A stretch of DNA of 64,000 nucleotides from Phycisphaerales bacterium (lineage in GTDB: Bacteria > Planctomycetota > Phycisphaerae > Sedimentisphaerales > Anaerobacaceae), in NCBI GenBank assembly GCA_003170415.1, contig PMZJ01000024.1, positions 41,935 to 105,934 on the forward strand, read 5' to 3'. The notes under the pieces are model-generated. The model had not been told where the DNA came from and made no database searches. It saw only the letters and a list, made by a program, of their open reading frames with translations. The translations under genes were made by a program, and so were the position numbers. Below, piece by piece: positions 1 to 64,000 of the stretch. The number at the start of each line of letters is the position of its first letter. Positions within the stretch are counted from its first letter, which is position 1.

Positions 1-37
1 AAATATGTTCATCGTTTATTTCTCCAAACAGAATCGT

Positions 38-1585
38 TCATATCTCATACAGCGTCCGCCAGTTCCTGCCGTCTGATTCGATAAGCCGGTCGGCCTGTAA
101 AAAACTTTCGGAACCCGCACGGTATTCATAAGGCATCGAGGACTTATCCTCCCACATTTTCAGGACCGGCTCAAGCAAACCCCAGGAAATTTTCACGTCA
201 TCCTGCCGGGTAAAGAGCGTCTGATCGCCGAGCATACAATCCAGGAGCAATCGCTGATACGCGTCAGGCGGCTCGCCGCCGAAGACCTCAGCATAACTGA
301 ATTTCATTCTGAGCGTCCCAATACAGACCTTCGAGCCGGGACGTTTGGCCTGGAAGTTCAGCGAGATTCCTTCCTCCGGCTGAATGTGCATCACCAGCGT
401 ATTGGCTGGCAAATCAGGCAGCCCCGCGGAAACGAACATAGAATGAGGAATCTTTTTGAACGTGATGGCAATTTCAGTGTCTTTTCTCGCCAGACGTTTC
501 CCGGTCCTGAGATAAAATGGCACATCCTGCCATCGCCAGTTATCCACGAATAATCTCGCGGCAACATACGTTTCTGTCGTGGAAGCGGCATCGACCTTCG
601 GCTCATGGCGATAGCCGCAAACTTTTTCCCCGTCAATCTCGCCGGCTGTATATTGTCCCCTCACAAAATCGGCGTTTGCACTTTGTGCGGTCAAAGGCCT
701 AATGCACCGCAGCAGTTTGACTTTTTCGTCACGAACGTGGTCGGCCTCAAACGAAGGGGGCGGTTCCATCGCCACCAGGGCAAGCATCCCGAGCATATGG
801 TTCTGAAACACATCACGCAAAGCGCCTGCCTTATCGTAATATCCGCCGCGATGCTCAACGCCAACCGATTCGGCTATGGTAATCTGAATATGGTCGATAA
901 AATTGCGATTCCAGACCGGCTCAAAAATGGCGTTGGCAAACCTGAACATCAGGATATTCTGGACCGTTTCTTTTCCCAGGTAATGGTCAATGCGATATAT
1001 TTGCCGTTCGCTGAAATGCCTGCGAATGGTCTGGTTAAGGTCATCGGCGCTTTTCAAATCCCTGCCGAACGGTTTTTCGATAACCACGCGAATCCGTTCG
1101 CACCCCGGTTTGCCTGGACAGGAAAGCCCCGCTTTATCGAGTCCTTCCACTATTGTCCCATACAGCAACGGCGGCACGGCGAGATAAAAAATGCGACCGC
1201 CTTCAACGTTGTGCTCGCCGTCGAGTTGAGATATTCTCGCGGCAATAGATTTATAAAATGATTCCTGTTCGTAATCCCCGACAATATAATAAATCTTGTC
1301 TGTAAAACGCCTCAGCAGTTCCGAGGGGACATCTCCGAGGGATTCCCGTATGCAATCGCCAGCATCGACTCTGTACTGCTCATCGGAAAAACTGCTCCTG
1401 CCGCAGCCCACAAGATAAAAATTATCATTGAGCAAACCTCGCCTGAAAAGCTCAAAGACACTGCCGAGCAATTTGCGACGGACCAGGTCGCCGGAGGCGC
1501 CAAACACAACTATACCACAGGGAGGGGCATTAACCTCCGCACAGGCGATTTCCTGCGGTAAAACTGTCGGACAAATATCGCTCAT
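38..1585 (-). CDS. zwf: Glucose-6-phosphate 1-dehydrogenase
   Basis: The enzyme oxidises glucose 6-phosphate to 6-phosphogluconolactone in the cytoplasm and yields NADPH, the first step of the oxidative pentose phosphate pathway. The 515-residue product has the usual family length. A Rossmann nucleotide-binding segment (VVFGASGDLVRRKL) lies near residues 27-40 and the family active-site motif RIDHYLGKE near residues 200-210. Its start lies 58 bases past the stop of the flavin reductase-rubredoxin gene on the same strand, so it may close the oxidative-stress operon and supply NADPH to it. The ribosome binding site is weak, so the exact start is less certain than the identity. Confidence 0.97.
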   Translation of the reverse strand: MSDICPTVLPQEIACAEVNAPPCGIVVFGASGDLVRRKLLGSVFELFRRGLLNDNFYLVGCGRSSFSDEQYRVDAGDCIRESLGDVPSELLRRFTDKIYYIVGDYEQESFYKSIAARISQLDGEHNVEGGRIFYLAVPPLLYGTIVEGLDKAGLSCPGKPGCERIRVVIEKPFGRDLKSADDLNQTIRRHFSERQIYRIDHYLGKETVQNILMFRFANAIFEPVWNRNFIDHIQITIAESVGVEHRGGYYDKAGALRDVFQNHMLGMLALVAMEPPPSFEADHVRDEKVKLLRCIRPLTAQSANADFVRGQYTAGEIDGEKVCGYRHEPKVDAASTTETYVAARLFVDNWRWQDVPFYLRTGKRLARKDTEIAITFKKIPHSMFVSAGLPDLPANTLVMHIQPEEGISLNFQAKRPGSKVCIGTLRMKFSYAEVFGGEPPDAYQRLLLDCMLGDQTLFTRQDDVKISWGLLEPVLKMWEDKSSMPYEYRAGSESFLQADRLIESDGRNWRTLYEI

Positions 1586-1643
1586 AACAAACGCTCATCA
1601 AAACCGCGATAACGGCTGTTCAGCCGGCGTCCCAACCCTAAAA

Positions 1644-2348
1644 TCAGTCCTTGACCGGTTCAAACTCATCTTTTCCTGCGCCGCATTCCGGGCACACCCA
1701 GTCGGCGGGCAAATTCTCAAAACTGGTCCCCGGCTTGACGCCGTTATCCGGGTCGCCCACTGCCGGGTCATAAATATAGCCGCACATAATACATCTGTAT
1801 TTCTTCATCTTTTTTACTCCTTGGGCCGCCTGAGGTTTATGTTCAATATAAGTCGCCGCCGATTTGGGCGTTCTGCCGTGTTTTACGTCACGATAATACG
1901 TATAGGTCATTGGATAACCTTTGCCTTCGAACGTTTCGCAGGCAACTACTTTGCCTATAAAAAGCGTGTGGCTTCCGACGTCAACGCTTTGCGTCAACTC
2001 CGCTTCAAGAAACCCGACGGTATTATCAAGGATTATCGGCGAACCCGTCGTGCCGAGGCGATACTTCACCTGTTCAAACTTGTTTATGTCCCTGCCGGTC
2101 CTGAAGCCGAATTTGCCGATGAAGGGCATCGGCACCGCCTCGGAAAGAATTGAAACGGCAAAGACCCTGCTTGCACCGATGAGCTGGTGCGTCAGACACT
2201 GTTTATTGACGCTTACCGCCACCATAGGCGGGTCAGGCGTCAACTGGAACACCGTATTGACGATACACCCGTTGAGTTTGCCTTCCTCTTTCGAGGCGAT
2301 GATACACATCCCATAGCTAAGTTTGAACAACGACTCCAAATCAAGCAT
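1644..2348 (-). CDS. hrb: Flavin reductase-rubredoxin fusion (high-molecular-weight rubredoxin type)
   Basis: Residues 1-160 form an FMN-binding flavin reductase/flavoredoxin-like domain. Residues 181-234 form a complete rubredoxin with paired CxxCG motifs (CIMCGY and CPECGA). Fusions of this kind pass electrons from NAD(P)H through FMN to a rubredoxin iron centre and feed flavodiiron proteins and rubrerythrins, both encoded just upstream in this operon. The ATG at 2348 was preferred to the TTG at 2381 because it opens the conserved flavin reductase fold. The rubredoxin part has its own in-frame ATG at 1808, preceded by AAGGAG at an 8-base spacing, so a free 54-residue rubredoxin may also be made. 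Confidence 0.9.
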
Positions 2349-2398
2349 CGTTCGGCGTCCTGCCTCTCCGGCGTAAGTCAAATCGGTCTCGACCGGTA

Positions 2399-2887
2399 TT
2401 ACGGCAATTGTGCCAACTGTATTTTCAGTATTGCCAGATGGCCAAGCTCTTCCGAAATAATCGTATCGACCTTATCCCTGCCAGTGGCGGAGACAATCTC
2501 TTTGAGGGCGGTATAGAACACAATCGAATTCTTCTCGGCGTTGACGGCTATCTCGAATATTTCTCTTATCGTCTCGTTGCCTGTCAATTTGGTTGTCCGG
2601 TCCTTTTTGCCTTCGATTCCGTGGCTGGCAGCCATCGCCTGCAAATAAAAAGCTGCCTCGTTGTCTGGGTCGAAAGTCGCCAGTTCCTTGTCCGAAGCGT
2701 CAAGCTGTTTTCTCATCTCACTGAAAATCTTGAGATGGCCGTCTTCCATTGCAGCCAGATTCATAAACGTTTTCTGGGTCGCCTTGTCGGCGGTCTTGCG
2801 GACGGCCTCACGATAAAAGCTTGCGCCGTTTTTTTCGATTTGCTCGGCCATCTCGAAAATTTCGTCCAGGTTGAAACTTATCGCCAT
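2399..2887 (-). CDS. Rubrerythrin-like ferritin-family diiron protein
   Basis: This 162-residue protein is a four-helix ferritin-like domain with two ExxH-type metal ligand motifs (EDGH near residue 50 and EELGH near residue 147) and further Glu ligands on paired helices ([25 protein letters not shown]). It lacks the C-terminal rubredoxin domain of classical rubrerythrin. Likely role: a diiron peroxidase or iron handling in the cytoplasm; the exact reaction is not determinable here. The ATG at 2887 is chosen over a TTG six bases upstream because AAGGAG sits seven bases before it. It lies between desulfoferrodoxin and the flavin reductase-rubredoxin gene, all on one strand. Confidence 0.85.
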
Positions 2888-2954
2888 TATCAATCTCCTT
2901 ACTTTGCGGCCCCGCGTTTGCCAGGTTCCTTGTCGAGCATATACATCGAGCCGG

Positions 2955-3332
2955 CTACTTTCCTTCCCACAGGCCGTGAATGTTGCAATGCTCGCGAGCC
3001 GTTACATTGGTTGCTTTAATGTTAAAAATCGCCTCGGGCGCAATACCCGGTTTGAGGAACTGGCGATATACTTTGCCGTCCGCGAGAAGCTCAATCCATT
3101 CGATATAATGCTTTTCTTCCATCGGGTGAGGAACACCGCCAACCTTGACCTTGAAGCCGTCGGGGAGTTTCTCGATTACCGGCACGTGTTTTTCCTTTGA
3201 GGCGTCAACTGTATTGACAATAAGTTTTACCATCGGCTGTTCGCAGCAGACCAGTTCGCCCTGTCCGCCCCGCAGCACCTCAACTATATTGCCGCATATT
3301 TTGCACTCGTAAACTTCCAATCTTTCAGCCAT
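2955..3332 (-). CDS. dfx: Desulfoferrodoxin (superoxide reductase with desulforedoxin domain)
   Basis: It reduces superoxide to hydrogen peroxide without releasing oxygen, the usual superoxide defence of anaerobes. The 125-residue protein has an N-terminal desulforedoxin domain with an Fe(Cys)4 site (CKIC, then CC about 16 residues later). The superoxide reductase domain follows: the EKHVP loop with the catalytic Glu-Lys, the HPM and EKHYIEW histidines, and the C-terminal CNIHGLW motif providing the fifth-site cysteine and a histidine. A strong AAAGGGG precedes the ATG by six bases. It sits downstream of the flavodiiron gene in the same block, and its peroxide product can be removed by the rubrerythrin and Tpx encoded upstream. 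Confidence 0.96.
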
Positions 3333-3395
3333 TGTAATCCCCTTTCACATAAAATTGAGTTAGCTTCTTCCGTTTCTTTATCCCGCTATCATTAA

Positions 3396-4580
3396 CTATT
3401 TAAGCACTCCGATTTCCCGGTGTTTGGCCGCTATTTTTTCCGCCAGAAGGTCCAGCGCGACGAAATCCTTGTCCGTCGCCACACCTTTCGCTATCACCGG
3501 CTCTATGACCTCAACCTTCAGATTGCCCAGCATTCCAGATAACTGCTCGACCATTTTGCCGCCCCAGCCGAAGGAGCCGATAATCGAAACAAATCTTGTC
3601 TTGGGCCGAAGCGCATTGGCCAGAAACGCCGCATACGCCGCCGAAGGATGCGCACCAATGAGCACCGTCGGCGAGCCGATTACTACGGTCGCCGCATCCA
3701 CAAGCGCCATCGCCAGAGACCCGATATCCACACCCGTAAGGTTGAACTGCCTGACCTTTATACCTCGCTCGGCCAGCGCGTCAACAAAATGCTCAACCAT
3801 TTCCCGTGTGCTGTCGTGCATCGAGACATACGCCACTACCACTTCATTTTTCACCTCGTCGCTGACCCAGTCCTTGTAGGCGTCGATTATAAATTTCGGT
3901 CTTTGATAAACTGGGCCGTGACTTGGCGCGATTATCTGGATGTCAAGCGATTCCAGCTTCTTGAGATTGTTTTTTATCGGGGTCCTGAACGGCATCATAA
4001 TCTCAGCGTAATACCGCTTTGCGCCTTCATAAACCAGCGGCTCATCTTCCACAAACAAGCTGCTTGTCGCCAGGTGCGAGCCGAAGAAATCGCAGGGGAA
4101 GAGGATTTTGTCTTCCGCAAGATAAGTGCCCATCGTTTCGGGCCAGTGCACCCACGGGATAAAAACGAACTTAAGCGTCTTATCGCCCAGCGACAATTCC
4201 TGCCCATCCTCGACAACGATGAATTTGTCCTCATCGATACGCAAAAAGTCCATCAGCATCGCTTTGCACTTGGCATTTGTGACGACTTTTGCGCCGGGAT
4301 AAAGCAACAGCACGTCGGGTATCGAGCCGGAATGATCCTGCTCAGCGTGATGGGCGACAACATAATCGATTCGCTCGACTCCCGTACTGGCAAGATTCTC
4401 CAGCAAAACATGCGTCTTTTTCGGGTCAACGGTATCCAGCAGAGCTGTTTTTTCGCTGCCTTTTATCAGGTAGGCGTTGTAGCTGGTGCCATCGGGCAGC
4501 GGAATCAATTCATCGAACAACCGTCTGTCCCAGTCGATAGCCCCCACCGCATATACATTGGGTTTAATCTCGTTGGTCAT
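3396..4580 (-). CDS. fprA: Flavodiiron protein (FprA / rubredoxin:oxygen oxidoreductase family)
   Basis: Flavodiiron proteins reduce oxygen to water (or NO to N2O) with electrons from rubredoxin. The N-terminal metallo-beta-lactamase-like domain keeps the diiron ligands (HAEQDHSG near residue 80, WVHW near 145, FPCDFFG near 165, APSHGP near 225). A flavodoxin-like FMN domain follows from about residue 250 (VVAYVSMHDSTREM). The 394-residue length is typical of the simple two-domain class A. AAAGGAG stands upstream of the ATG. The neighbouring rubredoxin-fusion gene provides a likely electron donor. Oxygen or NO preference cannot be read from sequence alone. Confidence 0.95.
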   Translation of the reverse strand: MTNEIKPNVYAVGAIDWDRRLFDELIPLPDGTSYNAYLIKGSEKTALLDTVDPKKTHVLLENLASTGVERIDYVVAHHAEQDHSGSIPDVLLLYPGAKVVTNAKCKAMLMDFLRIDEDKFIVVEDGQELSLGDKTLKFVFIPWVHWPETMGTYLAEDKILFPCDFFGSHLATSSLFVEDEPLVYEGAKRYYAEIMMPFRTPIKNNLKKLESLDIQIIAPSHGPVYQRPKFIIDAYKDWVSDEVKNEVVVAYVSMHDSTREMVEHFVDALAERGIKVRQFNLTGVDIGSLAMALVDAATVVIGSPTVLIGAHPSAAYAAFLANALRPKTRFVSIIGSFGWGGKMVEQLSGMLGNLKVEVIEPVIAKGVATDKDFVALDLLAEKIAAKHREIGVLK

Positions 4581-4606
4581 AAGTCAAACTCCTTTTAGCT
4601 TTGTTC

Positions 4607-5206
4607 TTACAACTCTTTGACTGCCTTCAATACCGCGTCGTAATCCGGCTCAGTGGCAATCTCAGGCACTATTTGAAGGTAACGCACAACGCCCTTCTTA
4701 TCAACAACGAATACCGCCCTGGCCAGCAGCCGCAAATCCTTTATCAACACTCCATACGCCCTGCCAAACGAAGCGTCGCGGTAATCCGACAGCGTCTGAA
4801 CATTTTTTATCCCCGCCGCTCCACACCACCGCTTCTGCGCAAATGGCAAATCCATACTGATTGTCAGCACCACAACGTCGCTGCCGAGCTGGGCCGCCTT
4901 CTCATTAAACTTGCGGGTCTCCAAATCGCAGACCGATGTGTCCAACGACGGCACAGACGCGATGATACAGACCTTGCCGGCGAAAGACGAAAACTTAACC
5001 GGCGACAAATCATTCGCCGTAACTTCAAAATCGGGCGCCTTTTGTCCCACTTTAATCGCCGGGCCAATCAGGGTAACCGGCTTACCCTTCATCGTAACCA
5101 AACCTGTCCGTTCTTCCATAGCTTGCTCCTTTACAATACAACCTGAAAGCAAAACCATAACGCCAAGTCCAGCGGCCAAAGCCGCAAATCCGCCGCACCA
5201 TCGCAT
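4607..5206 (-). CDS. tpx: Thiol peroxidase (Tpx family), with optional lipoprotein leader
   Basis: An atypical 2-Cys peroxiredoxin that reduces hydrogen and alkyl peroxides. The canonical Tpx body begins at residue 30 (MEERTGLVTMKGKP) and carries the active-site segment PSLDTSVCDLETR with the peroxidatic cysteine. A second cysteine (KRWCGAAG) follows at the resolving position. Two starts are credible. ATG 5206, with AAGGGG eight bases upstream, adds a hydrophobic leader ending in the lipobox LSGC, which would anchor Tpx to a membrane. ATG 5119, with AAAGGAG six bases upstream, gives the normal 170-residue cytoplasmic form. It lies 12 bases after rubrerythrin. Confidence 0.93.
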   Translation of the reverse strand: MRWCGGFAALAAGLGVMVLLSGCIVKEQAMEERTGLVTMKGKPVTLIGPAIKVGQKAPDFEVTANDLSPVKFSSFAGKVCIIASVPSLDTSVCDLETRKFNEKAAQLGSDVVVLTISMDLPFAQKRWCGAAGIKNVQTLSDYRDASFGRAYGVLIKDLRLLARAVFVVDKKGVVRYLQIVPEIATEPDYDAVLKAVKEL

Positions 5207-5218
5207 ACATATATCCCC

Positions 5219-5791
5219 TTAATAATTTACCGCCTCAAGCTCAAAGTGCGCCTTCGGATGCGTGCAGGCCGGGCAGGAATCAGGCGGCTCAGTCCCCTCG
5301 TGAACATACCCGCAGTTTCTGCAAACCCATCTGACGGGCTTTGACCTCTTGAACACAACCCCATCGCTGATGTTTTTGGCGAGCGCTACATAACGCTGCT
5401 CATGCCTCTTTTCCGCAACAGCTATGTTCCTGAAGACATTCGCTATCGCCGGGAAACCTTCCTTTTCCGCGGTCTTCGCAAATTCCGGGTACATAATCGT
5501 ATTCTCATAATGCTCGCCGCCGGCCGCCGCCTTGAGGTTTTCCAGTGTATTGCCTATGACTCCGGCCGGATAGGCCGCGGTAATTTCGACCTCACCGCCC
5601 TCAAGAAACTTGAACTCTCTTTTGGCGTGCTCCTTTTCCTGGTTGGCCGTCTCTTCGAAAATAGCCGCTATCTGCTCATAGCCCTCTTTTTTGGCCTGGC
5701 TCGCGAAATAGGTATAACGGTTTCTCGCCTGCGATTCGCCCGCAAAGGCAATCAGCAGATTCTTCTCTGTCTGTGTCCCTTTCAGTTTCAT
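5219..5791 (-). CDS. rbr: Rubrerythrin
   Basis: A peroxide-reducing diiron protein of anaerobes that takes electrons from rubredoxin or NADH systems. The ferritin-like domain (residues 1-145) shows the GESQARNRY helix and EKEH and EKRHEQRY ligand motifs. The C-terminal rubredoxin-like domain (about 153-188) has CxxCG and CPAC pairs. The 190-residue length is standard. AAGGAGG lies six bases before the ATG, one of the strongest ribosome binding sites in the window. It follows the PerR/Fur-type gene by about 70 bases in the same direction and probably belongs to its regulon. Confidence 0.96.
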
Positions 5792-5864
5792 TTATGACCT
5801 CCTTACATTCCGAATAATCCCAAAACCTTATTTTTCCAGAGCATGCTTGATGTCCATCGCGTGC

Positions 5865-6335
5865 TTATGACCTGGATTTGCTTCCGCAAGAATTGCAAAT
5901 GCCCTCCAGATATACCGTCTTTCTCAATATTTTAAATTTCGCCGCTATGCTCGCGGGCATCTTTATATCATCAAACGGCGGATAATGAAAGTCGAAAACT
6001 TTTTTGCATTTTATGCATCTGAAGTGCTGGTGATCTTCAAGGTTGCCGTCGTATCGCCGCACGTCGCCGGAACCTTCCACAATGAAAGCCGAGCCAATTC
6101 CCGCAAGGGTCAAAAGTGTGCGGTTTACCGTATCCAGCGAGACGCCAGGGAACAAACGTTTGACGTTATTCCAGACAATTTCCGCCGATGGATGCTCCTT
6201 TGATTCGAGCAGCGTCTTATATACCGCCGTTCTCTGGGGCGTAACCTTCAGCCCATTTCGACGGCAGTTCTCAACAAAGATGTCCAGTTTTTGACCTGAC
6301 ACTGCCTGTTTTGTCCTTGCGGCTTGCGAAGCCAT
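5865..6335 (-). CDS. perR: Fur-family transcriptional regulator, PerR type
   Basis: A metal-dependent DNA-binding repressor. The N-terminal winged helix (about residues 25-95; LKVTPQRTAVYKTL is the typical Fur/PerR helix) is followed by a dimerisation domain. That domain has the HQHFRCIKC motif and a C-terminal CNSC, giving the paired CxxC structural zinc site. As the first gene of a block holding rubrerythrin, Tpx, flavodiiron protein and desulfoferrodoxin, a peroxide-sensing (PerR) role is more likely than an iron-uptake (Fur) role; this is inferred from context. A perfect 7-1-7 palindrome upstream at 6408-6422 is a plausible autoregulatory operator. Confidence 0.9.
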   Translation of the reverse strand: MASQAARTKQAVSGQKLDIFVENCRRNGLKVTPQRTAVYKTLLESKEHPSAEIVWNNVKRLFPGVSLDTVNRTLLTLAGIGSAFIVEGSGDVRRYDGNLEDHQHFRCIKCKKVFDFHYPPFDDIKMPASIAAKFKILRKTVYLEGICNSCGSKSRS

Positions 6336-6407
6336 TATTGTACCCTTCTCATTTTACTCGCACGCCTTTTATGTCACCCAGATACGAAACTAAATATTTT
6401 CTGTTAA

Positions 6408-6447
6408 TCGTAGTAACTACGATATAGTAGAAGTTATGGTTCGTCAA
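6408..6447 (-). promoter_or_regulatory. Candidate promoter and PerR-type operator
   Basis: A perfect 15-bp palindrome (TCGTAGT-A-ACTACGA, 6408-6422) lies 73 bases upstream of the regulator start. Reading the minus strand, a -35-like TTGACG (6442-6447) and a -10-like TATATC (6421-6426) are 15 bases apart, and the -10 overlaps the palindrome edge, a layout expected for repression. The sequence is not the canonical Bacillus Per box, so the assignment rests on position and symmetry. Confidence 0.45.
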
Positions 6448-6588
6448 GTTTTTTTAGGAAATTTTGGTGTCCCGCCGTGATTTTTAGACGCTTGATAACC
6501 AGCCGGCAATAAGTTAGAGTGCAGAATCTCTAATGTGGAAAGCAATAAATGCTTATGGTCATTTGACGAATGAGAAAGGACGGGTCTT

Positions 6589-8193
6589 ATGAGCAAACAA
6601 ACCACGATAATCGGCGTCTTGGCAGTTCTCATTGTAATTTCCGGATGTAATATGGTCGGCCAGCAGAAAACATACTCGCCGAAAGAATCGAAACTGCCCG
6701 CAACAGAACGATATATCCTTACGCCTAAGGCGCCGACCGAGCCGAGAATAAACGGCGCAAAGGTTTTCGGCGTCAGGCCCGGAAGTCCTTTCCTTTTCAC
6801 CATCCCGGCTACCGGCCAAAGACCGCTTGTCTTTGCCGCGGATAACCTGCCGCAGGGACTTACAATCGACAGCAGCACCGGACTGATAACCGGCACGCTG
6901 ACAACACCAGGAATATATAACGTAACGCTAAAGGCCCAAAACGCCCGCGGCATCGCAACAAGGGAATTCAAGATTGTCATAGGCGATAAAATCGCCCTCA
7001 CCCCGCCTATGGGCTGGAACAGTTGGAACTGCTGGGCCGCAAATGTATCAGACAAAAACGTCCGCGCATCCGCAAAGGCGATGATTGACAGCGGACTCGT
7101 CAACCATGGCTGGACATATATAAATATCGATGACACCTGGGAGGGAAGTCGAGGCGGACCATTAAACGCCATACAGCCAAACAAAAAATTCCCGGATATG
7201 AAGGGGCTTTGCGACTACATTCACTCGCTGGGCCTGAAATCCGGCATTTATTCGACGCCGTGGATAACCACCTACGGCGGCTACATAGGCGGCTCCAGCG
7301 ATAATGAGGACGGCTCCTGGGAAAAAATCGAGGGTTATGAAAACTATTCCAAAAAGAACCACCGCGTGGGAAAATTCGCCTTCGATTCAAACGATGCCAG
7401 GCAGTTGGCCGAATGGGGCTTCGATTATCTCAAATATGACTGGAATCCCAACGACGAAATAAACACAAAGCGTATGGCGAATGCCCTTCGCGCAAGCGGG
7501 CGTGACATCGTCTATTCGCTTTCCAATAGCGCACCGTTCAATAAGGCGGCTGCGTGGGCAAAATTAGCCAACTGCTGGCGAACCACCGGCGATATTCGCG
7601 ACGTATGGAGCAAGACCCAGCTACCCCCAAGCGAAAGTCAGTGGGCACAGGGCGTTTTTGACATCTGGAAACAGCACGAAAGATGGGCGCCCTTCAACGG
7701 CCCTGGGCACTGGAACGACGCGGATATGTTAGTCGTCGGCAAGGTCGGCTGGGGAAGTCCGCACCCGACAAAATTAAAGCCCGATGAGCAATACACACAT
7801 ATATCGCTTTGGTGCTTATGGTCTGCTCCCATGCTGCTGGGTTGTCCCTTAGACCAGCTCGATAACTTCACGCTGAACCTGCTCACCAATGATGAGGTTT
7901 TGGCATTAAATCAGGACCCGCTCGGCGAACAGGCAAAAGAAATAGCGACAGCGGGCAGCAGCAAGGTTCTGGCCAAGGAACTCGAAGACGGCTCAAAAGC
8001 AGCAGGACTTTTCAATACCGGCGAAGAGCCGAACACCGTTAAAATTACCTGGCAACAACTCGGTGTGACTGGCAATCAAACTGTCCGCGACCTCTGGCGG
8101 CAAAAGAATATCGGCACATATAAAAACGGCTTTGAGGCAGTGGTTCGGCCCCACGGCGTTATTCTCATAAAGATTACGCCTGCGGGAAAATAG
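6589..8193 (+). CDS. GH27 alpha-galactosidase, lipoprotein
   Basis: It hydrolyses alpha-galactosides, probably outside the cytoplasmic membrane. The N-terminus is a signal peptide with a lipobox (IVISGC near residue 20). Residues 70-130 form a putative Ig-like domain with the LPQGLTIDSSTGLITG pattern. The GH27 barrel starts near residue 138 (PPMGWNSWNCW). The nucleophile is expected in YLKYDWN and the acid/base in GHWNDADML, both present. A C-terminal beta domain follows. AAAGGA precedes the ATG by eight bases. It is convergent with a galactokinase-like gene, which fits uptake and phosphorylation of released galactose. Confidence 0.93.
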   Translation: MSKQTTIIGVLAVLIVISGCNMVGQQKTYSPKESKLPATERYILTPKAPTEPRINGAKVFGVRPGSPFLFTIPATGQRPLVFAADNLPQGLTIDSSTGLITGTLTTPGIYNVTLKAQNARGIATREFKIVIGDKIALTPPMGWNSWNCWAANVSDKNVRASAKAMIDSGLVNHGWTYINIDDTWEGSRGGPLNAIQPNKKFPDMKGLCDYIHSLGLKSGIYSTPWITTYGGYIGGSSDNEDGSWEKIEGYENYSKKNHRVGKFAFDSNDARQLAEWGFDYLKYDWNPNDEINTKRMANALRASGRDIVYSLSNSAPFNKAAAWAKLANCWRTTGDIRDVWSKTQLPPSESQWAQGVFDIWKQHERWAPFNGPGHWNDADMLVVGKVGWGSPHPTKLKPDEQYTHISLWCLWSAPMLLGCPLDQLDNFTLNLLTNDEVLALNQDPLGEQAKEIATAGSSKVLAKELEDGSKAAGLFNTGEEPNTVKITWQQLGVTGNQTVRDLWRQKNIGTYKNGFEAVVRPHGVILIKITPAGK

Positions 8194-8215
8194 CAGATAT
8201 GATTTAGTCGAGCAG

Positions 8216-8241
8216 GCCCTGAACCGATTCTGGTTCAGGGC
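8216..8241. terminator. Palindromic repeat between convergent genes, possible bidirectional terminator
   Basis: A perfect 10-bp inverted repeat (GCCCTGAACC and GGTTCAGGGC, loop GATTCT) lies between the convergent GH27 and galactokinase-like genes and supplies the last codons of the latter. It has no T-run, so termination is tentative. A near-identical copy lies inside the mnmE-like gene at 20026-20050. Confidence 0.55.
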
Positions 8242-9497
8242 AGGTCGGTGTAAATTCTAACGCCGTCAACGACCTTGCAGACGTGAACGGCGTATTTGTC
8301 TGAAAACTCCGGTCGGCTGCGGGGATATGCGGTATCAACCGCCTTTTTGAGGGCGTTGACATTTGCTGTTTTAACCAAAGCGCCGGCCGCACCCTTGTCG
8401 CCGCCTCCCAACATTCGCTCGCCCAAACAGCCGGGAATGGTTCTTGCGATATCGCACATCGTTTCAAGCTCGGGGCCGGAAATCTTATACTCGTCACGAA
8501 GGCCAATACCGTCTTCGCGGAATATCCGCCCTACCGTCGCTACGTCGCCGCGTTTCCAGGCGTCTAACATCTCGTAAAATCTTTGCTGGGCAGCGAAGAT
8601 ATATTTGAACCTGTCGCACAAGTCAGGGTATTGGCCTGCGAACTGCGCCAATATCTTTTCATACTGGCCCTCGGTTTTGACATCAGCCAGGCAGGAAATT
8701 TTATAGCCATTCTTCTGAAGTATTGAGACCAGTTGTTCACACTCGGCTCTTCTTGTTTTATAGGTTGATTTTTCCAGGCCGGGTCTGACGGTGCCGGTAT
8801 CCATAACGACGATGGAGAAATCGGCTGCGCGTTTACCTAAGGGGACATATTCGACCGACCTTTTTTTGGGATTGTAGTATGTGCCGAACCCCTCGCGGGC
8901 GAAGAGTATCATAATCTGGTCCAATTTGCCGCAGGGTGAGCCGATGTAATCATTCTCGACCTGCTGCGCCAAATCGACAATTTTTAGTTTGTCCGGCTCA
9001 TCAATGCCATTGGCGTCCAGAACGGACAATATGAGATTCAGAGTCAGCGATGCCGAGCGAGACATCCCGCCGCCGGGTATATTGCCGTAGATTACCCCGT
9101 CGATTCCCCTGCTGATTTTGTAGCCGGCCCGACGAAGGACAAAATCGACGCCATAAGCAAAACGTGCCCACGTGTCAGCTGTTTGCGGCGACCTCGGCTC
9201 AGGTACGTCGCCCAGCTCGAATTCGACTACTCCGTCGTCGGGGAAATTGCCGCTGTAAAGCCGCACCCGCGATGTATCAGCCGGCTTATAGGCCATCCAG
9301 ATAAAACGGTCGGTGCCCACGCCGAATAGTTCGGTCCCGTTGTAGTCGCCGTGCTCAACGCCGAGGCAAAACCGGGACGACGTTCTTCTTACTCTGCCGC
9401 CGCCAATATCGATACCGGCTTTCTTTGCCAGTTCGACGATTTTGCCTACCGCTTTTTTATCTTCCGCTGTCGGGCGGATTACGGAACTTTTAGCCAT
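8235..9497 (-). CDS. GHMP-family sugar kinase, galactokinase-like
   Basis: Probable ATP-dependent phosphorylation of galactose or a related sugar. The substrate loop SRFCLGVEHGDYNG corresponds to the galactokinase signature GRVNxIGEHTDY, with the arginine kept. The ATP loop reads PGGGMSRSAS where most family members have PxGxGLSSSA. CGKLDQ holds the expected catalytic Asp, and GGGDKGAAGALV resembles the C-terminal GHMP motif. ATG 9497 was preferred to TTG 9566 because GGAAGG stands nine bases upstream and homology-like sequence begins there. The last codons lie in a palindromic repeat. Substrate is unproven; the adjacent alpha-galactosidase supports galactose. Confidence 0.85.
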   Translation of the reverse strand: MAKSSVIRPTAEDKKAVGKIVELAKKAGIDIGGGRVRRTSSRFCLGVEHGDYNGTELFGVGTDRFIWMAYKPADTSRVRLYSGNFPDDGVVEFELGDVPEPRSPQTADTWARFAYGVDFVLRRAGYKISRGIDGVIYGNIPGGGMSRSASLTLNLILSVLDANGIDEPDKLKIVDLAQQVENDYIGSPCGKLDQIMILFAREGFGTYYNPKKRSVEYVPLGKRAADFSIVVMDTGTVRPGLEKSTYKTRRAECEQLVSILQKNGYKISCLADVKTEGQYEKILAQFAGQYPDLCDRFKYIFAAQQRFYEMLDAWKRGDVATVGRIFREDGIGLRDEYKISGPELETMCDIARTIPGCLGERMLGGGDKGAAGALVKTANVNALKKAVDTAYPRSRPEFSDKYAVHVCKVVDGVRIYTDLP

Positions 9498-9568
9498 TTG
9501 CGCGCACCTTCCACGATTCTGATTAAAAGGAATGCAAATGATAACCTCTTGCGGCCCGCAAGGCAACC

Positions 9569-10504
9569 TTACTTCAGCTTGATAGAAATGCCTTTTTCTG
9601 TTGATTCAGTCATAAAGGTTTTCATGTCCTTCATGACCAGATGAAGCTGTTTGCTGTCTTCGAGCAGTTGTTCATAAAGCCGACCATCGTTCACCAGCTT
9701 GCCCGCCGTGCCTTCGCCGTTATCAATTTTTTCGAGAACACTTTCGAGATGGGTCATTACCTCGCCCATCTTATCGCTGGTCGTAACAAGAGACGTGGTA
9801 AGCTGGGCAGTCCTGGTGTCGGCGTTCTGGAGCATTGTCTTGCCCGTTGCAGCCGCTTCTTTAAGCTGACGTATAGCATCGCTCGCCTGCTGACTGGCAT
9901 CAGAGAGGTTAGCTAAAGCGGCCTTGAGGTTGGCTTTGTTTTCGGCATCGCCGATGACATCGTTGCTGTTTTTGACAAACGCGGATATGCCCGTAATCAG
10001 CTCATCCAGCTTTTTCTGGGTTTCCTCCGGGAAGAACTCGCTTGTTACTCCGCTGGAACCCTGAAGCAAACTGCCCTCAACGAGAAATTTCCCTTCACGA
10101 ACGTCCACGGGCGGAATACTCAACTCGATATAGCTTGAGCCGAGACCTCGCGTCATCAGTTTGGCCTCTACGATGTCCGGGATATCCTTAAATTGATTTT
10201 CGATGCTTATGATTACCAGCGTCTGATGATACCATTGCTTCGTGTTTCGGTCCTGAAGAATATTCGGCGGTTTGACATCTGTTACTGTGCCTATCTGGTA
10301 GCCGCAGAATCGAACCGGGGTGTCCTTTTGGACGCCTGGTGCGCTGGGGAATTGAATTTTAACCTCGTATGACCTTATCTCACTGACAAAAACAGGCAGG
10401 TCGCCGAATTTGAATATCAGCCAGAAGAACGCTATGACCGCCACGATGACAAAGACCCCGACGGCCATACTGCGTCTTCGCTGCATTGTTTCGTAATCGC
10501 TCAC
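9569..10504 (-). CDS. MlaD/MCE-domain lipid-transport protein
   Basis: A membrane-anchored MCE protein of the Mla/Mce class, which carries lipids between inner and outer membranes with an ABC transporter. Residues 13-32 form one transmembrane helix, the MCE domain follows (about 40-130; PVRFCGYQIGTVTDV is the typical core), and residues 170-311 are helical with probable coiled coil. The GTG start has AAAGGA eight bases upstream. The partner permease (MlaE) and ATPase (MlaF) genes are not adjacent, which is unusual. It lies just downstream of a MerR-type regulator. Confidence 0.88.
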   Translation of the reverse strand: MSDYETMQRRRSMAVGVFVIVAVIAFFWLIFKFGDLPVFVSEIRSYEVKIQFPSAPGVQKDTPVRFCGYQIGTVTDVKPPNILQDRNTKQWYHQTLVIISIENQFKDIPDIVEAKLMTRGLGSSYIELSIPPVDVREGKFLVEGSLLQGSSGVTSEFFPEETQKKLDELITGISAFVKNSNDVIGDAENKANLKAALANLSDASQQASDAIRQLKEAAATGKTMLQNADTRTAQLTTSLVTTSDKMGEVMTHLESVLEKIDNGEGTAGKLVNDGRLYEQLLEDSKQLHLVMKDMKTFMTESTEKGISIKLK

Positions 10505-10551
10505 CGCCTGTGTCCTTTCAAATCAGCCCGGCTACGGCTCAGCGTCTCAAC

Positions 10552-10872
10552 TCATTTTTTACCACCTGTTGCGCCTTCGCCGAGACGAGTCCGGCCCTCA
10601 AGGAACAACTCACGTATCGCCCGCAGAGGATAGCCGCTTTTATTGAGCTTTTTTACAAGTTTGACCCGCTCAATACTTTTCTGGTCAAACAATCGTCTGC
10701 CGGTTTTAGTGATTTTGGTCGCTTCGAGCAATCCCAGCATAATGTAATACTGCAGGGACTGGCGTGATACGCCCGCCTTTGTCGCCGCCGCTCCAATCGT
10801 AATTAACCCGGTTTTAGAACCCAATGGGCAAACTTTGCTCACATAGGCATTTATCGGCACCAAAGGAGCCAA
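10552..10872 (-). CDS. MerR-family DNA-binding protein
   Basis: The segment ITIGAAATKAGVSRQSLQYYIMLGLL is a MerR winged-helix N-terminus with the usual Tyr-Tyr, followed by TKTGRRLFDQKSIERVKLVKKL. It is short and has no ligand-binding C-terminal domain or cysteine ligands, so the signal sensed is unknown. No ATG lies before the domain: TTG 10872, GTG 10860 and GTG 10842 are all possible starts and none has a strong ribosome binding site. It lies ten bases after rnpA in the same direction. Confidence 0.75.
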   Translation of the reverse strand: MAPLVPINAYVSKVCPLGSKTGLITIGAAATKAGVSRQSLQYYIMLGLLEATKITKTGRRLFDQKSIERVKLVKKLNKSGYPLRAIRELFLEGRTRLGEGATGGKK

Positions 10873-10882
10873 AGATTACAAA

Positions 10883-11281
10883 TTAAGCCCTTCCGGTGGT
10901 CAGTTGGGCCGCTAATTTAAGGAAGGAATCGCGGATTTGCGCAAATTTTATCGCCCCTACAACGGCCTTTGTATCCTTTCTTTCGCGGGCTTGCCTAACC
11001 CACTGGGACGACATTGAGACCACGAAATCAAAACCGGGGGTGACAAGATGCTTATTTTGCCTGAATGCTTCGCGTAACAGCCGTTTAAGCCGGTTGCGAA
11101 TGACTGCGTTCCCGCAGGATTTGCCTATGGATATGCCTATACGTGGGTAGTCGAAACCGTTTTCGCAGGCGTATAGCACAAGCAACTCGTCGCGAGCGGA
11201 CAATCGCTTGGCCATAACAGTCCGGAACTGACTGTTTACAAGAAGCCGGCTGGTTTTCGGGAACGAATATCCCTTAGTCAT
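10883..11281 (-). CDS. rnpA: Ribonuclease P protein component
   Basis: The protein subunit of RNase P binds the catalytic RNA and assists 5' maturation of pre-tRNAs. The 132-residue product has the family hallmark RNRLKRLLREAFR near residues 60-75, preceded by GISIGKSCGNAVIRN, and an N-terminal PKTSRLLVNSQF. ATG 11281 matches this conserved N-terminus; the open frame continues further upstream without conserved sequence. The usual upstream partner rpmH is absent and a sialate O-acetylesterase gene lies there instead, so the common rpmH-rnpA operon has been broken up. Confidence 0.92.
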   Translation of the reverse strand: MTKGYSFPKTSRLLVNSQFRTVMAKRLSARDELLVLYACENGFDYPRIGISIGKSCGNAVIRNRLKRLLREAFRQNKHLVTPGFDFVVSMSSQWVRQARERKDTKAVVGAIKFAQIRDSFLKLAAQLTTGRA

Positions 11282-11345
11282 CGTATTGCGGCGCTGGCGG
11301 CACGCCGACCAGAAAAAATAGTATATGGCATAATAATCGCCTGGC

Positions 11346-12947
11346 TTAACGCCTGCTATCCGTAACACCAGGCCAAGTGTCGGTCCTGAACGGAGTCGCA
11401 GGCAAACCTTCCTTGTTGTAAAGGTTACATACCGGGTTTTTCTCCCAGGCGTAACGCACCGCGACCGGAACATTGACTTTATCGGAACTTACAACGACCG
11501 TGTTGCCTTCAATATTCGCGTCGGCCCATACGAATTTCCGGTCTGCCCCGGCTATCGCGAACCCTTTCAGTGAATCGCCTTTAGCCATTAGTCCGCCGCC
11601 AATATTCTCGAAGTGCAGAACTGCCTTATTTTCCTGGACCTCCATAAGCCGGTAAATAGGGCCTGAGTAAACTATATTTTTGCCGTATGTCTTTGCCAAA
11701 GCCCATAGCGCCAGACGCTTGCCTACGTCCTGTTTGTTCTTCGGGTGAATGTCCTTCTCGCCAATATCTATCGTAACCGCCATCCCCGTATTCGGCACCG
11801 ATAGCGTCATCAATTGCGCCTCTCGCAATTCAGCCCAGTCGCTTTCAACGGGTTCTGGATTAACCTCATCGTAATTTGCCAACTGAACAAAGTAAAACGG
11901 GAAATCTCCCTGATGCCAGGCATCCCGCCAGTTTTTAATCATCGCCGGGAACAGCGTGCGATACTGATATGCCCGCCAGGCGTTCGATTCGCCCTGATAC
12001 CAAATCGCTCCGCATATGCCGTAAGGAAGAATGGGAACAATCATGCCGTTATAAAGCCCCGTCGGCGAGTAAGCATGCCCCGGGCCTATCGGCTCTTCCG
12101 GCCTGGGAGGCAATGGTTTGCCTTCGGCCTTTAATTTTGGCGATATTGAGTCATATTTCTGCATCTCCTCCCGATACTTCTTTTTCAATTCAACGATATT
12201 GGCGGACGTCTCTTCAAATCTCTTGAGAATCGGCTGAAAGTTTGGGTCGTTTTCAAGATATTCTCTGCTCATCCACGACTCAGCCGGCGTCCCACCCCAG
12301 GAGGTATGAATCAGGCCAATCGGCACATTAAGCTGTTTATTAAGCTCCCGGCCGAAGAAATACCCGACCGCTGTGAAGTTTCCTGCCGTTTGAGAACTGC
12401 ATACCTGCCACTTGCCGTTGCAATTGTGCATCGGCGTATAAATCACCTTCCGCCCGACATTGAAACTCCTAATCTGCGGATAATTGTTGGCATCGGCAAT
12501 TTCCTGTGCGGAATTATTCGCCTGCTTAACCGTAAATTCCATATTCGACTGACCTGAGCAGACCCACACCTCGCCAACTAGGATATTCTTCAGCGTTATC
12601 GGATTGCCGTCAGAAATGGTCATCTCATAAGGTCCGCCTGCTTTGCCCGGCTTTATCTTTACCATCCAGTTGCCATTTGCATCAGACGTCGCCTTCCACT
12701 TTCCACCCCAGCTTGCTGTTATCGTTATTTTTTTGCCCGGGTCGGCCCAACCCCAAATAGGCGTATTATCACCCTCACCCTGCTGCAAGACCATATTGTC
12801 GCTTATGATGGAGGGCAGCCGGATACCGGCTGATGAAATAGTCGATTTTCCGGCGGGTGTACCAGCGCCGCAACCGGACAGAACCAGCACAATGCCCGAC
12901 AGAATTGTTAACGCAAAGACACTATGCCTTTTGCAAACATAATTCAT
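11346..12947 (-). CDS. Sialate O-acetylesterase, lipoprotein
   Basis: A serine esterase that removes O-acetyl groups from sialic acids or other acetylated glycans outside the cytoplasm. The lipoprotein signal ends in VLSGCG near residue 26. A beta-domain (residues 45-125) precedes the SGNH-like catalytic domain with nucleophile motif CSGQSNMEF, WYQGESNA, and the catalytic Asp-His in DIHPKNK. Start ATG 12947 is fixed by AAGGAG seven bases upstream; an ATG 24 bases earlier has no such site. The length (533 residues) matches planctomycete and Bacteroidetes homologues. Together with the GH27 and SGNH genes it points to degradation of decorated glycans. Confidence 0.93.
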   Translation of the reverse strand: MNYVCKRHSVFALTILSGIVLVLSGCGAGTPAGKSTISSAGIRLPSIISDNMVLQQGEGDNTPIWGWADPGKKITITASWGGKWKATSDANGNWMVKIKPGKAGGPYEMTISDGNPITLKNILVGEVWVCSGQSNMEFTVKQANNSAQEIADANNYPQIRSFNVGRKVIYTPMHNCNGKWQVCSSQTAGNFTAVGYFFGRELNKQLNVPIGLIHTSWGGTPAESWMSREYLENDPNFQPILKRFEETSANIVELKKKYREEMQKYDSISPKLKAEGKPLPPRPEEPIGPGHAYSPTGLYNGMIVPILPYGICGAIWYQGESNAWRAYQYRTLFPAMIKNWRDAWHQGDFPFYFVQLANYDEVNPEPVESDWAELREAQLMTLSVPNTGMAVTIDIGEKDIHPKNKQDVGKRLALWALAKTYGKNIVYSGPIYRLMEVQENKAVLHFENIGGGLMAKGDSLKGFAIAGADRKFVWADANIEGNTVVVSSDKVNVPVAVRYAWEKNPVCNLYNKEGLPATPFRTDTWPGVTDSRR

Positions 12948-13544
12948 CCTGCAACTCCTTACATTTTTCAATTTTATCCGCCTTTTACCCGCCTATGGCG
13001 GGATGGCGGCCTTAGGTTACAAAAAACCAGTAAGCGATTATTATAGTAAGCCGCGAATCCAAACGCAAATATCATCCGAAAGTCAAATTGGCTATGACTC
13101 TGGTCTATCTTTGGAGGGCATAAATTTCACATTTTCCCGATTCAGCCGGAATGGCGGCTACAAGACACCTGAGAATTGATTATAAGTGATTAAAACAGGC
13201 TGCCGGATGCGTTATAGGCCAAAGTTACGAAAAGCATAAATATTCGTAAATTTTCGCGTTTTTTTTGAAAATTTTGGAATTTTTTCGAATTTTTTCGAAA
13301 AACGTACCTGTTTTTAGCCCACTATTGCGCATTCGTGTCTCGGTTTTTTATGGCTTGGCCATCCCTTTTCGGGAGACGCAGATTCCTTCGACTACTGCTC
13401 AGGACAGGTAACGCAAAATAACGCTGTTTTTTAGACACGGATTAACACTGATTTACACTGCTTTTATTTCATTTTCTGTGTAATCTGCGGAATCTGTGGT
13501 TCAAAACTTCGTGTCCCTTCCGGGAACGGGAGTGGTGAAAAACT
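12948..13544. other. Gene-free, repeat-rich intergenic region
   Basis: No convincing gene was seen. The region holds a nested CCGCC/CCCGCC hairpin (12978-13009) and an AT-rich run with repeated TTTTTCGAA-like units (13255-13305). A fragment reading CCTGTCCTGAGC...GTCGAAGG on the minus strand (13383-13410) recurs at 38721-38752. A block of AATCTG(C/T)GG-type sequence (13437-13505) recurs at 17449-17471 and 38759-38789. These are dispersed intergenic repeats. Confidence 0.6.
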
Positions 13545-13589
13545 CTTGCTTTTCTGACCAGTTTAATGATATACTGTTACTTTAACGCT
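13545..13589 (+). promoter_or_regulatory. Duplicated promoter segment, copy 1
   Basis: This 45-base segment matches 15090-15134 at 39 of 45 positions. It contains TTGCTT (13546-13551) and TATACT (13570-13575), 18 bases apart, so it is a likely sigma-70-type promoter for the small membrane protein gene at 13649. Confidence 0.5.
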
Positions 13590-13648
13590 TATTGTAATGG
13601 AAATAAGTTTGGTGGCCCCAGATTGAGATTGGGGTTGAAGGAATTGCT

Positions 13649-13960
13649 ATGATGGAAGAAAAGTTTGAACCAATGCGGAAGGAGATGACACTTCCAAAAA
13701 AAATGGAAGATCCTGATACTTGGAAACGCATAGCTTTATTTCAATTTATCTATTCGCTTTGTGGGCTATTGCCCGGCTTAATATGTATTCTTGGCGGTAT
13801 CATATTATTCTTAAACGGCATTGTCGGTTCAACGCGTTGGACCGCAAAAATATTTGGTACTGAAAGCGATATATCTGATGCTGCCCCTGGTGCCATTTTG
13901 TTTATAGTAGGTTTGTTTTTTGTGCTCATAACCCGGTTTTCGGCGAAATCGCAGAAATAA
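13649..13960 (+). CDS. Small membrane protein of unknown function
   Basis: I do not recognise this 103-residue protein. An acidic and basic N-terminus (about 28 residues) is followed by two strong hydrophobic segments (about 30-52 and 80-97), with a short loop containing TRWTAKIFG, so two membrane passes are likely. AAGGA lies six bases before the ATG, and a duplicated promoter-like segment stands upstream. It lies in an AT-rich accessory patch. The membrane prediction is firm; the function is open. Confidence 0.6.
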   Translation: MMEEKFEPMRKEMTLPKKMEDPDTWKRIALFQFIYSLCGLLPGLICILGGIILFLNGIVGSTRWTAKIFGTESDISDAAPGAILFIVGLFFVLITRFSAKSQK

Positions 13961-14086
13961 GTTGTAGCGTAAAAGATTTGCCACAGAGAACATGGAGAGT
14001 TCTTGGTTTGTGTTTTGTTGTTCTTAGTCAACGAACTAACTACTCGGAACTTATTTAAATCAGAATGTACTTTTCTAATTTTCCTA

Positions 14087-14425
14087 TTATTCTTTTAAAT
14101 CTAAGCTTTCAAGAATCCAATTATCGCCATCTAAATGTTTTAATGTACACGTATATCGAGTACGTAATTTTGCGCCAAAGCTGTTTTGAGCGCAAACATA
14201 TGAAGAGACTCTAAATCGCCCTTCACCTAAATCAGTCACAAGTGAAGGGTCGAACTCTTGAAAATCCGCAGTCGATGGCGCTTTTAGGGAGTTTCTTACA
14301 AACTCATGACTCATAACAAATGCGTTAATTATATTGCTACCTCCATTGTCAGAAGTTCCAGCACCCAGTATGCACAAAAGAACCATTAGAAGTAAGGATA
14401 GGCCATGTTTATATATTTTTTGCAT
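14087..14425 (-). CDS. Exported small protein of unknown function
   Basis: The 112-residue product begins with a signal peptide (LSLLLMVLLCILGAG). The mature part has the pattern FVRNSLKAPSTADF...RFRVSSYVCAQNSFGAKLRTRYTCTL. This type of LKAPSTAxF small domain occurs in scattered bacterial and phage exported proteins without assigned function. Two cysteines remain in the mature region. Its ATG lies inside the 3' end of the upstream membrane-protein gene (17-base overlap), so the two are probably translated together. Confidence 0.7.
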   Translation of the reverse strand: MQKIYKHGLSLLLMVLLCILGAGTSDNGGSNIINAFVMSHEFVRNSLKAPSTADFQEFDPSLVTDLGEGRFRVSSYVCAQNSFGAKLRTRYTCTLKHLDGDNWILESLDLKE

Positions 14426-14861
14426 TTTCTATCTCCTTGGGTTTTTGCTTCTTATTCAGCACTATTGCTAATACAATAGAAAGAACCATGAGTATCACAT
14501 CTTTGGGGTCATATGTCCCAGGAATGAACCCTATTAATTGACCCAATTCAGCCCCAACAGCAATAAATGAAAAAATAGCTACCCAAAAATATCGTTCATA
14601 AAAATCATTCTCCCAAATACTCCAGAAAAGCAATATGCCACCAAATAGCCACAAGGCGGTAGGTAGGGAAAAGCATACCCATTGTGGAATTAGTGGATAA
14701 TAGCCGCTTGCCGCCCGTCTCATTGCCTCAACAGCATCCCGCATCCCCATATTATTGAACCATGAAAACATAAGTAGGGTTTGTTTTCTCCACAGCATAT
14801 AAATCATGCCGCCGATAGCTATGCTTGTAATTCCGATAATTGTATTGGTAGTTCTGTTCAT
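14409..14861 (-). CDS. Polytopic membrane protein of unknown function
   Basis: This 150-residue protein has four hydrophobic segments (about residues 7-23, 60-80, 90-110 and 122-138), consistent with four membrane passes, and a basic C-terminus (LNKKQKPKEIENAKNI). I see no catalytic motif. It overlaps the exported-protein gene at 14087 by 17 bases, so the pair forms a small operon in the AT-rich patch between the esterase gene and rpmA. Confidence 0.7.
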   Translation of the reverse strand: MNRTTNTIIGITSIAIGGMIYMLWRKQTLLMFSWFNNMGMRDAVEAMRRAASGYYPLIPQWVCFSLPTALWLFGGILLFWSIWENDFYERYFWVAIFSFIAVGAELGQLIGFIPGTYDPKDVILMVLSIVLAIVLNKKQKPKEIENAKNI

Positions 14862-15089
14862 TTTTAAGCTAAATTCAGCTATTTGTTTAGGTCTTCAAGT
14901 CTGTAGGATAGGCAACTTGTTTCCCATGCAGTTATGATAACTAGAATACGGCCAATCTTCAACCTTTTTACTGATGTGTGCCTGACAGGCCGTGGGTGAA
15001 ATTTTTTTACACAATTCTTCAATTCTGCCCAAAACGCCCGATAAATCAAACCAGCGTACAGAAATAATTCGGACCTGTCCCCCTTTTTC

Positions 15090-15134
15090 CTTGCTTTTCT
15101 GACTAGTTTAACGATATATTATTTCTTTAAGGCT
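15090..15134 (+). promoter_or_regulatory. Duplicated promoter segment, copy 2
   Basis: It matches 13545-13589 at 39 of 45 bases without gaps. It has TTGCTT and, 18 bases later, TATATT, and lies just upstream of the RES-domain gene. Confidence 0.5.
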
Positions 15135-15149
15135 GGAAGGATATGATTT

Positions 15150-15995
15150 TTGTATTATACGAATAAGTATGGTGACGTCGGAGTTGAATTGGAAAAATCT
15201 ATGACTATAAAACAAAACAATGATACGACAATTTTCAGAGACCCAGCTGCTTATCTATGTTTTTCATTCCATGTTCAAGAAAAGTATAGGTATATCCACA
15301 ACCAAGACACAGTACGATTTCTCAATGCTGTTCGGGAAACCATCAAGAACAGGGAAAAATATTTTCCTAAAAATACGAAATTCTGGCGAGCCCAGTTGGG
15401 TTCTTCAAAGTCAGAAGGTGTTAAATTTCAAAATAAAAAACTTAATCAAAAAGCTATTCCTCATCCACCAGAGAGGATGAAACCCCCAGCAGAGGGGGCA
15501 AAAGAAGGCCGAGTAAATTCCAAAGGAATTCCCTGTTTGTATTTAGCAACAAAAAAAATGACGGCAATTCAAGAAGTTCGGCCATGGCTCGACACAAAAA
15601 TTTCTGTGGCTACCTTTCAAACAGTTAAGGATTTGAGACTTGTTGATTGCACCATAAATGGCTATAAACTATATGGAATTGGCAACGATAATCTCGAATC
15701 AGGTTCAAAAAAAGAGGAAACATTAAGTGAATGTGAGGAACGAACTTGGTCATGTATAGACCAAGCATTTTCAATACCAGTTGATCCATCGGATAACAAA
15801 ACTGATTATGTTCCAACTCAAATTCTGACAGAATTGTTTAGACATGAGGGTTATGATGGAATTATTTACAATAGTAAGTTCGCGAAAGGACATAATGTGG
15901 CATTGTTTGCTTTAAACTTGGCAGAACCAGTAGATATCAAACTGTACAATATAACGAAAATTCCGCGGTTTGGCTTTAAAGAAGTTCATCCTTGA
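15150..15995 (+). CDS. RES-domain protein (possible NAD+-targeting toxin, orphan)
   Basis: RES-domain toxins of type II systems degrade NAD+. Residues 75-265 carry the domain pattern: FWRAQ, then GRVNSKGIPCLYLA, TAIQEV with the conserved Glu, and a late HNVALF. The TTG start has GGAAGG nine bases upstream, which suits it better than the ATG at 15201. At 281 residues it is longer than most RES toxins, with an extra N-terminal 70 residues. No Xre-type antitoxin gene lies next to it, so it may be an orphan or have another role. It is AT-rich compared with the housekeeping genes downstream. Confidence 0.78.
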   Translation: MYYTNKYGDVGVELEKSMTIKQNNDTTIFRDPAAYLCFSFHVQEKYRYIHNQDTVRFLNAVRETIKNREKYFPKNTKFWRAQLGSSKSEGVKFQNKKLNQKAIPHPPERMKPPAEGAKEGRVNSKGIPCLYLATKKMTAIQEVRPWLDTKISVATFQTVKDLRLVDCTINGYKLYGIGNDNLESGSKKEETLSECEERTWSCIDQAFSIPVDPSDNKTDYVPTQILTELFRHEGYDGIIYNSKFAKGHNVALFALNLAEPVDIKLYNITKIPRFGFKEVHP

Positions 15996-16079
15996 TAACA
16001 AAGATAAAAAATATGAGCGACCATGATATTACAGTTTAACAGGGCGAGCAAATCATTTGACAATTATAAGGATTTATTT

Positions 16080-17345
16080 ATGAGCTTAATTGAATGCCCG
16101 GAATGCAAAAAGAGTATTAGCGAGACCGTAGAAAAGTGCCCACATTGCGGATACTGCCTTACGCCAGAAAAGATTTTGGAATTAAAGACAAAAGCTAAAA
16201 GCAATAGCAAACAAAATAAAGATGCTTTCCGCGGCTTTTTAACTATCCTTGTGATTGCAGTAATTATTATCATTATTATTGGTACATGTTCAAAAGATGA
16301 TAAAAATAATGGCAAAGAAACACAACATAATATTGAAGAACGCAACACACAAACCTTAGGCGTTTCTTATAACCAGATAATGGAAGGCCTTGATAAGATC
16401 GTATATATGGAAAAATCAACTGATGTCGATGGGCAGCCACGATATATGGGACTAACATCCGATAGGTTGATAATATTAGAAATCATCGGAAATAAGAAGA
16501 ATGTTTCACAGGCATCAATTGTGTTTTTTATGCCAAAAGATATACAAGGAAATGATGTTAGAAATGCAGCCGTGCTACTAACGCTTTTAGTAAATATATT
16601 TCCTGAATGGAAATCTGTTGATGCTGATATTTCATCACCATTAGAACGGGTTCTATCAACAGGTGAAGAAGCAATTATTAAAGAAGATAAAGCAATTAAA
16701 CTAACTTTTCTAAAAGAATTAAGCCTTTTGAGTGTAACTATTAAGCAACAGAAGACAGATAACAGAGAGCAGAAAGCGGACAGCAACGAACAAAAGACAG
16801 ATAATAATTCTCCGTCTTCCGTCATCAGACCTCCGTCATCTGCTCTTGCCCCTCCTAAACTAACCATCAGCGACATAATCGACCGCAGGAGGAGCTGGGG
16901 GCCGGCTTTTACCAACTGGTACGGAAAAGAGGCGCCTGATTTTACGGTTACCGACCTCAACGGCAAAAAGCATACGCTGAGCGAATACAGGGGCAAAAAC
17001 GTAATGCTCACTTTCTGGGCGACCTGGTGCCCGCCGTGCATTGCGGAAATCCCGCATCTCATTGAGCTGAGAAAGCAAATCAGCGAAGACAAACTGGTAA
17101 TGCTGGCCATATCGTATATCGACCCGAGGAACTCTACCGAGGCGGTCAGAAATTTCGTCACCGCAAACCCGGTTATCAACTATCCCGTTACTTCAACCGA
17201 CGAGGCGACGATGCCCAAACCTTACAATTTTATAAACAGTATCCCGTCCAGTTTCTTTATCGCTCCCGACGGCAAAATAAAGCTGGCGACCGAAGGAATG
17301 GTTCCGTTTCCGCAAATGAAGGCCATTATCGAAGCAGAACGTTAG
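16080..17345 (+). CDS. Zinc-ribbon membrane protein fused to a TlpA-like thioredoxin
   Basis: Residues 1-30 are a zinc ribbon (CPEC...CPHCG). A transmembrane helix of mainly Ile/Val residues follows near residues 52-70, then an uncharacterised domain to about residue 220. A low-complexity linker rich in Gln, Lys, Asp and Ser comes next, then a thioredoxin-like TlpA domain with FWATWCPPC from about residue 270. The redox domain should lie outside the membrane. The N-terminal two thirds are AT-rich and the TlpA part is GC-rich like the host genes, and the linker is encoded by repeat-like CAGA-rich DNA at 16745-16860, so the gene looks chimeric. ATG 16080 has AAGGA eight bases upstream. Confidence 0.8.
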   Translation: MSLIECPECKKSISETVEKCPHCGYCLTPEKILELKTKAKSNSKQNKDAFRGFLTILVIAVIIIIIIGTCSKDDKNNGKETQHNIEERNTQTLGVSYNQIMEGLDKIVYMEKSTDVDGQPRYMGLTSDRLIILEIIGNKKNVSQASIVFFMPKDIQGNDVRNAAVLLTLLVNIFPEWKSVDADISSPLERVLSTGEEAIIKEDKAIKLTFLKELSLLSVTIKQQKTDNREQKADSNEQKTDNNSPSSVIRPPSSALAPPKLTISDIIDRRRSWGPAFTNWYGKEAPDFTVTDLNGKKHTLSEYRGKNVMLTFWATWCPPCIAEIPHLIELRKQISEDKLVMLAISYIDPRNSTEAVRNFVTANPVINYPVTSTDEATMPKPYNFINSIPSSFFIAPDGKIKLATEGMVPFPQMKAIIEAER

Positions 17346-17389
17346 TCATTTGCTATTTATTATTTTCTATTTTCTATTCAAAAAAACGC

Positions 17390-17418
17390 TGGACAAAACG
17401 ATACAAGTATTGTAGTAT
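17390..17418 (+). promoter_or_regulatory. Candidate sigma-70-type promoter for rpmA
   Basis: TGGACA (17390-17395) and TAGTAT (17413-17418) are 17 bases apart and lie about 70 bases upstream of the L27 gene. Confidence 0.45.
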
Positions 17419-17486
17419 TATCCGTTCAGTTTCGTCGAAGCAAAAACCAAAATCAGCGGAATCTGTGGCTAAACGAGGTAAAATTT

Positions 17487-17720
17487 ATGGCACATAAAAA
17501 GGGACAAGGGTCAACAAGAAACGGCAGAGACAGCAATCCGAAATACAGAAGCGTTAAGCTGTATGCCGGTGAAATCGCCAAGGCAGGCAGTATCATCATT
17601 CGGCAGTGCGGAACCAAATTTTTCGCCGGCAAAAACGTCCAGATGGGCAGGGACTTCACCCTTTTCGCAGTCAGCGACGGCAAGATCCAGTTCTCCGGCC
17701 GAAAAATCAACGTCGTATAA
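17487..17720 (+). CDS. rpmA: 50S ribosomal protein L27
   Basis: Bacterial ribosomal protein bL27 sits near the peptidyl transferase centre. The 77-residue product starts [16 protein letters not shown] and contains [20 protein letters not shown], which are family signatures. The usual partner rplU (L21) is not upstream, although the common neighbour obg is downstream. A perfect hairpin with a T-run separates it from obg. Confidence 0.96.
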
Positions 17721-17745
17721 ACAGAATAAAAAGCTTAATAATAAG

Positions 17746-17773
17746 AGGATGGTATTCGTACCATCCTTTTTTT
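17746..17773 (+). terminator. Rho-independent terminator after rpmA
   Basis: A perfect 9-bp stem (AGGATGGTA and TACCATCCT) with a TTCG tetraloop is followed by a run of six T. It lies between rpmA and obg, whose start is 18 bases later. Confidence 0.85.
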
Positions 17774-17790
17774 ATATCGAGACGCGATGA

Positions 17791-18786
<996 letters not shown>

Positions 18787-18801
18787 AGGGATAAACACGT
18801 A

Positions 18802-19587
18802 ATGAACCTTGTAGCCATAGACATAGGCAATACCAATATAGGCGTGGGGCTGTTTCTCAACAGCGAGGAAAAGTTCGTAAAATCGCTGCCGGGCGAGGCA
18901 ACAACGGAACTGACTGAACTACTTAAATCAACCTGGGAAATGATACCGGTCGCAAAACGCTCGAAAGAGGGCAAACGCGACGGCGTAATTGTCATCAGCT
19001 CTGTAAAGCCCGACTGGACAAAGCGTGTGCGCGATATAGCAAAACAGACCCTCGATGAGAACATCTTGTTAGTGGGTAAAGACATCCCGTTTCCGATGGA
19101 GCTTTCTGTAACCGAGCCGGAAACGGTGGGGACAGACCGTGTCCTGGCGGCATCGGCTGCATACGCAGTTGTCGAACAGGCGGTAGCGGTCGCGGATTTT
19201 GGCACGGCTGTAACAATCGACCTCGTCGATGACCGCGGCGTTTTCTGCGGCGGAGTAATCTTCCCCGGCTTTGAAATGAGCGCAAACGCCCTGCATAACC
19301 ATACGGCCCAACTGCCCCAGGTTACGGTCAAAAAACCGAAATGGCCATTCGGGAAAAACACCCCCGATGCGATTAACGCGGGTTTATATTATTCGGCTGT
19401 CAGCGCATTGCAGGAGATAGTCAGGCGATACGCGGAAACACTGGGCGCCTGGCCACAAACCATCATCACCGGCTCAGGGGCAAAACTTATAAAAGACGAC
19501 TGCGAGTTCGTCGATAACTACGTGCCGAATTTGGTCATCAAAGGCATAGCGCTGGCCTACAAGAAATATATCGAATCGAAGGAGTAA
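18802..19587 (+). CDS. coaX: Type III pantothenate kinase
   Basis: It phosphorylates pantothenate, the first step of coenzyme A synthesis. The ASKHA fold is recognisable from the N-terminal phosphate loop DIGNTNIGVG, the PExxGTDR-like PETVGTDRVLAASAAY, and DFGTAVTID with the catalytic Asp. The 261-residue length is typical. It lies 15 bases after obg and 11 bases before the mnmE-like gene. Confidence 0.95.
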   Translation: MNLVAIDIGNTNIGVGLFLNSEEKFVKSLPGEATTELTELLKSTWEMIPVAKRSKEGKRDGVIVISSVKPDWTKRVRDIAKQTLDENILLVGKDIPFPMELSVTEPETVGTDRVLAASAAYAVVEQAVAVADFGTAVTIDLVDDRGVFCGGVIFPGFEMSANALHNHTAQLPQVTVKKPKWPFGKNTPDAINAGLYYSAVSALQEIVRRYAETLGAWPQTIITGSGAKLIKDDCEFVDNYVPNLVIKGIALAYKKYIESKE

Positions 19588-19598
19588 ACAATTCTCCT

Positions 19599-20795
19599 AT
19601 GTCTGTCTTCGCTGCGGTAATGACCGGCAAGGGAACAGGGGCTATCGCCACGATTCAGCTTTATGGCGATTCGGCGGCAGACATCCTGAAGCAAATATTC
19701 ACCCTTCAAGGCCAAAAACCGGCGGAATTTTCAACAGGCAAAATACTGTTAGGCACAATCGCAGCCGGCAGCGAAACAATCGACCAGGTAACAATCGGCT
19801 GCGAAGACAACAACACATACGCTATAAACTGCCACGGCAATCCTCTCATCGTCGAACGGCTTATGCAATTACTCCGGCAACAGGGAGTCGAATTATTAAC
19901 CGCTGAACAACTGCTTTGTAAAACTTCAGCAGAGAACAACACAATCGCCCTCGAAGCGAGATTGACGCTGCCAAAAATCAAAACATTCGAAGGCACGCGG
20001 ATTATCCTGAACCAAATCGATTCAGGCCCTGAACCGCCCTGGTTCAGGGCAGGCCTTACGGCCTCGGCAAAAAACTGGCTGCAAAGTCCGCCGGATAAAA
20101 TCGCTGTCGAAGCACAAAAAATCCTCGACAAAAGTAAAATCGCCAAATTTGTCATTTTCGGCTGCCGGATAGTCCTCGCAGGCCCGCCCAATACCGGCAA
20201 AAGCACGCTTCTCAATCAACTCTGCGGCAGGCAAAAAGCGATTGTCGCGGACATCAAAGGCACAACACGCGACTGGGTCTCGGCAAATTGCACTATCGGT
20301 CGATTGGCCGTAGAACTTATTGATACTGCCGGTCTCGATGAAAAGCTTGTGGACGACATTGGCAAAGCGGCTCAGCAGACAGCGCTGGAACTAATAAATC
20401 AGGCGGATATTGTTTTGCTGGTTTTGGACAACAGCGAACCGGTCAACCAAATCGGTAAATCCTTCACAAATATATTAGCCAATAAAAAAGTCCTGGCCGT
20501 CCTTAACAAATCAGACCTGCCCTTCGTAGCACAGCGTAGCGGGGACCTGTCCTGCCTATTCGAAACAGGCAATATACCAAACGCAGTCAGTATCAGCGCA
20601 AAACTCGGCTCGGGAATCGACTACCTTTGCGATGAGATTCAGCGATTAGCCGGCGTTGAAAATTTCGACCCGAATCAGCCGGTTTGCTTCACCGCTCGCC
20701 AGGAACAACTTTTGACTCAAATTACGAAAGCCAAATCAAAAGACGCTTCACACCCCCTCATTACAGAGTTGTTAAGTGGCCCGCTGAATGTATAA
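19599..20795 (+). CDS. mnmE: Short MnmE/TrmE-like GTPase
   Basis: MnmE together with MnmG modifies uridine 34 of tRNAs. The first 115 residues resemble the formyl-THF-binding domain, then a helical stretch leads to a G domain with AGPPNTGKST, KGTTRD, DTAGLDE and NKSD. The 398-residue protein is about 50 residues shorter than usual. It ends without the C-terminal (F)CIGK motif that carries the catalytic cysteine of canonical MnmE, so either the modification chemistry is lost or the protein has another role. Two dispersed repeats are translated in frame, at residues about 142-153 and in the G domain near 20533. Confidence 0.78.
   Translation: MSVFAAVMTGKGTGAIATIQLYGDSAADILKQIFTLQGQKPAEFSTGKILLGTIAAGSETIDQVTIGCEDNNTYAINCHGNPLIVERLMQLLRQQGVELLTAEQLLCKTSAENNTIALEARLTLPKIKTFEGTRIILNQIDSGPEPPWFRAGLTASAKNWLQSPPDKIAVEAQKILDKSKIAKFVIFGCRIVLAGPPNTGKSTLLNQLCGRQKAIVADIKGTTRDWVSANCTIGRLAVELIDTAGLDEKLVDDIGKAAQQTALELINQADIVLLVLDNSEPVNQIGKSFTNILANKKVLAVLNKSDLPFVAQRSGDLSCLFETGNIPNAVSISAKLGSGIDYLCDEIQRLAGVENFDPNQPVCFTARQEQLLTQITKAKSKDASHPLITELLSGPLNV
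20026..20050. repeat. Palindromic repeat inside the mnmE-like gene
   Basis: A perfect 10-bp inverted repeat (GCCCTGAACC and GGTTCAGGGC, loop GCCCT) is flanked by CAG and AGG exactly as in the intergenic copy at 8216-8241. It is read in frame as GPEPPWFRAG. Confidence 0.8.
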
Positions 20796-20804
20796 TCAGC
20801 CGAT

Positions 20805-23438
20805 ATGACCACGGGCAGCGACAATTTGACGCCGGCGATGAGGCAGTTCCATCAGTTCAAACAGAAGTACCCGGACTGCATACTCTTTTTCCGGATGGGC
20901 GACTTCTACGAAACCTTCTACGAGGACGCCAAAACCTGCTCGAAAGTCCTGGGGCTGACGTTAACCAGCAGGGATAAAGGCAGCGATAACCCCGTCCCGC
21001 TGGCGGGCGTTCCCTGGCACGCCGTCGATGGCTATTTGAGAAAAATGCTTCAGGCGGGCTACAAAGTCGCCGTCTGTGAACAGATTGAAGACCCTAAGAC
21101 CGCTAAGGGCCTAGTCAAACGCGACGTGGTTCGGGTTGTTACGCCGGGGACACTAACCGATGATATTTTGCTGGAAGCGAAGAAGGATAATTTTTTAGCT
21201 GCGGTCTGGCAGACAAATTCGGCGTCATCCATAAGCTGGGTCGATATCTCGACGGGCCATTTTTTCGCCCAGCAGCTTGACGAGAACGAACTGCTGGATG
21301 AAATCGTGCGATTGTCCCCTGCCGAGTGCCTGCTGCCCGACAGGCGAGGGGAATTATTCGAGGCACAGGCGAAAAAATTAGCAAAAGGCATCAGTGAGCT
21401 GACCGGCGCGACGATTACGCAGAGGCCAAGCTGGTATTTCGACCCCTATCAAGCAAAACAACGGCTACTGAAACACTTCGGAACCACCACATTAGAAGGT
21501 TTTGGAATCCACGACACAGACGGCGCGGTCATCCCCCCTGCCGGCGCGTTAATCGAGTATCTCAACGAAACACAAAAGACCGCGCTGGCGCACATCTCAA
21601 GCATCAAAAAAATCAGCCGGAATAAATTCCTGCACATCGATTACACGTCGCTGCAAAGTTTGGAGGTACTGCGAACGATTCGCACCGAAAGCACGAAGGG
21701 GACATTGCTCGACTGCCTCGATTCGACGCTGACTCCGATGGGAGGCAGGATGTTTCGCAACTGGCTTTGCAGACCGTTGTGCGACCTGTCGGCGATTGAA
21801 TTACGTCAGGGCGCCGTTGCGGAATTAAAAGACAGCGATAACCGGCTGATTGATGTCCGCAAATTGCTTGACGACATCGCAGACCCGGAACGAATCGCCG
21901 CCCGCATCGCAACCGCCAGGGCATTGCCGCGAGACCTCGTCGCGTTAGCCCGCACCTTGCGCCAAATACCCAAACTGCGCGAAACATTAGGGCAATTCAG
22001 CGCCAAACTGCTCCGCGATTTGACGGGGCGATGCGACAGTATGGATGAACTGGCCGATTTGCTGGATTCCGCTATTGAGCCAAATTGCCCGCTGCGAATT
22101 ACCGACAGCGGTGTCATACGCACCGGTTTCAACAAGGAACTCGACGAACTGCGTTCAATCTCACGCGATGGCCAAACCTGGTTGCAGCAATATCAGAAAC
22201 AGCAAATCGAACGAACCGGCATCGACAAGCTCAAGGTCGGCTTCAACCAGGTCTTCGGCTACTACATCGAAATCAGCAGGTCAAACGCCGACAAAGTCCC
22301 CGCTGATTACGTCCGCAAGCAGACGATTAGCAACGCCGAAAGATATATCACCGATGAATTGAAAAAATATGAGACCCGTGCCCTCGGCGCGGAAGAAAAA
22401 GCCCTTGCAATCGAGCAAAAACTTTTCGAAGAGGTGCGAATACAGGCGGCTCACTATATTCCCCGGCTTCAGGAACTTGCGGACGCAATCTCACAGTGCG
22501 ACTGCCTCGCAGGTCTCGCCCATATCGCCAATCGTCGCGGCTACATCAGGCCCAGATTGACAACGGATAACGACCTTCTCATACAGGACGGCAAACACCC
22601 GGTCCTCGCGGAAATGTTAGGCGCAGAATTTGTCCCCAACGATATCTCGCTCGGCACTAAGGCAGGTGATGTGATGATAATCACAGGCCCCAATATGAGC
22701 GGCAAAAGCACCTACATAAGACAAACCGCGCTGCTCGTCCTTATGGCTCAGGCCGGCTCGTTTATCCCCGCCAAAGAAGCGACCATTGGCCTCGTTGACC
22801 GCATCTTCACACGCGTCGGCGCATCCGATGAGCTAATCCGGGGGCAATCAACCTTTATGGTTGAAATGACTGAGACCGCGAACATAATCAACAACGCCAC
22901 CTCAAAATCGCTCGTTATCCTCGACGAAGTCGGCAGAGGCACAAGCACCTACGATGGCCTGGCGCTTGCCTGGGCAATCACCGAGCACATCGCCAACAAA
23001 ATCAAATGCCGAACGCTTTTCGCCACGCACTATCACGAATTGACGGAACTATCGGAACTGTTTGCCAATATCAAAAATTGCAACGTAGCCGTGCGAGAAT
23101 GGATGGATGAGGTGGTATTTCTTCACAAGATTCTGCCGGGCGGCACCGATAAATCCTACGGCATTCACGTCGCGAAATTAGCCGGCATCCCAAAGCCAAT
23201 CCTCGAACGTTCGAAGGAAATTTTAGCCGAGCTCGAAACCACGTTCCAAAAAGAAGCCACCGGCTCACACCTTGCCAAAAACAAAACTAAAGAACCCGAC
23301 GCCGACACGCTCTTTGTCCAGAAACATAAGAGCGTCTTAGACAAACTCGCCTCTGTCGATGTGAATAACCTCACGCCGATTGAGGCGATAAATCTTCTCA
23401 ACAAAATCAAAGATGATATGAAGCCCGGCCAAGTTTAA
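20805..23438 (+). CDS. mutS: DNA mismatch repair protein MutS
   Basis: It recognises mismatches and small loops and recruits MutL. The mismatch-binding N-terminus has GDFYETFYEDA (Phe-X-Glu motif). The connector, lever and clamp regions follow, then the ATPase with Walker A GPNMSGKSTY near residue 627, the ABC signature region ELIRGQSTFMVEM, Walker B DEVGRGTSTYDG and ATHYHELTEL. The 877-residue length is standard. No mutL is seen in the window. It ends 7 bases from the convergent flavoprotein gene. Confidence 0.98.
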   Translation: MTTGSDNLTPAMRQFHQFKQKYPDCILFFRMGDFYETFYEDAKTCSKVLGLTLTSRDKGSDNPVPLAGVPWHAVDGYLRKMLQAGYKVAVCEQIEDPKTAKGLVKRDVVRVVTPGTLTDDILLEAKKDNFLAAVWQTNSASSISWVDISTGHFFAQQLDENELLDEIVRLSPAECLLPDRRGELFEAQAKKLAKGISELTGATITQRPSWYFDPYQAKQRLLKHFGTTTLEGFGIHDTDGAVIPPAGALIEYLNETQKTALAHISSIKKISRNKFLHIDYTSLQSLEVLRTIRTESTKGTLLDCLDSTLTPMGGRMFRNWLCRPLCDLSAIELRQGAVAELKDSDNRLIDVRKLLDDIADPERIAARIATARALPRDLVALARTLRQIPKLRETLGQFSAKLLRDLTGRCDSMDELADLLDSAIEPNCPLRITDSGVIRTGFNKELDELRSISRDGQTWLQQYQKQQIERTGIDKLKVGFNQVFGYYIEISRSNADKVPADYVRKQTISNAERYITDELKKYETRALGAEEKALAIEQKLFEEVRIQAAHYIPRLQELADAISQCDCLAGLAHIANRRGYIRPRLTTDNDLLIQDGKHPVLAEMLGAEFVPNDISLGTKAGDVMIITGPNMSGKSTYIRQTALLVLMAQAGSFIPAKEATIGLVDRIFTRVGASDELIRGQSTFMVEMTETANIINNATSKSLVILDEVGRGTSTYDGLALAWAITEHIANKIKCRTLFATHYHELTELSELFANIKNCNVAVREWMDEVVFLHKILPGGTDKSYGIHVAKLAGIPKPILERSKEILAELETTFQKEATGSHLAKNKTKEPDADTLFVQKHKSVLDKLASVDVNNLTPIEAINLLNKIKDDMKPGQV

Positions 23439-23444
23439 TTATCA

Positions 23445-24671
23445 TCACTTCACAGCCAATTTGCCCGCAAGAGCGCCCGTTGACCATGCGATTTGAAGAT
23501 TATACCCGCCGCAGGGGCCGTCGGCGTCGATGACCTCGCCTGCAAAGAATAAGCCGGGGCAAATTTTGGATTGCATCGTCGTTGGGTCAATTTCCGCTGT
23601 GCTGACGCCGCCGCGGGTAATCGTCGCATCCTCGATAGGTGCCGTGGCTTCAATTGATAACGGCAGCTTCTTCAACAACTGAATGACTTTTCGTCGCTGC
23701 TCTTTTTTTAACTGGCTTGCGTTTGTTTCGGTGATTCCCGCCTGGCTGCAAATAAGACCCCCTAATTTTTTTGGAACAAGCTCAAAGAGCACGTTTGCGA
23801 TTATTTTTTTGGAGTATTGCGAGAGTTGCCCCATCAGGTATTCTTCGAGTTTGGCCTCATTCATCGCCGGGACAACATCGATAAAAATTCCGATTGGCTT
23901 TTGGGCGGGAAAATAATCGGCAAGTAATCGGCTTAAATCGAGAACAGCAGGCCCGCTTATACCATCGTAGGTAAAAATCATCGCCCCGCTGACGCTAATC
24001 CTCTTTTTGTCAATCATCGTGGATATCGTTACGTTATCGCGCGAAATCCCCGATAGTTCAGCACACCATTTTTCACTCGTAATAAGCGGCACAAGGGCCG
24101 GCTTTGGTTCAATGATTGTATGGCCAAGCGATTTTGCTAATTTGTAGCCGTCGCCTGTCGAGCCGGTATCTGGGTAACTTGCCCCGCCCGTGGCGATAAT
24201 CACTTTATGGGCCGTCAAAACCTCTTTGCCGGCGGAAATAATAAATTCCGCGCCGTGCTTTTTGATGCCTTCAACCCCCCTGCCGAAAACAAACTGCACA
24301 CCAAGTTTTTTGCACTGGTCCAGCAATGCGTATTGAACATTACCTGCGCTTTCGCTTACCGGGAACACACAACCATTTTCATTAACTTTGGTCGCGATAC
24401 GAATCCGGCCGAAAAAATCACGCGTCGCGTCAGGCGAAAATTCGTGCAGACAATGCCTAAGAAACCTCCCCGATTTGCCATACACGCGAACGAAATCATC
24501 GACTGTACCCGCGTGAGTGATATTGCACCGCCCGCCGCCCGTCAAAACGAGTTTTTGCCCCGCGGTCGCGTTTTTCTCTATCACAACAACCTGCGTGCCT
24601 GCCTGCGCAGCGAAAATAGCCGACATCAATCCCGCCGGCCCGGCACCAATTACACAAACGTCTGTTTTCAT
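23445..24671 (-). CDS. BaiN/HI0933-family FAD-dependent oxidoreductase
   Basis: A flavoprotein of the HI0933 (BaiN, aminoacetone oxidase-like) family. The N-terminal dinucleotide fold reads VIGAGPAGLMSAIFAAQAG, followed by KLVLTGGGRCNITH and IIATGGASYPDTGSTGDGY. The C-terminal stretch TRGGVSTAEIDPTTMQSK...GEVIDADGPCGGYNLQIAWSTG holds the second FAD contact. The 408-residue length is standard. The cellular substrate is not known with confidence for most members. It is transcribed towards mutS and divergently from the lipase-like gene. Confidence 0.92.
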   Translation of the reverse strand: MKTDVCVIGAGPAGLMSAIFAAQAGTQVVVIEKNATAGQKLVLTGGGRCNITHAGTVDDFVRVYGKSGRFLRHCLHEFSPDATRDFFGRIRIATKVNENGCVFPVSESAGNVQYALLDQCKKLGVQFVFGRGVEGIKKHGAEFIISAGKEVLTAHKVIIATGGASYPDTGSTGDGYKLAKSLGHTIIEPKPALVPLITSEKWCAELSGISRDNVTISTMIDKKRISVSGAMIFTYDGISGPAVLDLSRLLADYFPAQKPIGIFIDVVPAMNEAKLEEYLMGQLSQYSKKIIANVLFELVPKKLGGLICSQAGITETNASQLKKEQRRKVIQLLKKLPLSIEATAPIEDATITRGGVSTAEIDPTTMQSKICPGLFFAGEVIDADGPCGGYNLQIAWSTGALAGKLAVK

Positions 24672-24760
24672 AGCGAGATTTAGTTTAGCCGAGCGGGCCT
24701 ATTGTGTCAAAGACCACTCTTGCAATCCATCCGGCTACGCATAGGATAACAGCAGAAATT

Positions 24761-25699
24761 ATGCCCCTGAAACTAAACAAAAATTTATGTGTAATCGCAC
24801 TGTTCCTGACGGCCATAACCGCAATTGCCTCTGCCGGCAATAAACCGCAGGACAAACCAACTTTATACCTCGCGGCTGGTGAGCCGAATCACCAGATGGT
24901 TAAAGCCGACGAGGTAAATCTGCCTCAAACAGACGGATTGAAAATTGTCATCGCGACGCACGGGTGGATTGAACGGGAACCCTGGCCGGGCGAATTGGCG
25001 ATGGCATTCAGGAACAAGGTCGATTCAAACGAATGGGTCTGCGGCTGGTTTGACTGGCATAACGAGGCAATGGTCGTCAACCCAAGAGACGCAGCTCAAT
25101 ATGCCCGCGACACAGCCGGCAAAATGCTGGCGGAGCAAATTTTGAAAATATCAAAAAACCCGCGGCACATTCATCTGATAGGGCATTCTGCCGGCTCATG
25201 GGCAATCAGCGAAGCAGCGAAAATCATCGCCAAACAGACAAACGCGAGCATACATCTGACGTTTCTCGATGCCTATGTCCCGCTTGGCTGGGACGCAAAC
25301 TCACTGGGAGACATCTCCGCGGAACCAAACACAATTTACTGGGCCGACCAATACATGACACAGGATATTACGCTTGATGTTACCTACTGCCGGCTTGCCC
25401 ACGCGCATAACGTTGACATCGGCGATATAACCCCCGGCGTAAAAGACCACAGATTCCCATTTCACTGGTACCCCGCGACCGTCCTCGGCAAATACGCCAC
25501 GAAAGATAAATACGCCGGCGAAAAACTATATTACAAATCGGGCAACCTCGAATACGGCTTCGCCCGCTCACTCGAGGCGGGAAAAACTAATTGGGAGAAA
25601 TCGCTGAAACTGCCGATGGGTAACAACATCATAAAATTAGCAAAACCTAAAGAACCCTTCGACCCCTTCGGCTGGTTATTCAGGAAACAATCGAACTGA
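24761..25699 (+). CDS. Secreted alpha/beta-hydrolase, lipase-like
   Basis: An exported serine hydrolase of the lipase type. ATG 24761 was chosen because it opens a signal peptide (LCVIALFLTAITAIASA). An oxyanion-hole region HGWIEREPW is followed by the nucleophile elbow IGHSAGSW near residue 140. An Asp candidate lies in FLDAYVPLGW and a His candidate in RFPFHWYP. Substrate is unknown. The gene is monocistronic between divergent and downstream housekeeping genes. Confidence 0.82.
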   Translation: MPLKLNKNLCVIALFLTAITAIASAGNKPQDKPTLYLAAGEPNHQMVKADEVNLPQTDGLKIVIATHGWIEREPWPGELAMAFRNKVDSNEWVCGWFDWHNEAMVVNPRDAAQYARDTAGKMLAEQILKISKNPRHIHLIGHSAGSWAISEAAKIIAKQTNASIHLTFLDAYVPLGWDANSLGDISAEPNTIYWADQYMTQDITLDVTYCRLAHAHNVDIGDITPGVKDHRFPFHWYPATVLGKYATKDKYAGEKLYYKSGNLEYGFARSLEAGKTNWEKSLKLPMGNNIIKLAKPKEPFDPFGWLFRKQSN

Positions 25700-25788
25700 C
25701 CGGCAGCAGACATTGGCAATTCGGCAACCCCTTTGTTATAATCCTGTCTTTCTGGGATTTTTATAATAATTGAATTACTGAGGACATT

Positions 25789-27261
25789 ATGGCAAAGCTG
25801 ACAAAACTGGATGACATAGTATCACTGTGCAAAAGACGTGGTTTCATATTTCAGTCGAGCGAAATCTACGGCGGATTAGCGAGCTGCTACGACTACGGGC
25901 CATTAGGCGTTGAACTGAAAAACAACGTCAAGAAGGCCTGGTGGAAAAACGTCGTCCAGATGCGAGACGACGTTGTCGGCCTCGATTGCAGCATCCTTAT
26001 GCACCCGCTCGTCTGGAAGGCCTCGGGCCACGCAGACCACTTTGCTGACCTCGTCGCCGAATGCAAAAAATGCAACACAAGGACACGCGTTGACCACTTA
26101 AAAGACAAAGCAACCGATTCAGCACAAGAACATACCGAGCATGTCGCGATTGCCCCGGGGGCAACACAGGATTTGAGCAAAAAGGTCTGCCCGTCTTGTG
26201 GAGCAACAGGTAATTTCACCCAGCCGATGCCATTTAAGCTTATGTTCGAAACCCAAATGGGCGCAAACATCGAGGATTCAATGACACTTTACCTGCGGCC
26301 TGAAACCGCGCAGGGTATCTTCGCCAATTTTAGAAACGTCCTCGATACCACGAGAGTCAAAATTCCTTTCGGCATCGCGCAAATCGGAAAGAGTTTCCGC
26401 AATGAAGTTACGACCAAGGCGTTCATTTTCAGGACACGCGAATTCGAGCAGGCCGAGCTGGAATTTTTCTGCGAGCCGGGAACCGATGATAAATGGTTCG
26501 AGCACTGGAAAGAACAGCGTTTCAACTGGTATTTGAACCTCGGGTTAAAAAAAGAAAACCTGCGTTTCCGCGAACACGAAAAAGACGAACTCGCCCACTA
26601 CGCCAAGGGCTGCGTCGATGTCGAATACAAATTCCCGTTCGGCTCAGGCGACTGGCAGGAGCTTGAAGGCATCGCCAACCGCACCGATTACGACCTTCGC
26701 CAGCACCAGCGCGGTATGCGAACGCTCAACGCCTGGTATGAAACCAAGGGCGACCTGTCGAAGATAAAACTGAAGGAAGAAGCCGAAGATTACCTCAAAG
26801 GGCCTTTGTCGTACTTTGACGACGAAAAGAAAGCCCGGTATATCCCTTATGTGATTGAGCCAAGCGCGGGAATGGACAGGAGCACACTGGCGTTTCTCGT
26901 TGACGCCTACGACGAAGAAGAAGTCCGCGGCGAGACGCGAAACATCCTGCGGTTCTCATCGGCTATCGCACCGACAAAAGCAGGCATATTCCCGTTAGTC
27001 AATAAAGACGGTATGCCTGAAACCGCCCGCAATATCTTCAACGACCTCAAAGGGCGTTTCAACTGCGCTTACGACGAAAAAGGCGCAATCGGCAGACGTT
27101 ACCGCAGGCAGGACGAAGCAGGCACGCCCTTCTGTATTACCGTCGATGGCCAGACCGCGCAGGACCAGACCGTTACCGTCCGCGAACGCGACTCGATGAA
27201 CCAAATCCGCGTCGCCATCGACCAGTTAAAGGCCTATCTGCGCGATAAACTGGATATGTAA
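25789..27261 (+). CDS. glyQS: Glycine-tRNA ligase, single-chain class II type
   Basis: It charges tRNA-Gly. The protein is the homodimeric type found in archaea, eukaryotes and some bacteria, not the alpha2beta2 type. Class II motifs are visible: YLRPETAQGIFANFRN, IGKSFRNEV (motif 2) and AGMDRSTLAFL (motif 3), with a C-terminal anticodon-binding domain. A zinc-binding pair (CKKC and CPSCG) lies in an insertion near residues 90-140. GAGG lies seven bases upstream of the ATG, and the gene starts a run with YhcH and PspC genes. Confidence 0.97.
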   Translation: MAKLTKLDDIVSLCKRRGFIFQSSEIYGGLASCYDYGPLGVELKNNVKKAWWKNVVQMRDDVVGLDCSILMHPLVWKASGHADHFADLVAECKKCNTRTRVDHLKDKATDSAQEHTEHVAIAPGATQDLSKKVCPSCGATGNFTQPMPFKLMFETQMGANIEDSMTLYLRPETAQGIFANFRNVLDTTRVKIPFGIAQIGKSFRNEVTTKAFIFRTREFEQAELEFFCEPGTDDKWFEHWKEQRFNWYLNLGLKKENLRFREHEKDELAHYAKGCVDVEYKFPFGSGDWQELEGIANRTDYDLRQHQRGMRTLNAWYETKGDLSKIKLKEEAEDYLKGPLSYFDDEKKARYIPYVIEPSAGMDRSTLAFLVDAYDEEEVRGETRNILRFSSAIAPTKAGIFPLVNKDGMPETARNIFNDLKGRFNCAYDEKGAIGRRYRRQDEAGTPFCITVDGQTAQDQTVTVRERDSMNQIRVAIDQLKAYLRDKLDM

Positions 27262-27263
27262 AA

Positions 27264-27725
27264 ATGATACTTGATACAATTGACAACACCCATTTGTATC
27301 TCGGCCTTCACCCCCGATTTGCGAGGGCGTTTGAGGTTCTCAGGGATAAAACCCTGTCGCAAAAACAAGACGGCAAATACGCCGTCGATGGCGAAAAAAT
27401 CTACTACACGATTCAGCAATATACAACCAAACCACTAAGTGAAGGCAATCTCGAAGCCCACAGAAAATATATCGATATTCAGTTCCTGCTGGCTGGCGTT
27501 GAAATTCTCGGCTACGCACCATTGAAGGGCCTTACAACCGCAGAAGTTTACAATCCTCAAAAGGATATCGCCTTTTTCAATACGCCCAAGGAAATCACAA
27601 AAGTAAAACTCGAACCGGGCCTGTTCTGCATCCTTTTCCCCGACGACGCCCACCTCCCCTGCCGACAACTTGCCGGCCCAACCGAAGTCCAAAAAGTGGT
27701 TATCAAAATTAAAATTAAGGAATAG
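27264..27725 (+). CDS. YhcH/YjgK/YiaL-family (DUF386) protein
   Basis: A cupin-like small protein of the YhcH family, whose members are linked to sialic acid and other sugar metabolism. The 153-residue sequence shows the family patterns PLSEGNLEAHRKYIDIQFLLAG and LFPDDAHLP. It follows glyQS by two bases, so translation is probably coupled. Substrate cannot be deduced; the sialate O-acetylesterase elsewhere in the window makes a glycan role plausible. Confidence 0.9.
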   Translation: MILDTIDNTHLYLGLHPRFARAFEVLRDKTLSQKQDGKYAVDGEKIYYTIQQYTTKPLSEGNLEAHRKYIDIQFLLAGVEILGYAPLKGLTTAEVYNPQKDIAFFNTPKEITKVKLEPGLFCILFPDDAHLPCRQLAGPTEVQKVVIKIKIKE

Positions 27726-27729
27726 CGAA

Positions 27730-27918
27730 ATGAAAAAACTTTACCTTTCAAAAACAGACAAGAAAATTTTCGGGGTTTGCGGCGGAATAAGCGAGGTGTA
27801 TGACATCGATCCTACCCTGGTTCGGCTGACGCTTGTCTTTCTTACCATCGTGACGGCCTTTGTGCCCTTGACAGTAACATACATCATCGCCGGGATAATT
27901 ATGCCCCGCAAACAATAA
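27730..27918 (+). CDS. PspC-domain small membrane protein
   Basis: The 62-residue product is essentially one PspC domain: KIFGVCGGISEVYDIDPTLVRL followed by a long hydrophobic segment that could form one or two membrane passes. PspC proteins take part in the phage-shock envelope stress response; here no other psp genes are near. ATG 27730 lies four bases after the preceding stop, and the conserved domain begins there. Confidence 0.9.
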   Translation: MKKLYLSKTDKKIFGVCGGISEVYDIDPTLVRLTLVFLTIVTAFVPLTVTYIIAGIIMPRKQ

Positions 27919-27924
27919 AGGCGG

Positions 27925-29001
27925 CTACTTGTAGGACTTCATAAAATCCTGCTCTTTGAGCCAGGTAACCAATTCATCGGCCAATATGCGGTCTTCAGCA
28001 ACTCGCGGGTGATTCATCGCCTGATATTTGAAAATAAAATGGCTTATATCTTTGTCGCCCGTTTCAAGCTGAGTAACAATATCCTTCCACGCCCGGTTAA
28101 GAAATTCGCTGTGCATTCCCCCATACATACCGCCCCGCAACAGCACGATATGGGCCTTCGGATACGCCGCTCGTATTGCCCGCACAAGCAAGATGTAACC
28201 ATCGGTAAAATTCGCCGGAAATGGCTGGTTGTGAGTCCGGGTAAATGATTCATCGTTATCGCCTAAGTTCACAAAAACAACATCGGGCGTCCACGCGTTC
28301 AGGTCGGCAACCACCGATGACGCCTTCGGGTAAATGCGATTCCACATCTCGCCCGCCTTCACATCGACGTAGCCGGTGATAATCCCCATCCCGCTTACGG
28401 ATATATTACGATGGTCCGCTGAAAACGCCTCCGAGGTAATTGCCGCGTAGCTAAGCATACCATTGTGCGTTTGCCTCGTATCCCACTGGTCGATATTGGC
28501 GTCTTCATTGCACGCCCCGACTGTCTTCGAATCGCCGATAAATTCCATCTTAAGTTTATAAGCAACTGGTGCAGGCGACCAGACCTTCGCCTCATCGTCA
28601 ATCTGTATGCCGTTAAAATGCACGCTCCCGGCGTTCGCCTCGCTGCGTTTGGATAGCACCAGATGATGACGCCCTTTACCAAGTCCGGCAAACGTCGTCC
28701 CCTTCGGCATCATCTCTTCATTGACTTCGACAATCGTAGTCGAATTATCAACCTGTGCATTGAAGAAGTTTTGATTCTTCGCGCCGTCGAAAAGCAGCTT
28801 GAGCGTATCTCCCTCAAAATCGATACTGATTCGGCTTGCCTGCCAGATAACTACCGGCGAATTAGTGTCGGAAAAATCAAATCGCCCCTCATAGCGGAAG
28901 CACTTGTCCGAGGCAGGAATTGTTTGTACCCCGTAAGTCGGCGCAGTTACGCAGCCGGCCAAGAGTAACACACCCATTATAAAAATCATTCGCGTTTTCA
29001 T
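27925..29001 (-). CDS. SGNH carbohydrate esterase, CE2-like lipoprotein
   Basis: Probable extracytoplasmic deacetylase of polysaccharides. A lipoprotein signal (VLLLAGCV) is followed by a beta-sandwich N-terminal domain (about residues 30-145) and an SGNH domain. That domain has FIGDSKT (nucleophile Ser), VFVNLGDND (Asn/Gly block) and NHPRV (catalytic His). This two-domain layout is that of CE2 acetyl esterases. It is convergent with the PspC gene and divergent from asnS. Confidence 0.87.
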   Translation of the reverse strand: MKTRMIFIMGVLLLAGCVTAPTYGVQTIPASDKCFRYEGRFDFSDTNSPVVIWQASRISIDFEGDTLKLLFDGAKNQNFFNAQVDNSTTIVEVNEEMMPKGTTFAGLGKGRHHLVLSKRSEANAGSVHFNGIQIDDEAKVWSPAPVAYKLKMEFIGDSKTVGACNEDANIDQWDTRQTHNGMLSYAAITSEAFSADHRNISVSGMGIITGYVDVKAGEMWNRIYPKASSVVADLNAWTPDVVFVNLGDNDESFTRTHNQPFPANFTDGYILLVRAIRAAYPKAHIVLLRGGMYGGMHSEFLNRAWKDIVTQLETGDKDISHFIFKYQAMNHPRVAEDRILADELVTWLKEQDFMKSYK

Positions 29002-29105
29002 ATAGGAAATTGGATACCAACATCCCGTAACCTTGTCAACTGCAACTTAAAATATGTGCTTTGCGATAAACATTCCGCCGTGTATCATTCTACTATATTG
29101 TTTAG

Positions 29106-29125
29106 CCCCCAGGCCTGCCTGGGGG
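29106..29125. repeat. Hairpin in the asnS leader
   Basis: CCCCCAGG and CCTGGGGG form an 8-bp stem with loop CCTG, 22 bases upstream of the asnS start. It may affect transcription or translation, or may be one of the dispersed palindromes of this genome. Confidence 0.6.
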
Positions 29126-29147
29126 TCATTAGGTTAGGAAAAGACAG

Positions 29148-30656
29148 ATGAACAACAATAAAACATATATTTCGCAATTGAAAGATTTCACAGGCCAGCA
29201 GGTAACATTAGCCGGCTGGGTATATCAGGCGCGCTCGAGCGGCAAGGTGCAGTTCATCATCCTGCGCGACGGCTCAGGCCTTTGCCAGTGCGTCGTCGAA
29301 AAAGGCAAAATCCCCGACGAAGTATTCGATAAGCTCGAACACTTAGGACAGGAATCATCGCTCACAATAACCGGCGTCGTCCGAAAGGAAGACCGCAGCG
29401 TCGGCGGATACGAGTTGGCCGTTACAAACGCCCAGGTCATTCACGCCACGACCGATTACCCCATCACGCCAAAAGAGCACGGCGTCGATTTCCTCCTGAA
29501 ACACCGCCATCTGCACCTTCGCTCGCAAAGACAGTGGTGCATCGGCAAAATCCGCCACACGGTTATCGACGCCATAAGACGCTTCTTCAACGATAATGGC
29601 TTCACCCTCGTCGATACACCCATATTGATGTCGGCGGCCGGCGAGGAAGAGCAGTCGCTTTTCGAGGTCGATTACTTCGGCAGTACCCTGTTCCTGACAC
29701 AAACCGGCCAATTGCATCTGGAATGTGCCGCCGCGGCCTTCGGCAAGGTTTATTGCTTTGGCCCAACCTTCCGCGCCGAAAAAAGCAAGACACGCAGACA
29801 CCTCACCGAATTCTGGATGGTCGAGCCCGAAGTCGCGTTTATCGATTTGCCCGGCCTATTGGAACTCGCGGAAAATTTTGTCTCCAGTATCGTCTCCCGC
29901 GTCCTGCAGGATAATAAACCCCAGCTTGAAACCATCGGCGCTGATATCGCAGGCCTCGAAAATATCAAACCACCCTTCTACCGATTGACTTACACGCAGG
30001 CGGTCGAAATCCTCAAGGGCGAAAAAACCGTCAAATTTATGGCTGAACAACTGACACAGTTGAGCCGGCAAAAAGAAACTATCGAAAAAAGAATAACAGA
30101 ACTCGAAGCCGAACAGGCGGGCCAAATCAAGCAGTGGAAACGCGATAAGAACGCCGCAGAATTGATTGCCCTGCGAAGCGACCTCGATGAAATTAACATA
30201 AAAATCGAAAACAATCCCAAACACGCAAAACTCGCCGCCCAATTTCAATGGGGTAAAGACCTCGGCGGCTCGGATGAAACAATAATCTCGCTGATGCACG
30301 ACAAACCTGTTTTCGTAACACATTACCCAAGAGAAGCAAAGGCGTTCTATATGAAGACCGACCGCGACAATACTAAGGTCGTTCAGAATTTTGATATGCT
30401 CGCCCCCAAAGGCTTCGGCGAAATCATAGGCGGCTCAGCCAGGGAAGACGACCACGATATGCTCCTCAAGCGTATCGACGAAATGGGCCTCAAACGCGAA
30501 AACTACGACTGGTATCTCGACCTGCGAAAATACGGCTCTGTCCCTCACGGCGGCTTCGGCCTCGGCGTCGAACGAACCGTCGCCTGGCTCACAGGCGAAT
30601 CTCATATCCGCCAGTGCATCGCATTCCCCCGAATGATGGACAAGGTTTACATTTAG
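29148..30656 (+). CDS. asnS: Asparagine-tRNA ligase with a coiled-coil insertion
   Basis: It charges tRNA-Asn. The N-terminal OB fold (about residues 15-100) is followed by the class II catalytic core with QTGQLHLECAAAAFGKVYCFGPTFRAE, HLTEFWMVEPE and motif 3 GGFGLGVERTVAWL. Residues about 300-365 form a highly charged, coiled-coil-like insertion (SRQKETIEKRITELEAEQ) not found in typical AsnRS, which explains the 502-residue length. AGGA lies upstream of the ATG, after a small hairpin. Confidence 0.96.
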   Translation: MNNNKTYISQLKDFTGQQVTLAGWVYQARSSGKVQFIILRDGSGLCQCVVEKGKIPDEVFDKLEHLGQESSLTITGVVRKEDRSVGGYELAVTNAQVIHATTDYPITPKEHGVDFLLKHRHLHLRSQRQWCIGKIRHTVIDAIRRFFNDNGFTLVDTPILMSAAGEEEQSLFEVDYFGSTLFLTQTGQLHLECAAAAFGKVYCFGPTFRAEKSKTRRHLTEFWMVEPEVAFIDLPGLLELAENFVSSIVSRVLQDNKPQLETIGADIAGLENIKPPFYRLTYTQAVEILKGEKTVKFMAEQLTQLSRQKETIEKRITELEAEQAGQIKQWKRDKNAAELIALRSDLDEINIKIENNPKHAKLAAQFQWGKDLGGSDETIISLMHDKPVFVTHYPREAKAFYMKTDRDNTKVVQNFDMLAPKGFGEIIGGSAREDDHDMLLKRIDEMGLKRENYDWYLDLRKYGSVPHGGFGLGVERTVAWLTGESHIRQCIAFPRMMDKVYI

Positions 30657-30682
30657 ATAGGTACGCGATTCCTTATTTGTAG

Positions 30683-30729
30683 GGCGGGGTTTACCCCGCC
30701 TAAATTTAGCCCCCCAATTTATTGGGGGG
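30683..30729 (+). terminator. Tandem hairpins after asnS
   Basis: Two perfect stems lie in series. The first is GGCGGGG/CCCCGCC with loop TTTA (30683-30700). The second is CCCCCCAAT/ATTGGGGGG with a two-base loop (30710-30729). Neither has a long T-run, so they may be terminators or dispersed palindromic repeats. Confidence 0.55.
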
Positions 30730-30746
30730 TTACGCAAAAATAAATT

Positions 30747-31580
30747 ATGGATAAAGAGCAATTAAAAAAACTCGCCAAAGACCCAAAATTCATTTCGGGT
30801 ATTTATAACTACTGCGACCGCTGGTGCGAAAGATGTGCATTCACCTCGAAATGTATGAATTACGCCTTAAGCGAAGACGAAGTTAATGACCCTCGAACAC
30901 AGGACATCACCAACAAGGCCTTCTGGGATAAATTGCATGAGATATTTCAAGTTACATTCGAGATGCTAAAAGAATCAGCGGACGAAATGGGTATCGACCT
31001 CAATGCTATCGATGATAAAGAAATTCAAAAACAGGAAAAGAAAGTTCACGAAATCGTCGAAAACCAGCTATACACAAAGGCCGCCTTTTCTTATGCAAAA
31101 ATGGTCGATGACTGGTTCAAATCAAACAACGACCTGATTGAAACCAGAGCCGAGGAAATGTTGTCTTTTGCTCAGGCCCAAATCCCCGGCACAAGACCCG
31201 ACAAAGATGCGTTAAAAATTCAGGATTGCCTTGAAGTTGTCCGTTGGTACCAGCATCAGATATACGTCAAGCTTTGTCGTGCAGCCAGTGGAATGATACG
31301 CGGTGAGCTTGAAAATAATGAATATTCCCCCCAAGACGCCAACGGCTCGGCAAAAGTGGCCCTTATTGGTATCGAACGTTCCCTTGCGGCGTGGGGTGAA
31401 ATGCTCAATCAATTCCCGGAACAGGAAAACTCAATCCTTGACCTCCTGGTGAAACTGAAACGATTATTGAGACAGGTTGAGACGGCTTTCCCAAATGCCA
31501 GAGCATTCATACGACCCGGTTTTGATACAGCAGTTTCAAAACGCAAAATGACCCGCCCTCGGCACAGGAAAACCAAATAA
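30747..31580 (+). CDS. Uncharacterised protein with an N-terminal cysteine cluster
   Basis: I do not recognise a named family for this 277-residue protein. The N-terminus has YCDRWCERCAFTSKC, a CX3CX2CX5C cluster that could bind zinc or an Fe-S cluster. The rest is mainly helical and acidic, ending in a basic tail (KRKMTRPRHRKTK). It overlaps prmC by one base (TAATG), so the two are translationally coupled. Conservation next to prmC would support a link to translation, but that is only an idea. Confidence 0.78.
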   Translation: MDKEQLKKLAKDPKFISGIYNYCDRWCERCAFTSKCMNYALSEDEVNDPRTQDITNKAFWDKLHEIFQVTFEMLKESADEMGIDLNAIDDKEIQKQEKKVHEIVENQLYTKAAFSYAKMVDDWFKSNNDLIETRAEEMLSFAQAQIPGTRPDKDALKIQDCLEVVRWYQHQIYVKLCRAASGMIRGELENNEYSPQDANGSAKVALIGIERSLAAWGEMLNQFPEQENSILDLLVKLKRLLRQVETAFPNARAFIRPGFDTAVSKRKMTRPRHRKTK

Positions 31581-32467
31581 TGGCCAACGAACCCTGGACG
31601 ATACAAAAACTGCTGAGTTGGGTCACGGAGTATTTCACCGGCAAGGGCGTTGACTCGCCGAGGTTGAGCGCGGAATGGCTGTTATGCTATGTGCTCGGCA
31701 TCAAACGCATCGAGTTATATACCCAGTTCAACAAAGTCGTGGGACAGGAACAACTCTTACAGCTTCACGAATTGGTAAAACGGGCAGGCACACACGAGCC
31801 AATCGCATATCTGACGGGCAAAAAAGAATTCTACTCCCTCGAATTTGAAATCACAAAGGATTGCCTGATTCCCCGCCCCGAAACAGAACTGCTTGTCGAA
31901 CACGCAATTGAATTTTTGCGAACGCGAAATGGCGAACAATTCCTCTGTGACCTTTGCACGGGCTCCGGCTGTATCGCAGTCGCCATAGCAAGAAATTTTG
32001 CCAGTTGCAGGATAGTCGCGACTGATATTTCAGATGCCGCCCTGGCTGTCGCTGAAAAAAACGTCGCAAAACACGGCTTGATGAACCGGATAAAACTTTT
32101 ACAGGGCGATTTATTCGAGCCGGTCATCGCGGGGCTCGGCCCCGCGAAGTTTGACCTCATTGTGTGTAACCCGCCTTACGTCAGCGAGCCCGAATACGAG
32201 AAGTTAGCCCCAAACGTAAAAAATTTCGAACCGAAGTCCGCCCTGACCGCAGGCCAGGATGGGCTGGACATTATCAAAAAAATTATCGCCGATGTCAACC
32301 AACATTTGAAACCCACGGGGACACTTATGCTCGAAATCGGCAACGAACAGGGAAACACGGTGCGCAACCTGCTCGAAACCGCCGGGTACTTTGGCACTGT
32401 AAAGATAGAGAAGGATTACTCCAATCTCGACCGTCTCGCTGTCGCCGTAACAAAACCCGCTAAATAA
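31580..32467 (+). CDS. prmC: Peptide chain release factor N5-glutamine methyltransferase
   Basis: It methylates the GGQ glutamine of release factors RF1 and RF2. The N-terminal helical domain precedes the catalytic motifs PRPETELLVEHAI, DLCTGSGCIAVAIA (SAM binding) and the diagnostic NPPYVSEPE. A perfect palindrome (32128-32146) is read in frame just before FDLIVCNPPY and adds about eight residues (IAGLGPAK) to a region that is usually shorter. Length 295. Confidence 0.95.
   Translation: MANEPWTIQKLLSWVTEYFTGKGVDSPRLSAEWLLCYVLGIKRIELYTQFNKVVGQEQLLQLHELVKRAGTHEPIAYLTGKKEFYSLEFEITKDCLIPRPETELLVEHAIEFLRTRNGEQFLCDLCTGSGCIAVAIARNFASCRIVATDISDAALAVAEKNVAKHGLMNRIKLLQGDLFEPVIAGLGPAKFDLIVCNPPYVSEPEYEKLAPNVKNFEPKSALTAGQDGLDIIKKIIADVNQHLKPTGTLMLEIGNEQGNTVRNLLETAGYFGTVKIEKDYSNLDRLAVAVTKPAK
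32128..32146. repeat. Palindrome inside prmC
   Basis: CGCGGGGC and GCCCCGCG form a perfect 8-bp stem with loop TCG inside the coding sequence and in frame. Confidence 0.7.
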
Positions 32468-32656
32468 CAGTTTTTCTTCGAAACGTTATGGACCCATAAA
32501 AAACCGCGTCATTTGCTCAAAAACAAGCACAGGCACCTCCAAAAAACGAGATTTTTGCTGTTTTCCCAAAAAAATTTTGCTTTCATAACTCCTTATATAC
32601 AAAAGAGTTATCAGATACCTTTCCGCTCGCCGCCCTGTAAAAAACAAAAAATTTGC

Positions 32657-32686
32657 TTGCTTTCGCAGCCCTATTTCTGGTAAACT
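32657..32686 (+). promoter_or_regulatory. Candidate promoter for the PEP-CTERM gene
   Basis: TTGCTT (32657-32662) and TAAACT (32681-32686) are 18 bases apart, the same -35 sequence and spacing as the duplicated promoters at 13545 and 15090. The leader that follows holds a short CACAC/GTGTG stem and a strong AAGGAG before the ATG at 32768. Confidence 0.45.
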
Positions 32687-32767
32687 ACATACTCATACAA
32701 GAGACACACATCACGCTTAGGTGTGTGAAAAATGAGAAGAGTGATGAATTAAGAAGGAGAGTGAGAT

Positions 32768-33388
32768 ATGGGCAAAGGTTTTGCAATTCTGTTTTCTGTT
32801 CTTTTATTGCTTGCTGCAACAACTGTTAATGCGTCTATCACCAGTTGGACATGCGCTGACGATGGTGATGGTGCAATCGTGATGGGCACGCCAACCTGGA
32901 CAGTGGTTGACCCGGTGACCCACGATTATGATCTCTCAATGAGCGGCACACAGTACCGGAGTCAGGCAAATGTCGCTGGTGATTTCACGACCAGCGATGA
33001 ACTTGACCCTTCAGTTCGTATCATCGAGGACATAGATAACGACGCGTCCTTCGCATGGACTGATTACCATATCACCATGGGCATGAGTCATAACTTTTCA
33101 TTTGTGACCGCAGGTCTGGTGATGCCGGATGGTTGGACGGCGACAGTCAGTGATGTAACAGCCGGAACGATACCGAATGGCGGTAGTGGCTATATCGGCA
33201 CTATCGACTACCTCAAAGGTCCGGACGGCGATGCGATTGCCATAGGCGATACCGGCGAATTCGGCTTCAAAGTATCATTCTCCGGAACCACGTCATTCTG
33301 CACAGAACAAAATCCGACGCCTGAGCCGGCTACAATCGGGCTGCTGGGACTTGGTGCGATGGCCTTGTTGAGAAGGCGCAAAGCTTAA
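32768..33388 (+). CDS. PEP-CTERM sorting-domain exported protein
   Basis: A 206-residue secreted protein. A signal peptide (ILFSVLLLLAATTVNA) precedes a beta-rich, acidic body of unknown function. The C-terminus is a PEP-CTERM tag: TPEPATIGLLGLGAMALLRRRKA, that is a PEP motif, a hydrophobic helix and a basic tail. Such tags are removed by an exosortase, which is not encoded in this window. It is flanked by a clear promoter and a strong terminator, so it is probably monocistronic. Confidence 0.9.
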   Translation: MGKGFAILFSVLLLLAATTVNASITSWTCADDGDGAIVMGTPTWTVVDPVTHDYDLSMSGTQYRSQANVAGDFTTSDELDPSVRIIEDIDNDASFAWTDYHITMGMSHNFSFVTAGLVMPDGWTATVSDVTAGTIPNGGSGYIGTIDYLKGPDGDAIAIGDTGEFGFKVSFSGTTSFCTEQNPTPEPATIGLLGLGAMALLRRRKA

Positions 33389-33413
33389 AACACAAAACGC
33401 TTGCAAGCTAAAA

Positions 33414-33450
33414 AAATGGCTCACGTATTATGCGTGAGCCATTTCTTTTT
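33414..33450 (+). terminator. Rho-independent terminator after the PEP-CTERM gene
   Basis: A perfect 12-bp stem (AAATGGCTCACG and CGTGAGCCATTT) with loop TATTATG is followed by CTTTTT. It also lies downstream of the convergent aldolase gene and could serve both. Confidence 0.88.
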
Positions 33451-33482
33451 AATGTAACTCCATTCTAAATCCCGCGGTTATT

Positions 33483-34442
33483 CTAACCCACGATATCGCG
33501 TATCTCCTCGTAGAACTTCGCGTACTTGTCCTTGTCGGCGGTCTTTCGCACCTCGATACCAGCACGCGGATGCTCATTCAGCATACCAGTAATCATATAT
33601 GGTATCAGGTAGCCCCATTCGATGTCCTTCTGCATCGGCAGCATCTGCTCTTCGATGACTTTCAGGATGGGGCTTAGCTTGAACTTCGGGTTCTTCAAAA
33701 AACCGACCAGCAATTCGAGCGGGCAATTGCCCGGCCCTCTGCCTATGCCATACAACGACGCATCGAGGAAATTGGCGTTATGAATAATCCCCTCGATTGT
33801 GTTGGAAAACGCAAGCTGCATATTATTGTGACAGTGCATACCGATTTCTATTGTTTCAGGCAGATGTTTGCGGAACAGCTTTACAAGATATTCAATCTGC
33901 TCGCAATACATCGCTCCGAAACTGTCAACAACGTAAACCACACCAACCGGGCATTTCGCGAGCTGGTCCAGCGCCTCAATCGTATCGGGCTCAATCTCTT
34001 TAGATATCGCCATTATATTGACCGTCGTTTCGTATCCCAGGTCGTGACACCTGTTTACCATTTCAATCGCCTTGTCCATATCCTTGACGTATGTGGCGAC
34101 GCGAATCATATGTATCGGACTTTTATCAATCGGCGCAAATTGCTGCTCTTTGACGCGGTGCGAATCAACCATAATACTAAGTTTCATCTTTGACTCTATC
34201 CCGTCGGTTATTTCTTTTATCTTCTCGTCGTCGCAGTATTTCCACGCCCCGAAATCCTTGGGCGGGCAAAGCTCCCTGCTGCTGCGGTATCCTATCTCCA
34301 TATAATCTATGCCACTCGCGGATAGCGCCCTGTAAACCTCGCGGACAAACTGGTCGGTGAATAAATGATTGTTCATCAGCCCGCCGTCTCGTATCGTACA
34401 ATCCAGCAATTTTATTCTTTCTCTGTACACGTTAATCCTCAA
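33483..34442 (-). CDS. HMGL-like (DRE-TIM) aldolase-family protein
   Basis: A member of the DRE-TIM metallolyase superfamily, which includes HMG-CoA lyase, homocitrate synthase and 4-hydroxy-2-oxovalerate aldolase. The N-terminal LLDCTIRDGG is the DRE-type motif. MHCHNN supplies metal-binding histidines, and IGRGPGNCPLELL is a further family motif. The 319-residue length and motif order are closest to 4-hydroxy-2-oxovalerate aldolase-like proteins of undefined substrate. It lies 11 bases after aroB on the same strand. Confidence 0.85.
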   Translation of the reverse strand: MRINVYRERIKLLDCTIRDGGLMNNHLFTDQFVREVYRALSASGIDYMEIGYRSSRELCPPKDFGAWKYCDDEKIKEITDGIESKMKLSIMVDSHRVKEQQFAPIDKSPIHMIRVATYVKDMDKAIEMVNRCHDLGYETTVNIMAISKEIEPDTIEALDQLAKCPVGVVYVVDSFGAMYCEQIEYLVKLFRKHLPETIEIGMHCHNNMQLAFSNTIEGIIHNANFLDASLYGIGRGPGNCPLELLVGFLKNPKFKLSPILKVIEEQMLPMQKDIEWGYLIPYMITGMLNEHPRAGIEVRKTADKDKYAKFYEEIRDIVG

Positions 34443-34453
34443 CCAATAAAAAT

Positions 34454-35554
34454 TTATAGTTTCCTTAAGACATTCTCAACCACATCTTGTTTAACTTCGA
34501 CGGCCCACTGTCCCTCCCTGCGGTGGGTGCTTCCTATTCTATCAATTAAAACGAACCTTGGCCACTTATTTATCGCCTTTTTGTCGCGTCTTATTATATC
34601 AATCAGGACCGATTTGCTTATATTTGCAGGTTTTTTGACAGGTACGCCCAACCCGGTAAGAACCTTTCGAATTCTTTCGAGTCGTTTACTGTCACCTAGT
34701 CCAAGCTCAATTTCAATCATCCCCGCCGCGATAATACCGATTGCAACCGCCTCACCGTGCAGTAATTCAAACCCGCTTGCCCATTCTATCGCGTGGCCTA
34801 TTGTGTGCCCATAGTTAAGCATCCGCCGCTGATTCTTTTCCGTCGGGTCCGCTTCAACCACCTGCGCCTTGATTCTGCAATTCTGATACGCGACCTGTTC
34901 CAAAATATCCGCCTGTCTGCGTAAAATCGCGTCGAGATTGCTTTCCAGAAACTCGAAGAATTTTTCATCCGCTATCAATGCGTGCTTCACCGATTCAACC
35001 AGCCCGGCCCTGTATTGCCTGTCGTCGAGCGTCTTCAGCGTCGCCACGTCGATATAAACAGCCGATGGATGCCAGAAAGCCCCGAAGGCATTTTTACTAA
35101 GCGACGAATCCACGCCGGTCTTACCCCCTATAGCAGAATCCGCCTGGGCAAGCGTCGTCGTCGGAATCTGAACCACCTTCACGCCCCTTTTGAATACCGC
35201 AGCCGCGAAGCCCGCTATGTCACCAACCACGCCGCCCCCCAGCGCAATCACAACCGTATCGCGAGCCAGATACGCATTCTCCATCGCCTCGATAATAGAA
35301 ACGAGGATATTCATATTCTTTGACGATTCCCCCGGCGAAATAACGTATATGGGAATGTCCCTGCCGGAAAAGAGTTTGTCGAGATGCCCTGCCCTTGTAA
35401 CGTTGGCATCGGTAATAATAAATCTGCTGGCGGAGCCGAACTGCGATTCTATCTTCGACCAGACAGAACCCAGAATATCGGTTCCTATTTCTATCTTGTA
35501 TTCACCCGCCTTCTCCGCGGGTACTTTGACAGTTAATTCTTGCATACGATTCAA
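34454..35554 (-). CDS. aroB: 3-dehydroquinate synthase
   Basis: Second enzyme of the shikimate pathway, converting DAHP to 3-dehydroquinate with NAD+ and a divalent metal. The NAD-binding region has ALGGGVVGDIAGFAAA; IPTTTLAQADSAIGGKTGVD and the metal histidines of YGHTIGHAIE and LLHGEAVAIG are all present. The 366-residue length is standard. Its start overlaps the apt stop by four bases, and the aldolase gene follows closely. Confidence 0.97.
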   Translation of the reverse strand: MNRMQELTVKVPAEKAGEYKIEIGTDILGSVWSKIESQFGSASRFIITDANVTRAGHLDKLFSGRDIPIYVISPGESSKNMNILVSIIEAMENAYLARDTVVIALGGGVVGDIAGFAAAVFKRGVKVVQIPTTTLAQADSAIGGKTGVDSSLSKNAFGAFWHPSAVYIDVATLKTLDDRQYRAGLVESVKHALIADEKFFEFLESNLDAILRRQADILEQVAYQNCRIKAQVVEADPTEKNQRRMLNYGHTIGHAIEWASGFELLHGEAVAIGIIAAGMIEIELGLGDSKRLERIRKVLTGLGVPVKKPANISKSVLIDIIRRDKKAINKWPRFVLIDRIGSTHRREGQWAVEVKQDVVENVLRKL

Positions 35555-36078
35555 TAACGTATAATTGATTTAACCTTATAACCGCTGAGTTTTTTAATCC
35601 CACCAAGCTCCGTTAGTTCAATCAAAAATGATATTCCCGTAACCTGTCCGCCAATCTTTTCTATCAGCTTGCACGCCCCCGCCATTGTCCCCCCCGTCGC
35701 AAGCAAATCATCGACCATCAGCACCTTTGCCCCGGCCGTTATGGCGTCGCGGTGAACCTCAAGGGTATCGGTCCCGTATTCGAGGTCGTATGTAGTACTC
35801 ACGGTCTTAAAAGGCAGCTTTCCCTTTTTGCGAATTGGAACAAAGCCGGCGTTAAGCTTTTCAGCGACCGCAGAGCCAAAGATAAAACCGCGGGCCTCGA
35901 CCGCCCCGACATACTGAATCCCCGCGCCGGCAAAATCCGCCGCCAGCGCGTTTATCGCGGCTTTAAACACCTTCGGCTCAGCCAGCAATGGCGTAATATC
36001 CCGAAACAAAATCCCCTTCTTCGGCCAATCCGCCACCTCACGAATATATTTTTTCAAATCCACTCTGTCCTTGCCCAT
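35551..36078 (-). CDS. apt: Adenine phosphoribosyltransferase
   Basis: It salvages adenine to AMP using PRPP. The PRPP-binding motif VLMVDDLLATGGTM lies near residue 120, and the N-terminal region VADWPKKGILFRDITPLL and VEARGFIFGSAVA are family signatures. GGAG lies five bases upstream of the ATG. It is the first gene of the apt-aroB-aldolase set. Confidence 0.97.
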   Translation of the reverse strand: MGKDRVDLKKYIREVADWPKKGILFRDITPLLAEPKVFKAAINALAADFAGAGIQYVGAVEARGFIFGSAVAEKLNAGFVPIRKKGKLPFKTVSTTYDLEYGTDTLEVHRDAITAGAKVLMVDDLLATGGTMAGACKLIEKIGGQVTGISFLIELTELGGIKKLSGYKVKSIIRY

Positions 36079-36223
36079 AGTAACTCCACTATTTTTAATG
36101 CAGTTCTAAGGTTGAGCAACCCGGAAATAATTGATTTAGATTAGCAGCATTAGCCGCAAAAAACAAGAGGCATCGATGCCGAATATAGCCCCCTTATCAT
36201 CTGGTTGGCAACTACATACCAGC

Positions 36224-38473
36224 TTACTTTTTTGCAAGAGCCGCAGATACCGCCTTTTTGATTTCGTTGCCTGTCAAGCCATCATCCATAATTTTGCCGT
36301 CAGGACCCACCAAAAATATCGATGGGATGCTATAAACACCATAATCCACTATTACGGTACCCTTCGACCCTTTGCCGATAAATACTTGCGTCCAGCGAAT
36401 GTCGTTGCTCACGACAAACTTCTTCGCCGTCTCTCTGTCCGAATCCTCGCTTAAACTTATCATCACAAATCGCTTATCCTGACCGAACGCTTCATAGACC
36501 TTTTTGAGATTTGGCATCTCAGCAACACATGGGCCGCACCACGTCGCCCAGAAATCCAGCAGCACATATTTACCCCTGAAATCAGAAAGCTTCAGCGGTT
36601 TCCCATCGAGGGTCTCGACATTGAAATCTGGCGCCGCATCACCGAACTTAAAATTAACTGACGGTTTCAGAACAACTTCGCCCATATCAAATGGCTTATT
36701 ATCACCACGCGATTTTGCCGGCGGAACAGCAATATAAACATTATCCAACATAGCGATTTTTTCGCCTTTTCGCTCAACGAAACCGTCCAACCTGTATTTT
36801 TCCCTCGGCTCAACCATCTCTCCGATGAAAGTCCCGTCAGAATGAAACTCAAAGTCGGCTCTTTCTGCAGACAGTTTAAGCCACTCTCTGCCCATGTCCG
36901 ATTTATAAAAATCGAACCACCATTTTATTCTTTTTTCAGGAGTGTCAAACTCTTTTGGCATTTCAGGCCCTTCGAACTTAACGTGGAACTTACCGTACCA
37001 ATTCACGCCAGGATTGAGACATCCGTAAAAAGTCGCATTACTATCAGCAGCCAGTATAAGAAAGGTAGAGAGGGACTGGCGGTCGGACATAAGGCCACTG
37101 TGACAAGACGCGATATTAATATCGGCAGCCAGTCCAGGAGCTAATTTCAGCCGGCCAACAACCGTCCTTCCCTGAGTTTTGATTTCCACGTTAGTAGTTT
37201 CACCCGGCTTTACCCAAATGGGAGGCACAAGAGTAATGGAACTCCGGGACGGGATTTTGCGGTTCTCCCACAGAATAATACCGACCGGCGGCACGTGCTC
37301 GAAAGTAAAACGTCCCTGCGAATCAGTCATTGCCTCTCCCTTTATCTGGACACAGCGACTTATATCCATCCTGTTCATATCTGCTGATAATCCCAGCGAA
37401 TCTTCGTCCATTCTAAGCCAGAGGCGTTGATTAGCCCGCGGTTGCCCCCTGTTCGTTCTGATGCCCTCGATGCGTCCCCAGGGCTGCACAACAATTGTAG
37501 GATTGTTTACAAGGTCAAAACTATATGCCATACCGAACCCCTTGTCGTTGGCAATGACGAAGACAAGATTCTCTTTTCCCAGCTTGACCGCAAGCCGCCC
37601 TTCGGCATCGGTCAGCAGTCGTTCTCCATCACTCTTAATGGTTGTGCCTTTAAGGATGACATTTGAATCAGCGCCAACGCAGAAAACCGTCTCATTGGAT
37701 ATAGGCCTGCCGTCCGGAGTTTGCATCTTAATTGTTATCGCCGGCTTCGCTTCCACCTGTAAACCTGCAAGGGCTGCAATTTCATTCTCTGAAAGCGCAC
37801 GATTATAAATGCGAACATCATCAATCAAACCGTGCCAGCAGCGCCCGGTCAACTCTATATTTTCGCCGATACAAACCGGGAAGTTATTGGTCGCAATAGG
37901 ACCTGTCTGCCTTATTGAAACATCTAACACCCCATCAACATAGATTCTCATCCTTTTCCCGTCATAGACGCACGCGACGTGATGCCACTGGCCTGCGCTG
38001 ACTTCGGTCATCCCGTTAAGATAGTCATTGGGGCTGACTCCGAAATGAAACACGTTTTTCACAAAACTCGTTGACATACGCCACGCAGTGTCGCCCTTGG
38101 TCACAATCCCCGTCCACTCCTGCGGAACGGAAGTTATATTGACCCACACCGAAATTGTTATCTGGTTTGTAATATCAAAAGCAGGTTCGTTGGCAATTTT
38201 TACGTAATCGCCCTTGCCGTTAAACTCGAGCGCCCCGCCGATTTTGCCTCCCTGCGGACGCCAGACGGGATTTCCGACCAGTGTCCCGTCATTGCCGTTG
38301 CCGGAACTGTCAACAGCAGTATTGCCTTCGGTTTCGTCAAACTTCCACCAGCCGATAAGATTGCCATCTTGTGCGGTCTGGAGCAATTTAATATTCTTAT
38401 CTGACATGCCTGTCTCGGCAAAAACCGCAGGTGTCAAAAAAACACACACTATAAAAAACAGGATTCGTCTCAT
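36224..38473 (-). CDS. Secreted LamG-domain protein with C-terminal TlpA-like thioredoxin
   Basis: A 749-residue exported protein. A signal peptide (MRRILFFIVCVFLTPAVFA) is followed by a LamG/concanavalin-like domain (about residues 35-225; IGWWKFDETEGNTAVDSSGN is typical). A middle region with carboxypeptidase-regulatory-like repeats comes next, then a TlpA thioredoxin domain from about residue 600 with FWATWCGPC. The last domain suggests a thiol-disulfide role outside the membrane. ATG 38473 opens the signal peptide and has an AAAGGG site upstream; an earlier ATG at 38542 does not. Such fusions are common in planctomycetes, with no defined function. Confidence 0.85.
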   Translation of the reverse strand: MRRILFFIVCVFLTPAVFAETGMSDKNIKLLQTAQDGNLIGWWKFDETEGNTAVDSSGNGNDGTLVGNPVWRPQGGKIGGALEFNGKGDYVKIANEPAFDITNQITISVWVNITSVPQEWTGIVTKGDTAWRMSTSFVKNVFHFGVSPNDYLNGMTEVSAGQWHHVACVYDGKRMRIYVDGVLDVSIRQTGPIATNNFPVCIGENIELTGRCWHGLIDDVRIYNRALSENEIAALAGLQVEAKPAITIKMQTPDGRPISNETVFCVGADSNVILKGTTIKSDGERLLTDAEGRLAVKLGKENLVFVIANDKGFGMAYSFDLVNNPTIVVQPWGRIEGIRTNRGQPRANQRLWLRMDEDSLGLSADMNRMDISRCVQIKGEAMTDSQGRFTFEHVPPVGIILWENRKIPSRSSITLVPPIWVKPGETTNVEIKTQGRTVVGRLKLAPGLAADINIASCHSGLMSDRQSLSTFLILAADSNATFYGCLNPGVNWYGKFHVKFEGPEMPKEFDTPEKRIKWWFDFYKSDMGREWLKLSAERADFEFHSDGTFIGEMVEPREKYRLDGFVERKGEKIAMLDNVYIAVPPAKSRGDNKPFDMGEVVLKPSVNFKFGDAAPDFNVETLDGKPLKLSDFRGKYVLLDFWATWCGPCVAEMPNLKKVYEAFGQDKRFVMISLSEDSDRETAKKFVVSNDIRWTQVFIGKGSKGTVIVDYGVYSIPSIFLVGPDGKIMDDGLTGNEIKKAVSAALAKK

Positions 38474-38579
38474 AAGATATCCCTTTCCCTTAAGTTGATG
38501 ATGTTCTATTCGACATCTCCCATATTTCTCCGCCGTAGGCATGTTTTACCCACCTTCTTTGCAGCGGGCCGTATCTTCC

Positions 38580-38796
38580 GGCCTTAAAGCAGCAGTATAT
38601 CGTTGAACTGGAAAAACGGACAAGGTTTATTTGTGAAAAAATGCCCCCTGACTTTCTCGCAATTAGAATATCATCGCGCAGCGGTTCTGTATTTGAAATC
38701 AGAAATGAAAAATTCTCTGCCTGCCCTGAGCAAGCGCAGCGCGTCGAAGGGTGGCTGATTAAAAATCAGTGTGATCTGTGTAATCTGTGGTTAATG
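38580..38796. repeat. Intergenic region with two dispersed repeats
   Basis: No gene was seen. 38721-38752 (CCTGCCCTGAGC...GTCGAAGGG) matches, on the other strand, 13383-13410. 38759-38789 (AATCTGTG TAATCTGTGG) matches blocks at 13437-13505 and 17449-17471. Confidence 0.6.
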
Positions 38797-39621
38797 TTAG
38801 AGCTCTTCCATAAACTCGTAGAGCTTTGTCAGCGCCTCGTGCTGAATCTGGCGTATTCGCTCGCGGGTCAAACCGAGCTTTTCGCCGATTTCCTTGAACC
38901 CCATTGGCGGATTGCCGTCAATCCCGTAATGCAGCCGGAGGACCTCCGCATCTCTCGGGTCCATCTGGCTCAAAAACCCAATCGCTTTGGCCTTTTCCTC
39001 ATCCTCAACCATATCATCTTCCGGTTTATCCACGCTCTGGTTGCTTATGTTCGCGTCGAATATCTGGCTCTCCTCGCCTGCTTCTGGTTGCTGGTTGTCC
39101 TTGACCGAGCCGAGAATCTTTACGGTCTCGTCGATAATCCTGGCCTTTTTAACAGGCATATCCATCACGTCCGCCATTTCCTCGACGTTTGGCTTTCTGC
39201 CAAGTTTGTTCTCAACCTCCGTCATCGTATGACGCCACTGGTTAATCAGCCCAATCATATAACCAGGCACGTGAATGGGCCGAACATCCCCCAGTTGTGC
39301 GCTCTTTATGCCCTGCTTTATCCACCACGCCGCGTAAGTGCTGAATCGCGTCCCGCGATTCGGGTCAAAATAATCAACCGCCCTTATCAATCCGAGGTTG
39401 CCTTCCTCAATCAAATCGCCTAATGACATATTGCCCCTGTTGGAGTATTTCTTGGCGATGTTGACTACTAACCGAAGATTGCTGCGAACGAGCAGTTCTC
39501 GCGCCTCCGGGTCGTTATCTTCGGTAATCCGCAAAGCCAGCTCGTGTTCTTCCTGCGCTGAAAGCAGCGGCGCCTCGTCTATTTCCTGCAAGTAACCTTT
39601 TATTGTTACGTCAAAAGCCAT
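38797..39621 (-). CDS. RNA polymerase sigma factor, RpoD/SigA family
   Basis: A sigma-70 group 1/2 factor. Region 1.2 is at the N-terminus (VTIKGYLQEIDEAPLLS). Region 2 holds NLRLVVNIAKKY, GDLIEEGNLGLIRAVDYFDP and the -10 recognition helix RFSTYAAWWIKQGI. Region 3 follows, and region 4.2 ends with LGLTRERIRQIQHEAL. At 274 residues it lacks region 1.1, so it may be a group 2 factor rather than the main sigma. ATG 39621 has GGAGG five bases upstream. A short CTATACG tandem repeat precedes it. Confidence 0.94.
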   Translation of the reverse strand: MAFDVTIKGYLQEIDEAPLLSAQEEHELALRITEDNDPEARELLVRSNLRLVVNIAKKYSNRGNMSLGDLIEEGNLGLIRAVDYFDPNRGTRFSTYAAWWIKQGIKSAQLGDVRPIHVPGYMIGLINQWRHTMTEVENKLGRKPNVEEMADVMDMPVKKARIIDETVKILGSVKDNQQPEAGEESQIFDANISNQSVDKPEDDMVEDEEKAKAIGFLSQMDPRDAEVLRLHYGIDGNPPMGFKEIGEKLGLTRERIRQIQHEALTKLYEFMEEL

Positions 39622-39642
39622 ATTTGCCTCCACCCTACACAC

Positions 39643-39668
39643 TATCCGCTATACGCTATACGCTATAC
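39643..39668. repeat. CTATACG tandem repeat in the sigma-factor leader
   Basis: Three to four near-perfect tandem copies of CGCTATA(C) lie 22 bases upstream of the sigma-factor start. The remaining 420 bases up to the tRNA gene (39669-40088) show no gene, only a fragment of the CCTGTCCTGAAC repeat family near 39757. Confidence 0.6.
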
Positions 39669-40088
39669 GAATATCGACACAGATTCCCCACCGGTTTACC
39701 TGAAAAATGACGCAATAATGCGTTTTATCAGAAAAACAAACCCCGCATTATCGGCCTGTCCTGAACAAACTTCCTCACCCACCTTACCCTCCCCGGAAAT
39801 CTGCTTGCATAGTCCCGCGATAAGGGACCCATTTCCCAATCCGCAATCCCACCTTAATCATGCGCCCAGTTTTTGGGGAGTACTATAAGGCCCCTTTCTT
39901 ACCAGTTCCAAAATAACAAAGTTTGCCTCTAATCTTCTTGCAAAAATGCCCTATTGGATGTAAAGTCAGAGAAAATTTGTCCAAACGAGAAATTAGAATT
40001 TCAAAAGTATGAATGTGTCATACGGTTGCAGTTTCAAAATAAAATGTGTTGCAGCTTGTTTCCTTAAGTTCTTTTAAAATAAGCATTT

Positions 40089-40177
40089 GGAGAGGTGACC
40101 GAGTGGCTGAAGGTAACGGTTTGCTAAACCGTCGTACGGGTAAAACCGTACCCCGGGTTCGAATCCCGGCCTCTCCG
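40089..40177 (+). tRNA. tRNA-Ser (anticodon GCT)
   Basis: The 89-base cloverleaf has acceptor arms GGAGAGG and CCTCTCC with discriminator G, an anticodon loop TTGCTAA (anticodon GCT), a long variable arm (GTACGGG...CCGTAC) as expected for serine, and a T loop GGGTTCGAATCCC. The 3' CCA is not encoded. The 3' part is duplicated at 61656-61715, so this gene is the integration site of a mobile element. Confidence 0.97.
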
Positions 40178-40180
40178 TTT
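40121..40180 (+). repeat. Left attachment site (attL)
   Basis: Identical to 61656-61715. It covers the tRNA-Ser anticodon loop to 3' end and restores an intact tRNA gene, as usual for tyrosine-integrase islands. Confidence 0.88.
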
Positions 40181-40719
40181 TGGCTTTTGTAAGTTGAGCA
40201 TAAATATAAGCTTACAAAAACTTCTTTTTCTGCCCTACTGTCCTTTCTCCAGAAATTGCTCTGCTGAAACTGTGTTTGGGCGTGGCTGGGGCTTGGCAAG
40301 GCCTGCCAATTGTATCACAGCACAACGGCTGCGGGCCATGCCAGCTTTCATTCATACGCCCTCTAGCCCGAAGTCCAACGACGATATGACGTACGTTCTG
40401 GTGGCTTGCTATCGGCCCTGCTATGAATATAGGTGAGTGTTAATAGACTGCGTGTCGGGTCGAAAAACAAGAAGCTTGACAGCTAAGGGTGTTTGCCCAG
40501 CATGTCATATCCATCAGGTTTCATTTTCAACATCTTGTCGTAAAAGACGCAACACAAACAGCACGCTCTTGGCACAATCACACAAAACACCACTATCAAA
40601 ATCCCAGAGAGAAACGGCTAAATTTTCAAATGCTATTTGGAGTGCGGGTTGATTATCGCTCCAATGGTCAAATACTCTTCAAGGAAGTTGTTGTTGAACA
40701 CCACAAATAACGTCTGAAT
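40181..40719. other. Left end of the element, no gene seen
   Basis: Only short overlapping open frames without recognisable sequence or ribosome binding sites are found here. The stretch runs up to the dyad symmetries before the activator gene. Confidence 0.5.
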
Positions 40720-40745
40720 TTGCAACGATAGTTGCAATATGCGAC
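40720..40745 (+). promoter_or_regulatory. Dyad operator upstream of the sigma-54 activator gene
   Basis: TTGCAAC-GATA-GTTGCAA is a perfect palindrome (40720-40737), overlapped by GTTGCA-ATA-TGCGAC (40731-40745). The second dyad differs by one base from the site at 42218-42232. The position, 23 bases before the start codon, suggests autoregulation by the activator. Confidence 0.6.
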
Positions 40746-40768
40746 TGTTCAGTGTATATTAGAGAAAT

Positions 40769-42088
40769 ATGGAAAAAGAAGCGCAAACTGTCATCCTGGA
40801 CTCAATAACAGAGGGTGTGTTTACAGTTGACCTGAACTGGGAGATTACTTTTTTCAATCAGGCCGCCGAAAAAATTACCAAGATTCCCAGACAACAGGCA
40901 ATTGGACAATTGTGTAAGAACATTCTGAGGTCTGAACTATGTGAAAAGGACTGTGCACTTCAAAAAACGATAGAAACAGGCAAGCCCATCATAAACAAGC
41001 CGGTTCATATTGTTGACGCCAAAGGCAATCGAAAAGCTATTTCCATCACAACGGCTATTCTTAAAGATAAGCGAAGCAAAATAATCGGTGGAGTGGAAAC
41101 CTTTCGGGATATGAGTCTGGTCGAGCAGCTTCGCAAAGAAATCCAGCAGGGATACTCTTTTGAAGACATCATCAGCCGAAACCATCAGGTGCAGAAACTT
41201 TTTTCCATCCTTCCCAATGTGGCCCAGAGTAATGCCACGGTGCTTATTACCGGAGAAACCGGGACTGGCAAGGAGCTTTTTGCCAGAGCAGTCCACAACA
41301 TAGGTCCTCGAAAGAACAGGCCCTTTATTGCGGTTAACTGTGGTGCGCTTCCTGATACGTTACTTGAGTCGGAATTATTCGGCTATAAGGCCGGCGCTTT
41401 CACCGATGCGAAGAAAGACAAAGCGGGCCGGTTCGCGTTGGCCGAGGGCGGCACAATATTTCTGGATGAGATAACAGATATACCAATATCGGTGCAGGTC
41501 AAGTTGCTGCGTGTTCTTCAGGAAAAAACATACGAGCCGCTGGGAGGCACATTCTCTTGCAAGGCCGATGTGCGAGTAATTGCAGCAACAAACAAGGACA
41601 TTGAAAAACTGGTAACACAGGATAAATTCCGCCGGGACCTGTATTATCGAATCAACATTGTCAAACTTGCCTTGCCCGCTCTCCGGGAACGAAGAGAAGA
41701 TATCCCTTTGCTGATAGACCATTTTATCAGCCGCTTTAATCGCCTCCACAATAAAAACATCACCGGCGTGACAGATGAGGTATTGGCTATCCTTCTGGAA
41801 TATGAATATCCCGGCAATATCCGTGAACTCGAAAATATCATCGAACACTGCTTTGTGCTCTGCCAGGCCGAGATAATACAAAGGGAATGCCTGCCGGCAA
41901 TGTTTCAGAAGAAACAAATAGATGAATCTATTGGCTTGAATAAGGCGGTAACTCTCGAAGAGATGGAGAGGATATTCATAAAACAGGCGTTGCGGCAAAA
42001 CAACGACAATCGAACTGCGGCTGCAAGGCAGCTCGGCATAAACAAAAGCACTCTCTTTCGCAAGATGAAAGGATTTGACATCAAATAA
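40769..42088 (+). CDS. PAS-domain sigma-54-dependent transcriptional activator
   Basis: An enhancer-binding protein that uses ATP to open sigma-54 promoters. The N-terminal PAS domain (about residues 5-125) contains a cysteine set CX8CX3C (LCKNILRSELCEKDC) that could sense redox state or bind a cofactor. The AAA+ domain has Walker A GETGTGKE, the sigma-54 contact loop GAFTDA in place of the more common GAFTGA, Walker B GGTIFLDEI and the arginine finger region RRDLYYRIN. A Fis-type helix-turn-helix ends the protein (NRTAAARQLGINKSTLFRKM). It is the first cargo gene and probably controls the downstream NifX/Mrp cluster, like the activator of the Desulfovibrio ORP cluster. Confidence 0.93.
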   Translation: MEKEAQTVILDSITEGVFTVDLNWEITFFNQAAEKITKIPRQQAIGQLCKNILRSELCEKDCALQKTIETGKPIINKPVHIVDAKGNRKAISITTAILKDKRSKIIGGVETFRDMSLVEQLRKEIQQGYSFEDIISRNHQVQKLFSILPNVAQSNATVLITGETGTGKELFARAVHNIGPRKNRPFIAVNCGALPDTLLESELFGYKAGAFTDAKKDKAGRFALAEGGTIFLDEITDIPISVQVKLLRVLQEKTYEPLGGTFSCKADVRVIAATNKDIEKLVTQDKFRRDLYYRINIVKLALPALRERREDIPLLIDHFISRFNRLHNKNITGVTDEVLAILLEYEYPGNIRELENIIEHCFVLCQAEIIQRECLPAMFQKKQIDESIGLNKAVTLEEMERIFIKQALRQNNDNRTAAARQLGINKSTLFRKMKGFDIK

Positions 42089-42192
42089 GATAAACTAGCT
42101 TTGTCCAGTAACCGGTTCGAAAAGAAAAGACTGTGAATAAGCCGCCCAGGGCGGGTCATATCTTGACATCATTACAGCAAAATCGTGGCAAT

Positions 42193-42232
42193 TTGCAATT
42201 GTCGCGATGCAGCAAGTGTTGCAATATGCAAC
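42193..42232 (+). promoter_or_regulatory. Upstream activator sites for the ORP-like operon
   Basis: The perfect dyad GTTGCA-ATA-TGCAAC (42218-42232) and further half-sites (TTGCAAT at 42193-42199, GTCGC at 42201) lie about 105 bases upstream of a sigma-54 promoter. The same motif precedes the activator gene, so these are likely its binding sites. Confidence 0.65.
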
Positions 42233-42334
42233 TATAAGCATTTCTTCTTTGCAAATAGTAAGCCCCTCCCATTTCTTCTAATTACTTGCAAAATAAAGAC
42301 TTACCAAAGTGTATTTCTTTTCCACAAACCTTCC

Positions 42335-42350
42335 TGGTACAGAAGTTGCA
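42335..42350 (+). promoter_or_regulatory. Sigma-54 promoter
   Basis: TGGTACAGAAGTTGCA matches the -24/-12 consensus TGGCACGN4TTGCA, with GG (42336-42337) and GC (42348-42349) separated by exactly ten bases. Transcription would start near 42361, 13 bases before the NifX-like gene start. Confidence 0.7.
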
Positions 42351-42373
42351 AATATTGATTATTGAGACCGTTT

Positions 42374-42769
42374 ATGAAGATAGCAATACCAGTTTGGCAG
42401 GACAGTATTTCGGGCGTATTCGATTTCGCCGACAAGTTGTCATTGGCGGAGATTGAAGGGCAGACAGAAAACAATCGTCTCGAAATACCACTGCCCAATG
42501 AACCAATGCCTCAAAAAGCCAGTCGGCTAAAAGAGCTTGATGTTGATGTGCTCATTTGCGGTGCGATTTCAAAATCCCTCGCTTTTTTGATTATTGGCTC
42601 AGGTATAAAAATTATTCCTTTTGTAAGCGGGCAGATTGATGAAGTACTAAGCGCTTACGCAAGCGGCCAGTTGACAGAGATGCGGTTTCTAATGCCGGGA
42701 TGCCGCATAGGTACAAGGAAAGGTTTTGTTAAAGGCGGCCATCGTTGCAGATGGCATGGCGGCCTATAA
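42374..42769 (+). CDS. NifX/NifB-type (dinitrogenase iron-molybdenum cofactor family) protein
   Basis: A small ribonuclease-H-like-fold protein of the family that holds metal-sulfur cofactors (NifX, NafY, orange protein ORP). The N-terminus MKIAIPVWQDSISGVFDFAD and the internal DVDVLICGAISKSLA match the family. The 131-residue product has a basic, histidine- and cysteine-bearing tail (GCRIGTRKGF...GHRCRWHGG). No nitrogenase genes are near, so a role in nitrogen fixation is not implied. It is the first gene after the sigma-54 promoter. Start ATG 42374 rather than TTG 42362 fits the fold. Confidence 0.88.
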   Translation: MKIAIPVWQDSISGVFDFADKLSLAEIEGQTENNRLEIPLPNEPMPQKASRLKELDVDVLICGAISKSLAFLIIGSGIKIIPFVSGQIDEVLSAYASGQLTEMRFLMPGCRIGTRKGFVKGGHRCRWHGGL

Positions 42770-42867
42770 CGGTAGCGTATCAAGAATAAGTTGCCGGGTT
42801 ATGCAAATGTGTGACTGACGGGGACGGAGTCTAGTTCAAAGCAATATTGAATATTTAGGGGCAAAAA

Positions 42868-43230
42868 ATGAAGATAGCAGTAACTTCACAAGGTAACGAG
42901 CTTTCAAGTTTGGTTGACCCGAGATTCGGCAGAGCGAAATGGATTATTCTTTACGATACTGATAGTGGTCAGCATGAAGCTCACGACAACGTATTAAATC
43001 TCAATGCCGCACAAGGGGCTGGTATTCAGACCGCGAAGAATATCGCTAACATGGGAGCTGAAGCGGTAATTACAGCCAATGTCGGGCCGAACGCATGCAA
43101 GACACTTAATGCCGCGGGTGTAAAAATATTTATTGCCGGACAGCAGGCGGTTCAGGACGCGATTGATTCATTCAAGGGGGGAACATTAAAAGAAGTAAGC
43201 CAGGCAAGTGTTGAAGGTCACTGGGCATAG
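42868..43230 (+). CDS. Orange-protein/NifX-like protein
   Basis: A second cofactor-binding protein of the same family. The N-terminus MKIAVTSQG...VDPRFGRAKWIILYD and the later AQGAGIQTAKNIANMGAEAVIT resemble the Desulfovibrio orange protein (ORP), which binds a molybdenum-copper sulfide cluster. The 120-residue length matches. Whether this copy binds Mo/Cu, Fe-S or another metal cluster cannot be told. It lies in the activator-NifX-ORP-DUF5320-Mrp order typical of ORP-type clusters. Confidence 0.9.
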   Translation: MKIAVTSQGNELSSLVDPRFGRAKWIILYDTDSGQHEAHDNVLNLNAAQGAGIQTAKNIANMGAEAVITANVGPNACKTLNAAGVKIFIAGQQAVQDAIDSFKGGTLKEVSQASVEGHWA

Positions 43231-43407
43231 ATTTAAACCGGGCGGGAAATCGGACAGCCCTGCAATCGGATAAGTTGTCCGAAATGTGGGACAAAAATGA
43301 CAAGGGAATAACATTTTTTGAAATGATGTCGTCACCCTTTTGAAGAATTGGCTGTTTTGAAACCAAAGAGAAGCAGCAAATAATATTTTTTTGAAAGGAG
43401 ATTTACT

Positions 43408-43770
43408 ATGCCAGGTGGAGATAGAACAGGCCCTGTTGGAATGGGACCAATGACAGGCAGGGTCACGGGTTTTTGCGCGGGTTATCCGGCACCAGGTTAT
43501 ATGAATCCTGTTAGCGGACGCGGCTTTTTGGGTTGCGGCAGGGGCTTTGGTGGCCGAGGCGGCGGTCGCGGCCGGAGAAATAGGTTTTTTGCAACGGGGC
43601 TGCCCGGCTGGGCAAGAGCCGGCTTCGATTATCCGGCCGGTTTCGCAAGCGTTGCGCCTACCGCAGAACGGCAGCGTGAAGCACTAAAACAGCAAGCTCA
43701 GTATTTACAGAATTCCCTTGACGCGATTAACAAACACATCGGCGAACTGGAGAAGGAAAAGTCAGAGTAA
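43408..43770 (+). CDS. DUF5320-domain protein
   Basis: The N-terminus MPGGDRTGPVGMGPMTGRVTG is the DUF5320 signature. A Gly/Arg-rich centre (GGRGGGRGRR) and a C-terminal coiled coil (REALKQQAQYLQNSLDAINKHIGELEKE) follow. The family is regularly found beside NifX and Mrp genes in anaerobes; function is unknown. AAAGGAG lies seven bases before the ATG. The 177-base gap before it holds no clear second sigma-54 promoter. Confidence 0.88.
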   Translation: MPGGDRTGPVGMGPMTGRVTGFCAGYPAPGYMNPVSGRGFLGCGRGFGGRGGGRGRRNRFFATGLPGWARAGFDYPAGFASVAPTAERQREALKQQAQYLQNSLDAINKHIGELEKEKSE

Positions 43771-43844
43771 TTAAAACATGTCTGAGCAAGAGAACGTAAT
43801 ATTTACTTTGAGCGTCACTTAATTTTGTTTGGAAAGGTTTATGC

Positions 43845-45542
43845 GTGGCTAAAAGGATTGTTATTGTAGGTGGTGTAGCAGGCGGGGCCTCGGCGGCGGC
43901 AAGATTACGACGTCTTGATGAAAGTGCAGAGATAATACTGTTTGAAAGAGGAAAATACATCTCATTTGCCAATTGCGGCCTGCCTTATTACATAGGCCAA
44001 GTCATCAAAAAGCGGGATGACTTGCTCGTTCAAACCCCAGAGAGATTTAAGGCAAGATTTAACATCGATGTCAGAGTCGGCAGTGAAGTGATAGAAATTG
44101 ACCGCAAACGTAAAGAGGTCAAGGTTAAGGACCTTTCCGCCGACGCCATCTATATTGAGAAGTATGACAAGTTGATACTGTCTCCCGGAGCAGAACCGGC
44201 AAAACCGCCTATACCGGGGATAAATTCGCCACGCATATTCACCCTGCGAAACATACCCGACGCAGATACCATCGACGATTTCATAACAAAGCAGCAACCT
44301 AAACGGGCTGTAGTTGTTGGCGGCGGATATATCGGGCTCGAGATGGCCGAAAATTTTCGCAAGCGAGGGATGCTGGTAGCCATTGTGGAAATGCTCGACC
44401 AAGTAATGCCCACGCTGGATAAAGAGATGGCCAATCTTCTGCATGAGCATCTGCACAATCAGAACATTGCACTTTGGCTAAGTGACGCAGTGACGGGTTT
44501 TCGTGAAAGTGATTCAAAATTGTTTGCTACTTTGAAATCAGGAATGGAGCTTGCCTGCGATATGGCAGTGTTGGCAATTGGGGTAAGGCCGGAGACCACA
44601 CTGGCGAAAAAAGCAGACATGGAAATCGGCAGCACAGGAGGAATAAAGGTTAACGAAAATCTACAGACATCCGACCCGGATATTTACGCCATTGGTGACG
44701 CAATTGAAGTTCAACACTCTGTGCTAAAAAGGCCCGCTCTGATACCTCTGGCAGGTCCTGCAAACAGGCAAGGAAGGATTGTAGCCGACAATATATGCGG
44801 CAGAAATGTTAAATACAAAGGCACCCAAGGGACAGCAATACTTAAGGTTTTTGAGCTGACAGTTGCTATGACTGGCGCAACAGAAAAGGAGTTGAAAAAA
44901 GCAGGTGTAGTTTACGAAAAAGTATATTTACATCCTGCCAACCATGTTGGCTATTACCCCGGCGCTCAACAGATGCATATAAAAGTCATTTTTAACAGGC
45001 CTGAAGGCAGAGTGCTCGGCGTTCAAATTGTCGGCAAGGATGGGGTTGATAAGAGAATAGATATATTTGCTGTTGCCATTGGTACAGGTATGACCGTTTT
45101 TGATTTACAGGAACTCGAACTTGCTTACGCACCTCCGTACGGCAGCGGCAAAGACCCGGTAAACATGGCCGGTTACGCAGCAGCCAACATACTGGATGGC
45201 ACCGCAACTATAGAGCATTTTGAAGAATTAGAAAAAAGCTCATTAATAGTTGATGTCCGCACAGATTCGGAATTTTCGGGCGGGAATGTGCCAGGAGCAA
45301 TACATATACCGGTTGACCAAATGCGAGACAGATGGAATGAATTACCCAAAGATAAAACCATCAACTTATATTGCTCCGTAGGTATTAGAAGTTATATCGC
45401 CTCAAGATTTTTAAGGCAAAAAGGCATTGATGCCAAAAGCATATCGGGCGGTTACTCAACTTATGTGGCAAGAACCAGTGAAAAACTTCTTGAGGGACGG
45501 ACCGCCCAGCAGCTTAGGGATGAATTCTGCACAGGACTTTAA
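43845..45542 (+). CDS. CoA-disulfide reductase-like flavoprotein with rhodanese domain
   Basis: A pyridine nucleotide-disulfide oxidoreductase. FAD-binding IVGGVAGGASAAARLRR opens the protein, and the single redox-active cysteine is in YISFANCGLPYYIG. NAD(P)H-binding VVVGGGYIGLEMA and IYAIGDAIEV follow. Residues about 460-560 form a rhodanese domain with the active-site loop YCSVGIRSY. Such fusions reduce CoA-disulfide, CoA-persulfides or polysulfide. The GTG start has GGAAAGG seven bases upstream. Placement in an ORP-type cluster points to sulfur or persulfide handling for cluster assembly, by inference. Confidence 0.92.
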   Translation: MAKRIVIVGGVAGGASAAARLRRLDESAEIILFERGKYISFANCGLPYYIGQVIKKRDDLLVQTPERFKARFNIDVRVGSEVIEIDRKRKEVKVKDLSADAIYIEKYDKLILSPGAEPAKPPIPGINSPRIFTLRNIPDADTIDDFITKQQPKRAVVVGGGYIGLEMAENFRKRGMLVAIVEMLDQVMPTLDKEMANLLHEHLHNQNIALWLSDAVTGFRESDSKLFATLKSGMELACDMAVLAIGVRPETTLAKKADMEIGSTGGIKVNENLQTSDPDIYAIGDAIEVQHSVLKRPALIPLAGPANRQGRIVADNICGRNVKYKGTQGTAILKVFELTVAMTGATEKELKKAGVVYEKVYLHPANHVGYYPGAQQMHIKVIFNRPEGRVLGVQIVGKDGVDKRIDIFAVAIGTGMTVFDLQELELAYAPPYGSGKDPVNMAGYAAANILDGTATIEHFEELEKSSLIVDVRTDSEFSGGNVPGAIHIPVDQMRDRWNELPKDKTINLYCSVGIRSYIASRFLRQKGIDAKSISGGYSTYVARTSEKLLEGRTAQQLRDEFCTGL

Positions 45543-45590
45543 CGGTAAAATCTGGAAGATGAATGTGAACTGATGACATAGAACGGATAT

Positions 45591-46205
45591 ATGATGGATA
45601 ACGAAATACTGGAAAATCACAAAAGGTATCTTGAAAGAAAAAAGCGTTATAAAGGTTTTGGCTACGACATAGATAAGGAAAGGTATTTTATATTAGAAAA
45701 GGCAAAGCCTCTCTACGGGAAAATTCTGGAAGCCGGAACCGGTAAAGGGTATTTTTCGCTTACCTTGGCAAAACAGGGATATTCGTTTGTTTCCTTTGAT
45801 ATTTCACAGGAGGAGCTGCATTTCGCAAAACTTAATTTGGCTTATTATGGCGTTGATAAAAACGTATGCGTTAAGGTTGAAAATGCAGAACACACGAGTT
45901 TTGCAGACGCCAGTTTCGATGTCATAGTTGCAGTCAATACTCTCCATCATCTGCGCAATCCTTACCAGGTAATAGACGAATTAACCCGGCTGCTTTCTCA
46001 AAAAGGCAAACTCATCTTGAGTGATTTCACAGAAAAGGGTTTCAAAATTATGGATAAAATCCACAACACCGAAGGCAAAACGCATGAAGTAAGCAAAACG
46101 ACACTTTTAGACATCGAATCATATCTTGTTAAAAAAGGGTTCTCAATTAGAAAGGAAGAGAGCGCGTGTCAAAGTATCCTTATAGCTGAAAAGGAAATCG
46201 TATAA
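45591..46205 (+). CDS. Class I SAM-dependent methyltransferase
   Basis: A 204-residue Rossmann-fold methyltransferase. Motif I is ILEAGTGKGYFSLTLA, the acidic residue after strand 2 is in FDISQEELHFA, and AVNTLHHLRNP is the region after strand 4. No substrate-specific motif is visible. It lies between the flavoprotein and peptide deformylase genes of the cargo with short gaps. Confidence 0.88.
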   Translation: MMDNEILENHKRYLERKKRYKGFGYDIDKERYFILEKAKPLYGKILEAGTGKGYFSLTLAKQGYSFVSFDISQEELHFAKLNLAYYGVDKNVCVKVENAEHTSFADASFDVIVAVNTLHHLRNPYQVIDELTRLLSQKGKLILSDFTEKGFKIMDKIHNTEGKTHEVSKTTLLDIESYLVKKGFSIRKEESACQSILIAEKEIV

Positions 46206-46210
46206 GGCCT

Positions 46211-46717
46211 ATGAGAATGGTGATTTCAGGCCGGAAAAGCGATATAGACAAAACAATCAGGAACCCTTTGCATTTGGAAATATATCCGGGTAGTCAAGTG
46301 CTGCGTCAAGTGGCACACCCTGTGGAGGTATTTGATAGCGACATATTGTTACTTGCGAGCCAAATGTTAGATTTCATGCGAAAGAACGGCGGTATTGGTC
46401 TGGCGGCGCCGCAAATCGGGCTTTCACGCCGCATTATAGTAGTCGGATTTACCAACCAGAGTGTTTGTGTTGTTAATCCGCAGATAACTTTGGCTCCTGA
46501 TTGTGACTGGATGAAGGAAGGATGTCTTAGTTTGCCGGGAAAGATTATGAATATCAAACGGCATAAAAATGTCGAAGTGCAGAGATTTGACATTACAGGC
46601 AAGTCCTTAAGCTTTACCGCATCGGATCTTTTGGCAAGGGTTTTCCAGCATGAGATAGACCATCTCAACGGGAAGCTGATATGCGATTATGTGCCCCAAA
46701 GCGAGGAGGTAGTATAA
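46211..46717 (+). CDS. def: Peptide deformylase
   Basis: It removes the formyl group from new polypeptide N-termini. All three motifs are present: GIGLAAPQIG, EGCLSLPG with the metal-binding cysteine, and QHEIDHLNG with the two histidines and catalytic Glu. The 168-residue length is normal, with about 22 extra N-terminal residues. As an island-borne enzyme it is probably an additional copy; a chromosomal one would be expected elsewhere. Its stop overlaps the next start (TAATG). Confidence 0.95.
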   Translation: MRMVISGRKSDIDKTIRNPLHLEIYPGSQVLRQVAHPVEVFDSDILLLASQMLDFMRKNGGIGLAAPQIGLSRRIIVVGFTNQSVCVVNPQITLAPDCDWMKEGCLSLPGKIMNIKRHKNVEVQRFDITGKSLSFTASDLLARVFQHEIDHLNGKLICDYVPQSEEVV

Positions 46718-47034
46718 TGTCTCGAAATACGGCGAATTTTATTTTGGATTTGGTGTCGTTTTTGAATTTGCTGGGGCTTGTTTTTACCGGTTACATAATG
46801 AAATATGTATTGCCGCCCGGCACTGGCGGCACGGGTAGCATTCTCAACGGTGGGTCTGGACGAGGAATACGCGTAAAAGAATTATGGTCGATGACACGTC
46901 ACGAATGGGGTGACATTCATTTTTATTTAGCGATAGTATTTATTGCTCTGATGATAATCCATATCATCCTGCACTGGAAGTGGATTAATTATTATGTGAA
47001 ATCGGTCTTTAATGAACAGCCGTCCAGTAATTAA
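46717..47034 (+). CDS. DUF4405-type membrane protein, cytochrome b-like
   Basis: The 105-residue protein has two membrane helices (about 8-28 and 68-92) with histidines in HEWGDIHFYLA and MIIHIILHWKW. These could bind heme as in DUF4405/cytochrome b561-like proteins. A Gly-rich loop connects the helices. ATG 46717 overlaps the deformylase stop and has GAGGTAG upstream. A role as a membrane electron-transfer partner of the Fe-S ATPases is conceivable but unproven. Confidence 0.8.
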   Translation: MSRNTANFILDLVSFLNLLGLVFTGYIMKYVLPPGTGGTGSILNGGSGRGIRVKELWSMTRHEWGDIHFYLAIVFIALMIIHIILHWKWINYYVKSVFNEQPSSN

Positions 47035-47070
47035 GTGGTTCGATGAAATAGATAGGATATACGAAGGTCT

Positions 47071-47922
47071 ATGATTATTTCAGTTGCAAGCGGCAAAGGC
47101 GGGACAGGCAAGACCACTATATCAACAAATCTTGCTCTCTCTCTTGCAAGAACCGGACAACAGGTTCAATACATTGACTGCGACGTTGAAGAGCCCAATG
47201 GCCATATTTTCCTGAAACCTGTTATAGACAGCACTGAGGATGTTACTGTCGGTGTGCCTGAAGTCGATTTGGAAAAGTGTACCGGCTGCGGGAAATGCGG
47301 CCAGCTTTGCCAGTATAGTGCAATCCTCAGTGTGAAAGATTCCGTTCTTGTTTTTGAGCAGTTATGCCATTCCTGCGGCGGATGTATGGCAATCTGTCCG
47401 GCAAATGCCATCGTGGAGAAACAGCGGAAGATTGGAATCGCTGAATTCGGCAGCTCAAATGGAATAGCTTTTGGTCAAGGCAAGCTGGACATCGGGGCAA
47501 TACAAAGTCCGGCGGTGATACGGTATGTTAAAAGAAAAATCAAAAACAACAGCATAGTTGTGCTTGATGCGCCCCCCGGCACGTCGTGCCCCGTCATAGA
47601 AGCCGTCAAAGGAAGTGATTTTGTCCTGCTTGTTACAGAACCAACTCCATTTGGCCTCAATGACCTTGAACTGGCGATTGGGGTGGTAAGAGAACTGAAG
47701 CTGCCATTTGCTGTGGCAATAAACAGAAGCGACATCGGCGATGATGCAGTAGTGCGGTACTGTCAGCAGGAAAATATTGAAGTGCTTATTCAAATACCAA
47801 ATGACAGAAAAATTGCCGAAAGCTATTCACGAGGTGTGATGATAGTAGAAGCCATGCCTGATTATAAACAGAAGTTTTTGAAATTATATGAAGATATAAA
47901 AAAGCTGGGAAAAGGTAAATGA
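47071..47922 (+). CDS. MinD/Mrp-like ATPase with inserted 2[4Fe-4S] ferredoxin domain, first copy
   Basis: A deviant-Walker P-loop ATPase ([11 protein letters not shown], then [13 protein letters not shown]). A ferredoxin domain sits at residues about 65-115 with two motifs [12 protein letters not shown] and [11 protein letters not shown]. This is the architecture of the Desulfovibrio ORP-cluster MinD-like ATPases. It ends in an ATGA overlap with the J-domain gene. A similar protein is encoded at 48351; the two may form a heterodimer acting in metal-cluster assembly or cell-division positioning, as proposed for Desulfovibrio. Confidence 0.93.
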
Positions 47923-48317
47923 AACACGATCCTGATTTCATGGAGAAAATAACCAGGGACATAGAAGCACGCAAAGCTGCCGGCAGAATTCTTAATGTTA
48001 GTGAATCGGCAGATGTGAATGAGTTAAAGAAAGCTTATAGAAAAGCCGCCACTAAATATCATCCGGACCACAATAGCAATACCCTTGAAGCAAATAAGAG
48101 ATTCGTCCTTATTAAATGTGCTTATGAGCTGTTAGCTTTTGATAAACCATGTGAGAAAATACTGGAAGAAATTAACTCATGGCCAGATGTGCCGGAGGAT
48201 GGCAAATATAGACTTGAGAACCCCTGGGGGCATTTTTTGTGGTGGAGAGAGAAGTTTTTCGAATCAGACGAGAAAAATGAAAAAAGAAAGAGCGGTAAAG
48301 CGGGTTCTTGTGTTTAG
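47919..48317 (+). CDS. J-domain (DnaJ-like) protein
   Basis: The 132-residue product has a J domain at about residues 18-70 ([29 protein letters not shown]) with the HPD motif intact. No zinc-binding or substrate-binding DnaJ domains follow; the C-terminus is aromatic then basic. J-domain proteins stimulate Hsp70, as HscB does in Fe-S transfer. Its position between two Fe-S ATPase genes, overlapping the first, suggests a dedicated co-chaperone for cluster assembly or delivery. That role is inference. Confidence 0.88.
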
Positions 48318-48350
48318 CAAACGTCAGGAACGCAAAGGAAATTTGGTGTT

Positions 48351-49241
48351 ATGAAGGAATTAGTCGTAATAAGCGGTAAAGGCGGGACGGGTAAAACCAG
48401 CATTGCGGCAGCATTTGCATCATTGGCGCAAAAAGCCGTGGTTGCGGATTGCGACGTGGATGCCGCTGACCTTCATCTGGTCCTGTCGCCGACTATAAGG
48501 CAGCAGTCCGATTTTTCAGGCGGCAAAAAGGCATCTATTAATACCGACAAATGCGTTGGTTGCGGCAAGTGTGCCGCCTTGTGCAGATTTGAAGCTATAC
48601 ATCTTAATGGTCAGGCAAATGACATTGTAAAAAAGACTTACACTGTGAATCCCTTTTCCTGTGAGGGCTGTAAGGTATGCGTGGAGTTCTGTCCTGTAAA
48701 CGCGATTTCATTCGAGCCAGCCATCAATGGGAAATGGTTTATCTCCGATACTCGTTTCGGGCCTATGGTCCACGCTAAACTGGGAATCGCAGAAGAAAAC
48801 AGCGGCAAGCTGGTTACCCTGATAAGGCAAAAGGCCAAAGAAATTGCTGCAGAGCAGAAACTCGATTATCTCATTGTTGATGGTTCGCCGGGTATCGGCT
48901 GTCCGGTTATCGCTTCCATAACAGGTGCAGATTTAGTGCTGGTAGTGACCGAACCAACGTTATCGGGCAAACACGACTTAGAAAGAGTGGCCGAGCTTAC
49001 AAAAAATTTCGGAATCAAAACAATGGTTTGTATCAACAAATATGACATCAATCCGCAAATGAGTGACCTTATAAGCGAAGATGCAGGAAAAAGAGGTCTA
49101 AAAGTGATTGGGACCATACCTTATAATGAGGTTTTTACGAAGGCCCAGATAATGAAGGCGACGGTGATTGAATACACCAGCGGCGATATAGCGGAAAAAG
49201 TAAAAGCATTGTGGAGAGAGGTCGTTTATGCTCTCGGCTGA
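48351..49241 (+). CDS. MinD/Mrp-like ATPase with inserted 2[4Fe-4S] ferredoxin domain, second copy
   Basis: Same architecture as the gene at 47071: [11 protein letters not shown], then ferredoxin motifs CVGCGKCAALCR and CEGCKVCVEFC at residues about 62-120, and DGSPGIGCPVIASI. The sequence differs clearly from the first copy, so they are distinct partners, not a recent duplication. Together they match the DVU2103/DVU2104-type pair of ORP clusters. The Walker A carries the second Lys (signature Lys) typical of MinD. Confidence 0.93.
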   Translation: MKELVVISGKGGTGKTSIAAAFASLAQKAVVADCDVDAADLHLVLSPTIRQQSDFSGGKKASINTDKCVGCGKCAALCRFEAIHLNGQANDIVKKTYTVNPFSCEGCKVCVEFCPVNAISFEPAINGKWFISDTRFGPMVHAKLGIAEENSGKLVTLIRQKAKEIAAEQKLDYLIVDGSPGIGCPVIASITGADLVLVVTEPTLSGKHDLERVAELTKNFGIKTMVCINKYDINPQMSDLISEDAGKRGLKVIGTIPYNEVFTKAQIMKATVIEYTSGDIAEKVKALWREVVYALG

Positions 49242-49316
49242 CGTTAAGCGCACTTTGGAACAAAGACAAGTATCACAATTGTATACCTGCGATTAGCACT
49301 TTAAAGGAAATTCAAT

Positions 49317-50540
49317 ATGGAAAAGCAGCCATTGGAAACAGAACAGGATTTTAAAAAACAGATGGAAATCGAACAGCAGCAGATTCGTCTGCGAATGGGC
49401 CGTATCAAGCATAAAATACTTGTGCTTTCAGGCAAAGGTGGTGTTGGAAAAAGCACAGTTGCGGTTAACCTCGCAGCTTCGCTGGCGATTAATAACAAAA
49501 AGGTTGGCCTTCTAGATATAGATATCCACGGGCCAAGCATACCTAAGATTCTTAATCTCGAAGATAAGAAGCTTGTCGCTTTCGACGATACCATAATGCC
49601 CGTGCCGGTTTCAGCTAATCTGGCTGTTATGTCAATCGGATTTATGCTGAAGGATCAAGACGACCCCGTTATATGGCGAGGCCCGATGAAATATCAGGTG
49701 ATAAAACAATTCCTCAGGGATGTCGAATGGTCCAATCTGGATTATCTGATAGTGGATTCTCCTCCCGGCACCGGCGATGAGCCGCTTTCGATTGCCCAGC
49801 TTATTGAAAAACCGGACGGCGCAATCATTGTTACAACTCCTCAGCAGCTTGCAATTACAGACGTCAGAAAAGCAGTATCGTTCTGTCGGCAGCTTGATAT
49901 ACCGGTTATCGGCGTGATTGAGAATATGAGCGGCTTTGTCTGTCCCCAATGCGGGCACAATACGGATATATTCAAATCTGGCGGTGGCGAAGATATGGCA
50001 ATCGAGATGAATGTTCCGTTCCTGGGGAGAATTCCAATCGACCCGCAGATAGTAAGCGCCTGTGATTCAGGAGAACCATACATTCAGCGATACAGCCAGA
50101 GCCAGGCCGCCAAAGCTTTCAATGAAGCAATTAAGCCCATCTTGGCGCTTGATAAAAGTGTATTTGAAAAAACCAATTCATTTCAGAAAGGAGACCATAA
50201 AATGCGAGTAGCTATTCCAGTAAATGACGGCAAGTTGTGCCAGCATTTCGGCCATTGTGAAACCTTTGCGGTCATTGACACGGAGGGTGACGCGACTAAG
50301 CCATTTAAACGGCAGGATGTTACGCCGCCGCCGCATGAACCGGGTGTATTGCCAAAATGGCTTCACGAGATGGGGGTGAACGTCATTATCGCCGGCGGTA
50401 TGGGACAGCGTGCCAAGCAGCTATTTGACCAGAATCAGATTGAAGTGGTCATAGGTGCTCCCGTTGATACGCCTGAGAATCTTGTCTCGGCTTATCTCAA
50501 CAAGACCCTCCAAACTGGCGATAACACCTGCGACCATTAA
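49317..50540 (+). CDS. Mrp/NBP35-type Fe-S carrier ATPase fused to a NifX/ORP-like domain
   Basis: Residues 25-285 form an Mrp ATPase (LSGKGGVGKSTVAVNLA, DSPPGTGDEPLS, and the bridging CPQC pair in GFVCPQCGHN). Residues 296-407 form a third NifX-like domain (MRVAIPVNDGKLCQHFGHCETFAVID). Mrp proteins bind and transfer 4Fe-4S clusters; the C-terminal domain may hold the cluster acceptor. The NifX domain begins at an in-frame ATG preceded by AAAGGAG at eight bases spacing, so a separate 112-residue product is possible. In Desulfovibrio the matching ATPase (DVU2109) works with ORP. Confidence 0.93.
   Translation: MEKQPLETEQDFKKQMEIEQQQIRLRMGRIKHKILVLSGKGGVGKSTVAVNLAASLAINNKKVGLLDIDIHGPSIPKILNLEDKKLVAFDDTIMPVPVSANLAVMSIGFMLKDQDDPVIWRGPMKYQVIKQFLRDVEWSNLDYLIVDSPPGTGDEPLSIAQLIEKPDGAIIVTTPQQLAITDVRKAVSFCRQLDIPVIGVIENMSGFVCPQCGHNTDIFKSGGGEDMAIEMNVPFLGRIPIDPQIVSACDSGEPYIQRYSQSQAAKAFNEAIKPILALDKSVFEKTNSFQKGDHKMRVAIPVNDGKLCQHFGHCETFAVIDTEGDATKPFKRQDVTPPPHEPGVLPKWLHEMGVNVIIAGGMGQRAKQLFDQNQIEVVIGAPVDTPENLVSAYLNKTLQTGDNTCDH
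50187..50204 (+). promoter_or_regulatory. Internal ribosome binding site and start codon in the Mrp-NifX gene
   Basis: AAAGGAG (50187-50193) followed after eight bases by an in-frame ATG (50202) marks exactly the domain border. It would yield the free NifX-like domain (50202-50540). Confidence 0.6.
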
Positions 50541-50618
50541 ACAGGCGTTTTCGTTGCTGCTTCGATTCTTCATAAGGTGATTATGGACTACGTTTTTAGA
50601 AGTGTTAGGTGAATTTGT

Positions 50619-51074
50619 ATGATAATTGATGCGAACCAGAAGAGACTTGAAAATATATGCAATCGCGTCCATGACAAATGCGTTGTGTGCGGCTCGTCAA
50701 ATCCGAGTGGGTTACACTTAAAGTTTGAAATAGCCGACGACGGAAGCATCAGAGCAAGGTTTCGATGCGATGCAAGTTTTGAAGGGTATTCCGGTTCGCT
50801 GCACGGGGGCGTGATAATGTCCGTCTTTGACGGAGCAATGGGACACTGTATTTTTGCCCGTGGACAGACGGCGGTAACCGTTGAGATGACGACCAGATTT
50901 CGTCATCCTGTCCTGACGGGACAAGAAGCGACAGTGTCAGCCCATATCACGAGGTCTTCACCTCCCTTGTACCTGTTGGAGGCGGAAATCATACAGGAAG
51001 GCGTCGTCAAAGCAACGGCTGAAGGCAAATTCTACAACCAGCCGAAACTTGCCGACGAGATGGAGCAGGGTTAA
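50619..51074 (+). CDS. PaaI-family hotdog thioesterase
   Basis: A 151-residue hotdog-fold protein. The N-terminal CVVCGSSNPSGLHLKF and the active-site region SGSLHGGVIMSVFDGAMGHC are typical of PaaI-type acyl-CoA thioesterases, with TTRFRHPVLTG as the later strand. Substrate is unknown. The stop overlaps the start of the MBL-fold gene (TAATG), so the two are coupled. Confidence 0.88.
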   Translation: MIIDANQKRLENICNRVHDKCVVCGSSNPSGLHLKFEIADDGSIRARFRCDASFEGYSGSLHGGVIMSVFDGAMGHCIFARGQTAVTVEMTTRFRHPVLTGQEATVSAHITRSSPPLYLLEAEIIQEGVVKATAEGKFYNQPKLADEMEQG

Positions 51075-51904
51075 TGGGTTGTGACATTCGTATAACAGTT
51101 CTAATTGACAATAAAACATCAAGACCTGACTTGAATGCAGAACATGGTTTGTCACTATGGATTGAATACAGAGAAAAACGAATTCTCTTTGATGCCGGCC
51201 AGAGCGACACCCTGATTAGAAATGCAGAAAAACTGGGTATCAATTTAGCTCAGACAGATGCAATCGTCCTGAGTCACGGCCATTATGACCACACCGGAGG
51301 CCTTAAAGCCGTTCTCGATTTTGCCCCCAAAGCGAAGATTTATTTGCACCCTGCGGCAATCGAAACAAATTTCAGTCGCAAAACCACAGGGATAAAATCG
51401 ATTGGCATTTCTGATTCTGCAAAAAAAGCCATTCAAGGCCGTAATGTCATCTGGACAGTAACGCCTGCCTGGTTATTCCCCGGAATGGCAGTGACCGGAC
51501 AAGTGCCGCGTATAAATAACTTTGAAGATGTCGGAGGAGCTTTTTTTATCGATGAAAAATGCCAAAAAGCCGATGAATTGTTGGATGATCAGGCATTGTT
51601 TATCGAATCGGCAAGGGGATTGATTGTCGTTCTTGGCTGTGCCCACGCGGGAGTGGTCAATATTCTGAATTATGTGGCAGAGTTAACAAGTCAATCTCAT
51701 GTCTTCGCCATTATAGGCGGGACACATCTTCTGAGTGCCTCATCAGAGAGAATAGAACATACAATTAAAGCGATCAAAGGATACAATGTGCAACAGGTCT
51801 GCTTGGCTCATTGCACCGGCAGTGAAGCTGTAGCGAAATTCCGTGACATCTTCAAAGGACGGTGTGTTGAATGTGCTGTGGGAAAACATTTTGAATTTTA
51901 TTAA
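51074..51904 (+). CDS. MBL-fold metallohydrolase
   Basis: A metallo-beta-lactamase-fold protein with the metal motif SHGHYDHTGG near residue 68 and later metal histidines in GCAHAGVVN and LAHCTGSE. The 276-residue form with N-terminal ITVLIDNKTS and AEHGLSLWIE matches the group often annotated as 7,8-dihydropterin-6-methyl-4-(ribofuranosyl)aminobenzene-phosphate synthase in methanogens. That substrate assignment is doubtful for a bacterial island gene. Confidence 0.88.
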   Translation: MGCDIRITVLIDNKTSRPDLNAEHGLSLWIEYREKRILFDAGQSDTLIRNAEKLGINLAQTDAIVLSHGHYDHTGGLKAVLDFAPKAKIYLHPAAIETNFSRKTTGIKSIGISDSAKKAIQGRNVIWTVTPAWLFPGMAVTGQVPRINNFEDVGGAFFIDEKCQKADELLDDQALFIESARGLIVVLGCAHAGVVNILNYVAELTSQSHVFAIIGGTHLLSASSERIEHTIKAIKGYNVQQVCLAHCTGSEAVAKFRDIFKGRCVECAVGKHFEFY

Positions 51905-52048
51905 AATGACTGAATAAATGAAAACCAGCGGATTTGCTTTTGTATGTAGGGCATGTCCTTGAGCAAAAGAGAAATCAACATATATTTGATAATTTCAAAA
52001 GGCGTTCAAACAAGTCCTATACTGAATTAAGTGAGGATAAAAAGGGCT

Positions 52049-52528
52049 ATGAAAGAAATTATAATGCGACCTATAGGCATTATTCGTTCACCGTACAAAC
52101 AAACGCGAGACATGCCAATTCAGGGCGTTTTCAAGCCGGAAGTCAAGGCACACATCGAACTGAAAGCCAAATATGCCCCCGGTCTTAAGGACCTGGAGAG
52201 CTTCAGCCATGCAATTGTGATCTATTACTTTCACAAATCCCAAAAAGAAGAGGTTGTTTGCCGACCATTTCTGGAAGATAAAGAACATGGCATATTTGCC
52301 ATAAGAAGTCCTCATCGGCCAAATCATATCGGCCTGTCTGTGGTTAGAATTGAAAGCATAAAAAATAACAAATTATACTTCAATGAAGTTGACGTTTTAG
52401 ATGGCACACCTGTATTGGACATAAAGCCATATATTAAACATTTTGACGTCCGAGATAAAATTGTTTCAGGCTGGATAGATAAGCACTTCCGGAATACTGA
52501 CAAGCCTGATAGAACTATTTTGAAGTAA
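52049..52528 (+). CDS. trmO: TrmO/TsaA-family tRNA methyltransferase
   Basis: The TsaA (YaeB, VirR) beta-barrel family includes TrmO, which methylates t6A37 of tRNA using SAM. Signatures are MRPIGIIRSPYKQ near the start, FSHAIVIYYFHKS, and FAIRSPHRPNHIGLSVV. In anaerobes and archaea, stand-alone TsaA genes often sit with metal or redox genes, so a role other than tRNA modification is possible. ATG 52049 is preferred to GTG 52031; a further ATG at 52064 also opens the conserved region. Confidence 0.88.
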   Translation: MKEIIMRPIGIIRSPYKQTRDMPIQGVFKPEVKAHIELKAKYAPGLKDLESFSHAIVIYYFHKSQKEEVVCRPFLEDKEHGIFAIRSPHRPNHIGLSVVRIESIKNNKLYFNEVDVLDGTPVLDIKPYIKHFDVRDKIVSGWIDKHFRNTDKPDRTILK

Positions 52529-52560
52529 CTTAATACACAACGAAAAAAGGAGACAGTAGT

Positions 52561-52935
52561 ATGGCGCAATTACCAGACGCAGTTAAGAAAGCGATAGCTA
52601 AACAGGATGCCTTTCCCGTGGCAACATGCAATCAGGATTGCATTCCAAATGTCGTGTACATCGGGTATTTGAAGGTTATCGATGACCAAACGGTTCTTAT
52701 CGCAGACAACTACCTTAAAAAAACCCGTGACAATATTTTGAGTAACGGCAAGATAGCTTTTGTTGTGCGTGATGAGGAAAAAGGCTCTTTTCAGATAAAA
52801 GGCACTGCCGAAAGGTTAACAAAAGGAGCTATGTTTGATGAAGTCCAAAAATGGGCATCCGAAAAATTACCGAGAGTTGCTGCTGTCGTAATGCATGTAG
52901 AGGAAATATACAACGGAGCAGAAATTATTCACTGA
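52561..52935 (+). CDS. PNPOx-like FMN-binding split-barrel protein
   Basis: A 124-residue split-barrel flavoprotein of the pyridoxamine 5'-phosphate oxidase-like superfamily. The pattern AFPVATCNQDCIPNVVYIGYLKVIDD and the DNYLKKTRDNILSNGKIAFVV helix-strand unit are typical. It probably binds FMN and acts as a small reductase; the substrate is not deducible. AAAGGAG lies upstream of the ATG. Confidence 0.87.
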   Translation: MAQLPDAVKKAIAKQDAFPVATCNQDCIPNVVYIGYLKVIDDQTVLIADNYLKKTRDNILSNGKIAFVVRDEEKGSFQIKGTAERLTKGAMFDEVQKWASEKLPRVAAVVMHVEEIYNGAEIIH

Positions 52936-53044
52936 CAATCACAATTCATGCACATCAATTGACCTTCCCCCAAAAACTGTGCCGATTACAGGCAATTTTG
53001 TTCGTTGCGGTAAAGCATTTTGTTAAATTGAATCGGAGATTGAA

Positions 53045-53596
53045 ATGGAAAATCTTGTTCCAACAAAGGTTTTCTTGACAAAGGGTGTGGGCAGGCACAA
53101 ATACCAATTAAAGTCATTTGAAGAGGCATTAAGGCAGGCGGGAGTTGCACAGCAGAATCTTGTTCAGGTTTCATCGATACTGCCGCCGCGGTGCAAAATC
53201 ATCAGTCGTGACAGCGGTTTAAAGAGATTTATGCCGGGGCAGGTATCTTACTGCGTAATGGCGCGTTCGGATACAAATGAACATGGACGTTTGATTGCTT
53301 CTTCAATAGGTATCGCTGTTCCCAAAGACCGCAACAACTGGGGATACATCAGCGAAGTCCACGGCCAGGGAATGAACGAAAAAGAAGCCGGTGACATGTC
53401 AGAGGATTTGGCCGCCGATATGCTCGGTACAACTCTTGGACTTGAAGTTGACCCTGATAAAGCGTGGTCTGAAAAAGAACAGGTATATAAAGCAAGCGGC
53501 CTGATTATCAGAACCTCCAATATTACGCAGGCAGCCAGAGGTCAAAAGGGGCTCTGGACAACAACTGTTGCTATCGTAATGTTTTTGTTTGACTGA
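53045..53596 (+). CDS. Pyruvoyl-dependent arginine decarboxylase
   Basis: It converts arginine to agmatine, the first step of a polyamine route, using a covalent pyruvoyl group made by self-cleavage before a serine. LVQVSSILPPRC holds the cleavage Ser-Ser. HGRLIASSIGIAVPKDRNNWGYISEVHG and the GLWTTTVA end match the family of archaeal and chlamydial enzymes. The 183-residue length is typical. No agmatinase or agmatine deiminase gene is nearby, so the fate of agmatine is unclear. Confidence 0.92.
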   Translation: MENLVPTKVFLTKGVGRHKYQLKSFEEALRQAGVAQQNLVQVSSILPPRCKIISRDSGLKRFMPGQVSYCVMARSDTNEHGRLIASSIGIAVPKDRNNWGYISEVHGQGMNEKEAGDMSEDLAADMLGTTLGLEVDPDKAWSEKEQVYKASGLIIRTSNITQAARGQKGLWTTTVAIVMFLFD

Positions 53597-53650
53597 TATG
53601 CCTGGATAAAGAGCAATGAACTTTTATAAACACGCCGTAAAAACATAACA

Positions 53651-54028
53651 ATGGGAAACTTGCTGGACCGGATAAGCGGGAAATCGGAAGTCAAATTTGA
53701 GGAATACGAAGGAACCGATGCGGTTGTGCATACGGTTGAGAAACACCCGGATAGAACTTTTAAGGTTACTTGGCCGGGGAAGATAATTACCGGGGTCCCG
53801 GCTGATGAAGTTATTCGGTTCATACGGGAAGAGTTGCCCGGCTATTATGATTATTACATAAAGATAAAAACCTATGTGGACAGGCACAATATCCCTCAGG
53901 CAGAAATAGAAATCCAGGGGACAATTGGTATAAGAGGAAAGCCCGGCAGGTATAATCCGTTTGATACAAGGTTTTTCATCAAAACCGAAGGAAAACAAAA
54001 ACAGTTAACGGATAAATCTGAATTCTGA
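53651..54028 (+). CDS. Uncharacterised cargo protein
   Basis: I do not recognise this 125-residue protein. It is charged and probably soluble, with no signal peptide, membrane segment or cysteine. A Tyr-rich segment (LPGYYDYYIKIKTYVDRHN) lies in the middle. It lies between the arginine decarboxylase and the radical SAM gene in one direction, with gaps of 54 and 25 bases, so it should be expressed with them. Confidence 0.7.
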   Translation: MGNLLDRISGKSEVKFEEYEGTDAVVHTVEKHPDRTFKVTWPGKIITGVPADEVIRFIREELPGYYDYYIKIKTYVDRHNIPQAEIEIQGTIGIRGKPGRYNPFDTRFFIKTEGKQKQLTDKSEF

Positions 54029-54053
54029 TCCACTATAAAGAAAGCGCGGGAAA

Positions 54054-54989
54054 ATGACCCCGAAAGATGTCGGCAGAAATAACTGTATATTCGGCCCGGT
54101 TCCATCCAGAAGATTAGGCCGTTCACTTGGGATTGATTTGGTGCCGTTTAAGACGTGCACGTATGATTGCATTTATTGTCAACTCGGAAGAACAACGAAC
54201 AAAACAACACAAAGGAAGGAGTGGGTGCCAACCGACAACGTTATCAACCAGCTCTCAGGCAAACTTGGCTCTAACCCCGATTATATAACTCTGTCTGGCT
54301 CGGGCGAACCCACATTGTTCTCACGCATTGAGGAGCTGATTTCCAGAATAAAAAGTGTTACCGATATTCCAGTAGCCGTGCTTACAAACGGGTCGCTGTT
54401 GTGGTTGCCGCAGGTCAGAAAGGCCCTCAAAGCCGCCGATTTGGTCATCCCTTCACTCGACGCAGGAAATGACCGTATGTTTCAGTATGTCAATAGACCT
54501 CATCCGGATATTTCGTTCACAAAGATGCTGGAGGGGTTAATTAAGTTTCGCGAGGAATATGACGGCCAATACTGGCTTGAAGTATTTCCGTTGGCAGGCA
54601 TAACCACCACTGAAATGGAAGTTGACGAGCTAAAGACCTGTATAAACTCCATAAGACCAGACAAAGTGCAGACAAATACTGTAAGCCGGCCGCCCGCTGA
54701 AAGCTTTGCCGAGCCGGTCCCCCGGAAACAGTTGGAGACCATAACCAGGAAGCTGTACGACAAAGCAGAGGTTATTGCTGACTACCGAGGGGTGCATAAA
54801 GCAGAATATTTCTCGGCTAAGTGTGATGATGTATTGACGCTTCTGGAGCGTCGCCCCTGTTCTGTTGAGGATATCGCATCAGGCCTTGGTCTTCATAGAA
54901 ATGAGGTTGTAAAGTACTTAGAACAATTAAGCACCGAAGGCAAAATCATAGCAAAGCCGTTTAAAAACAAACTATACTATTGCAAATAA
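54054..54989 (+). CDS. Radical SAM protein with C-terminal winged helix
   Basis: The N-terminal radical SAM domain has the cluster motif CTYDCIYCQ (CX3CX2C) near residue 35 and the GSGEPTL motif. The N-terminus FGPVPSRRLGRSLGIDLVP is typical of the COG0731-like/YfkB-like group. The last 70 residues (LLERRPCSVEDIASGLGLHRNEVVKYLEQL) are a winged helix-turn-helix, unusual for an enzyme and suggesting DNA binding or regulation. Substrate unknown. It is the last intact cargo gene. Confidence 0.9.
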   Translation: MTPKDVGRNNCIFGPVPSRRLGRSLGIDLVPFKTCTYDCIYCQLGRTTNKTTQRKEWVPTDNVINQLSGKLGSNPDYITLSGSGEPTLFSRIEELISRIKSVTDIPVAVLTNGSLLWLPQVRKALKAADLVIPSLDAGNDRMFQYVNRPHPDISFTKMLEGLIKFREEYDGQYWLEVFPLAGITTTEMEVDELKTCINSIRPDKVQTNTVSRPPAESFAEPVPRKQLETITRKLYDKAEVIADYRGVHKAEYFSAKCDDVLTLLERRPCSVEDIASGLGLHRNEVVKYLEQLSTEGKIIAKPFKNKLYYCK

Positions 54990-55133
54990 TTTGCAATAGT
55001 TAACACTTAATCTGACACTTCTGTTGTGATATTAACCATAGCCGGCACAGCAAAACACAGGCCACGACAAAGCTGGAGCTTAGCTGTGCCAGCGGCGACC
55101 CCACCTGATGGGCGGGGTAAATAAGTGTCAATG

Positions 55134-55226
55134 ATGACCACGGAAGAAAAAGTTATCAAAAACAAAGTCGGCCTGCTCAAACTGGCCAAGGAACTTGCAA
55201 CGTCAAAGCAGGGCGAATTTGGCTAA
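55134..55226 (+). pseudogene. Fragment of an IS481-type transposase N-terminus
   Basis: The reading MTTEEKVIKNKVGLLKLAKEL matches the start of IS481-family transposases (typically followed by a helix-turn-helix and DDE domain). Here it stops after about 30 codons, and the sequence switches to a metallopeptidase remnant. The whole DDE part is missing. Confidence 0.65.
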
Positions 55227-55414
55227 ATCTGGAATTAGCAAAAAAACTTAAGCACTGTTTAGAATATATTTTAGTCCACGAAATGTTGATTATCTTGGAA
55301 CATCATCACAATGACCATTTTATCGCATATTTAAACGAATTCTTGCCGCAGTGGCGATCGTACAAAGAGGAGTTGAACCGCTTTCCGATTAGCCATGCTG
55401 ATTGGCATTATTAA
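55211..55414 (+). pseudogene. 3' remnant of a YgjP-like (DUF45, M48-type) metallopeptidase gene
   Basis: The frame reads GRIWLNLELAKK...CLEYILVHEMLIILEHHHNDHF...LPQWRSYKEELNRFP and ends ISHADWHY. This is the C-terminal third of YgjP-like metal-dependent hydrolases. The zinc-binding helix keeps VHEM but has Leu where the second histidine is expected (HExxH degraded). There is no start codon; it abuts the transposase fragment. Confidence 0.7.
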
Positions 55415-55436
55415 ATTAGTCAGCTTGACAGTATAG

Positions 55437-56612
55437 TTACCCAGCCGATGAAACGAGCTTTAGCACAGGCGTATTATTATCGTCCAGCTTATTCACTGCG
55501 TTCCGGTTCGACCATGGCACGATATGGCCGTAAACGTCAACGGTTGTCTGAATCGACGCGTGGCCCATTTGCTCTTTTACATAGTGTAGCGATTCACCCT
55601 GCTGGAGTAACAAGCTGGCAAAGGTATGCCTTATGTCGTGAAACCTTATATGCGGTACGTTCGCCTCTTTGAGATACTTGTAGAATTTGCTTCGCCGGAA
55701 ATTATCCAAATCCGCGGGGCTGCCATCCGGCTCTGCGAAAACCAGTCGGACGTTATCGTCTGAAGCAAATTGACTGGGCAACTTGGTTATCGGAAGCTTG
55801 CCCCCCTGCTCTCGTAATCGGGCCGACTGATACCCTAAAAGGCTCTGCTTAAGCTGCCCACTCATATCAACGTAACGGTGTTTACGGTTTTTCGGCGTGC
55901 TAAAAAGGCCGTGGCTGTACGACCGCCTGACCTGAATCATATTGGCGTCGAAATTTATATCCTCCCAGGCCAAGCCCGCTAATTCGCCCATACGCAGACC
56001 TGTACGGAAAGCGGCGAGCAACACCGGGTAATGCTGCGGATATTTCTGGAGGACAAGACCCAGCAACGTCGAAACCTCCTCTTTACTTAACACGGCGATA
56101 CACTTTTTGCGTTCCGGCAGTCTGATGTATTTGCAGACCCTAGTAGCAGGGTTCGCCTGCACGACTTCCTCTTCAATCGCAAGGTTGTAAATTCCGCTGA
56201 TGAGATTTTTCATATTGATGACAGAATTGGTTTTGAGACCCCCGCTCAGCTTTTCCAAAAGTAACGCCTTCACGTCTGCCCGTTTAATGTCGCATAGCCT
56301 CCGCTCACCCCAGACCGGCAGCAGGTGGTTCTTCAAAATACATTCATAGCCCCGCCAAGTATTTATTTTAGTTGTGACCTTGGCATATGATTCGATGTAA
56401 TGTTTGGCGTACTGGTCGAATCGCGGGCTGTTTTCTCTGGGGTCATCAATCTTGAATTCTCCGGCCAGCAGCTTCTTGCGGATTTTGCCAGCCAGCGATT
56501 CGGCGAGTTTCTTATCGCCCACCTTTTTGGATTTGATACGGTTGCTCTGGTGGATGAATACATACCACGGATTGCCCTTACCTTTTTCCTTTTGCCTTAC
56601 GGTGACACCCAT
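55437..56612 (-). CDS. int: Tyrosine recombinase (integrase)
   Basis: The element's site-specific recombinase. An Arm-type N-terminus (VRQKEKGKGNPWYVFIHQ) and SAM-like core-binding domain (about residues 65-170) precede the catalytic domain. Catalytic residues are visible: Arg in FRTGLRMGEL, HxxR in HDIRHTFAS, His in MGHASIQTT and the nucleophile Tyr in VDVYGH. Length 391. It is the only integrase between the two att copies and so the likely agent of insertion at tRNA-Ser. It lies about 5 kb from attR, further inside than usual. Confidence 0.95.
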   Translation of the reverse strand: MGVTVRQKEKGKGNPWYVFIHQSNRIKSKKVGDKKLAESLAGKIRKKLLAGEFKIDDPRENSPRFDQYAKHYIESYAKVTTKINTWRGYECILKNHLLPVWGERRLCDIKRADVKALLLEKLSGGLKTNSVINMKNLISGIYNLAIEEEVVQANPATRVCKYIRLPERKKCIAVLSKEEVSTLLGLVLQKYPQHYPVLLAAFRTGLRMGELAGLAWEDINFDANMIQVRRSYSHGLFSTPKNRKHRYVDMSGQLKQSLLGYQSARLREQGGKLPITKLPSQFASDDNVRLVFAEPDGSPADLDNFRRSKFYKYLKEANVPHIRFHDIRHTFASLLLQQGESLHYVKEQMGHASIQTTVDVYGHIVPWSNRNAVNKLDDNNTPVLKLVSSAG

Positions 56613-57331
56613 TTTGTTATCTCCTTCCAGTTCAGGTTGCCTTCCACCTCATTTTTAACAAATTCCGAACCGGATTGCAAAAAATATTTAGCTATATATT
56701 ATCCATTTTTGTCTTATCTTCTACAACTGCCTGAATTTAACGCTAAAAAATAATTTATTCGACAGTGACAATAAGGCCGGGTATGCAAGCCCGCAACAAG
56801 CGCACGTACAAGAAGCACACCGCAAGTTGATTTCGTTATATAAGTTACGGTATTGTGGGGCTGCTTCGGAAACCGTCGTAATATCCGCCAGCCCCCCATT
56901 ATTCCATTCAAAACGACGCTCTTTTCGGCTCAGGGCAAGCCCCGCCGCCATTCTGGGAGAACAGCAGCAGCGGCCTCTCCGTTTCTCATATCTATCGAGG
57001 AAATTCTTATTTTTCACCTTCCGTTGGCTCTCTGTTTTGTTCATCGTGTTCGCGTCCTAAACGTGGGTATTTCTAAGGAACAGATTAGATAATCATTGTC
57101 ATTTAATCCTAACGGTGCCTTGGGGGACACACCTCGTTTTTTCGCTGAAGGAGCAGCGGCATTGATTATTTTTACCTTTCACTTCGCACCGGCTTTTCTG
57201 GAGAAAAAAACACGCCCGACCAGCAACGACCAGTAAACCAGCTATTTTAGTAAACTCCCTTAAGGAGGCTTCTTTAGGGTAGTTTTTCTTTTTTGCTGGT
57301 CTGCTGGACTTTGCTGGTCGCCGGTGAACAA
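56613..57331. other. Gene-poor region between integrase and primase
   Basis: No gene can be supported in these 720 bases. Short minus-strand frames at 56721-57044 and 57099-57335 have unusual composition and no good ribosome binding sites. AAGGAGGCTTC with an inverted partner lies near 57260. Confidence 0.45.
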
Positions 57332-58876
57332 TCATTTCAGCCCAATCCCCCGCCAGCAGCGAAGCCGCTGATTCAAAAATCCCTTTCTGTCCTCGACACA
57401 GCCACGCTCTCTTAGCCGCTCGTTAAACTTCCGCTGGCCTAACGGGTACTTTTGGCCGTTCTCACGGCAAAACCGGTCATAGGCCTCACGCAACTGGACA
57501 ACAAAGGCCGTGTACTGCTGACCAAACTGACAGCACTCTTCAAAAAATTCCTTAAGAGGGTCCATGTCCAGTTTGTATTTTTCCGTAGCCGCCTTTATCT
57601 TCGCAGGCACTTTCAGGCCGTCTTGCTGCCACTTTAAACACCCCTCAACCGCCCAAGCCAGAATTGTCGGCCCTGCAATCTTTGGATTTTTCAGCATCGC
57701 CTTGATTTTAGGGTCACGTTCCTTTTCCGGTATAACGTGTTCAAAGGGAATCCTTAAAATTCTGCGCCACATTGCCGCATCCAAATCATTTACGTGTGGG
57801 GCGTGATTTGCGGCCAGCCAAAGTTTAAACTGCGGCTCGAATTCAAACCCTTCTTTGTAAAGATGCCTGGCCCTGAACCGGTCTCCGCCTGTGAGCGTTT
57901 TGACAAGTCCTTCAGCCAAGTTTTTTCCTTCTTCAACCTCAATGCTCACGACCATTCTTGCCCCGCACATTTGGGCTATATCACTGCGAGGCCCTCCTAC
58001 GCTGCTACGCTTTAAGAAACTTTCGAAATCTGCCGTGTGACTGTAATCACCAAGCGTCGATTTAATCGCCTCCAGAAAAGTACTTTTACCGGTTGCCGTA
58101 CCGCCATGAACGAAAAATAATTTTTCTTCACGAGTATCGCCGGTCAAACTGTAACCGACCGCTCGTTGCAGAAACTCTATTAGTTCGTTATCGTCGTCGC
58201 ACGCTGTTTTCAAAAAATCCTGCCACAAATCAAAATCCGTCTCGCCGGTGTAAAGTGTCGGACAAAGGCGTGTTATCAAGTCCTCCTGTTTATGTTCTCT
58301 TATTTCTCCTGTCTTCAGGTCGATTGTGCCAGACAGGCAGTTTAACAGCCACGGGTTGCGGTCATAGTCCGCTGTATTTGTAGTCACAAGAGGCGAGCTA
58401 CGGGCAAGCGAAAGCATTTCTCGTATTGCTATTGCCTGTTCCGAATGCAGTGCCCATTTCAGTACTTTTTCCTTGTCGTTTTTGTCGATGGGCAAATCGG
58501 CTTCTTCGCGTATACTCCGGGCACGTTTCAAAGCTCGCTGGTAGAGATATGCCTCGGCACCCTCTGTTATCCACCTTGTGGCGTCCCAGAAAAGCCATTT
58601 CCCGCTGTCCCAGTTGTATTTGAATACCCAGCCGTATAAATCAACAAACCGATTTGCGTTACCAGAATCCGATAGCTCGAATGGTGTACCAAGACGGCCT
58701 GATGTATTTTCTTGTAGCCATTCACTTACTCGCCCCTTATTTTTTGCGTCCCGTTCGTCCTCATTTTGGACGGGCGTGCCAAGGCCTTCCAGATTTTCAA
58801 ATATCTGTATCTCTTGCTTTTCGGTTTTTGTCTTCTCCGTTACAAATTTAACTTTTACTTTTGGTTTTTTTTGCAT
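57332..58876 (-). CDS. Phage/plasmid primase-helicase, D5/P4 type
   Basis: The replication protein of the element. The 514-residue product has a D5_N-like region (about residues 65-250; DRNPWLLNCLSGTIDLKTGEI is characteristic). A superfamily 3 helicase follows with Walker A VHGGTATGKST near residue 258 and LWLAANHAPHV downstream, then a C-terminal winged-helix region. The AEP primase domain found in longer relatives is absent. AAAGGAG precedes the ATG. It overlaps the upstream HTH gene by 29 bases. Confidence 0.93.
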   Translation of the reverse strand: MQKKPKVKVKFVTEKTKTEKQEIQIFENLEGLGTPVQNEDERDAKNKGRVSEWLQENTSGRLGTPFELSDSGNANRFVDLYGWVFKYNWDSGKWLFWDATRWITEGAEAYLYQRALKRARSIREEADLPIDKNDKEKVLKWALHSEQAIAIREMLSLARSSPLVTTNTADYDRNPWLLNCLSGTIDLKTGEIREHKQEDLITRLCPTLYTGETDFDLWQDFLKTACDDDNELIEFLQRAVGYSLTGDTREEKLFFVHGGTATGKSTFLEAIKSTLGDYSHTADFESFLKRSSVGGPRSDIAQMCGARMVVSIEVEEGKNLAEGLVKTLTGGDRFRARHLYKEGFEFEPQFKLWLAANHAPHVNDLDAAMWRRILRIPFEHVIPEKERDPKIKAMLKNPKIAGPTILAWAVEGCLKWQQDGLKVPAKIKAATEKYKLDMDPLKEFFEECCQFGQQYTAFVVQLREAYDRFCRENGQKYPLGQRKFNERLRERGCVEDRKGFLNQRLRCWRGIGLK

Positions 58877-59141
58877 TATTGCTCTCCTTTAATTTAGCTG
58901 TTATGGATTGGACTATCGCTTTTGTGTCGATGGTTTTAACGCGAAATTGCTCAACCCATTTCGTTACCTCGGCCCAGTGGAAAATCAACTTGCCTACGAC
59001 CTTGTAGGCTGGCAGTGGATTGTTGGGTTGCTTGATGAGGATCCGCAAAGTCCTGACCGAAAGGCTCATTCGTGCGGACAATTCCTTTATGTCGATGTAG
59101 CCTCCGTCAAGACAATGCGGTGTGTTTTCTTTTGCTTTCAT
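58848..59141 (-). CDS. Excisionase-like helix-turn-helix protein, first copy
   Basis: A 97-residue MerR/Xis-type DNA-binding protein: YIDIKELSARMSLSVRTLRILIKQPNNPLPAYKVVGKLIFHWAEVTKWV is the helix-turn-helix with wing used by excisionases. The C-terminus is basic. ATG 59141 has AAAGGG six bases upstream; a GTG at 59171 would overlap the preceding gene. It lies directly before the primase gene and may act in excision or in control of replication. Confidence 0.82.
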   Translation of the reverse strand: MKAKENTPHCLDGGYIDIKELSARMSLSVRTLRILIKQPNNPLPAYKVVGKLIFHWAEVTKWVEQFRVKTIDTKAIVQSITAKLKESNNAKKTKSKS

Positions 59142-59163
59142 AAAGTACCCTTTCAAAAAAGTT

Positions 59164-59397
59164 TCATTCACTTTTGCCGTTCAAAATATTGTCGGCCAGC
59201 GAGTCCAAATCGACAGCGGCAATTTTGTGCTCTCTCAACCACTGGCCGACAGCTTCACAGTCAAACAACAATGTCCCCTTGATGCGTATGGAGGGAAGCG
59301 GGTCGTTTGGGTCGTGAATCCAATTGCAAATCGTTTTCGGAGTCACATCCAACAGCTTTGCTAATCTGCCACACTTTATGTGTTGCCCCAAAGACAC
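59164..59397 (-). CDS. Excisionase-like helix-turn-helix protein, second copy
   Basis: The 77-residue product has the same layout as its downstream neighbour: GRLAKLLDVTPKTICNWIHDPNDPLPSIRIKGTLLFDCEAVGQWL. The two resemble each other in the PNDPLP/PNNPLP wing and probably arose by duplication. The GTG start has AAGGGG six bases upstream. A 17-bp tandem repeat lies about 95 bases upstream and could be its target. Confidence 0.82.
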   Translation of the reverse strand: MSLGQHIKCGRLAKLLDVTPKTICNWIHDPNDPLPSIRIKGTLLFDCEAVGQWLREHKIAAVDLDSLADNILNGKSE

Positions 59398-59492
59398 CGT
59401 TTACCCCTTTTAGAATCCAAGTTCTGAAACCAACCTCAACGCTGAAACTAAATTAGGAGCAAAAGAATGGGATTGCAAAACGTATGCGGTGA

Positions 59493-59526
59493 TTACGCAG
59501 GGCTTTACGTTACGCAATCACTTACG
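59493..59526. repeat. Two 17-bp tandem repeats (iteron-like)
   Basis: TTACGCAGGGCTTTACG is followed directly by TTACGCAATCACTTACG, giving four TTACG units at regular offsets. The location upstream of the HTH-HTH-primase operon suggests an operator or replication origin. Confidence 0.6.
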
Positions 59527-59578
59527 TATCGTTAATGCTTGCTGGAACACGAGTTACAAAGAGGAATGCGTAAAGAAA

Positions 59579-60286
59579 TTATCCCTTGCGGCGACGTGGT
59601 TTGTAGTTTCTAAACTGGTCATCTACCCAAGACTGCGGGTAGTAGTTTTTTCCCTTGTATCTTTTGTGAATTTCGCCGTTTGCTTTTTCCTGCCACCCCT
59701 TCACAGTGGTACGAGGTACACCATATCGTTTTTTTATCTGCGCAAAGTTAAGATAACCTTCAGGCGGTTGGCCTTTTCGTTCGATTGTCTTACCCGCCGA
59801 CCGGAGCATATCTATTATGACGTCGCAGGCCCGAACCGATGCTCGGGACACTTCACAAATATAATCATTGTCATCGACAAAGAAACTATTCGCAACTTCA
59901 TCAATATGGTGGCAAGCAGCCCAACGGACTTCATTGCCGCTTGTCGGTATTCTTGTATTGCGGAGTTTTCTATGTCCCACTGTAATTTTGTCGGCCCTGC
60001 CCCAAGCACCAAGTACACACAGCCAGTAGTTGTCGAAATATGAAACATCAACACACTTTCCCGTCCTCTGGTCGAAAACATCTTTCTCAACAGCCGGAGG
60101 CACTTTGAAGGTTTCATCTACGCCCAGTTCTATTGTCCCATCTTTCAACAAATCAAAGAAAGGCCGCCCTGCTTCCTTACAACAAGGACACAAAGAATCG
60201 TAGTGAAGTGCTGTTTTTGCGGATTCACAATCGTGCAGCAGCCGGTCAAATTTGCTACGTAATTTCTGCCAAGTTTCGAATGCCAT
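59579..60286 (-). CDS. Uncharacterised element protein with zinc-finger-like and HTH segments
   Basis: The 235-residue product is not a family I can name. A CPCCKEAGRP segment near residue 33 could bind zinc. The C-terminal third (YLNFAQIKKRYGVPRTTVKGWQEKANG) is a helix-turn-helix, and the end is basic. The middle holds several His and Cys residues (RWAACHHIDE). AGGATAA lies before the ATG. The position between the primase operon and the broken gene suggests a DNA-processing or regulatory role. Confidence 0.75.
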   Translation of the reverse strand: MAFETWQKLRSKFDRLLHDCESAKTALHYDSLCPCCKEAGRPFFDLLKDGTIELGVDETFKVPPAVEKDVFDQRTGKCVDVSYFDNYWLCVLGAWGRADKITVGHRKLRNTRIPTSGNEVRWAACHHIDEVANSFFVDDNDYICEVSRASVRACDVIIDMLRSAGKTIERKGQPPEGYLNFAQIKKRYGVPRTTVKGWQEKANGEIHKRYKGKNYYPQSWVDDQFRNYKPRRRKG

Positions 60287-60351
60287 TTACTTTATCCTAT
60301 TCAATACCGTAAAGTAGTAATGGTAACTCGAAACAACTTAGAAGTAAATCC

Positions 60352-61161
60352 TCAGATAAGACTTGATATTCTGGCAAGGTAACGCCACGCGTTGTCCCGA
60401 TTGATACGCTTTAGGTTTTCCATCCAGAGAACAAGCGGTGTGTTGGCTAATTTGCTTTTTAATTCGATAGCGGAGTGGTCGTATTCCTTAAGGTGGCAAT
60501 TCACTACGTTAGCGTTGAATTGATATATAGGGAAAAATTTTGATTGAGGCGAAGCTCCCCGCATCGCTGCTTGGAAAATTGTGTGAACCCATACCGGCTT
60601 AGGAATTAAAACAACTGCCGGTCGCAACAAAGCTAATTCTCCTATCACATAAGGCAAAGAGTCGGTAAGTTTCTTTGTGTCATAAATATGGTCTTTGTTG
60701 CCGGTGGACTTGACACTGAATTTGCACCAATTACTAACTGCTATCTTCTCCAGAAATGGTCGAGGCGTCGCCCGTGTCGGCAGTCCCATTTTCTGTGAGG
60801 TAAATAGGCCAGCAGCAAAAAGCCCCCCATCATTGACCGGCTGGATACCAACGTTTGGGAAAAAATCATCGGAGTTTCTGCCATTTTCTTCATAACAAAC
60901 ACGATACCGGTTCCACGCTTTTTCTCCCAGAAATCTTGCAGGCGGTTCTTGCTTGTTGAGCCACGAGAGGTTTTCTGCACTTGCGTAAATCAGCAGACCT
61001 TTACCGGGTGTGTAATTCTCACCGACAAGTGGGATTGACGGCTTGAACGGCCACGCCCATTCAGGTACGCCGGTGAAGGTGTCTTTGAACCGCTGGATTA
61101 AATCGTTGGCAAGGGTATTCGTCGCTATATTCCCAAAATGATAGAGAGCGCCAAACCAAGG
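60352..61161 (-). pseudogene. Uncharacterised element gene lacking a clear 5' end
   Basis: One open frame runs from a TAG at 61162 to the stop at 60352 (about 270 codons). It reads as coherent protein (GALYHFGNIATNTLANDLIQ, PSIPLVGENYTPGKGLLIYASAENL, SLPYVIGELALLRPAVVLIP), but no ATG, GTG or TTG occurs in it before 60789. The last 145 codons could be translated from ATG 60789, cutting the conserved-looking part in two. The upstream DNA is full of hairpins, so the 5' end was probably replaced or frameshifted. The pattern faintly recalls uracil-DNA glycosylase-like proteins; this is not secure. Confidence 0.6.
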
Positions 61162-61655
61162 CTATTCCCAGAACCCCCGCCAAGGGGTGCAACAGAACAG
61201 CACCTGGCCGACGCTCCCTTTTTCGGGAACGCGGTCCAAGTTCTGCCTCTGTTGCTCGGAGCCAAAAGGCTCCATTTGGCGGTTTTCTGGGAGACAGTTA
61301 CTTGATGCTCGCGCATCTCACAAATTGTCAGAATTTCACTTCAGTAATTTTCCTTTCAATTACATTTACCTCGAAGACATTCTACTGCCTGCGTTCACAC
61401 TATCAAGCTTGATTTCTGCGGTTTGACGGCTCGCTGTGCGGAGCTTGACATTTCGGTCTGATTTGCGTAACCTTTTCTGTGTTAAAGTGGACAATGGATA
61501 CGCTTGTGTAAGGCTGCGGGGATTGTTTAGGCTTGCCTGCGCTTGGCGATCTTACTCAATCTTCCTCAGTTTTACTCATTTTTCCACTTTAAGAAAATAT
61601 CGTATATTCATAACTGCAATGGAGATAAGGTGTTACGGCAGTTGTTAGGTTTGGG
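61162..61655. other. Right end of the element, hairpin-rich and gene-free
   Basis: Several inverted repeats crowd into 61165-61300: ACCCCC/GGGGT near 61173, GCAACAGA (61189) with TCTGTTGC near 61250, TCCC-TTTTTC-GGGA near 61220, and GGAGCC/GGCTCC around 61259-61274. No gene is supported up to attR. Confidence 0.5.
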
Positions 61656-61715
61656 TTGCTAAACCGTCGTACGGGTAAAACCGTACCCCGGGTTCGAATC
61701 CCGGCCTCTCCGTTT
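61656..61715 (+). repeat. Right attachment site (attR)
   Basis: A perfect 60-bp copy of 40121-40180, the tRNA-Ser 3' half. No tRNA 5' half precedes it, so it is not a functional tRNA gene. It marks where chromosome resumes. Confidence 0.88.
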
Positions 61716-61788
61716 GTGTTTTTGTAAGTCGAGCATTAGTATAATTGCTCGTTGTTGATTGTAACCGCCCCGGGGCCGATTGCAGCAA

Positions 61789-62181
61789 TTATCCCACATG
61801 TACGCCGATAAGCCGGTTTATTTCCATCAGCAGATTGTCTAAATCGTATGGCTTGGCAATGAAGGTGCACTTGGCAGCATCGTGATACCGCGCCCCAATC
61901 TGCTGTGTCTTTTTCGTTATAAGGCAGGTCAGGAATATCACCGGGATATCCCGGGTCGCCGGGTCTTCCTGCAGCGCCTTAGCCACCTGCGTGCCGTCCA
62001 CATCAGGCATCAGGATATCGAGCAGAATCAGGTCCGGCTTTTCCGCCTTTGCCAGATTTATGGCTTGAAGACCGCTTTCTGCCGTGATTACTCTGTACCC
62101 TTTTGCCAACAGCGTCTTGGCAAGTATCAGCACCGCATCCGGCTCATCATCGACCACAAGTAATTTCGTTGTACCGGCCAT
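61789..62181 (-). CDS. Response regulator receiver-domain protein
   Basis: A 130-residue single receiver domain. VVDDEPD holds the acidic pocket, LILLDILMPDVDG the phospho-acceptor Asp, VIFLTCL the conserved Thr and FIAKPYD the Lys. There is no output domain, so it signals by protein contact (CheY/DivK-like). ATG 62181 has AAAGGAG upstream; the open frame extends further without homology. It lies 25 bases after the PAS kinase gene on the same strand and is its probable partner. Confidence 0.93.
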   Translation of the reverse strand: MAGTTKLLVVDDEPDAVLILAKTLLAKGYRVITAESGLQAINLAKAEKPDLILLDILMPDVDGTQVAKALQEDPATRDIPVIFLTCLITKKTQQIGARYHDAAKCTFIAKPYDLDNLLMEINRLIGVHVG

Positions 62182-62206
62182 TTTTCTCCTTTCAACATAT
62201 CCAACC

Positions 62207-64000
62207 TTATGCTTTGTTCGACGACAGGCAGGCAACGCCTGCCTCTCTTGCCTTTTCGATAAGTGACTGACCTGTTTGGCCGTCATCGGGATACGCGGCA
62301 TACCCTATCAGCAGGTCAAGTTTGGAACTAAGGTCTTTATCAGCCAAATAGGATTCAATCGCCTGCGTTAACCTTTGGCATACCGCCGCGGCCTCGGCGA
62401 TGTCGCAGTTCTCGAGTACTACGAGAACCTCTTTTGTGTTCTGTATGACGGTATCGTGGGCATTTCGCCGCAGGTTCCGTTCGAGAACCCCGGAGACATC
62501 TTTGAGAATGACTTGCATCTGTGGAGAATCCATCTGGATAACGGGCTTTGTCGAAACAAGAACAACCGCGGTCCCACCGTCGGTTTTGAGCGACGATGCG
62601 ACTGCGTTATCGACGCTTTCAGTGAAGATATATTCAGTGCTGAGGCGCGGTATGACGAAGGATATCTTCATTCCGCTGCCGGTGTCGGACTCGGCCCATA
62701 TTTTCCCATTGTGCAGATCGACGAGGCCCTTGCATATAGCCAGGCCCAGGCCGGTGCCTTTTTCTCCGGGACCGACTTTTCTGTCAAACTGCGTGAACTT
62801 TTCAAACATTCTGGGAATATCGTTCTTCGCGACGCCGCAACCTGTGTCTTTGACGAAGACGAAGACGTCATCGTTACGGTCTTCACAGCAGACGTCTATG
62901 GAGCCGCCCTGGGGCGTGAACTTGATGCTGTTAGAAAGAAGATTTGCGATAACTTCTTTTATTCTGTCGGCATCGGCATACAGAATAACCGGATGGCCAG
63001 GGAGCTGACAGGACAAATTGATGTGCTTTTTTCCCGCCTGCTGACTGTATTCACCGACGGTTTCCGTTATGAGCCGGCAGATGTCGGCATCAGTTCTGTA
63101 AAGCGCTGCTTTGCCGGATTCTATTTTGGAGATGTTCAACAAAGCGTCAACTATCCGCGCGAGTCGATCGAGGTTCCTCGTCGCCATATCGAGTATCTCT
63201 TTCTGCCCGGGGACGATTTTACCCGGTATCTCGTCGATGAGCAGCTTGACAGCCCCGGAAATAATAGACAGAGGCGTGCGCAGTTCATGCGACGCTATTG
63301 AGACAAATTCATCTTTCAAATCATTGAACTTTATTAGCTGCTCGTTTGCTTTTTTAAGCTCTATTTCGATTTTCTTGCGCTCGATGAATAGCTCTTCGTT
63401 CTTCTGCAACTTCTCCTCTGCCCGCTTACGCTCGGTGATGTCATAAATAGTAATGAGTATCATCTGCACAGAGTCAAGACGTCGGGCATTAAAAAGCATT
63501 GTTTTCGGCCCGATGGTCTCAAAGTCGTGCTCAATCTCGTAGTTATCAAAGGCGCTGTTCTTGGGAAGAACCTCCTCCAGGAGTTGTCGCAGCTTGGGAA
63601 TGTTCCACTGCCGGTTGCCCAAATCATAAATAAACCGGCCCTGGGTTTCCTTATGGCCAACCTTAAAGGTCTGGTAGAAGGCGCTGTTGGCTGAGATTAC
63701 CTTCAGGCCAGTATCCAGCACTATCAAGGGTTCCTGTATTGTCTCTACGATGTTTTCAGCATATTCACGAGCTTCCTCGATTGCTTGCTGTGCTTTCTTG
63801 TGCTCGGTGATGTCATCGATAGCAAGGAGGATGATACGCTCTTTGCCCGACGCCCTTTGAATTTGCCGGGCATTCAAAAGCATTGTGCGTCTGCCAATGG
63901 TAGTAAAATCGTGTTCGACCTCATAGTTATCAAAGGTCGATTTTTGGGGAAGGATAGTTTCCAGCAGTTCCCGCAGCCTGGGGATATCCCACTGTTTATT
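62207..64000 (-). CDS. Hybrid PAS sensor histidine kinase, 5' end outside the window
   Basis: The reading frame runs off the right edge, so the start is not seen. At least two PAS domains in tandem are visible; each contains the same (N)xQWxIPxLRxLLE...TIGxxTMLxNAR pattern. The HisKA domain follows (FVSIASHELRTPLS with the phospho-His), then HATPase motifs NLLSNSIKFTPQGG, DTGCGV and GTGLGLAICKGL. The last 120 residues resemble a degenerate GGDEF domain (EVLVVLENCDIAEAA...IGYAAYPDDGQTGQSLI) without the GGDEF active site, so it is unlikely to make c-di-GMP. Its partner is the receiver protein downstream. Confidence 0.92.
   Translation of the reverse strand, partial: NKQWDIPRLRELLETILPQKSTFDNYEVEHDFTTIGRRTMLLNARQIQRASGKERIILLAIDDITEHKKAQQAIEEAREYAENIVETIQEPLIVLDTGLKVISANSAFYQTFKVGHKETQGRFIYDLGNRQWNIPKLRQLLEEVLPKNSAFDNYEIEHDFETIGPKTMLFNARRLDSVQMILITIYDITERKRAEEKLQKNEELFIERKKIEIELKKANEQLIKFNDLKDEFVSIASHELRTPLSIISGAVKLLIDEIPGKIVPGQKEILDMATRNLDRLARIVDALLNISKIESGKAALYRTDADICRLITETVGEYSQQAGKKHINLSCQLPGHPVILYADADRIKEVIANLLSNSIKFTPQGGSIDVCCEDRNDDVFVFVKDTGCGVAKNDIPRMFEKFTQFDRKVGPGEKGTGLGLAICKGLVDLHNGKIWAESDTGSGMKISFVIPRLSTEYIFTESVDNAVASSLKTDGGTAVVLVSTKPVIQMDSPQMQVILKDVSGVLERNLRRNAHDTVIQNTKEVLVVLENCDIAEAAAVCQRLTQAIESYLADKDLSSKLDLLIGYAAYPDDGQTGQSLIEKAREAGVACLSSNKA

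Follow-up and report, generated by a model that had tools for sequence, protein, structure and literature searches.

What does an ORP-type gene cluster do beside a tRNA gene in a Phycisphaerales genome, and how did it get there? ORP (orange protein), known from sulfate-reducing bacteria, is described in the literature as a complex, with a function given only as putative, and a portable, bounded cluster with conserved partners narrows the question of what that function is. We analysed a 64,000-nucleotide stretch of this DNA (the window) and conclude that it holds a known system, ORP/MrpORP, in a new form, namely a cluster with added genes on a mobile element.

An extended ORP/MrpORP cluster

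A 19-gene cluster, all of it on the + strand, begins with the ORP-type genes (40769-50540) and ends at 54989. All the genes named in a preliminary description of the locus were found at their places on the + strand; the boundary that it drew at 50540 was too short, since seven more + strand genes continue to 54989. Each of these seven (4HBT to radical SAM) recurs in at least one sister cluster. The cluster comprises:

40769..42088, +, sigma-54 activator (PAS-AAA-HTH8) with GAFTDA and with C49/C58/C62 in the PAS domain
42374..42769, +, NifX-like protein NifXa with a cationic C-terminal tail (PF02579, 30.7 bits; cut-off 26.3)
42868..43230, +, NifX/ORP-like protein NifXb (PF02579, 72.1 bits)
43408..43770, +, DUF5320 protein, Gly/Arg/aromatic-rich
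43845..45542, +, CoA-disulfide/persulfide reductase fused to rhodanese
45594..46205, +, SAM methyltransferase
46211..46717, +, peptide deformylase
46714..47034, +, DUF4405 membrane protein
47071..47922, +, MinD1, MinD-type ATPase with two 4Fe-4S motifs (ferredoxin-MinD)
47919..48317, +, J-protein with a conserved tail
48351..49241, +, MinD2, MinD-type ATPase with two 4Fe-4S motifs (ferredoxin-MinD)
49317..50540, +, MrpORP (Mrp-NifX fusion)
50619..51074, +, 4HBT thioesterase
51074..51904, +, metallo-beta-lactamase-fold hydrolase (MBL)
52031..52528, +, TrmO-like methyltransferase
52561..52935, +, PNPOx-like flavoprotein
53045..53596, +, pyruvoyl-dependent arginine decarboxylase family (PvlArgDC)
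53651..54028, +, uncharacterised protein of 125 aa, also seen in sister clusters
54054..54989, +, radical SAM protein, last gene of the cargo

The Mrp-NifX protein scored 558.9 bits against the NCBIfam MrpORP model (cut-off 450) and carries HFGHC at residue 310 and a terminal CDH at residue 405, and the two MinD-type ATPases have two 4Fe-4S motifs each, as do Orp3 and Orp4. Like the ORP complex of Desulfovibrio vulgaris (DVU2103-2109), the cluster combines a MrpORP fusion, two dicluster MinD ATPases and a NifX-type partner with candidate palindromic sites and a cognate sigma-54 activator bearing GAFTDA, a variant that PMC4641369 lists for DVU2106; a spirochaete relative of the activator (L113) has GAFTGA. 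The assignment to the ORP type thus held for the MrpORP score, the dicluster-ferredoxin MinD proteins and the activator, but not for the layout, given that D. vulgaris has two divergent operons whereas all 19 genes here are co-directional. Compared with D. vulgaris, the J-protein, DUF5320, CoA-disulfide reductase-rhodanese, MBL, TrmO, PvlArgDC and radical SAM genes are added, and the whole sits on a tRNA element.

The flavoprotein and the rhodanese reported earlier are present, but they are the same gene as the CoA-disulfide reductase, which had been counted as an extra one. Its product matched 3icr, 3nta and 8a56 at 540-615 bits over nearly its full length and contains the NCGLP cysteine and a rhodanese-loop cysteine, presumably the catalytic residues; unlike those known CoA-disulfide/persulfide reductases with rhodanese, it is encoded within an ORP cluster. 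The protein at 46211..46717 carries three motifs that we take to be those of peptide deformylase. A structure model of the J-protein (pLDDT 82) retrieved mainly J-domains among the matches listed, none at E 0.001, and a model of the 125-aa protein (pLDDT 79) had no PDB match at E 0.001.

This gene set is not a chance assembly, a possibility ruled out by its recurrence in other clusters: MinD2 was present at all 12 other places with a fused MrpORP, and the J-protein, which is rare, at five of them. The extra genes proposed for the system fared unevenly, in that the J-protein recurred, whereas a full-length CoA-disulfide reductase and a deformylase were each found at only one of the 12 places and DUF4405 at none. 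Co-occurrence of J-protein and reductase, a point raised in the preliminary description, was seen in two sister clusters (L058 and L063) of the 20 loci L051-L070, and in a search of 392 genomes the J-family stood apart from ORP genes in three of six other genomes. All four long sister proteins scanned were NifX-DUF5320-ferredoxin fusions, and L303 holds a further long match. A scan of genome contigs returned at least 80 loci, mostly plain Mrp because the Walker motif is too common, so we derive no frequencies from it.

The element at tRNA-Ser(GCT) and its probable lateral transfer

The cluster lies on a 21.5-kb element at tRNA-Ser(GCT) that is bounded by a 63-bp perfect direct repeat. With the tRNA gene, the repeat, an integrase and a D5 ATPase all found, the earlier view of a tRNA island was borne out:

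40088..40178, +, tRNA-Ser(gct), integration target at the left end (ARAGORN; Rfam 57 bits)
40118..40180, +, attL, perfect 63-bp repeat
55437..56612, -, tyrosine integrase, homologues of which adjoin tRNA-Ser(gct)
57332..58876, -, D5-type replication ATPase
58848..59141, -, 97-aa excisionase-like protein, matched weakly, its gene overlapping the start of D5
59164..59397, -, 77-aa excisionase-like protein, also matched weakly
61653..61715, +, attR, second copy of the perfect 63-bp repeat, at the right end

A sequence search found no inner att copy inside the element (best inner match 31/63). The integrase frame is open, and R, HxxR, H and Y residues were recognised by eye in the sequence. At E 1e-70, homologues occurred in four genomes besides this one among the 148 searched; three of the four adjoin tRNA-Ser(gct), and in the stretches of DNA looked at only one of these three showed a second copy of a repeat, its own of 39 bp. 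Judged from the position of these homologues, the specificity of the integrase appears to match tRNA-Ser(gct). Coding debris lies between cargo and integrase (54990-55437).

As in other tRNA-targeted integrative elements and satellites, tRNA 3'-end repeats, a tyrosine integrase, excisionase-like small proteins and a D5 ATPase occur together. Here, however, the cargo is predicted to be of the metal-sulfide and Fe-S kind, a long distance separates the integrase from the tRNA, conjugation genes were not recognised and only one packaging family was matched, weakly. Indeed, conjugation families gave no match among the scanned proteins of 55437-60789, and the terminase-small-subunit match (E 4e-4) fell on a 77-aa HTH-type protein that the excisionase family matches about equally. 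The D5 frame spans 518 aa compared with 660-817 aa in the four closest homologues, which, together with the lack of a recognised conjugation gene, counts against present mobility.

The proposal of horizontal transfer is supported by the element ends, by the distribution of the cluster and by its divergence. The cluster is absent from the two nearest relatives, G001 and G003 (MutS identity to this genome 91% and 89%), and present in the less closely related congener G002 (80%). G001 is collinear with the window, with gaps, up to the 3' end of the tRNA, after which other genes follow, and the site is unoccupied by this element; the right flank of the element does not resume at once in G001. Between this genome (G000) and G002, dS was 0.25-0.68 in 12 of 13 cluster genes and 0.97-2.14 in five core genes. 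Because the cluster dS is below that of the core genes, lateral movement of the cluster between lineages is well supported. The J-gene of G002 (pS 0.78) has diverged much further than the genes around it, which speaks against a single clean block transfer.

Carriage by plasmids or phages was rejected as a common route. Among 72,556 plasmid records six matched MrpORP at E 1e-60, of which one, an 809-kb replicon, holds at least 80% of it, and none of 73 MrpORP matches in viral contigs (one of them annotated) extended past residue 291 of 407, so that none spans the NifX half. Integrase relatives in viral contigs were absent at the sensitivity used, and the six D5 relatives had no ORP-cluster genes in the DNA stretches looked at.

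Predicted regulation and a proposed metal-sulfide store

RpoN is present, and three putative regulatory sites were located at the head of the cluster:

40731..40745, palindrome GTTGCAATATGCGAC with one mismatch, shortly before the activator gene and probably bound by the activator itself
42218..42232, palindrome GTTGCAATATGCAAC, a probable enhancer at which the activator acts
42335..42350, +, predicted sigma-54 promoter TGGTACAGAAGTTGCA, score 11/12

The palindrome directly upstream of the activator gene favours the self-regulation suggested earlier, as far as sequence goes. The element has two promoter sites scoring at least 10, where shuffled sequences would give 1.4; as this count is not above chance, the argument rests on position and on the recurrence of promoter and palindromes in relatives. 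The palindrome motif was read off this same sequence before counting, which biases its chance figure in its favour. In G006, where no MrpORP comes near the cut-off, the activator is likewise found, together with NifXa and DUF5320.

Our preferred reading, in which belief and doubt are about evenly matched, is that the tRNA-Ser(GCT) element carries its extended ORP/MrpORP cluster as a kit, predicted to be switched by sigma-54, in which iron or molybdenum-copper would be stored in the form of anionic metal sulfide and made into [4Fe-4S] clusters. The activator would likely use its PAS domain, which has three invariant cysteines, to sense metal or Fe-S status and would then fire the promoter at 42335; the palindrome beside the activator start would likely give autoregulation. 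The NifX-fold proteins and the Gly/Arg-rich DUF5320 would likely attract anionic metal sulfide through their charge, in the manner proposed for IssA (PMC5524996); for ORP, non-covalent binding of the cluster is reported. The CoA-disulfide reductase-rhodanese would likely make sulfide from persulfide. By homology, MrpORP, perhaps aided by the J-protein, may transfer [4Fe-4S] clusters (for the chemistry, see PMC6345978) to the two ferredoxin-MinD ATPases, and these would form the working complex. An IssA/ORP-like metal-sulfide store would in this way feed MrpORP.

IssA of Pyrococcus furiosus, a thioferrate storage protein, resembles the proposed store in that a NifX-fold domain goes with a cationic Gly/Arg/aromatic region. 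In contrast to IssA, that region is here split between the short NifXa tail (25 residues versus 70), which is barely or not cationic in two of nine aligned NifXa-type proteins, and DUF5320, which has a gene of its own here but is fused, ferredoxin included, in some sister clusters. Several results count against the kit: NifXb is closer to 1rdu (83 bits) and 1eo1 (71 bits) than to D. gigas ORP (2wfb, 61 bits, third), the NifXa tail is short, the full-length reductase is as scarce elsewhere as described above, and both the J-family and the activator turn up apart from the rest of the system in the genomes mentioned. A role in making nitrogenase cofactor was rejected for lack of any PF00148 match in this genome (95% complete), in agreement with the earlier remark that nitrogenase is absent. 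If the kit is real, Fe-S assembly capacity could travel as mobile cargo; in the boldest form of this reading, which we hold to be rather improbable, Fe-S biogenesis would be mobile in the way that metal resistance is. The switch carried by the cluster, its sulfur enzyme, its J-protein and the naturally occurring NifX-DUF5320-ferredoxin fusions point to the parts that would do the work, and G001 and G003, which lack the cluster, offer a natural plus/minus comparison.

Competing readings

Given the two MinD-type ATPases, the cluster could instead be a cell-division or chromosome-positioning complex whose Fe-S and NifX components do no more than mature or regulate the MinD-like ATPases. For Desulfovibrio, a putative role of the ORP complex in cell division or septum positioning and a location of MrpORP mainly at one pole are described (PMC6345978, PMC3897727, PMC4672049), but PMC4672049 itself terms the division role a hypothesis to be confirmed. 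As two congeners have neither a MrpORP above cut-off nor the activator, and genes that handle sulfur and metals have a prominent share in the cluster, we consider this reading quite improbable. Rather improbable, too, is a copper/molybdenum antagonism module, in which NifX/ORP-type proteins would lock copper that enters a sulfidic cell into thiomolybdate, as a portable metal tolerance. In favour of copper, Orp8 is said to have homologues that carry a non-covalent S2MoS2CuS2MoS2 cluster (PMC6345978), and Dde_3197-3199 of O. alaskensis, assigned to the MrpORP cluster from locus tags near Dde3202, appear beside feoA and flavodoxin in the top-ten tables of two of three comparisons with copper coupons (PMC10533852). 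However, the sign of change differs between these copper comparisons, feoA and flavodoxin point to iron, the tags were not found in the main text of another copper paper (PMC8836040), and none of the 19 cluster genes was recognised as coding for copper efflux.

The island might also combine an old chromosomal ORP cluster with a dead satellite and have long been immobile, the cluster having moved between lineages in another way, by IS3 or homologous recombination. We regard this as unlikely, though it has several observations on its side: the G002 copy adjoins an IS3-like transposase (named by eye) and not tRNA-Ser, with its activator on another contig; the integrase here lies 15 kb from attL, compared with about 0.3 kb between integrase and tRNA in three homologues; and debris fills 54990-55437. 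Against it, the identical 63-bp repeats enclose the cargo with no copy in between, and the integrase frame is open.

The ORP-type cluster and its tRNA-Ser element

The preliminary description had proposed a mobile ORP-type metal-cluster system at 40720-50540, and all 12 genes that it named were found in that order on the + strand. The end at 50540 proved too short, as seven further genes in the same direction reach 54989; downstream of MrpORP within the cargo, intergenic distances are -1 to 126 bp. In a profile search, the Mrp-NifX protein scored above the curated MrpORP cut-off (558.9 vs 450 bits), and NifXa and NifXb matched this profile weakly, through its C-terminal domain only. The main features are as follows:

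40118-40180, attL
42374-42769, + strand, NifXa
42868-43230, + strand, NifXb
43845-45542, + strand, CoA-disulfide reductase-rhodanese (reductase)
47071-47922, + strand, MinD1, ferredoxin-bearing ATPase
48351-49241, + strand, MinD2, ferredoxin-bearing ATPase
49317-50540, + strand, MrpORP, Mrp-NifX fusion
61653-61715, attR

The target gene is tRNA-Ser(gct) at 40088-40178, and attL and attR form a 63-bp repeat without mismatch (92% match over 92 nt). The earlier placement in a tRNA island was borne out: the repeats enclose the cargo, a tyrosine integrase and a D5-type ATPase, together with two small proteins showing weak excisionase-family matches. Integrase homologues at E 1e-70 occurred in 5 of 148 genomes, this one included. 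In three of the four others the gene lies about 0.3 kb from tRNA-Ser(gct); one of these three has its own 39-bp repeat, and the stretches examined around the remaining two showed no further copy of the last 22 nt of the tRNA. The fourth homologue (57% identical) is about 6 kb away from a tRNA-Met. Distribution of the D5 protein is sporadic (10 of 89 family genomes, this one included). The G+C content of the cargo is 42-46%, compared with 47-52% across most of the window's left part, except at 12-18 kb (37-45%). Between cargo and integrase, inspection of reading frames revealed broken coding remnants (54990-55437), which we take to resemble the N-terminal part of a transposase and the C-terminal part of a YgjP-type metallopeptidase; this may be the junction where the cargo was joined to the element.

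The site following tRNA-Ser(gct) is variable among congeners. Genus member G001 is collinear with the window at 34332-40179, left of the tRNA, interrupted by gaps, one of which spans about 0.7 kb. Collinearity ends at the tRNA 3' end and is followed by an 11-kb stretch common to G001 and G003 at 89% identity (L071, from 4936, and L072, from 6510), whose genes resemble a hydrogenase operon by eye. The G001 site is therefore without this element, although the region also differs otherwise; a 194-bp match to DNA about 4.8 kb past attR was found in G001 at a contig end only.

Divergence and recurrence of the gene set

Among the four genus members, MrpORP above the cut-off, like the activator at E 1e-100, was found only in this genome and in G002, and MutS identities to this genome are 91% for G001, 89% for G003 and 80% for G002. 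Between this genome and G002, dS was 0.25-0.68 in 12 of the 13 cluster genes compared (of 19, DUF5320 being among the six left out) versus 0.97-2.14 in a small sample of five core genes; for a sixth core gene, the loci compared contained no match from G002. The lower divergence of the cluster supports its lateral transfer. The outlier was the gene for the J-protein (pS 0.78, saturated). Of the six genes outside the comparison, five (reductase, deformylase, DUF4405, PNPOx and 4HBT) had no homologue seen in the G002 cluster stretch. The G002 copy adjoins an IS3-like transposase (by eye), and its activator lies on another contig. This cluster (L052, contig C60) also carries an ARMT1-like phosphatase (14376-15284) and an OsmC-like protein (12252-12707), families without a match among the window's cluster genes. 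A second MrpORP cluster in G002 (L053, contig C49) contains J-protein, MinD2, 4HBT and MBL.

Twelve further loci whose MrpORP exceeds the cut-off were compared (L051-L062, the L058 frame being interrupted), and since several contigs are short, the counts are lower bounds. MinD2 homologues were present at all 12, DUF5320 at at least eight, MinD1 (300 bits or more) and NifXb at at least seven each, MBL (200 bits or more) at at least six, J-protein (100 bits or more) at at least five, and 4HBT and radical SAM (400 bits or more) at at least four each. PvlArgDC, TrmO and the 125-aa protein each recurred at at least three, NifXa at at least two, and the full-length reductase, deformylase, close methyltransferase, PNPOx and adjacent activator at at least one each; DUF4405 was found at none of the 12, several of them on short contigs. 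The full-length reductase also occurs in two split-MrpORP clusters (L063, L065). In sister clusters, a second, shorter Pyr_redox flavoprotein (L070:3035-4414, L058:4801-6204) replaces or accompanies the rhodanese reductase.

Among the matches listed, spirochaete loci L104 and L107 repeat the order activator-NifX-NifX-MBL-MinD-MinD-Mrp, with the Mrp and NifX halves as separate frames, and spirochaete L113 and Pseudodesulfovibrio L112 have activator-NifX-Mrp. Genome G006 encodes activator, NifXa and DUF5320 without MrpORP near the cut-off, which counts against a strict gene unit. The J-protein family occurs rarely, in 7 of the 392 genomes of the phylum at E 1e-25, and the eight members aligned all have an HPD J-domain as well as the invariant tail WGHFLWWR(E/D)KFF. 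MinD/MrpORP genes lie within about 1.2 kb of it in three of the six genomes besides the window; in the other three, all of one family, none was found in the 17 kb examined.

Predicted regulation

RpoN is encoded in the genome, and the window's activator contains GAFTDA, the motif given for DVU2106 (PMC4641369). Its PAS cysteines C49, C58 and C62 are kept in all 17 activator sequences covering the site (15 distinct genomes, two entered twice). A predicted sigma-54 promoter, TGGTACAGAAGTTGCA, lies at 42335, with the palindrome GTTGCAATATGCAAC 117 bp upstream and another, GTTGCAATATGCGAC, directly in front of the activator gene. When up to one mismatch is allowed, the element contains two palindromes of this form versus 0.03 in simple shuffles, although the motif was derived from this sequence. 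Similar sites precede NifXa in G033 (no mismatch), G002 (one), G051, L104 and L107 (two each). No palindrome was seen in L112, L113 or L102; the promoter is present in L112, and no such promoter was found on the coding strand of L113 and L102. From sequence, we infer that the activator would be autoregulatory and metal-sensing.

Fusions, function and novelty

Pfam identified PF02579, DUF5320 and a dicluster ferredoxin in each of four long sister proteins (L052, L058, L070, L076), the sole full-length matches across 42 loci, several of them incomplete or outside ORP clusters; L303, outside the Pfam-scanned set, has a further long match. In the window, NifXb and DUF5320 are separate, adjoining genes. 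Mainly because of these fusions, DUF5320 is read as a predicted part of a metal-sulfide scaffold. For IssA, the NifX-fold thioferrate storage protein of Pyrococcus furiosus, thioferrate binding has been proposed to involve both the globular domain and a tail rich in Gly, Arg and aromatic residues (PMC5524996). DUF5320 and the NifXa tail share this tail chemistry, whereas the NifXa tail is short.

Published work reports MrpORP as an Fe-S cluster-binding protein that donates its clusters in vitro to aconitase and to apo-Orp3-Orp4-Orp8 (PMC6345978). The reductase matched solved CoA-disulfide/persulfide reductases at 540-615 bits, and a genome search found no nitrogenase component, in agreement with the preliminary description. 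The idea of a role in division derives from Desulfovibrio papers, which grade it as putative or to be confirmed (PMC6345978, PMC3897727, PMC4672049), and the copper link derives from expression tables whose signs differ between comparisons (PMC10533852). As a type, the ORP system is already known. What appears new is its mobile and extended version, with the J-protein and fusion partners, and the best matches in the open-access literature contained no description of an ORP cluster as integrative-element cargo.

Elsewhere in the window, low G+C (0.37-0.45) at 13600-17400, where the genes are unassigned, possibly marks a second island. The run at 1644-6335, which by eye we take to resemble an anaerobe oxygen-defence set, presumably encodes a flavin reductase, desulfoferrodoxin, flavodiiron protein, peroxiredoxin, rubrerythrin and Fur-family regulator.
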